A stretch of 41,817 nt of DNA. It comes from Gammaproteobacteria bacterium (GTDB lineage Bacteria; Pseudomonadota; Gammaproteobacteria; UBA6429; Thiohalophilaceae). The stretch lies in NCBI GenBank assembly GCA_029881995.1, contig JAOULO010000028.1:1-41817 (forward strand). The letters run 5' to 3'. A program made the translations under genes and the position numbers. The notes beneath the pieces were generated by a model. It was not told where the DNA came from, did no database searches, and saw only the letters and a list, made by a program, of their open reading frames with translations. Positions 1 through 41,817 of this stretch are shown here, piece by piece; within the stretch, counting starts at the first letter, position 1, and each line of letters begins with the position of its first letter.

Positions 1-12
1 CTTAAAATAAAA

Positions 13-414
13 TTACTCCGACTTCTTTGATTCACTGGAACCATCTGAACTTTCTCCCTGCTTAGATAATTTTTCAGATGACTCCTTTCCTGCTGGGTCA
101 TGGCATATTACGGCGTCTTCGAGGTAGTCATATACTTCCCTGGCAGTTAAACCTGATTCAGCCGATTGGCTGCTGCCAGCACCATGCTCATAAGTACTTT
201 CAATCCCATCGTTTGATGCGGGTGGTCTTCTACCATGCTCACCATCACCAAACTCGACCTCACCAGACTCACGGTCAACATTAAACGCAGTAGATTCTAA
301 CTCAGTCGACCCCAACCCCCTCTGGCGAATGATTGAGATCAGCTTCGCAACCACCAGAACAATCGTCGGTAACCCCAGAAGTACAACAACGATTAAAATA
401 GTTTTATAGTCCAT
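13..414 (-). CDS. Hypothetical single-pass membrane protein (133 aa)
   Basis: No family is recognised. Residues about 5-27 form one strong hydrophobic membrane segment right at the N-terminus. The remaining ~105 residues are hydrophilic, rich in Ser, Glu and Gly, and probably disordered, ending in a Ser/Lys/Glu tail. A short Glu/Tyr stretch (AREVYDYLEDAV, near residue 92) is the only part that looks structured. The ATG is preceded by AAGGA nine bases upstream, which supports this start. A second copy of the ribosome binding site, start codon and first six codons lies at 1588-1689, so this gene or a relative was once duplicated. AT-rich composition matches the accessory stretch that follows. 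Confident as a gene, function unknown. Confidence 0.6.
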   Translation of the reverse strand: MDYKTILIVVVLLGLPTIVLVVAKLISIIRQRGLGSTELESTAFNVDRESGEVEFGDGEHGRRPPASNDGIESTYEHGAGSSQSAESGLTAREVYDYLEDAVICHDPAGKESSEKLSKQGESSDGSSESKKSE

Positions 415-455
415 ATCACTTATCCTTGCCTATCCATTTTCGAAACCGTGGTCTG
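395..455. repeat. 61-bp direct repeat, copy 1
   Basis: This segment covers the start of the 133-aa gene, its ribosome binding site and most of the spacer before it. It recurs at 1628-1689 with one substitution and one extra T. The two copies flank the lipoprotein gene and a small membrane-protein gene. Confidence 0.85.
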
Positions 456-466
456 ACCGGTTTGAA

Positions 467-1177
467 CTACTTATTTGAGCAATGATAACGATTAAATGAT
501 TTTACTTCTGGCACAATACACGGCCCCTGTTCAAAATATGTATATGCAATAACGCCAGGACTATTATCTGAACTGTTAAATTTTATCTCTATGCTAAATA
601 ATCGTCCTTGCTGATCGAATATATAGTCCTGTTCAGTTATGCTACCGTCACCATAGTCCTCACTAATCATTAACCCATCCATATTATATTTATACGAAAA
701 AGTCCTGGTAACATTTCCAACTTTATCTACTAAATCCATACTAGTGACGTTATTACCGTCATAATTCATGACCTGTGAAGTACCTAATTCACCAGTATTT
801 ATATTTTTAAATGTCATTCTGTCCAACTTCTCATTCGTGTATAAATAAATAAGTCGGTTATTTGTCTCTCCATCATTATCACTATCAACCAGTAACTCAG
901 TCATCTGGCCATTTTCATGCAAATATGACCAGATGGAGTCCACAGAACCATCCCCAGACTTGTCTTCTTCCCTCCTGAGCAGATGCCCTGAATCATCATA
1001 ATAAAACTGTCTTATATCAGTATGTCCAGTAGACTGACTAACAATTTCTAATTTGCTTAGTCTGTATTGTGGTTCATCTGGTGAATCTTTTGCTCCTCCA
1101 CATGAAGAAACCAGCATAAAACTAACTAGTAACAAAGTTACAAAAACAATTCTTACCTCATTAATCCTATTCCCCAT
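467..1177 (-). CDS. Hypothetical outer-surface lipoprotein (236 aa)
   Basis: The N-terminus is a lipoprotein signal: a hydrophobic run (residues 9-23) followed by lipobox V-S-S-C with Cys26 as the lipidation site. The mature protein has several Tyr/Asp-rich strand motifs of the type FYYDDSGHLLRR, YLHENGQMTEL, MNYDGNNVTSM, YKYNMDGLMISE and YIFDQQGRLFSI, each about 20-30 residues apart. This spacing resembles the YD/RHS-like beta repeats found in secreted proteins, though the family assignment is inferred. Two Asp-rich loops (DKSGDGSVD, DSDNDGETN) look like calcium-binding loops. It ends with two Cys (GPCIVPE, YHCSNK). It sits between the two copies of a 61-bp direct repeat, suggesting it belongs to a mobile or rearranged segment. 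Confidence 0.7.
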   Translation of the reverse strand: MGNRINEVRIVFVTLLLVSFMLVSSCGGAKDSPDEPQYRLSKLEIVSQSTGHTDIRQFYYDDSGHLLRREEDKSGDGSVDSIWSYLHENGQMTELLVDSDNDGETNNRLIYLYTNEKLDRMTFKNINTGELGTSQVMNYDGNNVTSMDLVDKVGNVTRTFSYKYNMDGLMISEDYGDGSITEQDYIFDQQGRLFSIEIKFNSSDNSPGVIAYTYFEQGPCIVPEVKSFNRYHCSNK

Positions 1178-1280
1178 AATTTATTACCTAACCACACCCA
1201 AATAAATATTGAAATCTTAAAAGCCTTAACCTAACTCATTTCAAGTGAAACAATCTCTTGGTTACTATTCGTAAACCGAT

Positions 1281-1315
1281 TAACTGGTTAAAAATATTCC
1301 CTCCGGCACCTTTTT
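1281..1315. repeat. 35-bp dispersed repeat, copy A
   Basis: Repeat core TTAAAAATATTCCCTCCGGC followed by ACC and a T run. Copies at 1589-1624 and 1716-1749 differ by one A in the A-run and at the left edge. The GGCACC-T5 end is repeated immediately (GGCACCTTTTTTCGG). It lies just after the stop codon of the small membrane-protein gene. Confidence 0.85.
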
Positions 1316-1333
1316 GGCACCTTTTTTCGGTTC

Positions 1334-1474
1334 TTAAGCAAATAAGGCCAATGCCCAAACTGTCCCTATTGCGAACCATATAAAATAGTTGTTTTGTCCA
1401 CTAGATATAAATACCAATGTTAATAAAATTGCTTTTACTATTAATATCTTCCTACCTGTAGAAAGTTTTTTCAT
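1334..1474 (-). CDS. Small two-segment membrane protein (46 aa)
   Basis: A 46-residue reading frame beginning MKKLSTGRKILIVKAILL and ending WALALFA. It has a positively charged N-terminus, a hydrophobic helix at about residues 10-24 and a second at about 31-46, with a polar SSGQNN turn between them. This is a plausible helical hairpin in the membrane. No convincing Shine-Dalgarno precedes the ATG, only a weak AGATAA stretch. It lies in the AT-rich accessory region between the lipoprotein gene and the truncated gene start. No family is recognised. The composition is right for a small membrane peptide, but the length is short enough that chance remains possible. Confidence 0.4.
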   Translation of the reverse strand: MKKLSTGRKILIVKAILLTLVFISSGQNNYFIWFAIGTVWALALFA

Positions 1475-1587
1475 CTAATTTATCTAATTATAATAAATGT
1501 TCTCTGATGCACTTAATTTTTACTTTTACATTAGAAACAATTGTTCTTTAACCCGATTTTTCAGATTCGGGTAATTCAGGCACACCC

Positions 1588-1647
1588 TTAACTGGTTAAA
1601 AAATATTCCCTCCGGCACCTTTTTACGAAAATAGTTTTGTAGTCCAT
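1588..1647 (-). pseudogene. Truncated 5' copy of the 133-aa membrane protein gene
   Basis: The ribosome binding site, ATG and codons for MDYKTI are identical in protein sequence to the start of the gene at 13-414. The frame then runs directly into dispersed-repeat copy B and stops after 19 residues (ending REYFLTS). The rest of the gene is absent, so this is a remnant left by duplication and truncation at the repeat. Confidence 0.65.
1589..1624. repeat. 35-bp dispersed repeat, copy B
   Basis: Second copy of the repeat, here abutting the truncated gene start and preceded by a small inverted repeat (ACCCGA at 1551-1556, TCGGGT at 1567-1572). Confidence 0.85.
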
Positions 1648-1689
1648 ATCACTTATCCTTGCCTATCCATTTTTCGAAACCGTGGTCTG
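1628..1689. repeat. 61/62-bp direct repeat, copy 2
   Basis: Near-identical to 395-455: one A-to-G change and one inserted T in the T-run before CGAAACCGTGG. It is sandwiched between dispersed-repeat copies B and C. Confidence 0.85.
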
Positions 1690-1715
1690 TTCCCTAACAT
1701 TCAACAAACTGAACT

Positions 1716-1749
1716 ACTGGTTAAAAAATATTCCCTCCGGCACCTTTTT
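1716..1749. repeat. 35-bp dispersed repeat, copy C
   Basis: Third copy, immediately downstream of the PIN-like gene. Together with copies A and B it accounts for most of the otherwise gene-poor stretch 1475-1765. Confidence 0.85.
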
Positions 1750-1765
1750 GCTCTGACACGGTTTT

Positions 1766-2782
1766 TCATACAGCTTTCAATATTTTAAGTGGATTTATTA
1801 CCTCAACCTTAATATTTAGATATTCATATATAGCCTCTATTTTTCTGGCAAAACGCTTATCAATAGTAAATAACACATCAGCGTGCGCCCCCATTACTGC
1901 ATGAGTGGAGTCGCTGGTGCTTGATATAAACTTTCCGTCCAGGTGTAATTTTTGATCGGGGTAGTATCCAATAAAATTCAACATGTTATACATTCGAATA
2001 ATTTTTTCACTTATTGATATTTCATCCAATCCATACACAGAATCAACATCTATACCAAAAAACTGTTCTATGGAAATAGAATCCGTAATTTTGTTATTTT
2101 TTTCTATAACAGTTTTCCATATTTTAAACGCCACGTTATTACCCGTGATATTATTTAGTTCATTTGATGATAAAGAGAAACTACTCCTAAAATCGTTTAC
2201 AGCATCATATTCACTTTCGTTTTCAATACTGCCGTTTAGATTTTTCAATATCTTGCTGTTTACCTTAATGTTCTCTTCTTTTAATATTTCAAACACACTT
2301 GAAAAATATTCTGTACCCATTGATAAATCTTTCATATCATTTAGTAAATTATCAAAAATATCTGAAAGATTACTTTCTCCCTTCGAAAAAATATCTTTAA
2401 ATGATTTGTCGCGTTTCCCACCATAAAACTTATGAGAAAATTCTGCTAAATTTTCACTCACTTCATTTTTATCTTTATTGAGATAACAGTAATTTCGATA
2501 TATCTCAATTGGAGGCTTATCTACAAAATTCGGTTTTAGTTGTGGAAAATCTTTTCGGAATAAACCAGCCACCATATACTTAGCATCTAAATTTTCTAAT
2601 ACCTGTATATACTTTAATCCATCTACCTCATCATAGCGTCGTATTTCGCATAATGTTTCATCAGAATACACTACAGTGTATTTATCTAGCACTTGGAAAA
2701 ATTCGGTGTCTGCATGATCCACAATGTATACAAGAACATTCTGGTCAAGATATGCCGATTTTTTTACCGCATTCATTTTCAC
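1766..2782 (-). CDS. PIN-like domain protein, putative nuclease (338 aa)
   Basis: The ends of the protein look like the two halves of a PIN nuclease fold. The N-terminus has AYLDQNVLVYI with Asp13. The C-terminus has DSTHAVMGAHADVLFTIDKRF with Asp291, Asp302 and Asp308, the pattern in which PIN enzymes place their last metal-binding acids. Between them lies an unusually long, mostly helical, charged insert of about 250 residues with no recognised domain. The first codon may be GTG at 2782 or the ATG two codons later. It is the last gene of a three-gene unit, 23 bases after the MBL-fold gene. Composition is clearly more AT-rich than nrdJ and degQ nearby, suggesting horizontal acquisition. The PIN assignment is by motif only; biological role (toxin, defence effector) is inferred. 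Confidence 0.6.
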   Translation of the reverse strand: MKMNAVKKSAYLDQNVLVYIVDHADTEFFQVLDKYTVVYSDETLCEIRRYDEVDGLKYIQVLENLDAKYMVAGLFRKDFPQLKPNFVDKPPIEIYRNYCYLNKDKNEVSENLAEFSHKFYGGKRDKSFKDIFSKGESNLSDIFDNLLNDMKDLSMGTEYFSSVFEILKEENIKVNSKILKNLNGSIENESEYDAVNDFRSSFSLSSNELNNITGNNVAFKIWKTVIEKNNKITDSISIEQFFGIDVDSVYGLDEISISEKIIRMYNMLNFIGYYPDQKLHLDGKFISSTSDSTHAVMGAHADVLFTIDKRFARKIEAIYEYLNIKVEVINPLKILKAV

Positions 2783-2805
2783 TCACGTTTTCTTTAAATA
2801 TAAAT

Positions 2806-3744
2806 CTACCTAGACTGGCATAAAATGTTTACAAGCTCTTCAAACTGTTTAACATCATAAGCATGGGTTGGCATAGTGCCTACATAGTGTGGCAATGAAG
2901 ACAAATCATTATTTCTTTGTAAAAAATTAACCCTATATTGTCTATTACCTGCAAAAACATGCACGTGCGAACCGTCACAATCAAACTCAATATCACCAGC
3001 TGAATTTTGTGTTATCGTATTGTAGCCATTGTAATAATTAAGATGTCTGGATGGTGCTTCACCTATGACAATAATCTTAGGTGACATCATTTTAAGCAAC
3101 TCATTTGGTATCCTCCCACTATCTCGACCGTGATGCGGGGCAAACAGTATATCTGTTTTTGGTAATTCAAGCTCACCTGCTATAAGCTCCAAGAACTCAG
3201 TTTCAAGATCACCCATCCAGACAGCCGTTACTCCCCCTTCTAAACTGTATTGTATGATTGGTGAAATATTATTTGGACTCCTACCTATTTCTGCCTCTTT
3301 CAGTGCATTTTTAAAATATAAATTATCCATTTTTGGCCAAAGTATACTAATACCGGCTGAGCCACGCTCATCATCTGAATCATTCATCCATTTTCGGCTG
3401 CAGCCATTATATATATAAAATGCTTTATCAGAATCGCGAAGGTTACAGTATCTTATAAAGTCATCTGTATATTCACTTTTTACTGCTTTGTTATTTACAC
3501 AATAAAAATTAACAATATCAATTTCATTATCAAGATATTTCAAACCCATAATATGGTCATTGTCTGGGTGAGTAGATATAAATCTAGTTATACCTTTACT
3601 ACTTGATAGTTCTTTTAATTCTGCTGTTATGTAACGCTTATTATCACCTGTCATACAACAATCAATAATTGTAAAATTATCACTGCTATGATTTATGTAA
3701 AACATATCACCATCACCAACAGATAATGACTTAATAACACTCAT
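2806..3744 (-). CDS. ComEC/Rec2-like metallo-beta-lactamase-fold hydrolase (312 aa)
   Basis: The fold is shown by the first metal motif STHPDNDHIMG (His59, Asp61, Asp63, His64), by WMGDLETE near residue 176, and by APHHGRDSG near residue 203. This H-P-D-x-D-H version is typical of the soluble hydrolase domain of ComEC/Rec2, and the protein has no membrane segments. Relatives are metal-dependent phosphodiesterases or nucleases. The N-terminus (VGDGDMFYIN, then TIIDCC) matches the usual first strands of the family. Its ATG overlaps the stop codon of the membrane-protein gene by four bases (ATGA), so the two are translationally coupled, and the PIN-like gene follows after 23 bases. The unusually tight grouping suggests a single functional module, perhaps in phage defence or DNA/nucleotide cleavage; that role is inferred. 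Confidence 0.8.
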   Translation of the reverse strand: MSVIKSLSVGDGDMFYINHSSDNFTIIDCCMTGDNKRYITAELKELSSSKGITRFISTHPDNDHIMGLKYLDNEIDIVNFYCVNNKAVKSEYTDDFIRYCNLRDSDKAFYIYNGCSRKWMNDSDDERGSAGISILWPKMDNLYFKNALKEAEIGRSPNNISPIIQYSLEGGVTAVWMGDLETEFLELIAGELELPKTDILFAPHHGRDSGRIPNELLKMMSPKIIVIGEAPSRHLNYYNGYNTITQNSAGDIEFDCDGSHVHVFAGNRQYRVNFLQRNNDLSSLPHYVGTMPTHAYDVKQFEELVNILCQSR

Positions 3745-4229
3745 TTTTTATTCCTCTCAATCCTTGATTTTATATATCTTGTTTGTTTTCTGTATGAAAA
3801 AACAAACATTACCAACAAAACAATTCCAAACATATGTTTTGTACTGATTATTGATATTTCCAGCCAGATTGATAGTTTCTCATAGCCAATCACAATAAAC
3901 ATTAACACCAGCATAGAGCAAATAGTTCTATATACATTATTTTGCTCTAATAACACTCCAATCTTTTTATCTTCTTTTTCAGCAGAAAGAAATTCCTTAT
4001 AACCCGCATATTGGATTAGCCTTAATTTAATAAATGCTGGCTCGATAAATAACGAACCAAACCTGCTGATCACTAAACCGACAAAATAAAATATAAACAA
4101 GCTAGTAAATATATCGTCATGTCTTAATGTGTATTTTGTATAATTATCAACGAACACCGAAAACAGAATACCTGGGAATAAATAATTAAAGAGATTATAT
4201 GAGGATATTTTTTTTAATAACTCTTCCAT
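3741..4229 (-). CDS. Hypothetical multi-pass membrane protein (162 aa)
   Basis: Four hydrophobic segments are visible, at about residues 13-28, 43-62, 103-118 and 126-147. A charged loop (SAEKEDKK) lies between the second and third, and the tail is strongly basic (RKQTRYIKSRIERNKK), placing the C-terminus inside. No family is recognised. GAGGT stands seven bases before the ATG. It heads the unit with the MBL-fold and PIN-like genes and overlaps the former by ATGA. Only 12 bases separate its start codon from the strong terminator at 4242-4277, leaving no room for a separate promoter between them. It could anchor or regulate the two putative nucleases at the membrane. Confidence 0.7.
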   Translation of the reverse strand: MEELLKKISSYNLFNYLFPGILFSVFVDNYTKYTLRHDDIFTSLFIFYFVGLVISRFGSLFIEPAFIKLRLIQYAGYKEFLSAEKEDKKIGVLLEQNNVYRTICSMLVLMFIVIGYEKLSIWLEISIISTKHMFGIVLLVMFVFSYRKQTRYIKSRIERNKK

Positions 4230-4241
4230 ACCTATAACCTC

Positions 4242-4277
4242 AAAACAAAAAGGCAGCCGAAGCTGCCTTTTTGTTTT
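4242..4277 (-). terminator. Strong intrinsic terminator after nrdJb
   Basis: A perfect 16-bp stem (arms 4242-4257 and 4262-4277) with loop CGAA; the GC core is GGCAGC/GCTGCC flanked by A- and T-runs, so it could work in both directions. It lies downstream of nrdJb and immediately upstream of the next gene's ribosome binding site. Confidence 0.85.
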
Positions 4278-4285
4278 CTACGCCA

Positions 4286-4412
4286 TTAAGAGCAAGCGAG
4301 GGATTCGCAGACAAGGCGCGGTGCTTTCTGAGAAGCGGAGTGTACATGTAGTACATGAGCATTCTCAGAAAGTGCCGCAACGCCGTATGCGGATTCCTCG
4401 CGCCGCTCTTAA
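4286..4412. repeat. 127-bp imperfect palindrome (MITE-like intergenic element)
   Basis: The left arm starts TTAAGAGC and runs to CTTTCTGAGAA. The right arm is its inverted copy with a few mismatches, ending GCTCTTAA. The centre (about 4335-4361) contains a smaller inverted repeat, TGTACATGTAGTACATGA. The right tip supplies the stop codon of nrdJb. It encodes no convincing protein. Such long near-perfect palindromes with short terminal repeats behave as non-autonomous mobile or RNA-structured elements in many gammaproteobacteria. Confidence 0.75.
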
Positions 4413-5125
4413 CCGCATTTGCTGTCGCCGCAATTGAGGCAGGTAAGACACCCATCCATCTTAATCACCGCCTTGGTACTACACTTCCCACAAAGCGATG
4501 ACCCTGCCGGAAACTCACTAGGCGCATTCTCTTCCGCCTGTTTTACAGTGCCTTCATACTGGGCGCGTTTTTCGGCAATCAGTTTCTGCTGGTGTTCGTC
4601 CAGACCTTCGTCTTTGAGGAAGCCGATCATGCGCATGTGGCATTCGATGGCGTCACCGATTTCGGCCACCAGTGAGGGCATGTACTTGCCGCCCTTTTTG
4701 AAGTAACCGCCACTGGGGTCAAACACAGCCTTGAGTTCTTCGACCAGGAAGGTGATGTCCCCACCTTTGCGGAACACGGCGGAGATGACTCGGGTCAGGG
4801 CGACGATCCACTGGAAGTGGTCCATGCTCTTGGAGTTGATGAACACTTCAAAGGGGCGACGCAGTTCGTGCTCGGTGCCGGCATTGAGGATCATGTCATT
4901 GATGGTGACATACAGGGCATGCTCGGTGAGCGGGGTTTTGATTTTGTAGGTAGAGCCGAGCAGCATTTCGGGGCGCTCGACCTTCTCGTGCATGTGCACG
5001 ATGTTGGTATCTTCTTTTAACTCACCTTTGACTTCGGCGATGGCGCGATCACCGGCGGTGTCATCTTCAACTGTGTCTTTGGCAACTTCGTAGCCGACTA
5101 TTTTACTTTCAATCTTAACAGCCAT
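4409..5125 (-). CDS. nrdJb: Class II ribonucleotide reductase, small C-terminal subunit NrdJb
   Basis: In a split adenosylcobalamin-dependent ribonucleotide reductase this subunit carries the C-terminal part, including the cysteines that re-reduce the active site. The central block (about residues 55-165: GSTYKIKTPLTEHALYVTIND, then SKSMDHFQWIVALTRVISAVF and FKKGGKYMPSLVAEIGD) matches the NrdJb/TSCPD type. The end is a zinc-ribbon-like cysteine cluster: CGKC, then CLTCLNCGDSKCG. The length of 238 residues fits the Pseudomonas NrdJb (about 230). It lies 406 bases downstream of nrdJa on the same strand, the gap being filled by palindromic repeats. The stop codon lies within a long palindromic element and is followed by a strong terminator. 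The assignment is secure. Confidence 0.93.
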   Translation of the reverse strand: MAVKIESKIVGYEVAKDTVEDDTAGDRAIAEVKGELKEDTNIVHMHEKVERPEMLLGSTYKIKTPLTEHALYVTINDMILNAGTEHELRRPFEVFINSKSMDHFQWIVALTRVISAVFRKGGDITFLVEELKAVFDPSGGYFKKGGKYMPSLVAEIGDAIECHMRMIGFLKDEGLDEHQQKLIAEKRAQYEGTVKQAEENAPSEFPAGSSLCGKCSTKAVIKMDGCLTCLNCGDSKCG

Positions 5126-5198
5126 TGTCTGCTTCTCCTCACTGTGTTTTCTTTGATGCGTCTTTGCTGTGTGTTGCGTCTGCGCGTCATTTAAATTT

Positions 5199-5268
5199 AC
5201 CCCTCACCCTGGCCCTCTCCCCAAAGGGGAGAGGGGACTTTAAAAAGCCTTCTCTCCCAGAGGGAGAG
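5199..5268. repeat. CCCTCACCC/CCCTCTCCC palindromic repeat, copy 1 plus satellite
   Basis: Element CCCCTCACCCTGG followed by the palindrome CCCTCTCCCC-AAA-GGGGAGAGGG (5213-5235), then a second related palindrome CTCTCCC-AGA-GGGAGAG (5252-5268). It lies between nrdJa and nrdJb and would form stable hairpins in their mRNA. The 5126-5531 gap holds this and the copy at 5458-5493, but no gene that I can support. Confidence 0.8.
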
Positions 5269-5457
5269 GGGACTTATATAAGGGCCACGAAGACCCGGGA
5301 ACCCGAAAACAACTTTTTGTAGTTTGCCGTTTTGCATTTTTTCTCCCCCTCCCCCTCACCCTTGCCCTTGCTGTTGCATTGGTGGGCATCCGTGAGGATG
5401 TTTGTTTACTTCGGGTTTTCCAGACCTCCGTGGCTAACTCTTTACTTCACTTTACTT

Positions 5458-5493
5458 CCCCTCACCCTAACCCTCTCCCCAAAGGGGAGAGGG
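5458..5493. repeat. CCCTCACCC/CCCTCTCCC palindromic repeat, copy 2
   Basis: Near-identical to 5199-5235: CCCCTCACCCTAA, then palindrome CCCTCTCCCC-AAA-GGGGAGAGGG. It sits just after the nrdJa stop codon. Confidence 0.8.
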
Positions 5494-5531
5494 AATGGTA
5501 TGGGGTTTTATTTACATTACTTTGCGCTAAC

Positions 5532-7685
5532 TTACAGACGCCCGTAATAGCCTTCTTTCAGGGCATCGAATAAATTGGCTGCTGAATGCATCTCACCATC
5601 ATATTCAATCTCTTCATTACCCTTCACTTCAATCGTTTCACCGCTTTCCAGTTTGAAGCGATAGGTGGTGTTTTCCAGATCCGACTCTTTTACCAGTACG
5701 CCCTGGAAGGCTTCGGGGTTGAAGCGGAAGGTGGTGCAACCCTTCAGGCCCTGGTCATAGGCGTAGGTGTAGATGTCCTTGAAGTCACCGTAGTCGTAAT
5801 CGGTGGGGACATTGGCGGTCTTGGAAATACTGGAGTCCACCCACTTCTGCGCCGCCGCCTGGATATCGACATGCTCTTTGGGTGTGATGTCTTCGGCGGT
5901 AATAAAGTACTCGGGCAGTTGCTCGTCCTGCTCCTGTGAGTAAGGCATGGCCTTTTCGTTGATCATGTCGCGGTAGGCCAGTAGTTCGAAGGAATACACA
6001 TCCACCTTCTCCTTGCTCTTCTTGCCTTCACGGATCACGTTGCGGGCATAGTGATGGGCAAAGCTTGGCTCGATACCGTTACTGGCGTTATTGGCCAGTG
6101 ACAGGGAGATGGTGCCGGTGGGGGCAATGGAGCTGTGGTGGGTAAAGCGCGCGCCGGTCTCGGCCAGTTGATCGACCAGGTCTGGATTCACCTCGGCAAC
6201 CTGCTGCATATAACGGCTGTATTTGGCGTGCAGCAGCTTGCCCTTGATCTTGCTGCCGACCTTGTAGCCGTCCTTTTTCATTTCAGGACGCTTGCGCAGC
6301 ATTTCCTTGGTGACCTTGAAGTCTTTTTCCATGATGGGGGCCGGGCCCTTTTCCTGTGCCAGTTCCAGGGCAGTGTGCCAGCCGGTCATGGCCAGTTCGC
6401 GGGAGACCTTTTCGGTAAACTCGACGGAGTCTTCGCTGCCGTATTTCATCTGCAGCATGGTGACCGTGGAACCCAGACCCAGGAAACCCATGCCGTGACG
6501 GCGCTTGGAAAGGATCTCATCACGCTGACCTTCCAGGGGCAGGCCATTGATCTCCACCACGTTGTCCAGCATGCGGGTAAAAATGGCGACGGTCTTGTTG
6601 AACTCGTCCCAGTCGAACCAGGCATCCTTGGTGAAGGGGTCACGCACAAACTTGGTCAGGTTGACCGAACCTAATAAGCATGATCCGTATGGGGGTAATG
6701 GCTGTTCGCCGCATGGATTGGTGGCACGGATGTTTTCACAGAACCAGTTGTTGTTCATCTCGTTGACCTTGTCGATGAGAATGAAACCGGGCTCGGCGAA
6801 GTCATAGGTAGAGGCCATGATCATGTCCCACAGGCGGTGGGCCTTGATGGTCTTGTAGATCTTGCAGGCCACCAGGCCTTCCTTGCTGGTGATGTATTTG
6901 TCAGTCACCGGCCATTCGCGCCAGACCACCTGCTTGGGATCGTTGAGACCAATCTTGTCCTGCTCGGCTTCCTTCTCGGTAATGGGGAAGGCCAGCTGCC
7001 AGTCGCTATTGTCTTTCACGGCCTGCATGAACTCGTCGGTGATCAGCAGCGACAGGTTGAACTGACGCAGGCGACCGTCTTCCCGCTTGGCGCGGATGAA
7101 GTCCATCACGTCGGGATGACCGATATCAAAGGTGGCCATTTGCGCACCGCGACGGCCACCGGCCGAAGACACGGTGAAACACATCTTGTCGTAGATATCC
7201 ATGAAGGACAGCGGCCCGGAGGTATAGGCCCCGGCGCCGGAAACATAGGCCCCTTTGGGGCGCAGGGTGGAGAATTCATAGCCGATACCACAACCGGCCT
7301 TGAGGGTCAGACCCGCTTCCTGCACCTTCTCTAATATATTGGTCATGGAATCTTCCACAATGCCGGACACGGTGCAGTTGATGGTTGAAGTAGCAGGCTT
7401 GTGCTGCTGGGCACCGGCATTGGAAGTGATGCGCCCGGCAGGAATGGCACCGTGGCGCAGGGCCCAGAGGAACTGCTCGTGCCAGTACTCACGCTTTTCA
7501 GGGGCCTCGACCTCGGCCAGGGCCAGGGCCACACGGCTATAGGTGTCATCGATGCTGGTGTCGATGTGCTCACCTTCCTTACTCTTGAGGCGATATTTTT
7601 TATCCCAGATATCTTCCGAGGCACTTTGTAATGGGATGTCGGCTGGTGTCGTTCGGCTTACGGCTTTAAGCTGCACAGGTTTCAT
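5532..7685 (-). CDS. nrdJa: Class II (adenosylcobalamin-dependent) ribonucleotide reductase, catalytic subunit NrdJa
   Basis: This subunit reduces ribonucleotides to deoxyribonucleotides with a B12-derived radical, independent of oxygen. The catalytic signature NPCGEQ places the thiyl-radical Cys at 325, followed by GSCLLGSVNL with Cys336; Cys104 in INCTVSG is the expected partner of the redox pair. Other hallmarks are KAGCGIGYEFSTLRPKGAYV, SSAGGRRGAQMATFDIGHPD and SSIAPTGTISL. The protein ends without the cysteine tail, which is encoded separately in nrdJb, as in Pseudomonas. The ATG follows GGAGG by 12 bases. A promoter candidate and two NrdR-box-like sites lie upstream, consistent with repression when deoxynucleotides are plentiful. 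The region is clearly GC-richer than the accessory genes before it. The assignment is secure. Confidence 0.96.
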   Translation of the reverse strand: MKPVQLKAVSRTTPADIPLQSASEDIWDKKYRLKSKEGEHIDTSIDDTYSRVALALAEVEAPEKREYWHEQFLWALRHGAIPAGRITSNAGAQQHKPATSTINCTVSGIVEDSMTNILEKVQEAGLTLKAGCGIGYEFSTLRPKGAYVSGAGAYTSGPLSFMDIYDKMCFTVSSAGGRRGAQMATFDIGHPDVMDFIRAKREDGRLRQFNLSLLITDEFMQAVKDNSDWQLAFPITEKEAEQDKIGLNDPKQVVWREWPVTDKYITSKEGLVACKIYKTIKAHRLWDMIMASTYDFAEPGFILIDKVNEMNNNWFCENIRATNPCGEQPLPPYGSCLLGSVNLTKFVRDPFTKDAWFDWDEFNKTVAIFTRMLDNVVEINGLPLEGQRDEILSKRRHGMGFLGLGSTVTMLQMKYGSEDSVEFTEKVSRELAMTGWHTALELAQEKGPAPIMEKDFKVTKEMLRKRPEMKKDGYKVGSKIKGKLLHAKYSRYMQQVAEVNPDLVDQLAETGARFTHHSSIAPTGTISLSLANNASNGIEPSFAHHYARNVIREGKKSKEKVDVYSFELLAYRDMINEKAMPYSQEQDEQLPEYFITAEDITPKEHVDIQAAAQKWVDSSISKTANVPTDYDYGDFKDIYTYAYDQGLKGCTTFRFNPEAFQGVLVKESDLENTTYRFKLESGETIEVKGNEEIEYDGEMHSAANLFDALKEGYYGRL

Positions 7686-7817
7686 AATACGGCATATCCT
7701 CCGAGTTATAAGGTCTTGTTTTTATTAGTTAATCTTGCTTTTTGTCTGCGCGATCCGGGGGCAGGACGGGCGCATCGTCAATGGCCTAGTGCTTATTCCC
7801 TTTTCTTTGTGCACCAA

Positions 7818-7833
7818 ACACTAGATGTTGTGT
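7818..7833. promoter_or_regulatory. NrdR-box-like site, proximal
   Basis: ACACTAGATGTTGTGT matches the NrdR consensus acaCwAtATaTwGtgt at 14 of 16 positions. It begins nine bases past the -10 of the promoter candidate, so a bound repressor would cover the start of transcription. Confidence 0.65.
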
Positions 7834-7841
7834 CGCAGTGA

Positions 7842-7870
7842 AGCTTAGGACTAACGATCAATGAAGTCAA
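7842..7870 (-). promoter_or_regulatory. Promoter candidate for nrdJa
   Basis: On the minus strand TTGACT (-35; 7865-7870), a 17-base spacer, and TAAGCT (-10; 7842-7847). The -35 is good and the -10 weak. Placement just upstream of an NrdR-box-like site supports it. Confidence 0.45.
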
Positions 7871-7953
7871 CAAGCATTGGCTAATATTGAGAAAAGATTT
7901 TGAATTGTTATAAATCAATAACTTACACAGGTTTCAAACAGGACGGTCACAGC

Positions 7954-7974
7954 TTACTCACAGACTTATCCACA
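7954..7974 (+). promoter_or_regulatory. Two DnaA-box-like sites upstream of nrdJa
   Basis: TTATCCACA (7966-7974) is a perfect DnaA box; TTACTCACA (7954-7962) is a 7/9 match in the same direction, 12 bases away. E. coli nrdAB is a known DnaA target, so DnaA-linked control is plausible here. Confidence 0.45.
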
Positions 7975-7981
7975 GGAGCAT

Positions 7982-7997
7982 ATACAATATATTGTGG
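7982..7997. promoter_or_regulatory. NrdR-box-like site, distal
   Basis: ATACAATATATTGTGG matches the NrdR consensus at 14 of 16 positions with a perfect core palindrome ACAATATATTGT. It lies eight bases from the perfect DnaA box and about 150 bases from the proximal site, a wider spacing than the usual tandem boxes. Confidence 0.65.
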
Positions 7998-8106
7998 TTG
8001 AAAAAATCCTGTAATATCAGGGTCTGGGGAGTTAGGACTTACTTACATGATGAAAGATTAACCAAGGGGAACACTGGGAAAAGGATAAACTTCATGTATT
8101 TTGATC

Positions 8107-8181
8107 ACCCCACCCCTGCCAATCGCTCCCAATTTCCATATCTCCCGCGATACTACGTCGTCCCCTGCAAAGGGAGGGAGT
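8107..8181. repeat. Duplicated intergenic element upstream of degQ, copy 1
   Basis: Begins ACCCCACCCCTGCCAATCGC and ends in a G-rich GGGAGGGAG. It recurs at 8301-8390 with a few substitutions. The 7686-8581 gap contains the nrdJa control region, these two copies and a hairpin, but no gene that I can support. Confidence 0.8.
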
Positions 8182-8300
8182 TATCCCCTTCTTGCAGGAT
8201 GATGCGCAAGGATATGCTAATGTCATGGGGAGTCATGGATGGCGGGAACGACCGGGGCCCAGGGTTGCCGTAATGCTGAATGGCCTTTGCCATTTTAACT

Positions 8301-8390
8301 ACCCCACCCCTGCCAATCGCTCCCAGTTTCCATATCCCCCGCGATACTAGTACTTCCCTGTACGTCGTCCCCTTGCAAGGGGAGGGAGTA
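8301..8390. repeat. Duplicated intergenic element upstream of degQ, copy 2
   Basis: Second copy of the 8107-8181 element. It carries an extra 13 bases (AGTACTTCCCTGT) after GCGATACT, placing a GTACTTCCCTGTAC inverted repeat inside the element. Confidence 0.8.
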
Positions 8391-8394
8391 AGCT

Positions 8395-8415
8395 CCCCCT
8401 CCTTCAAGGAGGGGG
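8395..8415. repeat. Perfect palindrome next to the duplicated element
   Basis: Arms CCCCCTCCTT (8395-8404) and AAGGAGGGGG (8406-8415) around a single central base, followed by TTGGGGGGTGG. It is related in style to the CCCTCTCCC palindromes between the nrdJ genes. Confidence 0.75.
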
Positions 8416-8539
8416 TTGGGGGGTGGTGATTCAATAATTATGTTTTCCCCGTGTCCCCGTGGTAATAAAACCGCATTGAACTTTTACTCACCCCCTGTGG
8501 TCTTTTCTTGCAGTGTGGGTTCGAACCTGAATTAAAACC

Positions 8540-8556
8540 GGTGCCGCAATGGCACC
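8540..8556 (+). other. Leader hairpin before degQ
   Basis: Stem GGTGCC (8540-8545), loop GCAAT, stem GGCACC (8551-8556), ending 25 bases before the degQ ATG. The same stem with a different five-base loop precedes sat at 20212-20228. Confidence 0.5.
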
Positions 8557-8581
8557 CAGCAAGTAGAAAGGAAAACAACAA

Positions 8582-9973
8582 ATGAAAAAAACCTGGCTGC
8601 ACCGCAGGTGTATGAAGTTAATTCTGGGGTTCACCCTCTTATATATAGGTATCGCACAGGCCCAGGCCGGGCTGCCCTTTTTTGATAGTCAGGGCAACAA
8701 GCTCCCCAGCCTGGCGCCGATGCTAAAAGACACCACCCCGGCGGTGGTCAATATCGCCACCTCGGCCACCATTAAGGTGCAGGAGAATCCCCTGTTTTCC
8801 GATCCCTTCTTCCGTCACTTCTTTGGTGATCAGTTACAGAGCCGACCCCGGGAGAAAAAAACCGCCAGTCTGGGTTCCGGTGTGATTGTGGATGCCAAGC
8901 AAGGCTACATTCTCACCAACAACCATGTGATCGCCAAGGCCGATGAAATTTCTGTGACCCTGCGTGATGGGCGTATCCTCAGGGCAAAACTGATCGGGGC
9001 CGACCCGGACACCGATGTGGCCGTGATCCAGGTACCGGCCGAGAAGCTTACCGCCCTGCCCATGGCCGACTCTGACAAACTGGCGGTGGGTGATTTTGTG
9101 GTGGCCATTGGTAATCCCTTTGGCCTGGGCCAGACCGTTACCTCGGGGATAGTCTCTGCCCTGGGTCGTAGCGGCCTGGGTATCGAAGGCTATGAAGACT
9201 TTATCCAGACCGATGCCTCTATCAACCCCGGTAACTCCGGTGGCGCCCTGGTCAACCTGGCCGGTGAGCTGATCGGTATCAATACCGCCATTTTCTCCAA
9301 GAGTGGTGGCAATATCGGTATCGGCTTTGCCATACCTATTAATATGGCCAAAGACATCATGCAGCAGTTACTCAAGCACGGTGAGGTGAAACGAGGCCGC
9401 CTGGGCGCTCAGGCCCAGGACCTGAACCCGGAACTGGCCAGGGCCTTTAATCTCAAAGACCACCGTGGCGCCGTCATTACCCAGGTAGTGCCCGGTTCCC
9501 CGGCCGACAAGGGGGGCCTGCAACCCGGTGACATCGTCACCCACATCAATGGCCGCCAGGTGAAAAATGCCGACACCCTGCGCAACACCCTGGGCCTGCT
9601 GCGGGTGGGGGAAACCGTGGAACTGAATGTGCTGCGTGAAGGTCGTAACAAGACCATTCGCGCCAAGGTGGTGGAAGCCGAGGCCAAGAACCTCGGAGGT
9701 GAAAAACTCCACGGCCAGTTGACCGGGGCCACCCTGGCCGATATCGAACAGGATTCTCGGCTATATGGCCATGTGAAAGGCGTCATACTCACCGAAGTGG
9801 ATCGTGGCAGCCCTGCCTGGAATGCAGGTCTTCGTCCCGGGGATGTGATCACCTCGGTCAACCGCCGGGACGTGAAGAGTGTGACCGAGATGCAACAGCA
9901 GATGAAAAAAAGTCGCAGCCTGTTACTCAATATTCGCCGTGGTAATGGCGCCCTGTTCCTGTATTTGCAATAG
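8582..9973 (+). CDS. degQ: Periplasmic serine endoprotease of the DegQ/HtrA family
   Basis: HtrA-family proteases degrade or refold damaged periplasmic proteins. Residues 1-29 are a signal peptide (KLILGFTLLYIGIAQAQA). The trypsin-like domain carries the complete triad: His115 in TNNHVI, Asp145 in DTDVAVIQV and Ser219 in NPGNSGGAL. Two PDZ domains follow, at about 265-355 (RLGAQAQDLNPELA, GDIVTHINGRQV) and 375-463 (GVILTEVDRGSPAWNAGLRPGDVI). PSLAPMLKDTTPAVV after the signal peptide and the short loop region favour DegQ over DegP. At 463 residues it is close to E. coli DegQ (455). AAAGGA nine bases before the ATG supports the start. It appears to be a single-gene unit with its own terminator; a shared hairpin lies in its leader. 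Confidence 0.92.
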   Translation: MKKTWLHRRCMKLILGFTLLYIGIAQAQAGLPFFDSQGNKLPSLAPMLKDTTPAVVNIATSATIKVQENPLFSDPFFRHFFGDQLQSRPREKKTASLGSGVIVDAKQGYILTNNHVIAKADEISVTLRDGRILRAKLIGADPDTDVAVIQVPAEKLTALPMADSDKLAVGDFVVAIGNPFGLGQTVTSGIVSALGRSGLGIEGYEDFIQTDASINPGNSGGALVNLAGELIGINTAIFSKSGGNIGIGFAIPINMAKDIMQQLLKHGEVKRGRLGAQAQDLNPELARAFNLKDHRGAVITQVVPGSPADKGGLQPGDIVTHINGRQVKNADTLRNTLGLLRVGETVELNVLREGRNKTIRAKVVEAEAKNLGGEKLHGQLTGATLADIEQDSRLYGHVKGVILTEVDRGSPAWNAGLRPGDVITSVNRRDVKSVTEMQQQMKKSRSLLLNIRRGNGALFLYLQ

Positions 9974-10005
9974 TTTATTTCGAGTGAAGTGAGTAAGACC
10001 GAAGG

Positions 10006-10020
10006 CCCGCTTAATGCGGG
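10006..10020 (+). terminator. Terminator candidate after degQ
   Basis: Stem CCCGC-TTAAT-GCGGG followed by TCTTTCCTTT, 33 bases past the degQ stop. The tail is not a pure T-run, so strength is uncertain. Confidence 0.55.
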
Positions 10021-10035
10021 TCTTTCCTTTAACTG

Positions 10036-10050
10036 TAACAATCTTTAACA
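10036..10050. promoter_or_regulatory. 15-bp repeated site, copy 1
   Basis: TAACAATCTTTAACA occurs here, 75 bases before the first kinase gene, and identically at 11874-11888 before the PhnD-like gene. Inside it TAACA recurs with a 10-base period, as in sites bound by OmpR-type regulators. Confidence 0.45.
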
Positions 10051-10125
10051 GCAGCATCCTGTCAAATTTAATATAGTAAACACTAATAAGCTGTTTCTAT
10101 AAAATCACCACCCTGCCGTTGATGA

Positions 10126-11841
10126 ATGAATATTACCCGACAAGCTGATGTACTCCTGGATGAACAATTAAAACTGGTATTTCGTGCCCTGCCGGTTTCC
10201 CTGATTGGAACCAGTTTGGCCCTTCTAATCCTGGCCCAGGTCATCCATGAGGTAGTACCAGCCGATAACCTGATGCTGTGGCTGGCTGGTTCTGGTGTGG
10301 TCATCCTGCTTCGTGGTCTGCTTTATCTTGCTTATCATCGTACTGAACAGCCAGACCCTGTCTTCTGGTCACGCCTGTTTATTCTGGGAGCCTTTCTGGC
10401 AGGCTGTTCCTGGGGAAGTGTCAGTATCTGGCTTTATCCCATAGACTCGCTTCCCCATCAGATCCTGATTGCCTTTGCCATCGCCGGTGTGATTGCGGCC
10501 GGTGCCGTGAGCCTGGCCGCCATGTGGCAGAGCTTCCTGTTTTTCATGCCACCGGTTCTATTGCCATTGATATATAAACTCTGGCAAATGCCAGACAGTA
10601 TTAATCTGGCCATGCTATTGGTATCAGGCATATTTATGCTGGTGATGATCAATAACGTGCGAAACAGTTACCAGACTACTCGCCAGAACATCAGCCTGCG
10701 GCAAAAGAGTATCAATAGTGAAAAGGCCATGCTCAAGTCACAGTACGACCTGGAAGAATCGCGCCAGATGCTGAGCTGGATTATTGATACCATCCCGGTC
10801 AGTGTCTACTGGAAAAATAATCTGGGTCGATATCTTGGCTGTAACAAACTGTTTGCCGATCAACTCGGACTCTTACCCGATGAAATTATTGGCCTGAGTG
10901 ATACTGAATTACCCGACCATGGTCGACAAAAACTCTGCCAGTGCAATGAACAGGAGGTAGTGGAAAGCGGCCAGCCCGTATTGAATCGTGAACAGTGTAT
11001 TAGCAGGGTCAACGGTCAAAGCAGCTGGATAAACTGCAGCCTGATACCCCTTACAAACCCACATGGCGATAATATTGGTGTGCTGGGTGCCAGCCATGAC
11101 ATAACAGGACACAAGCGCATTGATCAAATAAAAAATGAATTTGTCGCCACTGTCAGCCATGAACTGCGCACCCCCTTGACCTCGATCCGTGGCGCGATTG
11201 GACTCTTACATGATGGCTATATCAGACCAGATGAGGAGAAGTTTAATGAACTCATTGGGATCGCTCATAACAATACTGACCGCTTATTACACCTGATCGA
11301 AGATCTACTGACCATTCAGAAAATAGAATCGGCCGATGTGGATTTTCAAATGCAGACTGTGCAACTGGACATACTGTTACAACAGACTGTCGCAGACAAT
11401 CAATCCCTGACCGAACAATATCAAGTATCTTTCAACATAGAACAAACCGATCCCAATGCTATCATCATGGGCGATCCTCATCGACTGACCCAGGTCATTA
11501 CCAACCTGTTATCCAATGCCGCCAAGTTTTCCAAACCGGGGCAGGACATTGAGCTTGGAATCTATCGGGATGATGACCTGTGTTATCTCTATGTGCAGGA
11601 TCATGGTATTGGCATCCCCAAGGCGTTTTATAACAAACTCTTTGATCGCTTCACCCAGTGGGATGCCTCTAACAGCCGACAGGTGGGGGGTACCGGTCTT
11701 GGCCTGAATATTGTCAAATCCATTGTTGAACGCCATCAAGGTAAGATCTATTTTGAATCCAAAGAAGGTGAAGGAACTCGCTTTGAGATCTGCCTGCCAG
11801 CCTGTGTTAAAATAGATGTCACTGAAAGCTCGATTGAATAA
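10126..11841 (+). CDS. Membrane-bound PAS sensor histidine kinase (571 aa)
   Basis: The first ~185 residues hold five or six hydrophobic segments forming a membrane sensor region without a large periplasmic loop. A short coiled linker leads to one PAS domain (about 210-329, WIIDTIPVSVYWKNNLGRYLGC to GASHDITGHKRID). The kinase core follows: HisKA with phosphoacceptor His345 in VSHELRTPLTSIRG, then an ATPase domain with N box QVITNLLSNAAKF, G1 DHGIGIPK, F box LFDRF and G2 GGTGLGLNIVK. All catalytic motifs are intact. No receiver is fused. The core closely resembles that of the large kinase at 13021-17046, implying duplication and perhaps a shared partner. No Shine-Dalgarno is evident before the ATG. 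The signal sensed cannot be read from the sequence. Confidence 0.9.
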   Translation: MNITRQADVLLDEQLKLVFRALPVSLIGTSLALLILAQVIHEVVPADNLMLWLAGSGVVILLRGLLYLAYHRTEQPDPVFWSRLFILGAFLAGCSWGSVSIWLYPIDSLPHQILIAFAIAGVIAAGAVSLAAMWQSFLFFMPPVLLPLIYKLWQMPDSINLAMLLVSGIFMLVMINNVRNSYQTTRQNISLRQKSINSEKAMLKSQYDLEESRQMLSWIIDTIPVSVYWKNNLGRYLGCNKLFADQLGLLPDEIIGLSDTELPDHGRQKLCQCNEQEVVESGQPVLNREQCISRVNGQSSWINCSLIPLTNPHGDNIGVLGASHDITGHKRIDQIKNEFVATVSHELRTPLTSIRGAIGLLHDGYIRPDEEKFNELIGIAHNNTDRLLHLIEDLLTIQKIESADVDFQMQTVQLDILLQQTVADNQSLTEQYQVSFNIEQTDPNAIIMGDPHRLTQVITNLLSNAAKFSKPGQDIELGIYRDDDLCYLYVQDHGIGIPKAFYNKLFDRFTQWDASNSRQVGGTGLGLNIVKSIVERHQGKIYFESKEGEGTRFEICLPACVKIDVTESSIE

Positions 11842-11873
11842 TCCAGCTTTTAACTTTGTGTATCTGATAGAAT

Positions 11874-11888
11874 TAACAATCTTTAACA
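11874..11888. promoter_or_regulatory. 15-bp repeated site, copy 2
   Basis: Identical to 10036-10050 and 82 bases before the PhnD-like gene, a placement similar to copy 1 relative to its gene. Confidence 0.45.
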
Positions 11889-11970
11889 TTCTGTTCTGAA
11901 TAATCCTGCTCTGATATGGTTATCCTTATAAATATGTATCGATATTGGTAATAACTATCTCCTCAATTAA

Positions 11971-12975
11971 ATGAAAATAATTACAACATTCAATTCGGCA
12001 TTTCCTTTCCTTCTGATCCTGTTCAGTAGCTGTTTCTATTCAGGGGCCGCCTGGTCAGAGGAAGTCAGAGTGGCCGTGCGCGCCCATTCTGGTGTGGACA
12101 GGGCCATGAAAAAATGGGGGCCGACGATTGATTACCTGAATCAGGCCTTACCTGAATATCAGTTTAAGATGCTGCCCTATATCAGCCTTAAACGGCAGAT
12201 TGCCGATGCACGACTGAACAAGTTTGAATTGATACTGACCAACCCGGCAACTTATGTCGAGCTGGAGGTCCTGGTGGGTGCCAAGGCACTCCTGACATTG
12301 ATAAATAATCGCCGTGGTACGGCCCAGACCCAGTTTGGTTCAGTGATTTTCACCCATGTCGACAATACCAATATCCTCAAACTGGAAGATCTCAAAGGCA
12401 AAAGCTTCATGGGGGTCAACCCTATTGGTTTTGGTGGCTGGCGAGTTGGTCTGAAGGTATTAAAAGAACATGGCATTGACCCTGACCGAGATTTTACAAG
12501 TGTGACCTTTCCAGGCAAACAACCCAGGGTGGTCGAGGCAGTGCTATCTAAAAAGGTCCATGCCGGGATGGTACGTACTGATATGCTGGAGCGGCTGGCG
12601 GATAAGGGCAAGGTAGACCTACGTACGGTCCGTGTCCTGAACCCACAATCGACTCAAGAATTCCCCTTTTTCCGCAGCTCCCCCCTCTACCCGGAATGGC
12701 CTTTTGCCAGTCTGCCCAAGACCGATGAACGTCTCGTTGCCCAGGTCAAACGCGTGTTAAAACAAATCGGTAAAAATCATACTGCAGCCAAAGCCGGTAA
12801 ATACATGGGCTGGACCGATGCACTGGATTATGAGCCAGTAAAGAAACTGCTTACTGATCTTGGCGTGGAACCGTTTTCCAAGCCTTCCATTATGAAACCC
12901 GTGCTTATTGGCCTGCTTGTCATTACACTTATCCTGATTGCCATCTTTTTTAGCAGGCGCTACAGTAACAGGTAA
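11971..12975 (+). CDS. PhnD-type periplasmic binding protein with C-terminal membrane anchor (334 aa)
   Basis: Residues 1-28 are a signal peptide (FLLILFSSCFYSGAAWS). The body resembles PhnD/SsuA-type substrate-binding proteins: EVRVAVRAHSGVD at the first strand, FELILTNPATYVELE, LKGKSFMGVNPIGFGGWRVGLKVLKEHGID, and VEAVLSKKVHAGMVRTDML. Unlike transport receptors it ends in a transmembrane helix (about 310-327, VLIGLLVITLILIAIFF) and a basic tail, so it would be tethered in the inner membrane facing the periplasm. No permease or ATPase gene is nearby. The neighbours on both sides are histidine kinases, and the next one starts 45 bases downstream. PhnD-like domains also serve as sensor domains, for example in the tetrathionate kinase TtrS. 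A separate sensory subunit for a neighbouring kinase is therefore more likely than nutrient uptake. Confidence 0.82.
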   Translation: MKIITTFNSAFPFLLILFSSCFYSGAAWSEEVRVAVRAHSGVDRAMKKWGPTIDYLNQALPEYQFKMLPYISLKRQIADARLNKFELILTNPATYVELEVLVGAKALLTLINNRRGTAQTQFGSVIFTHVDNTNILKLEDLKGKSFMGVNPIGFGGWRVGLKVLKEHGIDPDRDFTSVTFPGKQPRVVEAVLSKKVHAGMVRTDMLERLADKGKVDLRTVRVLNPQSTQEFPFFRSSPLYPEWPFASLPKTDERLVAQVKRVLKQIGKNHTAAKAGKYMGWTDALDYEPVKKLLTDLGVEPFSKPSIMKPVLIGLLVITLILIAIFFSRRYSNR

Positions 12976-13020
12976 GCAGGGCAGGAATGCTCTAAATAAT
13001 AATTGACCCACGGGCGCTGC

Positions 13021-16000
13021 ATGACGCTATCCATTTCCACCAGACTGATTCTGATCGTGGTGCTGCTGGTCAGTATGACTGCGGGTACCATCAGTTATTA
13101 CCTGTATCAAAATAGTGTCGACATTCTCACAAATCATGCGCTGATAGAGCTGTCTCAGAATCTGCAACGTGATGGCCTGCATATCACTGATCATGTAGAT
13201 GAATTACAGCGTGATGTGAGTTTCCTTTCTGAATCTCCCCCCATACCGGGCCTGATACGTGCTCAGAATAATAAGGCTTATGATCCGGTCGGCCAGTCCA
13301 GCAGTCAGCAATGGCTCAAGCGGCTGACCAGTCTGTCCCGCACCCTGCTGTCAACCAACCCCTCTTATTTACAGGTTCGGGTGTTAAAGGCAAATGGTCA
13401 TGAGTGGGTCAAAGTCGAAAGAATAAATTCAGGCATTATCACCCTGCCTCCAAAAAGCTTGCAGGACAAAAGCCAGACAGATTATTTCAAGGACATCACA
13501 AAACTCAAACCCGGTGAAATATATTTCTCCCCCATCAACCTGAACCGTGAGTTTGGTAAAATAACAGAACCCCATACTCCAGTTTTACGCTGCGCTAAAC
13601 CCATCTATGATCAGGGTAAACTGTTTGCCATCGTCATCATCAATCTGAATATGTCGGTGCTATTGTCCGACCTGGAAAATCTTTATGCCAGCAACCAGCA
13701 AAATCTCTATGTCACCAACAGCCAGGGGGCCTATATCAGTCACCCTCAACCGGAACGGCGTTTTGCCATCGAACTGGGGCACTATTTTCGTATCCAGGAA
13801 GATTTTCCCCAACTGGCCAGCCTCTATGCACCCGGCAATACACAAAAAGACTTTTACGCTATTCCAAATGACAAGACCGGAAATATCCTGGTATTTGTCA
13901 AAATCCCCTTCATCAAACTGAATCCGGATCAGTTTATTGGTATTGGCCTGACTCGCAGCCTGGATGCACTCATCGAAGAAGAAAGCCGTGTCCTGCAACA
14001 GAGTTCGGCCATTGTTGTCTCATTGGTCATTTTGAGTATTCTGCTTGCCGCTGCCTTTGGGAATCTGTTAGTCAGGCCTTTGAAACAGATTGCGGCCAGC
14101 CTGCAGGGTTTTAATCAGGGTGAAATTCCTGACCTGCCGATCAAACGCAATGATGAAATCGGTATTCTCTCTCGTGCCCTGTATGAGATGGCCGACAATG
14201 TCTTCAGCTCACACCAGGAACTTCGTACCCTGAATGCAAACCTCGAAGATGAGGTCGAAGCCCGCACCGAGGAAGTCCAGCAAAACTACCGACTATTAAA
14301 TACCATCAGCCGTGCCCAGACGGCCTTCATTGGTGAACCCACCACACAACATGCCTTTGAGATCATGCTCGCAGGCCTGCTGGAAGTGGGTGACAGTGAA
14401 TACGGGTTTATTGGCGAAGTTATGAAACAGGATGATGGGACACCCTATCTAAAGACCCATGCCATTACCAATATTGCCTGGAATGAGGAAACCCGACGAT
14501 TCTATGCAGATAATGTTGAGAGTGGTCTGGAGTTTTATAATCTTGATAGCCTGTTCGGCCAGGTGATGGTCACCGGTGAGGCGGTCATCAGTAATGACCC
14601 GGCCCATGATGAACGTGCCACAGGCATTCCCGAGGGTCACCCCCCTTTAAATGCCTTCCTGGGTATTCCCATATTCAGTGGCGACAGGCTGGTGGGAATG
14701 GCGGGTATCGCCAACCGTAGCGAAGGCTATGATCAAAACGTCCTGCAACAACTGGAGCCCTTTGTCACAACCTGCGCCAATATGATTGCCTCCATTCAGG
14801 CCAGGGATGAGGCAATGGAAAAAGATCGCCAGTTACAAGAGGCCCGCTCAGAACTGGAGAGGGTCATCAGTCAGTCACCGGTCGTATTCTATACCGCCCG
14901 GGCCCATGGAGATTTCGGCGCAACCTTTATCAGCCCCAATATCAAACAACAGCTGGGCTACGAACCGGAAGAATTTACCAGTAATCCAAACTTCTGGATT
15001 GATAATATTCATCCCGATGACAGAGAAGCCACTCTAAATGAGCTTGGACAGTTATTTGAGCATGGCCATCATACACATCAATACCGATTCAAGGACCATA
15101 ATGGCCAGTATCACTGGATGCAGGATGAGCTCCAGTTAATACGGGATGAACAAGGTGAACCCCAGGAACTGGCCGGTTACTGGCTGGACATTAGTGGGCG
15201 TAAACTAGCCGAAGAGGCCATGCTGGCCTCGGAGAAAAAATTCAGAAGTGTGGTTGACTCATCGCCCATGGGTATTTTTATTTACCGGCTTATCGATAAT
15301 GAGCTGATCTTTTCTGATTTTAACAAGGCAGCAAATGATATCCTCGGTATTGATTGCCAACAATTTATTGGTAAAACCATCCAACAGGCCTTTCCCCTCC
15401 TGCCTGATGAAATTCCTGAGGCTTATCGCCGTGCTGCCAAAGATGGCATCCCCTGGCATAATGATGATACCTATTATGATGACAAGCAAAACATTGTCGG
15501 AGCCTATGACGTATATGCCTTCCAGACCGAACCCAATACCATGGCAGCCATGTTCATGGATGTAACGGAGCGCAAGCATACAGAACTAAACCTGAAACAA
15601 AGTGAACGTGAGCTTGCCACCATACTCGACAACCTGCCCCTGATGATGTTTCTTAAAGATGCCGATGATCTGCGCTTTGCCCGTTTTAATCGTGCCGGCG
15701 AAGAACTACTAGGGACATCGCGAGATAAATTAATCGGTAAAAATGATTATGACTTCTTTCCAAAGGAGCAGGCCGACTTTTTCACTGCCAAAGACCGGGA
15801 AGTGTTAAAGGCGGGACAAACAGTCGATATTCAGGAAGAACCCATCCAGACACCCCAGGGTGAACGTATTCTTCATACCCGCAAAACTGTTATCACCGAT
15901 GCTCAGGGTAGACCTCGTTACTTGCTGGGTCTATCAGAGGACATCACGGAAGAAAAACAGATCAAGGACGAGTTGTCACGTTTCAAGGCCACCCTGGATC

Positions 16001-17046
16001 AGACCCAGGACTGTGTCTTTATGTTTGATTCAGATAATTTACAGTATTTTTATGTTAACCAGGGTGCCAGTTTTCTGGTGGGTTATACCACTGAAGAACT
16101 CCTACAAATGCACCCCTATGAGATTAACTATAAATTAAAAACAGAAGAGGACTTCAGAAGTTTTGTTGAACCGCTGGTTAATCAAAAACAACTCTCACTC
16201 AATTTTGAAACTGACTACCGTTGCAAAGATGGTGGCCTGGTCCCGGTTGAGGTTATTCTCCAGTATATTTCCCATGAAGATCAGTCACCCCGCTTCATTG
16301 CCATGGTACGTGATATCACTGAACGGAAAAAAGTTGACCGTATGAAAAATGAATTTATCTCAACCGTGAGTCATGAAATACGAACACCTCTAACCTCTAT
16401 CCGCGGTTCACTGGGCCTGATCACCGGTGGTGCGGCTGGTGACATACCCGAGCAAATTCAGCGCATGATCGAAATCGCCAGCAACAACACTGACCGCCTT
16501 TTATTATTGATTAATGACATTCTTGATATCCAGAAAATCGAATCTGGTCAGCTGGATTTTCAGTTTAAACCACTTGAGGTTATGTCGCTCATTGAACAGG
16601 CGGTTGAAAATAATGAAGCCTATGCTAATCAGTTCAATGTTAAATTTAAAATTACCCAGCGGCAGGATGAAATTATGGTTATGGGTGACCATGATCGTCT
16701 TATGCAGGTCATGAATAACCTGATGTCGAACGCCGCCAAATTTTCACCAGAACATGATGTGGTTGAACTGGCTGTTGAACATGATAAGAATAATGTGTGT
16801 ATCAGTGTTACCGATCACGGTGATGGTATTCCAGAAGAATTTCAACCCAGTCTGTTCGATCAGTTCACCCAGTCTGACTCATCCGATAGTCGCCAAAAAG
16901 GGGGAACCGGCCTGGGACTGTCCATCGTCAAGGCCATTACCGATAAGCACAACGGACGTATTAGATACACAACTGCCTTAGGCAAAGGAACCACTATGGT
17001 AATCGAAATTCCTGTCTATATAACCACATCAAATACCATCACCTAG
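13021..17046 (+). CDS. Large hybrid-sensing histidine kinase: Cache-HAMP-GAF-PAS4-HisKA-HATPase (1341 aa)
   Basis: Domain order, numbered from the ATG at 13021: membrane helix (7-27); periplasmic double-Cache-like domain (35-320); second helix (328-350); HAMP (352-394, NDEIGILSRALYEMA); coiled coil (395-436); GAF (437-594, LNAFLGIPIFSGDRLVGMAG); four PAS domains (about 610-734, 737-860, 861-985, 987-1110), each closing with a D-[IV]-[ST]-x-[ER]-K-type motif; HisKA with His1118 in VSHEIRTPLTS; ATPase domain (1224-1340) with intact N, G1 (DHGDGIPEE), F and G2 (GGTGLGLSIVK) boxes. No receiver is attached, so a separate response regulator is needed. A TTG six codons upstream (13003) is an alternative start; the ATG was preferred as it directly precedes the membrane helix, but neither has a clear ribosome binding site. 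The periplasmic domain and the preceding tethered PhnD-like protein could form one receptor. Confidence 0.92.
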   Translation: MTLSISTRLILIVVLLVSMTAGTISYYLYQNSVDILTNHALIELSQNLQRDGLHITDHVDELQRDVSFLSESPPIPGLIRAQNNKAYDPVGQSSSQQWLKRLTSLSRTLLSTNPSYLQVRVLKANGHEWVKVERINSGIITLPPKSLQDKSQTDYFKDITKLKPGEIYFSPINLNREFGKITEPHTPVLRCAKPIYDQGKLFAIVIINLNMSVLLSDLENLYASNQQNLYVTNSQGAYISHPQPERRFAIELGHYFRIQEDFPQLASLYAPGNTQKDFYAIPNDKTGNILVFVKIPFIKLNPDQFIGIGLTRSLDALIEEESRVLQQSSAIVVSLVILSILLAAAFGNLLVRPLKQIAASLQGFNQGEIPDLPIKRNDEIGILSRALYEMADNVFSSHQELRTLNANLEDEVEARTEEVQQNYRLLNTISRAQTAFIGEPTTQHAFEIMLAGLLEVGDSEYGFIGEVMKQDDGTPYLKTHAITNIAWNEETRRFYADNVESGLEFYNLDSLFGQVMVTGEAVISNDPAHDERATGIPEGHPPLNAFLGIPIFSGDRLVGMAGIANRSEGYDQNVLQQLEPFVTTCANMIASIQARDEAMEKDRQLQEARSELERVISQSPVVFYTARAHGDFGATFISPNIKQQLGYEPEEFTSNPNFWIDNIHPDDREATLNELGQLFEHGHHTHQYRFKDHNGQYHWMQDELQLIRDEQGEPQELAGYWLDISGRKLAEEAMLASEKKFRSVVDSSPMGIFIYRLIDNELIFSDFNKAANDILGIDCQQFIGKTIQQAFPLLPDEIPEAYRRAAKDGIPWHNDDTYYDDKQNIVGAYDVYAFQTEPNTMAAMFMDVTERKHTELNLKQSERELATILDNLPLMMFLKDADDLRFARFNRAGEELLGTSRDKLIGKNDYDFFPKEQADFFTAKDREVLKAGQTVDIQEEPIQTPQGERILHTRKTVITDAQGRPRYLLGLSEDITEEKQIKDELSRFKATLDQTQDCVFMFDSDNLQYFYVNQGASFLVGYTTEELLQMHPYEINYKLKTEEDFRSFVEPLVNQKQLSLNFETDYRCKDGGLVPVEVILQYISHEDQSPRFIAMVRDITERKKVDRMKNEFISTVSHEIRTPLTSIRGSLGLITGGAAGDIPEQIQRMIEIASNNTDRLLLLINDILDIQKIESGQLDFQFKPLEVMSLIEQAVENNEAYANQFNVKFKITQRQDEIMVMGDHDRLMQVMNNLMSNAAKFSPEHDVVELAVEHDKNNVCISVTDHGDGIPEEFQPSLFDQFTQSDSSDSRQKGGTGLGLSIVKAITDKHNGRIRYTTALGKGTTMVIEIPVYITTSNTIT

Positions 17047-17224
17047 TCACAAGCCTGGATAAGACCCGTATTGGAGGCCTCCTCTCTTCCCAATTGCTCA
17101 ACAAATACACAATATTTCTATATATTCCTCTAATTTTCCTTGTTTTATGGCTTCGAGTTCGACTCAAGACATGTTATTTTCAAACATCAAATAGCAGCCA
17201 TTGATATGAACCTAGTTTTTATAA

Positions 17225-19417
17225 ATGAAATTGATACGAATACAACTTAGTGCTTTTTACCACCACATACGAACCCTGTTCGTGATGGCGATCTGCCTGT
17301 ATGCGGGAAAAACTGAGGCTATTGAATCTACCCTTAACCTTGAATTACCCGTTAACCAAACACTGTTAATCACGCTACTAATTCTGTTATGTCTCTGGCT
17401 CGGCTATCGTTTATTAGCCTCACGACTTGAGTTATTAAATATTCAGGCTATCGACTTTCATGCCCTGGCCGATAATGCTCATGACGGTATTTTTATCGTT
17501 CAAAATGAAAAACTGGTTTATGCTAACCAGCGGGCCTGTGAAATCCTTGGCTATAACAACACCGAGCTACTCAAACTCAAATTAATCGATATTGTTCACC
17601 CAGATGAGGCTCAACAGGTACTGGAAATTCATCAACGGCGCCTGCGAGGCGAAGATGTCGCCAAACAATACGAAGCCCATTTCAGAAACAAACAGAGCAA
17701 TGCAGTCCCTGTTGAATTAACGGCTGCGGTAACGACATGGCATGGAAAAAATGCCAGTCTGGTTATTATTCGCGATATTACTGATCGCAAACTAATCCAG
17801 CAAACCCTGCTGGACAGTGAAAAACGTTATCGCTCACTTGTAGAGAATTCACCAGATGCGATTCTAATTATCGATGCAGAGCAAAACTCTATCATCGAAG
17901 CCAATGAACGTACCTGTGAACTTTTCCTCATGGATAAGCAGGACTTATTCGATTTGAAACTCGAGCAATTGGCCAGTAACTTACGAAAAAACAAGAAACC
18001 TCTATCCCATTATCTCGAACGGGCCTTACATGGTTTACCTTTAATTTTTGAATATACCTTCACGAATGGTGAAGATAATCCTTTTACCTGTGAAGTCAGA
18101 CTTTCCCGTATGCCCTTTCCCAAGCGCCGGCTGATTCGCGCTAATATTACCGACATATCAGACAGAAAGTTATACCAGACTGCGATAAGAAAAAGTGAGC
18201 AACGCCTGAGCAACTTCTTTGAAGCCTCTTTTGAAATCCTTTTTTTCCACGACAATGGAATCGTGACGGATGTCAATAATCAGGTTGAAAGGTTGTTTGG
18301 CTTTACCCGGGACGAAGTCATTGGTCGACATGTACTGGAATTTGTTGCTCCTGAATCCCTTGAAGAAGCAAAAATGAATTTGTCACAGGGAAATGATGGG
18401 CCTTATGAACTTCTTGCTCAAGATAAAGAAGGTAAAACTTTTCCCGTTCAGATCCAGGCAAAAACACTTGAGTTGTCTGGCAGCACGATGCGCATTGTCT
18501 CTGTCGCAGATATCAGTCAGTTAAAGGAAACCCACCAGGAACTCGATGCATCCAGGCAGGAATTGCAGGCAATAATCGACAATATGCTGGATACCTTCTA
18601 TCGGACAGATGTAGCCGGCAAGATCACCATGGTATCGCCTTCGGTTGAAAAAATGTTTGGCTACAAACCAGAAGAAATTCTTGGCACTACAATGTCCTCT
18701 TATTATGCCGATCCCTATGAAAGACAGTTTTTTCTGGATAGTCTTAAAAATAATAACGGGGTTGTTGAGGCTTACGAAGCCGCATTACGTCACAAAAATG
18801 GGACGATCCTCTGGGTTTCTACCAATGCCTGTTTTATTTACGATACCGATGGTAATTTTGCTGGTGTTGAAGGCATTACTAGAGACATCACTGAATACCG
18901 TAATTACCGAATTGCACTCAACCAGGCCAACGAAGAACTGGAAATAAAAATTGATCGACGTACTCGTCAATTGCAGGACAAAATAGCCGAACTTGAAAAA
19001 CTTCAACTTGCCTTATCCACTAGTGAAAATAATTTTCGCATTCTGGTAGAAAATGCCGTTGATGCTTTTCTATTACACGATATGAAAGGACGAATTATCG
19101 ATATCAATCAACAGGCCTGCAAAAGCCTGGGATATAGCCGTACAGAACTACTGGCACTCAAGATAGAAGATATTGATGTTGGGCCAACTCCCGTTAGTTT
19201 TGAAAAATTGTCGAGCATTTTGCAAACACAAAATAACTATCATGTCGAAAGCACCCACCAACGAAAAGACGGCAGCCAGTTCCCTGTAGAAGTGAATATT
19301 GGTTTACTCACAAAAGGTAAAAAAAAGCTGATCCTGGCTCTGGCAAGGGACATAAGACACAGAAACAAATCTGGATCACCTATAAAACAGCTTATAGAAA
19401 CCAGTGAGGTCGATTAG
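17225..19417 (+). CDS. Membrane-anchored five-PAS protein without output domain (730 aa)
   Basis: A membrane helix lies at about residues 45-64 (LLITLLILLCLWLGYRLL), preceded by a second hydrophobic stretch near 17-28. Five PAS domains follow, at about 75-193, 198-318, 320-440, 445-570 and 605-715, each with the recognisable VxxxNPAxxxxxG-like core (ANQRACEILGYNNTELL; VNNQVERLFGFTRDEVIG; VSPSVEKMFGYKPEEILG; INQQACKSLGYSRTELLALK) and an R-D-I-T type exit motif. A coiled coil lies before the last. The protein stops shortly after PAS5 with no HisKA, ATPase, GGDEF, EAL or receiver. Either it acts as a sensory scaffold for the neighbouring kinases, or the output domain has been lost. No frame continuing into a kinase core is present before the receiver gene. 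No strong ribosome binding site precedes the ATG. Confidence 0.85.
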   Translation: MKLIRIQLSAFYHHIRTLFVMAICLYAGKTEAIESTLNLELPVNQTLLITLLILLCLWLGYRLLASRLELLNIQAIDFHALADNAHDGIFIVQNEKLVYANQRACEILGYNNTELLKLKLIDIVHPDEAQQVLEIHQRRLRGEDVAKQYEAHFRNKQSNAVPVELTAAVTTWHGKNASLVIIRDITDRKLIQQTLLDSEKRYRSLVENSPDAILIIDAEQNSIIEANERTCELFLMDKQDLFDLKLEQLASNLRKNKKPLSHYLERALHGLPLIFEYTFTNGEDNPFTCEVRLSRMPFPKRRLIRANITDISDRKLYQTAIRKSEQRLSNFFEASFEILFFHDNGIVTDVNNQVERLFGFTRDEVIGRHVLEFVAPESLEEAKMNLSQGNDGPYELLAQDKEGKTFPVQIQAKTLELSGSTMRIVSVADISQLKETHQELDASRQELQAIIDNMLDTFYRTDVAGKITMVSPSVEKMFGYKPEEILGTTMSSYYADPYERQFFLDSLKNNNGVVEAYEAALRHKNGTILWVSTNACFIYDTDGNFAGVEGITRDITEYRNYRIALNQANEELEIKIDRRTRQLQDKIAELEKLQLALSTSENNFRILVENAVDAFLLHDMKGRIIDINQQACKSLGYSRTELLALKIEDIDVGPTPVSFEKLSSILQTQNNYHVESTHQRKDGSQFPVEVNIGLLTKGKKKLILALARDIRHRNKSGSPIKQLIETSEVD

Positions 19418-19599
19418 TAATAAGAAGACAGTGACTTCAATCGACTAATCAATTTGTTAAATTCGGTTACACATCTCCTTATGTAAGCCTTTTCATCTAT
19501 TATCTTATTACATACAGATAACAAATCAGTTCATCAGTTGATAACAACATATGAAATATGAAATGATTCAGGCTGCCTAAAGCACTATTTGAGAAAAAT

Positions 19600-19980
19600 A
19601 TGACTACACTGAATAAAATTCTTTATGTAGAAGATGAAATGGATATCCAGGCCATCGCCCAAATAGCATTGGAAAATGTAGGTGGCTTTAAACTAAAAAT
19701 CTGCAGCTCCGGACAGGAGGCCATCGACCAGGGACCAGACTTCAACCCGGACCTGATACTACTCGATGTGATGATGCCTGGTATGGACGGACCCACTACA
19801 CTGGAAGAACTGCGTAAACTGCCCAGTCTGACTAATACACCAGTAATGTTCATGACAGCCAAAGTTCAGCCACAGGAAATTGCCCACTTTAAGTCACTGG
19901 GTGCCATTGAGGTTATCGCCAAACCTTTCGACCCTATGAAACTGGCCGATACCATCTCAAGTGCCTGGCAAAACCAGTAA
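19600..19980 (+). CDS. Stand-alone response regulator receiver (126 aa)
   Basis: A complete CheY-like receiver with nothing fused. The acidic pocket is Glu11-Asp12 (YVEDE), the phosphorylation site is Asp56 in LILLDVMMPGMDG, the switch Thr is Thr86 in MFMTAK and the conserved Lys is Lys108 in IAKPF. At 126 residues there is no DNA-binding or enzymatic output. It is the only receiver in the signalling block, which contains two histidine kinases lacking one, so it is the likely phosphoacceptor for both. Output would be by protein contact, onward phosphotransfer outside this window, or control of motility; which of these is not decided by the sequence. Confidence 0.92.
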   Translation: MTTLNKILYVEDEMDIQAIAQIALENVGGFKLKICSSGQEAIDQGPDFNPDLILLDVMMPGMDGPTTLEELRKLPSLTNTPVMFMTAKVQPQEIAHFKSLGAIEVIAKPFDPMKLADTISSAWQNQ

Positions 19981-20134
19981 GCCTCTCCACTTTCAAAATT
20001 GGTTATTTTTTAAACATTAGTATTTCCTAAATTACCGGCTATCTATGGCCATATAAATTTCCCGATAATGCAGCTGATCGCAGTCTGTTGTATATTCCTT
20101 GCCTCGAAATGGATCGGCTCAGGTCGTCCATGGA

Positions 20135-20197
20135 CACAGTTGTGCACAGGCGCGCCCCACCGACGGTGGACTGTGACCCAACTGACTGTTTAAACAG
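20135..20197 (+). other. Inverted repeats in the sat leader
   Basis: An outer pair CACAGT (20135-20140) and ACTGTG (20170-20175) encloses the perfect CCACCG-A-CGGTGG (20157-20169). A separate palindrome CTGTTTAAACAG (20186-20197) followed by AATTTTT comes next. The first could be a structured leader, the second a weak terminator-like hairpin or operator. Confidence 0.4.
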
Positions 20198-20211
20198 AAT
20201 TTTTACGATAC

Positions 20212-20228
20212 GGTGCCTCATTGGCACC
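20212..20228 (+). other. Leader hairpin before sat
   Basis: Stem GGTGCC (20212-20217), loop TCATT, stem GGCACC (20223-20228), ending 19 bases before the ATG and just ahead of the GAGGAG ribosome binding site. It shares its stem and loop size with the hairpin before degQ. Confidence 0.5.
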
Positions 20229-20247
20229 ACCAGAGTGAGGAGATAAC

Positions 20248-21435
20248 ATGATCAAGCCAATCGGATCCGATGAATTACAACCGCGTTTCGTCTACGACGT
20301 AGCTGAACACGACAAACTGAGCAAAGAAGCTGAAGGTCTGCCTTCGGTTGTAATCAGCTCCCAGGCCGCTGGTAATGCGGTCATGATGGGTGGTGGTTAC
20401 TTCAACCCGCTGAAGGGTTTCATGAACGTGGCTGACGCCATGGGTGCTGCCGAGAAAATGACCCTGACTGACGGTTCTTTCTTCCCTGTTCCCGTCCTGT
20501 GTCTGCTGGAATCTGCCGATGCCATTGGCGAGGCCAAACGTATCGCCCTGCGCGACCCTAACGTTGACGGCAACCCTGTTCTGGCCGTGATGGACGTAGA
20601 AGCCATCGAAACCGTTTCTGATGCCCAGATGAAAACAATGACTCAGAAGGTCTATCGTACTGAAGACCCAGAGCACGTGGGTGTTGCCGCATTTAACGGT
20701 CAGGGCAAAGTTGCTGTTTCTGGTCCTATCCAGGTTCTTAACTTCAGCTACTTCCAGACTGAGTTCCCAGACACCTTCCGTACTGCGGTTGAAATCCGTA
20801 ATGAAATCCAGGAACACGGCTGGAAAAAGATTGTTGCCTTCCAGACGCGTAACCCCATGCACCTGGCCCACGAAGAACTGTGCCATATGGCCATGGACCG
20901 CCTCGGTTGTGACGGCCTGGTTATCCACATGCTGCTGGGTAAACTGAAGAAGGGTGATATCCCTGCCCCTGTGCGTGATGCCGCTATCCGTAAGATGGTT
21001 GAGCTGTACTTCCCACCCAATAGCGCCATGGTCACCGGTTACGGCTTCGACATGCTGTACGCCGGTCCTCGTGAAGCGGTACTGCATGCCTATTTCCGTC
21101 AGAACATGGGTGCCACTCACTTCATCATCGGTCGTGACCACGCCGGTGTGGGTGACTACTACGGTGCCTTCGACGCCCAGACCATTTTCGACGATGAAGT
21201 CCCTGCCGGTGCCCTGGATATCGAAATCTTCCGTGCCGACCACACTGCCTGGTCAAAGAAACTGAACAAGGTTGTGATGATGAACGAAGCCCCAGACCAC
21301 GAAAAAGAAGACTTCGTACTGCTGTCTGGAACCAAGGTTCGTGAAATGCTGGGTCAGGGTATTGCCCCGCCTAAGGAATTCTCACGTCCTGAAGTGGCCA
21401 AGATCCTCATCGAGTACTACCAGAGCATCAACTAA
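20248..21435 (+). CDS. sat: Sulfate adenylyltransferase (ATP sulfurylase), Sat type
   Basis: Sat interconverts ATP plus sulfate with adenylylsulfate (APS) plus pyrophosphate. In sulfur oxidisers it runs towards ATP and sulfate after APS reductase, while elsewhere it activates sulfate. The homo-oligomeric Sat family is shown by QTRNPMHLAHEEL (Gln199-Leu211, with the nucleotide-binding Arg201, His205 and His208) and GRDHAG (Gly295-Gly300). MMGGGYFNPLKGFMN near the N-terminus is also typical. The 395-residue length is normal for the form without an APS-kinase extension. GAGGAG six bases before the ATG is a strong ribosome binding site. It stands alone with a bidirectional terminator behind it; no aprAB, APS kinase or cysDN is in the window, so the direction in vivo cannot be settled here. 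Codon use looks that of a highly expressed gene. Confidence 0.96.
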   Translation: MIKPIGSDELQPRFVYDVAEHDKLSKEAEGLPSVVISSQAAGNAVMMGGGYFNPLKGFMNVADAMGAAEKMTLTDGSFFPVPVLCLLESADAIGEAKRIALRDPNVDGNPVLAVMDVEAIETVSDAQMKTMTQKVYRTEDPEHVGVAAFNGQGKVAVSGPIQVLNFSYFQTEFPDTFRTAVEIRNEIQEHGWKKIVAFQTRNPMHLAHEELCHMAMDRLGCDGLVIHMLLGKLKKGDIPAPVRDAAIRKMVELYFPPNSAMVTGYGFDMLYAGPREAVLHAYFRQNMGATHFIIGRDHAGVGDYYGAFDAQTIFDDEVPAGALDIEIFRADHTAWSKKLNKVVMMNEAPDHEKEDFVLLSGTKVREMLGQGIAPPKEFSRPEVAKILIEYYQSIN

Positions 21436-21467
21436 GCACTGATTTGTATTCAGGTAAGACCAAAAAA

Positions 21468-21487
21468 CCCCGTCCACATGGACGGGG
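21468..21487. terminator. Bidirectional intrinsic terminator between sat and asnB
   Basis: Perfect stem CCCCGTCC (21468-21475), loop ACAT, GGACGGGG (21480-21487), flanked by A6 on the left and T5 on the right. It serves the convergent sat (plus) and asnB (minus) genes. Confidence 0.92.
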
Positions 21488-21518
21488 TTTTTCTTTTTAT
21501 AGCTGAAATTAATAAAAC

Positions 21519-23528
21519 CTAAACCGTCCAGCCATACTGCTGTGCCCTGTCGTAAGCCTGTTTCGGGACATCCATTTCCACAAAGTGTTTGTGCAACACC
21601 TGAACGCCAATCATATGGTTGATGACCGCATCCAGCTGCACCTGGGAAGCTGCCGGGGTATCATTAGACTCATGCACTGCAAACAAGGACTTCACTCCGG
21701 CCCTGTCCAGTAGACCGGCATCCTCGATAGCGCTGTCAGACAGGTATTCATCTGCCAGGACTTTCATGGCTGACCATTTTTCTGGATCGGTATGGGCGGG
21801 GGGAGCCATGAAGGCAAACTTTTCACGCTCATAGAGCACTTTAGGCAGCACTCCTTTCATGGCTTCACGCAGAACATATTTCTCCGTTCTACCCTTGATA
21901 CGCATGGAAGGAGGCAACTGGGTGGCATACTCAGCAAGATGGTGATCCAGAAATGGTGGGCGGGCTTCCATGGAATTGGCCATGTCCACCCGGTCCCCCC
22001 CCCAGGTGAGGATCTGGCCCTCGAGCATGGTCTTGATCCAGACATACTGGGCCTTATCCAGAGGATGACGCCCCTCCAGCATGTCACCATCCAGAGCATT
22101 GGCAATGGCCTCACCCGGTAAGTAACCATTCACTTCCGATTGCAGATCTCCGTGCATCAGGCCTCCACTGTGGTTCGAGGCGGCCAGCCAGGGCTGCAGG
22201 CAACTTGGGGTAAAACCGACCAGTTTGTTTAAGGCGTGATCATTAATTTCATTTTCCGCCAGCATGGCGCCCTTAAAGAGTTTGTTACCCGCGGCCAGAG
22301 TCGCTTCCCACTCGGCACGTTCAGCCTTTGACAGGGTATCCATGCCATGTAGAAACATGTCACGTCGAAATGCCGGATAACCCCCGAACAGTTCATCAGA
22401 ACCCTCCCCGGTGACCACCACCTTGTAGCCTGCCTTATTCACATGACGGCTCATGAGCAACTTGGCCACACCCAGAGTATTATAAATAGTGCGCTCCGTA
22501 TGCCAGAGCGTTTCCACAAAGTTGTCATACAGGTGATTGGCCTTCAGTAACATCACATCCTGATCGGCACCGACTGATTCGGCCATCTCGGTGGCAATGG
22601 GGGTCTCGTCATAATTACTGTCATCAAAACCGATGGTAAAGGCCTTGACTGGTGATTGCTGACTGGCTGAGGCCATACCCAGCGTAGAACAGGAATCGAT
22701 ACCGCCGGACAGGTAGCAGGCCACCGGCACATCTGCTTCCAGGCGTAACTGGGTGGCATTGAGCAGTTGTTCGCGAACCCCTTCGATATATTCCTGTTCA
22801 TCTCGTTCGATGCGTTCACTCATGAGAGGGAAATCCATGTCCCAGTATTTCTGTTCTGAGATTTTGAATTTGCCATGGTAACGTTCAATGGTCAGTGAGT
22901 GGCCTGGCCTGATCTGTTGAATCCCATCGAAGGCAGTAGTGCCAGGTACCATGGTTTGCATCAGCTGATGATAAACCCCCTGTGCATTGAATTTACGTGG
23001 TACATCGGGATGGGCAAACAGTACTTTTAATTCTGATCCAAAAATAATCTTACCCTTGGCCTCAGTCCAGTAAAGCGGTTTAATTCCAAACCGATCTCGC
23101 ACCAACATTAAACGATCTTTGCGTTTATCATACAGGGCGAAGGCAAACTCCCCTCTTAAATAAGGCAACATATCCTCAAAACCATACCGAGGATAAAGGT
23201 GCAAAACCATTTCAGAATCACTCTTGGTACGAAAATGAGCACCATCAAGTGTTAGTTCTGCGCGAATACGTTTGTAATCATAGAACTCACCATTATGGGC
23301 CAGTAACAACTGCTCATCAGCTGACATGAATGGTTGACGACTGCGTTGCTCGTTGAGATCAATAATCGACAGGCGGGCATGACTGAAACCTATGCCTCGA
23401 TCATCAATCTTTTTATAGCCAAAACCATCGGGGCCTCGATGGTACTGTATTGCTGCCATGTTGACTAATAATTGAGGGTCCACCGGTTGGGATGGATCAC
23501 TATGAAATATTCCCGCTATACCACACAT
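21519..23528 (-). CDS. asnB: Glutamine-hydrolysing asparagine synthetase family protein (669 aa)
   Basis: The family makes asparagine, or amidates another acid, from ATP, glutamine and aspartate or a related acid. The N-terminal glutaminase domain is complete: catalytic Cys2 (MCGIAGIF), YHRGPDG, and LAHNGEFYDY around residue 77. The synthetase domain has the pyrophosphate loop SGGIDS at 274-279, GEGSDELFGGY, and ARPPFLDHHLAEYA. At 669 residues it is longer than E. coli AsnB (554), closer to the longer bacterial AsnB group that also includes amidotransferases of natural products. It is the last gene of a seven-gene operon, 33 bases after the carbamoyltransferase-like gene. In that context it may amidate a pathway acid rather than simply supply asparagine. 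The fold assignment is secure, the substrate less so. Confidence 0.88.
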   Translation of the reverse strand: MCGIAGIFHSDPSQPVDPQLLVNMAAIQYHRGPDGFGYKKIDDRGIGFSHARLSIIDLNEQRSRQPFMSADEQLLLAHNGEFYDYKRIRAELTLDGAHFRTKSDSEMVLHLYPRYGFEDMLPYLRGEFAFALYDKRKDRLMLVRDRFGIKPLYWTEAKGKIIFGSELKVLFAHPDVPRKFNAQGVYHQLMQTMVPGTTAFDGIQQIRPGHSLTIERYHGKFKISEQKYWDMDFPLMSERIERDEQEYIEGVREQLLNATQLRLEADVPVACYLSGGIDSCSTLGMASASQQSPVKAFTIGFDDSNYDETPIATEMAESVGADQDVMLLKANHLYDNFVETLWHTERTIYNTLGVAKLLMSRHVNKAGYKVVVTGEGSDELFGGYPAFRRDMFLHGMDTLSKAERAEWEATLAAGNKLFKGAMLAENEINDHALNKLVGFTPSCLQPWLAASNHSGGLMHGDLQSEVNGYLPGEAIANALDGDMLEGRHPLDKAQYVWIKTMLEGQILTWGGDRVDMANSMEARPPFLDHHLAEYATQLPPSMRIKGRTEKYVLREAMKGVLPKVLYEREKFAFMAPPAHTDPEKWSAMKVLADEYLSDSAIEDAGLLDRAGVKSLFAVHESNDTPAASQVQLDAVINHMIGVQVLHKHFVEMDVPKQAYDRAQQYGWTV

Positions 23529-23561
23529 AAATAACCTTCAATAAACACTTACTCTACATCG

Positions 23562-24635
23562 CTAAAATAACCAGACGTAACAGGTGAGTAGCGCCATACG
23601 CATAAACACGGCGCCACGGGCCTGGTCGAAATACCAGTTATGTTCTGTCTTATCCAGATCAGTGGACAACTCGTCCCCTCGTGCCAGCGGGTGAAGAATA
23701 ATCGCTGATTCTTTCATTTTGGAATTTTTATCAAGCTTATATTCCATCCCATGCTCTTCATAACTGTCACCCACCCAGGCAATGGCATTGATATAAATGA
23801 TATCCAGTTCAGGGAGTTCTTTATCCATATCAGCACTGACACGAATCTTTAAACCACGCTCTTCCAGTTCCTCCCGCTGCCCTTCAGAAAACACCTTTTT
23901 CGCATTACTAATGATGACTACCTCTTCCCATGACTCAGGAAAGAGTGACAAAAAAAGCAACAGGCTGCGGACAGTGCGCATGCGATCTGGCACGCCAATA
24001 ATACCGACGCGAACCTTTTCGGTTGATTTCAGATCATATTCGATAAGGTTCTTGCGCCACTTGAAAATGGCATACATATCGGCCAGCGCCTGGGTGGGAT
24101 GTTCATCCACTCCGTTACCGGCATTAATGATGGGAATACGCAGGGATTCCATCATTTCATAAATGGCCCGTTCATTGGTATCACGTAATACAACCAGATC
24201 CCCATAACCACTAAGCATCTCTGCCACATCCTGATAAGACTCCCCTTTGGCAATCCCTGTGGTTGCTGCATCTGTTATTGACATAATGTCACCACCTAGT
24301 CGATGCCAGGCACTCTCAAATGACAGTCGTGTCCGGGTGCTAGGCTCATAAAAGGCGCTGATTAGAATCTTGCCGGTCAATGGACGCTGTACAGGGATGG
24401 GGTTCTTCTCATACTTTGCTGCCAGACGGCACAATTGCACCAACATGTCTCGATTAAATTGCCTGGCTGAAACAATCGACTGATTGGCCAGCTCCAGCAG
24501 CGAACCTGGTTTTTCCTTAATATAGTCGAGCAGTTCTTCTGCACTATCGGTATGTGGATTGGGTACCTCAGGTACAAGTGGTTGCGTCTGAAGTTCAGGG
24601 TCGACTTCATCGACCTCGATAGATTTGTCTACCAC
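23562..24635 (-). CDS. Aspartate-carbamoyltransferase-like protein with altered amine site (357 aa)
   Basis: The protein belongs to the aspartate/ornithine carbamoyltransferase family. The carbamoyl-phosphate residues are present: STRTR (99-103), Lys130 (AKGES, equivalent of E. coli PyrB Lys84), Arg151 (Arg105), and HPTQ (179-182; His134, Gln137). Arg220 (MRTVRS) matches Arg167. However, the stretch aligned with E. coli MTRVQ reads INAIA, so Arg229 and Gln231, which hold aspartate, become Ala284 and Ala286, and HPLPR becomes HPLAR (Ala318). An N-terminal extension of about 50 residues is also unusual. The start is GTG with AAAGG nine bases upstream. It overlaps the preceding microprotein gene by seven bases. 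No pyrI or other pyrimidine gene is adjacent. A carbamoyltransferase for another amine, possibly working in reverse, is inferred from the replaced residues and operon context. Confidence 0.85.
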   Translation of the reverse strand: MVDKSIEVDEVDPELQTQPLVPEVPNPHTDSAEELLDYIKEKPGSLLELANQSIVSARQFNRDMLVQLCRLAAKYEKNPIPVQRPLTGKILISAFYEPSTRTRLSFESAWHRLGGDIMSITDAATTGIAKGESYQDVAEMLSGYGDLVVLRDTNERAIYEMMESLRIPIINAGNGVDEHPTQALADMYAIFKWRKNLIEYDLKSTEKVRVGIIGVPDRMRTVRSLLLFLSLFPESWEEVVIISNAKKVFSEGQREELEERGLKIRVSADMDKELPELDIIYINAIAWVGDSYEEHGMEYKLDKNSKMKESAIILHPLARGDELSTDLDKTEHNWYFDQARGAVFMRMALLTCYVWLF

Positions 24636-24751
24636 AGTTGATTACCTTTCCAGTCTTTGATTAAAAGAATAATGAGTATCACAGGTGATACTGCTATGAT
24701 AAAAACGGCAGTTCCAACCAGGATACTTAGAAAACTCAGTGATGCCGTCAT
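24629..24751 (-). CDS. 40-residue single-pass membrane microprotein
   Basis: The frame reads MTASLSFLSILVGTAVFIIA, then VSPVILIILLIKDWKGNQLW. It is one long hydrophobic helix with a short Lys/Trp-rich tail. Its ATG overlaps the stop codon of the symporter gene (ATGA) with AAGGAG eight bases upstream, and its stop codon overlaps the GTG of the carbamoyltransferase-like gene. Three coupled junctions make chance unlikely. Small hydrophobic subunits are encoded next to several sodium:solute symporters, so a symporter accessory subunit is the favoured guess. No specific family is recognised. Confidence 0.7.
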   Translation of the reverse strand: MTASLSFLSILVGTAVFIIAVSPVILIILLIKDWKGNQLW

Positions 24752-26181
24752 ACATGACTCCTTGAGTTGAGTTGTCGCCAGTCATACGATTCGGGACGCC
24801 ACCACATACCGATTAAAACAAGCAGCATGGAAACAACTGCAGAAACCAGTGCGGCAACATAAAAGCCAATGGCAAAATAACTATACAGACCAAGCCCCGT
24901 ACCCATGAGCATGGCAAGTGAGGCAGCGGTACTATTGGCCTTTGTTGAATACAGACCCGCAACAATCGGCCATATAGCACTTGCAACGAATGGCCCCATA
25001 AAATAAAGCAGGCTGGCCAGGGTGCTAATGCGAGGTAAGCATAAAAGCCAAGTCATCAAGCCAAGCGAGATGATTACGATCTTCGCCACCTTATGCAGGT
25101 GTGCATCACTGGCATTACGATTAATATGTCCGTGATAAATATCCTGAGTAATAAAATCACTGGTTGCTGCCAACAGTGAATCCAGACTTGATGCCAGGGC
25201 GGAAAAGACAATAACAAACACCAGTATCGCTCCACCCACCCCGAGTAGTTTTGCCGCCACCATCGGACCCACCATATCTGCAGCAGGCACATTTAATCCC
25301 AGTGCTGGCGTAGTCAGTGCGACAAAACCGGCCACGATGGGAATCGGTACCCACATGAGTCCGGCAATTAGATATGCAGGGAACCCAACCCCTTCGCGAA
25401 ATGCAAAGGCCCGGGACCACCAGACGTTTGAATGAAATATTTCGCCAATACCAAACAGAAGATTATTAAACAAAAACATAATCGCTGCCGGCATCAATAG
25501 ATTCAACAGCTCGGGACGCTCTTCTAAAACTGACTGATGAATTCTGTCGAAACCAACTTTATCAATTGCTAGCCAGGCAAGTACCACCACACCGACCAGA
25601 ATCAGAATCGTCTGAATAAAATCAGTACCGATCACGGCACGTAGTCCACCGAGCAAGGTATAGATTACGCAAATACTGATGATCACCGTCATTCCCAACT
25701 GATATTCAATACCGGTCAAGGCATGAATCAGAACACCACCGGCCATGCCAAGACTGATCAGCCAGCCAAAGGCATAACAAAGTGAGATGACAAGAAATAT
25801 ACGCCAGGACAGATTGCCATAACGCAGACGAATAAAATCACCACTGGTATAACCATGGGGCAAGAGCTTACGAATACGTCTTGCCATCGGGGCGAATAAC
25901 ATCAGACCAACTGAACCCAGTGAATACCCAATCATGCCCCAGATTCCCAGTTGTAATGCCAGTTGCGGAGCTGCCATGGTGGTGTTACTGGTAACCCAGG
26001 TGGCCATGGCCGTGGCAACTCCCAAAGCCATGCCCACATTACGCCCTGCCAACATAAACTCATCGAGTTGCCTGGTTTTTCTACCCCAGAACCAGCCAAG
26101 AAAAACCCATACTGCACTGAACAGCGCCAGGATTAACCAGCCTGTTGTTGGGTCTAGTATGGCGCTATTAACCGGATTCAC
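24748..26181 (-). CDS. Sodium:solute symporter (SSS family)
   Basis: A polytopic protein with about 13 hydrophobic helices and the SSS-family pattern: an N-terminal helix (GWLILALFSAVWVFLGWFWG), the loop FMLAGRNVGMALGVATAMATWVTSNTTMA split here as FMLAGRNVGMALG and ATAMATWVTSNTTMA, and a middle section with GGLRAVIGTDFIQT, a family signature. The transported substrate is not evident; relatives carry proline, pantothenate, urea, sugars or carboxylates. GTG at 26181 was chosen as the start because GGGAGA precedes it and the first helix follows soon after; it overlaps the amidase gene by 14 bases. An in-frame ATG exists further upstream (26268) but would add about 29 basic residues inside the preceding gene. 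Operon context suggests uptake of a ureido or amide compound. Confidence 0.85.
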   Translation of the reverse strand: MNPVNSAILDPTTGWLILALFSAVWVFLGWFWGRKTRQLDEFMLAGRNVGMALGVATAMATWVTSNTTMAAPQLALQLGIWGMIGYSLGSVGLMLFAPMARRIRKLLPHGYTSGDFIRLRYGNLSWRIFLVISLCYAFGWLISLGMAGGVLIHALTGIEYQLGMTVIISICVIYTLLGGLRAVIGTDFIQTILILVGVVVLAWLAIDKVGFDRIHQSVLEERPELLNLLMPAAIMFLFNNLLFGIGEIFHSNVWWSRAFAFREGVGFPAYLIAGLMWVPIPIVAGFVALTTPALGLNVPAADMVGPMVAAKLLGVGGAILVFVIVFSALASSLDSLLAATSDFITQDIYHGHINRNASDAHLHKVAKIVIISLGLMTWLLCLPRISTLASLLYFMGPFVASAIWPIVAGLYSTKANSTAASLAMLMGTGLGLYSYFAIGFYVAALVSAVVSMLLVLIGMWWRPESYDWRQLNSRSHV

Positions 26182-26932
26182 TACAACACATCTCCCTGAT
26201 CTCTTTAATTGCTTCATCTGTATGCAAAACACGCGCATAGCGATCCTGCAAGGTGCGAATCGTCGCATTATGCAATTCGGGTGTTACCGTGGCACAGGCG
26301 TCATTAATAAGCGTGGTATAAAACCCAAGGTCACAGGCATCGCGCACCGTCGTTGAAACACACTCGTTGGTATAGACGCCAACTACAAATAGTCCGGTAA
26401 TCCCCATGTTACGTAACAGGTACTCCAGGTTTGTAGCATTGAATACACCACTGGCGGTTTTATTAATCACAATTTCATCGCGCACAGGTTTAACAGCTTC
26501 AAGAAACTCTGACTCTTTTGAACCGGGAGGGGCATGCAAGCCAAGACGTTTATGACCGGGGCTTCTTTCCCTGCCATCCTGGGTCATGGACATAATGCGG
26601 GTATGAATCACTTCCAGTTTACAGTCTCGAAAGGCCTGTTGAAGTCTGGCAACATTGGGCAGGACAATATGGTCAAGGCGCTTAAAATAATATTCCTGAG
26701 CTTCAACCGGTATACCTGATTTTTCCACGTCAGCAAAAACACCATAGCCAGGTGCCGCATCAAGATACTGAATATCGATAACCAGCAGCGCAGTATGATG
26801 TTGCTCTATAGATTTTTGGACTTCAGGAATCTCAACAATCGAATCCCGATAGGTTTCTTCAAGTGGGTCAACATTTAGATATTCTGGATCAAGCCCCTTC
26901 AAATTCGTTTTTCTAAGATCTTGATCACTCAT
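26168..26932 (-). CDS. Isochorismatase-fold cysteine amidase (254 aa)
   Basis: The family hydrolyses amide or ureido C-N bonds; members include RutB (ureidoacrylate), N-carbamoylsarcosine amidase, biuret hydrolase and nicotinamidase. The catalytic triad is complete: Asp53 (LLVIDIQYLD), Lys158 (VINKTASGVF) and Cys191 (GVYTNECVSTTVRDA). The GVYTNECVSTTVRDACDLG context is that of the amidase branch rather than true isochorismatases. The protein carries an extra N-terminal stretch of about 40 residues. Its ATG overlaps the stop of the M20-type hydrolase gene by four bases, and it overlaps the symporter start, so all three are coupled. The physiological substrate cannot be named from the sequence. 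Confidence 0.85.
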   Translation of the reverse strand: MSDQDLRKTNLKGLDPEYLNVDPLEETYRDSIVEIPEVQKSIEQHHTALLVIDIQYLDAAPGYGVFADVEKSGIPVEAQEYYFKRLDHIVLPNVARLQQAFRDCKLEVIHTRIMSMTQDGRERSPGHKRLGLHAPPGSKESEFLEAVKPVRDEIVINKTASGVFNATNLEYLLRNMGITGLFVVGVYTNECVSTTVRDACDLGFYTTLINDACATVTPELHNATIRTLQDRYARVLHTDEAIKEIREMCCSESG

Positions 26933-28176
26933 ACTACCTTACCTGCAAGTCTAAATAAGGTATTCAATAAAACATTCGCACCCTTTTCGATCTCTTCCCA
27001 GGGTGTCCATTCAGCGGGTGAATGGCTGCGGCCCCCCATACTGGGCACGAAGATCATCGCGGTACGTGTTATACCTGCCATCATCATACTGTCATGGGCC
27101 GCCCCACTGTGCATCTGCATGGAGTGATAACCGAAGTCATGACTAATACTGGTAATCGTATCGACAATACCCTGATCACAGATAGCAGCTTCCAGTCTGC
27201 TCACTTCTTCATACTCAAACATCAGGTCATGACGTCTTGCGATTGCCGATATCGCCTTGCGAAAGGCCTGTGATAATTCATCTAATATCTGCATATCGGT
27301 ATCTCGCATATCCAGTGAAAACTCTACACGACCTGGAACAACATTAGCTGCACCAGGAAAACAGTTGACATAGCCAATGGTTGCAGTACTTCTAGGACTA
27401 CCATTTTCCTCAAGGATACGCGGTACAGCAGATGACACTTCTGCAAAACCCTGTAAGGGATCTTTACGCATGTGCATAGGTGTTGTACCGGCATGATTGG
27501 CTTCACCAAGCAAACGAATGTTCCAACGTAACAAACCTGAGATGGCATCAACCGCGCCGATACACATATTCTGTTGCTCTAAAACAGGTCCCTGTTCAAT
27601 ATGTAACTCGACAAAGGCATGGATATTCTCCGGCTGGCGGCGTGCACGAAGGATATTCATAGCTGTCATTCCCAGCTCCTCCAGCACATCGCTTAATGCA
27701 ACACCATCCAGATCTCTTGCCTGGTGAATAAGTTCGGGAGTCATACGGCCACTCAAGGATTGGGAACCTAGCATACCGCCAAAACGACCTTCTTCATCCG
27801 TGAATGCGATACTTTCAAACGCAAAGTCTGAAGACACTCCCTGTTCTTTTAGGCAGCGTAAACACTCAAGTCCAGCTATTACGCCAAGAGCACCATCAAG
27901 ATGACCCGCACCGGGTACAGAATCCATATGAGAGCCAGTCATAATGCTGTTACGTTCACCATCAAAATTAAGGCGCGCGTGTATATTTGCCGCATCATCC
28001 TGATAATAATCAAGCCCTGCCTGTTCAATACGTGACTTTAACCAGTCACGAGCCTGTAAATCATTTTCTGTAAAGGCCATGCGATAGATACCATTATCTT
28101 CATCACTTCGACCAATACTCGCCAGTGTTTCAATATCATTTTGAAGCCGAGAAAAATTGACTGTTAGCAAATCCAT
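26929..28176 (-). CDS. M20-family N-carbamoyl-amino-acid / allantoate-type amidohydrolase (415 aa)
   Basis: The family removes carbamoyl groups from ureido acids, releasing ammonia and CO2 (AllC, beta-ureidopropionase, L-N-carbamoylase HyuC). The two-metal site is intact: His83 (GSHMDSVPGAG), Asp94 (GHLDGALG), Glu128/Glu129 (AFTDEEGRFG) and His192 (FVELHIEQGP). The lid domain motif GEANHAGTTPMHMRKDPL (around residues 225-242) and the C-terminal MHSGAAHDSMMM and GGRSHSPAEWT are typical. At 415 residues length is normal. Its ATG lies three bases after the stop of the fibronectin-like gene, and the next gene overlaps it. With the amidase, the symporter and the carbamoyltransferase-like gene, it points to turnover of carbamoylated compounds. 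The distinction between allantoate and N-carbamoyl amino acids cannot be made by eye. Confidence 0.88.
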   Translation of the reverse strand: MDLLTVNFSRLQNDIETLASIGRSDEDNGIYRMAFTENDLQARDWLKSRIEQAGLDYYQDDAANIHARLNFDGERNSIMTGSHMDSVPGAGHLDGALGVIAGLECLRCLKEQGVSSDFAFESIAFTDEEGRFGGMLGSQSLSGRMTPELIHQARDLDGVALSDVLEELGMTAMNILRARRQPENIHAFVELHIEQGPVLEQQNMCIGAVDAISGLLRWNIRLLGEANHAGTTPMHMRKDPLQGFAEVSSAVPRILEENGSPRSTATIGYVNCFPGAANVVPGRVEFSLDMRDTDMQILDELSQAFRKAISAIARRHDLMFEYEEVSRLEAAICDQGIVDTITSISHDFGYHSMQMHSGAAHDSMMMAGITRTAMIFVPSMGGRSHSPAEWTPWEEIEKGANVLLNTLFRLAGKVV

Positions 28177-28179
28177 CTG

Positions 28180-28677
28180 CTAATCCCGATTTTCTCGTTT
28201 AGATGCGAACACTATAAAAAACAGTGTAAACAAAAAAACAACAGCACCAGCAAAAAAAAATGCCCAGGCCTTATACAATGAATGATGCTGTACACTGACC
28301 ATGACAGCATTACTCCATGCACTGCTGGATCTATCAACATATACTTTTCTTACTCGATAGAAATACTGTCCATTGGACATCCCACTGATCACACTGGCGT
28401 GATCTGGCCCAATATATAAAGATTTTATAATCTTGAATGATTTATCAACTGACTGCTGGAGTTCGTAACTAGAGTTTTTGTTTGAGGCCCCGACTGTCCC
28501 CGGTTGCCATGACAATTGATAATAACCTGCACTTGCAAGTTGAGTATCTGATGTCAGCACCGGTATTTCTGTGTCGGCAGACAAATAAACAGGTGTGAGA
28601 AGCAGTACTAAAAAAACCACACTCACTTTTCTGCAGAATTCGCCCAACCATCCCAGGCTGTGCGTGTGAAATACCAT
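28180..28677 (-). CDS. Fibronectin-III-like membrane-anchored exported protein (165 aa)
   Basis: A hydrophobic stretch at about residues 18-34 (VSVVFLVLLLTPVYLSA) looks like a signal peptide. The middle (about 38-128) resembles one fibronectin type III domain: GYYQLSWQP, SYELQQSVDKSF, GQYFYRVRKVY and SAWSNAVMVSV. A transmembrane helix (about 136-158, AWAFFFAGAVVFLFTLFFIVF) and charged tail end the protein. No Shine-Dalgarno precedes the given ATG, so the start may be a few codons further in. It is odd as the first gene of a metabolic operon: it ends three bases before the amidohydrolase start. It may help dock or stabilise the transporter at the membrane, but that is a guess. Confidence 0.65.
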   Translation of the reverse strand: MVFHTHSLGWLGEFCRKVSVVFLVLLLTPVYLSADTEIPVLTSDTQLASAGYYQLSWQPGTVGASNKNSSYELQQSVDKSFKIIKSLYIGPDHASVISGMSNGQYFYRVRKVYVDRSSSAWSNAVMVSVQHHSLYKAWAFFFAGAVVFLFTLFFIVFASKRENRD

Positions 28678-28752
28678 TTATAAAAATATTTAGCGTCTGT
28701 TAATTACCATAACACCTGAAACAGGCGTATTCAAACGCACAGGCAATAAAAA

Positions 28753-28780
28753 AGCCCTTTCACATAATAAAAAAAGGGCT
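28753..28780 (-). terminator. Intrinsic terminator after the surface-protein operon
   Basis: Read on the minus strand, AGCCCTTT and AAAGGGCT form an 8-bp stem followed by TTTTTTA. It ends transcription coming from the 28971-29363 gene and separates it from the carbamoyl-metabolism operon. The rest of 28678-28970 shows nothing else I can support. Confidence 0.82.
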
Positions 28781-28970
28781 TTCTACGAAATGTCGCAAAA
28801 TAGTGTACGTTTAACACTTTATCCAACCTACCGAAATCAAAAGCTATTCTTCAATAATTGGGGCTTAAAAACCCTATTTTATACCCCTCTGAAACAAAAC
28901 CAGGCTTTTCATTAAAATCTATTAATCGACAAAATATGAAAGTGTATTCAGATTGCTAGATATATTTAAT

Positions 28971-29363
28971 CTATTTATTATTTTTTCTTTTCTTATTTTC
29001 CTCCACCAAAGCATCTTTGGCAAGTTTAAGCATAACTTTTTTATATTCTTCATTCTTTGCTTTCATTTTGGTTTCTATGCTGGCTCTCTTATCATGATCG
29101 GACAGATTATTATGGTAATCATGCATAAGATCTTTCATGCTCTCTTCCAGCTTTAACTTCTTTTGTTCGTGCTGAACTTTTTCGACACTGGTTAACGGCT
29201 GATGTTCAGGTATTGCCGGTGGTGCGACTGGGTATTTGATATTCGACATACCATGCTTTAGTTGTTGTTGAGTATCCCATTTTACGACTATAAATACGAT
29301 TAAGGTTAATGCCACTATAAGAATTAAAATATTTCTTACTAAGATCTGCCCTGGTGCTCGCAT
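28971..29363 (-). CDS. Small membrane-anchored coiled-coil protein (130 aa)
   Basis: A single N-terminal membrane helix (about residues 9-28, ILILIVALTLIVFIVV) is followed by a proline-rich linker (YPVAPPAIPEHQP) and a long charged helix (about 58-125) rich in Lys, Glu and Gln, likely a coiled coil. The tail is very basic (EENKKRKNNK). No family is recognised. It lies 39 bases downstream of the 3476-residue surface protein and is followed by a terminator, so it is probably the last gene of that operon. A role in export or anchoring of the large protein is possible but not shown. Confidence 0.6.
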   Translation of the reverse strand: MRAPGQILVRNILILIVALTLIVFIVVKWDTQQQLKHGMSNIKYPVAPPAIPEHQPLTSVEKVQHEQKKLKLEESMKDLMHDYHNNLSDHDKRASIETKMKAKNEEYKKVMLKLAKDALVEENKKRKNNK

Positions 29364-29402
29364 GTTAAATATTCCTGAATCTGCTGATTTCTATATTTTA
29401 TT

Positions 29403-32400
29403 TTATTGAGTAGTAAAAGTTAATACATGACGGTTTATTTGATTGCCCGCAATATCATATAACGGTGTGTAAATACTTGTATAAACATCATAACGCCGTG
29501 AAGCAACCAGATCTGTATCTGGTGTATATGTTAAACCTAATCCATTAGGATTCAAGCTCCAGTTCCCGTTTATAAAGCTTCCTGTTACTAAATCATACAC
29601 CCTGACACAATCAGGATTTAGCCTAAATGGATCCACTGCAGTACTGAACTGAACCTGAATAGTGGTATTTACCGGTACTCCCGTAGCCGAGTTAAGTGGA
29701 GCTGTCGAAATAACTGTTCCATTGGTTGTAACTGCTCCTGGCCCAGTGACAAATGTCCTGCTTTGGCTTGTTATTGTATTTGTGGCCAGATCCTCTATAC
29801 CTGATATCTGCAAAGTATATGTACTATTAGCTTGTAAAGCTTGAGGCATATCAAATATAACTGTCAGGAGATCAAGTTCTAGTCTATGCGTAAACTCAAC
29901 TGGGTTAGACAAGCTATCAAATAGACCAATACCAGCTAAAGTTAAACGACTTACAGGTTCATTAAACCTGAAACGTATCCTTGCATTGGTAGGAACATCC
30001 ACCTGCCCATTACTGATGGTACTAGTCGTTATCACTGGAGGAAGCAGATCTTCACCGCGGCTAATGTTAAAACTAACCCATCTCTCGCTTATTGGATTAC
30101 CGGCAAAATCCTCAAGATAACTTCCATTTATTGAGTTTATTCTTACAAATAGTTGTGTCCCTGATAATGGTGGGAAAGTTGGTGTGATGGTAATCGTCCT
30201 GCCGTCTTCTTCCAGTACTTTCGTATGGGGAACTTGATTCGATACAGAACTAAATAATCGTACTGTCTGATCATTGAGCGTTAGAGGGTCTACGAGTTCG
30301 CTCAAACGTAACTGAATACGTACATTACTCGGTACATTCGTCGCATTATTAACCGGACTTGTAGCAACAACAACTCCAGGTGAAAGGTCTGCTCCTGAAG
30401 CTGTAGTAAAGCTATATATATCACTACTAGCCTGATTGTTACCACTCAGATCTTCCACTCCAGAGATATTTAATGTGTAACTGCTATTTGCCTGTAATAA
30501 CTTCTGTGGTCGAAGAATAATCTGAGTCCGGTCTACATTAAACGTAGCATTATAGGGAACGCTACCTTCACTACCAAGCAATGTTACCCCATCAAGGGAA
30601 GTTGACTTGACTGTCTCACTGAAAAATATTCTGAACCGGGCATTTGTAGGAAGATCGGTTTGGCCATCAGATATGGATACTGCTGTAACTGAAGGTGGTA
30701 TAACATCAATTTCTGTACTTGTAGTAAAGCCTTCATTGAAATAGTTACTGTATATATTTGCCAGATCATAGGCTAGTAATCTGAATCGATAATTGCGACC
30801 AGCTTCTAGTGCAGAATCTGGCACAAATGTCATTGTTCGGCCATCTGAAGACAGCCCATAGCTACCTGGGACAAGCTCAAAAGTCGTCCTATCTTCCAGA
30901 TAATGACTATCAAGCCGAACTGGATTCAATGGTTCATCATAACGAACGACAAATACACTATTGGTAGGTACATCAGTTGCCCCATTTGCCGGATCAAACG
31001 ATATGAGTGATAGTCCATCATTGACCTGTACTCCGGTCTGATAAGTACTGTTAGCACTCGGGACGATATTTCCGGCCATGTCATATATATTAGCCACTAT
31101 ATCAGTATGACTCTGATTCTCTGCCAGTGGTGAATGGAGTATCCGTGTTACAACTTGTTCTTCACCATACATTGACAATGTCAGACTACTTGCCTCACCA
31201 GCATAGTACTCCTGCAAACCAACCGGACTCATGTGCTCACTAAAGCGCACCATCTTTTTCGCATTCAAGGGCACATTACTTAATCCGTCTGGTGGACTCA
31301 TACTTACAACTGTTGGCACTACACTGTCTTCTGTAAGTGCTACATCAGTAAGGAAGTTATAAGACCCAATAGTATCTCCGATACTGCTTCCATCAACTGC
31401 CCTCAGATCTGTCGTATAATAAACATAGTGGTAAGTATTCACTGCACTGAGTGGTGAATTTGGTATCAAGCGTACGACTCTATCACCCACCATATTAACT
31501 GTCGCCGGTAATAGTGTCTCACCCTGCATCAGATAAACACTTCTCTCGGTTACTGTTGCTGCATCCAGCGGTTTATTGAAGCGTATTTCGATAGAAGGGT
31601 TAGTCGTACTTACTGTGCCACTTGGGGTCTGGCTCATCAGTGCCAGGTTCACTTCTGGTCCACTATCCACAGTAAAGTAAGATGAGTAATTATTTACTGC
31701 ATTGCCTGCCAGATCAGTCGCTAGACTACTTAGGAAAACATCTATCATTGCACCCGGTTCAAACGGTTGTAGTGGAGTAAACTCAATGGCCTGACCATTT
31801 CCAGTGACGTTAACAGTTCCATCGATTAATAAACCATTTTGAGACACACGCAGGCCGGCGTTGATACTGGCGATGTCGAGTGGTTCACTGGCATATAGCA
31901 CGACAGAACTATTACGATTTACATTGCGACTTCCGATTTGAGGATATGAAATTATGGAAGGTCGTGAATTATCGGAAACTGCTGTAGTAAACACGCTAAT
32001 AAAATCTGACAGGTTATTGCCAGCCAGGTCACGAACCCCATTTGTTGCTAATACAGAGACTACACTATTAGGTGGTAGCTCTTCCAGCAAGGTCAACCGC
32101 ACTGTATTGCCATCAGATGAATAACTCACACTAGGATGTATTACCTCACCATTAACATATAGGGCAAAGTTATCACTATTTAATGTACTATAATCAAGGT
32201 GCTCAGAAAAACTTAAGCTGACTTGTACCCTGGTACTAACATCCATTGCCCCATCAACGGGACTCACCACTTCTACAGTCGGTGATGCCGTATCTAGTAC
32301 TTGTTCGGTTGTAAATCTTGTATATGGAATTAAGTCACTATTTCCTACTAAATCACCAAAACTACCGTATAGGCTAATATTCCTACCTATAGGTAATGGG

Positions 32401-35400
32401 TCGATCGGTATCAATGTTGCCACTGTATTATTAGCACTCAAAATTATCCTGGCCGGAATTGTTCTAATTACACCACCAAAACCACTATACTCTAACCGTG
32501 CGTACAGTGTAGTTGGATCAATTTGTTCACTAAAACTAAATATGACACTGGAGTTAACATCAACATTTGTACTGCTACCAGCTGGGCTAAAGCTAACATT
32601 TACCGATGGTGGCGTATTGTCAACAGTAGCGACACTCTCTGTTGTAAAACTGCTGCTATACCCAGATAATAAATTACCGGCATAATCACATACACCACTA
32701 ATATTTAATGTGTATACGGTACCAGTTGCCAGGCTCTCAGCAGGATTAAAGACTAATACACGATTAAATGATTCCAGTCTAACAGTACCCACCACAGCTT
32801 CACCACCAGCAAGCAACTGGACAGTGCTGTTGTTAATACATACTTCACTTATTCTTTCTTCAAACTTAACGCGAATTTGTCCGCCAATATTTACATCAGT
32901 TGTACCGTTGATAAAGCTTGTGTGCAGGATGGTAGGCGGTATTACGTCTTCACCATCCTGGCCAACAGTAAAGGAATAGTTGATGCCATCAAATGGGTTA
33001 CCCGCAACATCTGTAAATTGATAATATCTCCTGAATCTACCATCATCATAAATACCACTTATAGATACTGAATAAGTATGGCCAGCAAGAAGTGGCTTAA
33101 CCGGCGTCATGGTAATCAGTTGTCGATCTTCACTCAGGGTAAAATTATATGGGATATCGCGAAGCTCAGAATCCTGTAATGCAAACGTTAAGCGGTTTAT
33201 TGACGTTGGATCCAGAGGCTTATTGAGATAGGCCTGAATAATTGCATTTGTTGGTATATTTGTTGCTCCATCATAAATATTTGAACTCACAACAGAACCA
33301 CGGGCAATATCCGCCTGATCAGATGTTGTAAAACCAACCACCTCAGTAGTTGCCTGAACGTTACCACTAAGATCTTCTACACCTGAAATGATTAAAGTAT
33401 AACTGCTGTTTGCCTGCAGAAATTGCTGTGGTCTTATCAGGATAGAGTCACGATTATTATACAATAAAACATGCGCAGATATATCACCTTCACTGCCAGT
33501 AAGCCGTATTTCATTAATGCTATCTGACTTAAGCGGTTCACTAAAATCTACTTTAATTCGACCATTAAGGGGTATATCTGTCTGGCCATTCATGATGGTC
33601 GCCATCACTACAGCTGGTGGGGTAATATCCGTTAACAGGCTAGTGGTAAAACTCTTATCTAAACTATCGTAACGATTGCCTGCAAGATCAACCGCTTGAA
33701 TTGTACGTTTATACTCACGTCCTACGGCCAGTGCCTCATCCGGGATAAAGGTTACGTCTAATCCATCTGGAGATAAACTGTAGGTGCCTGTCACTATTTC
33801 ATTCGTTCTAGCATCATATATATAATGTAGATCAAGGAATAATGGGTTAACCGGTTCACTATACCTAATAGTAAAAACACTGCTCGTTGGCACGTCATGA
33901 TCGAGGTAGAGGTTTGGCTCGTAACCTGTTGTGGTTAGTTCGTTAACAGCCATCCGCTCTCCTGTCTGATAGGTACTATTGCTACCCACAATCTGGTTCC
34001 CAGAATAGTCATATACGTTACCAATAGTGTCTGTGTGACTCTGATTCGATGCCAATGGCGAATGCATTATTCGGGTCACTAAACGGTTGCCGCTTGAAAT
34101 AATAAGACTACTATTCTCATCACTAGAGTAGTACTCCTGCAAACTCAATGGACTCATCGCTTCACTAAATCGAACCATCTTCTGAGCATTTATGGGTACA
34201 TTACTATAACCATCTGGCGGACTCATCCCTAGCACTGTCGGTACAACATTATCTTCCACTAATTCTAAATCAGTGATGAAGTTATATGACCCTATTGTCC
34301 CACCGACATTACTACCATCAGTAGCTCTCAACTCGGTGTTATAGTAAACATAATGGAAAGTATCTACAGCAGTCAGAGGTGCATCAGGTGTCAGCCTGAT
34401 AATACGATCACCTATCAAACTAACGGAAGCAGGCAAAGATTCCTCACCTTGCATCAAATAGATATTATCCGGCGTTACCGTTGCAGCATCCAATGGCTTA
34501 TTGAAGCGCAATTCAATAACCGGGTTAGCTAACCTAAGCGTACCATTGGGTGTCTGGCTTAGCAGTGTAAGATTCACATCGGGGGAACTTTCTATTGTAA
34601 AGTTAGACGAGAAGTTGACTAGCCCATTACCCGCAAGGTCAGTTGCACTGCTAGTCAAAAAAACTTCAATCACAGCTCCTGATGCAAATGGTTGTAGAGG
34701 GGTAAATTCAAATACCATACCATTATTTGTCCCATTAACAGTACCGTCTATAAGCACCCCATTTTGAGAAACAAGCATGGAACTAGTAACACTGGCTACA
34801 TCTAAAGGCTCACGACTATAAAATACGATCGTACTGCTTCGATCTACATCACTACTACCATTTCCAGGATAGATACTATGCACTGATGGACGGCCAGTAT
34901 CTGTAACTGAAGTACTATATACACTTATAAAATCAGCCAGACTATTACCAGCCAGGTCACGAACATCATTTGTAGCTATCACCGATATTACACTATTAGC
35001 AGGAATATTGCTTGACGGCGTAAGCCAGACAGTCCGACTATCACTTGAACGACTAACACTTGGTCGATAGTGAATTCCATTAGCAAACAGAGCAAAGTTG
35101 TTATCATTAACAGTGGAGGGGTCCAGAGGTTCTGAGAAAGTGATCACCACAGGCCTTCTTCTAGACACTCCAACATCAAGGGCCCCATTAGCTGGGCTTA
35201 TAGACTCAACCACAGGTGCAGTAGAATCTAAGGCAATTCCAGTAAAAAATGAACTATCAAAATAGTTAGCGCGATTACCCGAAACATCTCTTACATCATC
35301 ATAAATACTGTTATCCGTTATAAATATTTGAGTATTTGCTGGCAGTGGGTCATTCGGAATAAATGTTGCGACATTATTCGTAGCATTCATGACATATTGT

Positions 35401-38400
35401 CCAGGGACAATGATCGTCCCAGCGGCAGCTGTTCCAATATCATAATAAATTGTAATATTGCTTAGTGAGGTAGGATCAATTGCTTCACTAAAATTAAATA
35501 CGATATTCGAATTTACATCTATATTCTGAGAACCAGATGATGGTGTTATACTAACTGTTGGTCTAGTGATGTCTCGACTGGCTTCAGAATTTGTAGTAAA
35601 ACTACTGCTGTACGTTGTAACAAAGTTACCAGCATAATCACACAACCCACTTATATTTAATGTGTAAGTTGTATTTTCTGATAAATCAGTAGACGGACTA
35701 AAAGTAACTACCCTTTGATCTCTATCTAGTGTGACATTACCTGATATGACCTCTGTACCCGACAGTAGTTGTACCGTATTTTCACTAACACATGTAGCAC
35801 TTAGCCGCTCAGCAAATTCGACCCGAATACGACTATTTACCGCCAAGTCAATGGTTCCATCAGGTATGCTGATATTACTCACAACAGGTAAAACAAGGTC
35901 ATTTCCGTCATAACCAACACTAAAGCTGTAATTCAACCTTCCAAACCAATTTCCCGCCAGGTCGTAAATTCCCGAAATGGAACCAGAATAAGATTGACCG
36001 GAAGCCAAAGGAGAGTCAGTTGTAAATATAACAGTTCTACCATCTGGCCCAACCTCCGAATTGAGTATTTGACCACTACTAAACCCACCCCCATACAACC
36101 TCAGTGTTGCAGTAGCAACTGACACAGGATCCACAGGCTCACTTAGATACAACCTGATTTTTGTGTTAGATGAAACATATGTATCTCCATCTAATGGGCT
36201 GTAGCTGCTGATGGAACCATTTGATATGTCAATTATGTTACTTGTGGAAAAATTTATAGTCACAGATTCTGTCATCAAATTACCACTCAGATCTCGAGCC
36301 CCATTAATATTCAGGCTGTAGTTGGCATTTATGTCCAGTGGTAACCTTGGTGATACTGATACAACGCGGTTAAAATAGGATAATGAACGGTCGATTGCGA
36401 CAGGTTCACCATTAGAATCAAGGAGGTTAATACCTGATATTGAGTGGCTGCTGATAGACTCATTAAAGCCAATATTTAGAACGACATTTCTTGGTACATT
36501 TGTCTGACCATCTGAAATAGTTGTAAACAAAACCTCAGGCCTAACAATATCTTCATCAAATGAAGTAATAAAATAGGCATTCGTTTGATTAAAATTGTTA
36601 CCAAATAAGTCGGTTAAACCCGACATAAGTGATATATTATATCTTCTCCCTACTGCAAATACCTCATCCGGTACAAAATGCAATATTCGGTTGTTTTCTG
36701 TCAATGAAATTGTACCAGGTATTCGACTTGAGGTGATGCTGTCTAAAACATAGAAGTTTCCAGGAATAACTGTGGCTGGATCAAGGGGCTCATCCATTAC
36801 AACAGTAATTATAGAATTGACAGGTACGTCTCTGTCCCCCCAGGCTGGATTATAATTTAATACACGAGGCCTTTGAAAATCAGATGTGTTACCTGTTGTA
36901 AAGCTGCTGCTAAATTGTGTAGCTAGTGAATTTCCAGCAACATCCCGGACTTGCTGAACAATGAGATCATAAGAAGTGTAGTCACCTAGAATTGCATCAG
37001 GCCTGAATAATAACTGCGTATTATTATTCAACAATTGAATAGTGCCGTTCACGGGAACAGAATTATTTAAAAGCTGGATACTATTCTGTGTAACAGATTC
37101 AGATAATAATGGTTCATTAAAGTCGATTATAATTAAACTATTTTCCGCAATATCCACTGTACCATTAACTGGGCTTACACTTACAACAACGGGTGGATTA
37201 ATATCTGGGTTCAATGGATCGGTTTGCTGATTTATTTCAGTTAAATCACTGATACCATCTCCATCAGAATCATTATTAAGCGGATTTGTTCCTCTATTTA
37301 CTTCATCAAAGTCATTCAATCCATCATTATCACTATCAGGATTAAGTGGGTCTGTACCATAGATCGTTATTTCCTGATTATCACTCAGTCCATCACTGTC
37401 TGAATCTTGTTGTACTGGTAACACGATACTCTGTGCATTACCAATATTGCTGGCAAGGTCAACCGCCGTTGCTGTAACACTTATCTCACCTGTACTACCC
37501 CTTGGTAATGTATAACTCACCTGATAAGGGTACGATGTATCAGTCGCAATAATTTCTCCATTAACAATAAAGTCGACAGAAACGACAAACACATCGTCAT
37601 CCGCATTTGCAGAAATTGTTATTTCTTGTCCTTCAACAATATCATCACCGCTTACTGGAGATGTTATTGTTAATGTCGGTGCAATCGTCCCTTCATCTCT
37701 AAAATCGATAATTTGACTAATGTAAAAGCGGGATGTTCCAGTTGTTGCAGGTTTAATATCTACTTGAACCCCATCAGAAGATGTAATGTAAACGTATGGT
37801 GCTGCTGAAGATATCCCCGAAATATTTCCCGTTCTTCCACTAACTCCATGCATCAACATATCCTGCAAATTTGGAGTTTCAGGATTTGTTGTACTCATGA
37901 TACCCAAAGGCGTACTATCACTAACCAGCCCTGTGAATACTAGATTACCAAACGCCGCATGGACATCCATGAGCCGGGCATTAGCCCCGCCAAACCCACC
38001 TCTAAATACTGGGATAACAGGATCTGAGTAATCAACAACACGCAGGCTTGCTGCGGTACCAAAGTATGCATACGGGGGTACCAGTTGAACATCAAATGAC
38101 TCAGCGTTTAACTCTATAGTACTAATTGCTGACGGATTACCTGGTACGGAGACATCTATAAAACTTGCAGGTGCATTGCCATTCGAAACAACGGCGACGC
38201 CATTTGCCACATCAACACCATTTGCAGTTCCAATTGTGTCGACACTCCCGACAATTCTTGGGTTAGACATATTTCCCAGTGCGATAATTTGTAAGCCGTT
38301 GCCACCATCGGCAATATATACGTGATCACCCCGCACTACCAAATCAATTGCATACCCTGGTGTGTCGACTGTAAATAATAAATTTGGTACAGCCGGATTA

Positions 38401-39833
38401 CTTATATCAACAATGTGTAGGCCATTGAAACCAGCTGCTATAAATGCGTAATTATCCCTTACTTTTATATCATTGGCATTCCCCAGCAATGAAAATGTTG
38501 ACTCAATAACAGGTGCGGTTTTATCTGAAACATTAACAACATACATTCCACCTGGACCACCAGCAATATATGCATAATCACCATTCACATCTACATTGTT
38601 ACCAAAAGTTGGCAAATCAATATGAGATAGTACCGTTGGTGAAAATGATCTTACATTTATATTAGTAGTATCCGTATGTCCACTATTAGTAACAGTAACT
38701 TGCGCCAGCCCACTATTAGCGGCAAACACTTCTCCACTTACAACGCCAAAATTCACTATCGACAAGTCACTCGAAATATAATTTGTTCCTGTACTTGTAT
38801 TTGTTAAATCTATCTGGTTACCATCAAGCAATTGACCAGTAACGGTTAACTGTGCACTATTTTCTGTATAAATAGTGTTATATGCCAGAATAAAATTATT
38901 CGGTGTAACATTAATTGAGACTAACGCATCAGAAAGATTTACGTCATTAACATCGACTGGACTTGACCCTACCTGGATTTCCAGAAGGTCATTTACTCCA
39001 TCACCATCGCTATCCATTAATAATGGATTTGTTACATAGCCATCAAGCCCGGCTATAACCTCTTCACCATCACTAATACCATCACCATCAGTATCTGCAA
39101 CGTTAATATCAGTTCCAATTTGGTACTCTTCAAGCGCTGTTAAGCCATCACCATCCTGATCCTCATGAGCATCAACTGGGTCGCCTGGATTCAGGCCATT
39201 GGTAGTTTCAAAATCATCTGGTAAACCATCACCATCAAGGTCACCACTCGTATTAACCTGGACGCCATGAGTTACCAATACACCATCTTTACGAATACTG
39301 ATGAGTGCAAATCCATTACTTACAGCTGTTACTAATCCATCTGAGCTAACAGTTGCGATAGCTGGGTTGGTAGAAAAATAATTTACGCCTGAAGTGGCCG
39401 AAGAAACATCTCGGGTACTTGAGTCCTGGTAAGTTGCAGTAATATTTAACTGGACAGTATTACCAATTGATCCTATTGAAGATACCCCTGTAGGAAAGAC
39501 AGTTAGCGATACAGGTATCGGCTCAGGATTTTCAAAAAAAATCTCACCGATCTGTAGTTGGGTAAAGCCACCGTTAGGAACAATAAAATATTCACTCTGT
39601 CCGGAACTTGTTAATCCATCGGGTGTAAGGCATGTTGCACGGGCACGGATCTGCCCCTGATTAGCAGGAACGTTTGGCATTTGCCAACTGCCATCGGCTG
39701 CCGCCTGAACGGTACGATTTAGAATGTTGACGACACAGTTTTCATCTAACACTGCCTCAACTGGCATCGAAGTCATTAAAAGAGTTGTTAAAACTACATG
39801 AAACGATTTTTTTACCAGATTAGACGAAAACAT
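29403..39833 (-). CDS. Giant secreted/surface protein with LVIVD repeats, calcium loops and 24 Ig-like domains (3476 aa)
   Basis: A signal peptide occupies residues 1-27 ([16 protein letters not shown]). Then come: a Big_2-like Ig domain (about 105-195); thrombospondin-3-type calcium loops (about 197-280, [28 protein letters not shown]); a second Big_2-like domain (300-395); LVIVD-type beta-propeller repeats (about 398-678, [10 protein letters not shown]); an Ig-like domain (718-805); a second set of calcium loops (807-877); and from about 877 to the end 24 Ig-like domains of the SbsA/Big_5 type, each with P-x-V, D-V-x-x-N, F-x-E-P-L-D and D-L-A-G-N landmarks. The Ig part is a nine-domain higher-order repeat. 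There is no LPXTG, autotransporter barrel or recognised sorting tail. A role in adhesion or the cell surface is inferred. It follows the partial Ig protein gene by 140 bases. Confidence 0.9.
31023..33943. repeat. Higher-order repeat unit II (Ig domains 11-19)
   Basis: About 2.92 kb encoding nine Ig-like domains, each matching its counterpart in unit I in the same order. The third round begins at about 31022 and runs as far as its third domain before diverging. Edges are approximate. Confidence 0.75.
33944..36874. repeat. Higher-order repeat unit I (Ig domains 2-10)
   Basis: About 2.93 kb. Anchors such as [18 protein letters not shown] and CDYAGN recur in unit II after 2.93-2.95 kb. Divergence at DNA level is considerable, so the duplication is old or under selection for variation. 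Edges are approximate. Confidence 0.75.
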
Positions 39834-39973
39834 AATCTTCCAGGTCCCTGTGTTATCTTTATATTTTTATAAAATTTGCAAAATGTTATAGTTTATATTA
39901 TTCAACAACACTTAATAAATTCACTTAGACAATATCGAGATATAATCTGAATATTTATTATTTGGTCAAATAA

Positions 39974-41817
39974 TTACTGACAATATCTACCTCTCAGATA
40001 CGTAACTGTCGTATTAGTCTGATCACAATACAGCCCATATTGAGGATCTCCACAATAATTACTATGTGCTTCTTCTCGCTCATTCAACAGTCTCAAATCA
40101 TTATCATATTCAGAATATATTGGATTAAATGCAGCATCACATTCAGCTTGTGAGTTGTATCGTACACCGGTTGCAAACCTGGTTTTATAACGATTCATTA
40201 AATCAATATATGCGTTACTGTGTTTTAATTCATGAAGTATAGTTGAACCAATTATTTCTAGTGGTACAGGCTCAATCGAACAATTCACTACATCCTGCCC
40301 AAATATATCTTGCCGTGCCTGCATTTGTGAATAGACATTCACTCTCCATCCTGGTCCAGGTGTTATATCACCTGTAATAACAAACCTTTGGGAACCTGAC
40401 TCGCAATAAGGACGACACCTGAAAGTGAATTCTATATCAGTGTATTGCTCACCCCATACATCATCACGATGATCTGGACGCAAAGTTCCTACAAAGTCTA
40501 TAACATCATGTGGAGGATATGCTGATGGTTCAGGAACCCTTAACACAGGAATAGGTTCTACCACATGAATTTTTTCACCGTCAGCCGAACAGGTTTCACA
40601 GGGATTCGCTGGTTCATCAAAAAGATTTGGTGCGGTATCTGCCTGACCATTTGAGCAATATGGGACTTTGCAATCACCAGGAGTATCTATCAGACGTGGA
40701 TCATCGCTTACATTCTGACACTCTGTGCAAGCAGCAACAATTCCCTGGCAGATTGGACAACTACCTACACAACTAGAAGGTATTGGTACACTAGAACAAA
40801 ACCAACCAGCCTTAATGATTCCAACTCCTGTATTTGACTTGATTACACTTCCATCCAGCGAGACAGTTCCAAGACCAATCGAGACAAATTCTTCCAGATC
40901 ATGATCGTACGAATACATCTCAACTTGTGCACCGGGAAGATGCCCATCTACATTTGGCATAGTTATTTTTGCAGGCGGATCAAATCGTGTACCTGCTGGC
41001 TGGATAGTGACAATAAACTGTGGTTGCATACCATTGGGAGGTGCCATTGGAACCTTGGATGCATTCACAGGTGTAGCGGAGACTAAGCCTTCTCGTGAGC
41101 CATCAGGAAAAGTGACTGAACCTGCCCGTACTTCCAGTTTAAAGCCTGGAACTTCAGGTATAGTTATTTCAACATCTTCACGACCTGCCAGTGTAGCGTT
41201 GGTTGTATTCAACCGAACCAGGTAGATGGGTGCTGACAAAGGATTGTCAACACCTGCAATCGTCACAATGTTATATGACAATGTTGGCCACTCACCGGGA
41301 ACGCTGGTGGTACTGCCATCGGCTAAAAGATGTACGGGGCCCACTGGAACTTCCGTAATAGTAAATCGACCCTGAGTATCAGTAACTGACTGGCGTGTTG
41401 TGCCATCAACACGAATGGTAACCCCCGGCAAAGGAGTATCCTGATTATCCAGCACAACACCACTGATACGCGTATTACCTGGGTCAGCTGGCACAAATGC
41501 TGAGGCTGTAAAACCTGCATTCAAGCTTGTCCCTACCAGGGTTGCCGTCACCCTATGGTTATCCATGCCAACTTCTGTTCCTAAAGTTAGCTGAGCACTT
41601 GCCCGGCCATCACTATCAGTTTGAGTGGTATAAGTGGTACTGCCATTCTGAAATTGACCACCACCCCGCGTTACCGCAAATTCAACCTGTACATTTTGAA
41701 TAACGTTAGCACCGGAGTCCGTTACCACTGCCACAAAGGGGTGCGGTAATGGCTGATTAATAGATCCACGCTGATTATTACCCGAATTCACACTCACCTT
41801 ATCGCCTGGATTGGGTG
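39974..41817 (-). CDS. Ig/carboxypeptidase-regulatory-domain protein with C-terminal HExxH domain, 5' end outside window
   Basis: The open frame continues past the window edge, so only the C-terminal ~614 residues are seen. In order: a Big_1/invasin-like Ig domain (HPFVAVVTDSGANVIQNVQVEF, split by its usual DGRASAQLTLG); a carboxypeptidase-regulatory-like domain (ISGVVLDNQDTPLPGVTIRV, QGRFTITEVPVGP); a beta-rich domain resembling those ahead of RHS regions (KLEVRAGSVTFPDGSREGL, IIKAGWFC); a Cys-rich segment with several CxxC pairs; and a C-terminal domain with HELKH at 40220-40234, a zinc-metallopeptidase signature (ILHELKHSNAY), with EREEAH further on as a possible third-ligand region. This layout resembles polymorphic-toxin or surface-protease carriers. 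It precedes the giant protein gene on the same strand. No obvious immunity gene follows. Confidence 0.75.
   Translation of the reverse strand, partial: PNPGDKVSVNSGNNQRGSINQPLPHPFVAVVTDSGANVIQNVQVEFAVTRGGGQFQNGSTTYTTQTDSDGRASAQLTLGTEVGMDNHRVTATLVGTSLNAGFTASAFVPADPGNTRISGVVLDNQDTPLPGVTIRVDGTTRQSVTDTQGRFTITEVPVGPVHLLADGSTTSVPGEWPTLSYNIVTIAGVDNPLSAPIYLVRLNTTNATLAGREDVEITIPEVPGFKLEVRAGSVTFPDGSREGLVSATPVNASKVPMAPPNGMQPQFIVTIQPAGTRFDPPAKITMPNVDGHLPGAQVEMYSYDHDLEEFVSIGLGTVSLDGSVIKSNTGVGIIKAGWFCSSVPIPSSCVGSCPICQGIVAACTECQNVSDDPRLIDTPGDCKVPYCSNGQADTAPNLFDEPANPCETCSADGEKIHVVEPIPVLRVPEPSAYPPHDVIDFVGTLRPDHRDDVWGEQYTDIEFTFRCRPYCESGSQRFVITGDITPGPGWRVNVYSQMQARQDIFGQDVVNCSIEPVPLEIIGSTILHELKHSNAYIDLMNRYKTRFATGVRYNSQAECDAAFNPIYSEYDNDLRLLNEREEAHSNYCGDPQYGLYCDQTNTTVTYLRGRYCQ

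Follow-up and report, generated by a model that had tools for sequence, protein, structure and literature searches.

According to PMC1224877, Nα-carbamoyl-L-glutamine 1-amide (CGA) is accumulated by Ectothiorhodospira marismortui, and PMC3857566 reports it from one organism only. Strain DSM 4180 is listed as the E. marismortui type strain in PMC7824335 and PMC8877833, the latter of which gives its genome as FOUO. Our literature searches found no published genes for CGA and no usable salt-stress expression data. Regulators of other osmolyte genes have been described: the MarR-type protein PA3458 controls the operon for N-acetylglutaminylglutamine amide (NAGGN) (PMC8070244), and CosR/EctR1 control ectoine genes.

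Here we analyzed a seven-gene operon in a 41,817-nt stretch of DNA (the window; contig JAOULO010000028.1) from a gammaproteobacterial genome. We estimate a probability of roughly 0.6 that this operon makes and manages CGA as a compatible solute.

Gene order and modules of the operon

Seven open reading frames occupied the minus strand from 28677 down to 21519: a fibronectin type III-like membrane protein (FnIII-TM), an M20 amidohydrolase, an isochorismatase-fold amidase, an SSS symporter, a microprotein, a carbamoyltransferase (CTase) and an asparagine-synthetase-family protein (AsnS). Successive junctions were a gap of 3 bases, overlaps of 4, 14 (if the SSS start is the GTG at 26181), 4 and 7, and a gap of 33. 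Thus, the seven coupled genes of the original prediction were all present in the order described, and its family assignments agreed with profile matches (Pfam, NCBIfam) or, for the fibronectin-like protein, with a predicted fold.

A terminator-like symmetrical stem flanked by runs of A and of T (21463-21492, entered under the plus strand in the scan) lies between the operon and a convergent ATP sulfurylase gene (20248-21435, plus strand), and is predicted to be able to terminate transcription from both sides. A hairpin with a T run (AAAGCCCTTT...AAAGGGCTTTTTT; 28751-28782, minus strand), found by eye, separates the operon from the upstream genes and is a possible terminator of the upstream unit; its 12-nt loop exceeds the limits of the terminator scan, and it is absent from the scan list. 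A promoter scan of the minus strand from 28600 to 29000 revealed no sigma-70-like element, and a viral_contigs scan gave no matches.

The gene set is present in many salt-loving and marine bacteria. Of 11 family loci retrieved, 10 had all seven genes in this order, and the remaining one was cut inside SSS by a contig end. Among 80 named loci, the best-matching ones of 250, tblastn alone recovered the full arrangement in 25. This recurrence exceeds chance and removes the concern, raised with the original prediction, that the genes might not be kept together in relatives. Pairwise protein distances across loci also correlated (rho 0.48-0.90), but were given no weight because shared species history alone would produce such a correlation. 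A second CTase group (L089-L094), first taken as distant relatives, was without catalytic residues and partner genes and was set aside.

The set splits into three modules: a CTase-AsnS core, the two hydrolases, and a transport module consisting of the SSS symporter, a 40-aa protein and the FnIII membrane protein. Both core genes were found in 78 of the 80 named loci, the other two being cut by contig ends, and were adjacent on the same strand in all 78 (77 with a gap of 0-273, and L143 with an overlap). The hydrolases and the transport module were each absent from some of these loci, as judged at the locus itself. Both hydrolases were missing at 14 of the 80 loci with intact upstream flanks, and at seven further loci whose contigs begin in or near SSS or CTase. 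All eight Ectothiorhodospira loci contained the four enzymes and no transporter, which is what intracellular synthesis of the solute would predict. Since CTase and AsnS are invariant, and the other modules dispensable at the locus, the core looks synthetic rather than degradative.

This pattern bears on the direction of the pathway. The original prediction proposed an unassigned carbamoyl/ureido pathway for uptake and breakdown of a ureido compound. The genes are indeed coupled and conserved, and no named pathway fits them; however, the degradative direction is disfavoured by a core of CTase and AsnS and by the loci that have no hydrolases or symporter. In a scavenging system, SSS would import a ureido compound, the hydrolases would strip carbamoyl or amide groups, CTase would run in reverse to yield carbamoyl phosphate, and AsnS would store nitrogen. 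A transporter accompanied by two hydrolases of ureido- and amide-cleaving families, one of which passes a hydantoinase/carbamoylase cut-off and belongs to a subfamily named allantoate amidohydrolase, fits such a system. Yet the ATP-driven amidotransferase is universal in the core and would be wasteful for nitrogen gain, and neither a carbamate kinase nor a ring-opening enzyme is among the seven genes. Because the hydrolases and the transporter are each dispensable at the locus and the core never is, scavenging was rejected as the main reading and appears quite unlikely. The distribution of modules instead points to an operon that makes a carbamoylated amide and in which uptake and hydrolysis are ancillary.

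The carbamoyltransferase and amidotransferase core

CTase (23562-24635, minus strand), a proposed glutamine N-alpha-carbamoyltransferase, contains OTCace_N and OTCace domains and has the fold of aspartate carbamoyltransferase (ATCase); the 50 best solved-structure matches listed were all ATCases, with a Foldseek E value of 1.2e-25 to 1ml4. Aligned with E. coli PyrB, it shares the carbamoyl-phosphate residues (STRT, K84, H134, Q137 and R105) and R167, and differs in having Gly instead of Ser at position 80, Ala at the equivalents of both Arg229 and Gln231, and about 45 additional residues N-terminal to the aligned domain. We take Arg229 and Gln231 to be the PyrB residues for the aspartate side chain. 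Position 229 was Ala, Ser, Thr or Lys, and position 231 Ala, Ser or Val, in 80 of 81 CTase sequences; in L168 the motif was unread because a stop codon lies downstream of the start of the tblastn match. Given that the carbamoyl-phosphate site and Arg167 are kept and Arg229 and Gln231 are lost, the acceptor is probably a neutral amino acid, in line with the predicted transfer of a carbamoyl group to a distinct acceptor, that is, one other than aspartate. CTase also scored under the cut-offs for ATCase (TIGR00670, 200.0 against 236.95; NF002032, 192.7 against 263), ornithine carbamoyltransferase (OTCase; 108.7 against 306 and 97.0 against 280.85), putrescine carbamoyltransferase (71 against 500) and YgeW (34.1 against 500).

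The ATCase fold and the ATCase structural matches could suggest an extra pyrimidine enzyme. This is very improbable and was rejected, as Arg229 and Gln231 are lost and both the source genome of the window (by active-site alignment of its two other family members) and DSM 4180 have separate PyrB and OTCase. In DSM 4180, three genes match PF02729, the ATCase/OTCase family, which does not cover every carbamoyl-transfer chemistry; they are OTCase, PyrB (by model) and the operon CTase.

AsnS (21519-23528, minus strand; 669 aa) is a glutamine amidotransferase with Asn_synthase and GATase_7 domains. It passes the asparagine synthase model TIGR01536 (430.1 bits, cut-off 267.1), has the SGGxDS loop as SGGIDS, and carries C2, E375, D378 and K570, which were invariant in the window and 74 loci. 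By analogy with NAGGN synthesis, we propose that it converts the alpha-carboxylate of N-carbamoylglutamine to an amide. A close relationship to NAGGN AsnO was expected and was not found: AsnS scored 300.5 bits against a cut-off of 570.1 for TIGR03104, and in a tree 26 of 26 operon AsnS sequences formed one clade (support 0.93) and 17 of 17 AsnO sequences another. Four of the 30 operon AsnS sequences (at most 640 aa) and AsnO L213 (too short) were left out of the tree, and L193, L196, L200, L206 and L207, whose ORF picks looked wrong, were not used. A pSymB match first taken as NAGGN asnO missed the cut-off and was also rejected.

The GEGSDE motif found in true asparagine synthetases is conserved in AsnS, whereas NAGGN AsnO has GQG[A/S]DE; AsnS could therefore still make asparagine, which counts against the CGA reading. 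CTase and AsnS might produce another carbamoylated amide, such as N-carbamoyl-asparagine (with AsnS acting as a genuine asparagine synthetase) or a carbamoyl dipeptide amide, with CGA in E. marismortui made otherwise or being one of several products. The TIGR01536 match and GEGSDE motif agree with this, and loss of Arg229 and Gln231 would suit any neutral side chain, asparagine included. On the other hand, AsnS scores far below the cut-off of the E. coli-type AsnB model (271.8 against 499), and DSM 4180 offers only OTCase and PyrB as other ATCase/OTCase-family members; we regard a different solute as unlikely. AsnS could also make glutathione amide, which, according to PMC8877833, most of these purple sulfur bacteria should contain. 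The same paper records no glutathione reductase for E. mobilis or E. marismortui, both carriers of the operon, and synthesis of glutathione amide needs no carbamoyltransferase, so this role is disfavoured and, like the pyrimidine role, has very little probability.

Hydrolases and transport module

The M20 protein (26929-28176, minus strand; 415 aa) resembles N-carbamoyl-L-amino acid hydrolases and AllC in passing TIGR01879 (hydantoinase/carbamoylase, 385.2 against 204) and in keeping the metal ligands and Asn/Arg. H83, D94, E129, H192, H228, N278, R291 and H385 were invariant in the window and 45 loci, and we assume that N278 and R291 form the carboxylate-binding site. Its top model was NF006771 (518.6 against 399), which NCBI names allantoate amidohydrolase, a name that does not fix the substrate because the subfamily model is broad. 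After two broad subfamily models, the best equivalog was the N-carbamoyl-L-glutamate amidohydrolase ErtE (377.7 bits, under the cut-off of 520). In contrast to AllC, the protein stays below the allantoate deiminase cut-off (TIGR03176, 283.7 against 597.75), and its probable substrate is N-carbamoylglutamine. Asn278 and Arg291 were kept in all 45 named loci having an operon-type M20 together with the amidase, and Asn278 was replaced by His in all 13 named loci with a divergent M20 and no amidase. The coupling between this residue and the amidase may reflect one evolutionary event.

The isochorismatase-fold cysteine amidase (26168-26932, minus strand; 254 aa) passes PF00857 (114.2 against 27), and its best solved match is cysteine hydrolase 6xix (E 1e-17). 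It shares with biuret and N-carbamoylsarcosine amidohydrolases the Cys-Lys-Asp triad (D53, K158 and C191, invariant in the window and 45 loci), but differs from the biuret amidohydrolase BiuH, scoring 75.0 bits against a cut-off of 370.

The SSS (SSF) sodium:solute symporter (24748-26181, minus strand) probably starts at GTG 26181, in a frame open from 26268; it passes PF00474 (97.8 against 22.8) and neither the PanF nor the PutP equivalogue. Adjoining it is a single-helix membrane microprotein (24629-24751, minus strand; 40 aa) ending in DW....LW. A microprotein came after SSS in each of the 94 loci that have both SSS and CTase, a set that holds some genomes twice; tblastn detected 70 of these microproteins, and the 24 assigned from their position all end in Trp. 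It is thus a real gene, and probably a small partner of the symporter. FnIII-TM (28180-28677, minus strand; 165 aa) had no Pfam or NCBIfam match. In a structure prediction (pLDDT 84.8), seven strands lie between an N-terminal helix and a C-terminal transmembrane helix, a fold that best matched FnIII domains. Relatives or candidate relatives were found upstream in loci with SSS; none was detected by tblastn in 11 enzymes-only named loci.

A proposed CGA pathway and related osmolyte systems

We infer the following pathway, with all of its substrates, its sequence of steps and its link to salt. CTase would first carbamoylate L-glutamine at the α-amino group, with carbamoyl phosphate as donor. AsnS, using ATP and glutamine as nitrogen donor, would then amidate the α-carboxylate to give uncharged CGA, much as AsnO acts in NAGGN synthesis. 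During turnover, the isochorismatase-fold amidase would cleave off the 1-amide, after which M20 would regenerate glutamine by releasing the carbamoyl group. Uptake or retrieval of the solute could be the task of SSS together with its 40-aa partner and FnIII-TM.

This idea was set down before a scan of named genomes revealed the enzyme core in Ectothiorhodospira mobilis DSM 4180 (L122). The operon is thus present in the type strain of a species reported to make CGA; the match is at the species level. Amidation of CGA could also fall to another enzyme of DSM 4180, since this strain has a NAGGN AsnO and further amidotransferases. A MarR-type gene adjoined the operon in every one of the eight Ectothiorhodospira and, with at least 50% identity, in 25 of the 80 named loci; it had no match in the window, and no osmolyte-specific model matched it. 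As a halophile marker, ectoine synthase was neither enriched nor clearly depleted in carriers (2 of 23, compared with 52 of 369 genomes). The invariant core, occurrence in DSM 4180 with only OTCase and PyrB as other family members, the CTase and M20 residues and the ErtE match argue for CGA, and the MarR neighbor may do so. Against it, CGA is reported from one species and the operon occurs in many; the separation of AsnS from AsnO, the allantoate amidohydrolase name of the top M20 model and the lack of ectoine synthase enrichment also count against it.

A broader proposal, to which we give slightly less than an even chance, is that CGA, rather than being confined to one species, is widely used as an osmolyte by Gammaproteobacteria of marine, hypersaline and soda-lake habitats. 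It would be made by a new two-enzyme route (glutamine carbamoyltransferase and α-amidotransferase), imported by a three-part symporter, and recycled by amidase and carbamoylase or, in Kangiella-type loci, by one altered, amide-accepting M20. If true, genes would be assigned to an osmolyte for which our literature searches found none, a carbamoyltransferase subfamily with a new acceptor would be defined, and annotations could be corrected, as such CTases and AsnS are easily misread as pyrimidine and asparagine enzymes. A nitrogen-rich solute would also be predicted for numerous marine bacteria and sulfur oxidisers, where the symporter might allow its exchange, and the enzymes could find use in its production.

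For CGA in E. marismortui, the species type strain carries the enzyme core; the compound is known, whereas our literature searches found no genes for it. Among the closest described systems is the NAGGN operon (asnO-ngg; PA3459-PA3461). In both systems, an asparagine-synthetase-family enzyme amidates (here, as proposed) a glutamine-derived carboxylate to yield an uncharged osmolyte, and a hydrolase gene lies alongside (a predicted aminopeptidase in the NAGGN operon). A MarR-type regulator adjoins the NAGGN operon in P. aeruginosa, according to PMC8070244, and a MarR-type gene lies beside the present operon in the 25 named loci. The two differ in that a GNAT-family acetyl/peptide synthase is found in the NAGGN operon and a carbamoyltransferase in the present one, to which a transporter module has been added.

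The operon and its flanks

The original prediction placed a seven-gene operon on the minus strand (28677-21519), and all seven ORFs were found there as described; its family assignments were also upheld by Pfam and NCBIfam. In order, the genes encode a fibronectin type III-like (FnIII) membrane protein, an M20 amidohydrolase, an isochorismatase-fold amidase, an SSS symporter, a 40-aa microprotein, an ATCase-fold carbamoyltransferase (CTase) and an asparagine-synthetase-family glutamine amidotransferase (AsnS). The terminator scan listed a terminator-like symmetrical stem at 21463-21492 on the plus strand, and a hairpin with a T run (28782-28751, minus strand), spotted by eye, lies between the operon and the upstream genes. 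No minus-strand promoter was found in 28600-29000 by the promoter scan.

The operon is adjoined by a gene for a 3476-aa protein (29403-39833, minus strand), in which tandem Ig-like/adhesin-type repeats and long, apparently internally duplicated stretches were seen by eye. Immediately behind it, a 130-aa protein (28971-29363, minus strand) has a single N-terminal hydrophobic stretch and no match in Pfam or NCBIfam. On the other side, an ATP sulfurylase gene (20248-21435, plus strand) is convergent with the operon. Because this gene also stays near the operon in loci L024 (genome G026) and L030/L031 (G038, G037; genus Thiohalophilus), the neighbourhood suggests that the hosts are sulfur oxidisers.

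Distribution and modular composition

Of 40 family genomes, 12 (own genome counted) had a CTase orthologue, among them Thiohalophilus thiocyanatoxydans DSM 16326 (G038, L105). When wider regions were compared for the other 11, all seven genes were found in 10, with order and strand kept; the eleventh locus (L026) begins within SSS at a contig end, and in L032 AsnS reaches the contig end. In the class sample, 23 of 369 genomes had an orthologue scoring at least 374 bits; below these, the best score was 247 bits. Loci were compared for 19 of the 20 carriers added by this sample (G349, on two contigs, was omitted): 14 had enzymes and transport genes (some cut by contig ends), four had the four enzymes without SSS, the 40-aa protein or the FnIII protein (enzymes-only loci), and one was a short fragment. 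In L074, AsnS and M20 are each broken across frames, reflecting sequencing errors or decay. Apart from the own genome, the phylum sample (398 genomes, E 1e-100) yielded a single distant relative (386 bits), in which AsnS and SSS adjoin CTase, an M20 of 44% identity lies on the opposite strand, and amidase, microprotein and FnIII protein had no match at the locus.

A scan of named genomes gave 250 relatives, of which the best 80 were analysed. Cultured carriers among these best 80 of 250 included Thiohalophilus, Thioalkalivibrio, Ectothiorhodospira, Kangiella, Aliikangiella, Pleionea, Idiomarina, Pseudidiomarina, Aliidiomarina and Pseudomaricurvus, which we take to be marine, saline or soda-lake organisms. 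CTase occurred in all of the best 80 and AsnS in 78, both exceptions being cut by contig ends; the two genes are on the same strand, separated by 0-273 bases in 77 of the 78 and overlapping by a few bases in L143. SSS was detected in 67 of the 80, and the 13 loci without it comprised 11 enzymes-only loci, from which the transport genes are jointly absent, and two short contigs (L119, L159). An M20 of at least 50% identity accompanied the amidase in 45 of the 80 loci, a divergent M20 (42-46% identity) occurred in 13 from which the amidase was absent, and the amidase occurred without M20 in one truncated locus. Neither hydrolase was present at the remaining 21: seven lie on contigs whose start falls within or close to SSS or CTase, and 14 have intact flanks (one MAG, the others Idiomarina, Pseudidiomarina and Aliidiomarina). 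Since hydrolases and transport genes are each absent from some loci, CTase and AsnS are the invariant pair of the locus.

This module pattern, with absences scored at the locus only, points to a biosynthetic route in which uptake and turnover are optional. The predicted conserved, coupled pathway thus stands, but its proposed direction, uptake and breakdown, is not supported: with a carbamoyltransferase and an amidotransferase as the invariant pair, this genuine and conserved pathway looks to be biosynthetic for the most part.

SSS, the 40-aa helix and the FnIII membrane protein resemble a three-part symporter, absent as a unit from enzymes-only loci. A joint set made up of the window, its relatives and the named loci (some genomes counted twice) comprised 94 loci that have both SSS and CTase; tblastn detected the 40-aa protein in 70 of them, and its position revealed it in the remaining 24, all of which had the terminal Trp. 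At loci where the FnIII protein escaped tblastn, a fitting candidate ORF lies upstream of SSS wherever the contig extends that far, except in L155. The predicted fold of the FnIII protein has seven strands flanked by an N-terminal helix and a long C-terminal one; the protein had no match in Pfam or NCBIfam, and among solved structures fibronectin type III domains came closest (best E 3.8e-05). The three proteins may represent a small-subunit design for SSS transporters.

Active sites of the enzymes

Aligned with E. coli ATCase (PyrB), CTase keeps STRT, K84, R105, H134, Q137 and R167 (E. coli numbering), and R229 and Q231 are replaced. In a fold comparison with its AlphaFold model (pLDDT 84.3), all 50 listed matches were ATCases. 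In the window and the 80 loci, the motif at R229/Q231 was YINAIAW (55), YINAISW (13), YINSIAW (5), YINAIVW (3), YINTIAW (3) or YINKIAW (1), and MRTVRS, which holds R167, was present in 80 sequences, L168 being unread at both sites. Presumably, R229 and Q231 grip the side-chain carboxylate of aspartate and R167 grips the α-carboxylate; we infer that the acceptor would be an amino acid with an α-carboxylate and a neutral side chain. PMC6981877 cites work on R167 and Q231 in its reference list. In addition, a second ATCase-like group was observed (L089-L094, in G201, G310, G284, G234, G379 and G048), with 33-38% identity to the window CTase. It lacks the K84 motif and, in copies reaching those sites, STRTR and HPTQ, and no AsnS match was found beside these genes. 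These proteins are probably catalytically dead relatives; G284 has both CTase kinds.

The metal ligands and Asn278/Arg291 of M20, as well as the amidase triad D53/K158/C191, are unchanged in the window and in the 45 loci with both hydrolases. Asn278 is replaced by His in all 13 divergent M20s (42-46% identity) of the Kangiella-type loci (L111, L114-L116, L118, L133, L141, L144, L145, L157, L163, L166, L172). In these loci M20 lies beside the operon, either upstream and in opposite orientation or after AsnS, and no amidase match was found. Replacement and amidase loss may be a single event, the 13 being a divergent subgroup. If Asn278 binds the substrate carboxylate, as we assume from L-carbamoylases, the Asn/His split would fit a shared task: the amidase frees the carboxylate first and M20 acts second, the altered M20 acting alone where the amidase is absent. 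M20 scored over the cut-off of two broad models, one named allantoate amidohydrolase (NF006771, 518.6 against 399); its best narrow model, N-carbamoyl-L-glutamate amidohydrolase, scored below cut-off.

The candidate product and known solute systems

CTase and AsnS fit synthesis of the compatible solute Nα-carbamoyl-L-glutamine 1-amide (CGA), an idea that preceded the named-genome scan. CGA is described as a solute of Ectothiorhodospira marismortui (PMC1224877) and called found in one organism only (PMC3857566). The scan placed the operon in E. mobilis DSM 4180 (L122, the same locus as L083 of genome G359), a strain listed in PMC7824335 and PMC8877833 as the E. marismortui type strain. Seven further Ectothiorhodospira loci occurred among the best 80 of 250, and all eight are enzymes-only. 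In G359, the ATCase/OTCase N-domain family has three representatives; because two of them are ornithine carbamoyltransferase (OTCase) and PyrB, DSM 4180 has one spare carbamoyltransferase of this family, the operon CTase, beside an amidotransferase. Amidation could in principle be carried out in this strain by another amidotransferase, since G359 has eight PF00733 matches, one of them above cut-off for AsnO, the amidotransferase of N-acetylglutaminylglutamine amide (NAGGN) synthesis. CGA is the best-supported product, at a probability of roughly 0.6. No genes for CGA were found in the passages of open PMC papers that mention it as a solute, and among the open PMC records listed for these enzymes in an operon or osmolyte context, none describes this operon. 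Ectoine synthase occurred in 2 of 23 carriers (G165, G373) versus 52 of 369 genomes of the class sample, a distribution with no bearing either way on a salt-solute role.

AsnS matched the general asparagine synthase model, and not the AsnO or E. coli-type AsnB models. In a FastTree phylogeny rooted on E. coli AsnB, the 26 operon AsnS included (of 30) grouped in a single clade (support 0.93), separate from the 17 AsnO sequences, and the nearest sampled neighbour was a cyanobacterial plasmid gene. The weakest point of the CGA assignment is that AsnS retains GEGSDE, whereas NAGGN AsnO has GQG[A/S]DE. The equivalents of human asparagine synthetase Glu-364 and Asp-367, which touch the amino-acid end of the intermediate (modelling and mutants; PMC6748925), lie within this motif. 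AsnS could therefore accept a substrate whose amino group is still free, so that amidation would come ahead of carbamoylation, or could simply make asparagine.

In DSM 4180, M20 is preceded on its own strand by a MarR-type gene. Relatives of at least 50% identity were found beside the operon in 25 of the best 80 of 250 loci, upstream in Ectothiorhodospira and Thioalkalivibrio and behind AsnS in L108 and L119. Since the family is large, no osmolyte-specific model was matched and the window had no match to the DSM 4180 gene, its position lends weak support to an osmolyte role, by analogy with the NAGGN operon (PMC8070244) and with ectoine and betaine genes (PMC7876524), which are under MarR-type regulators.
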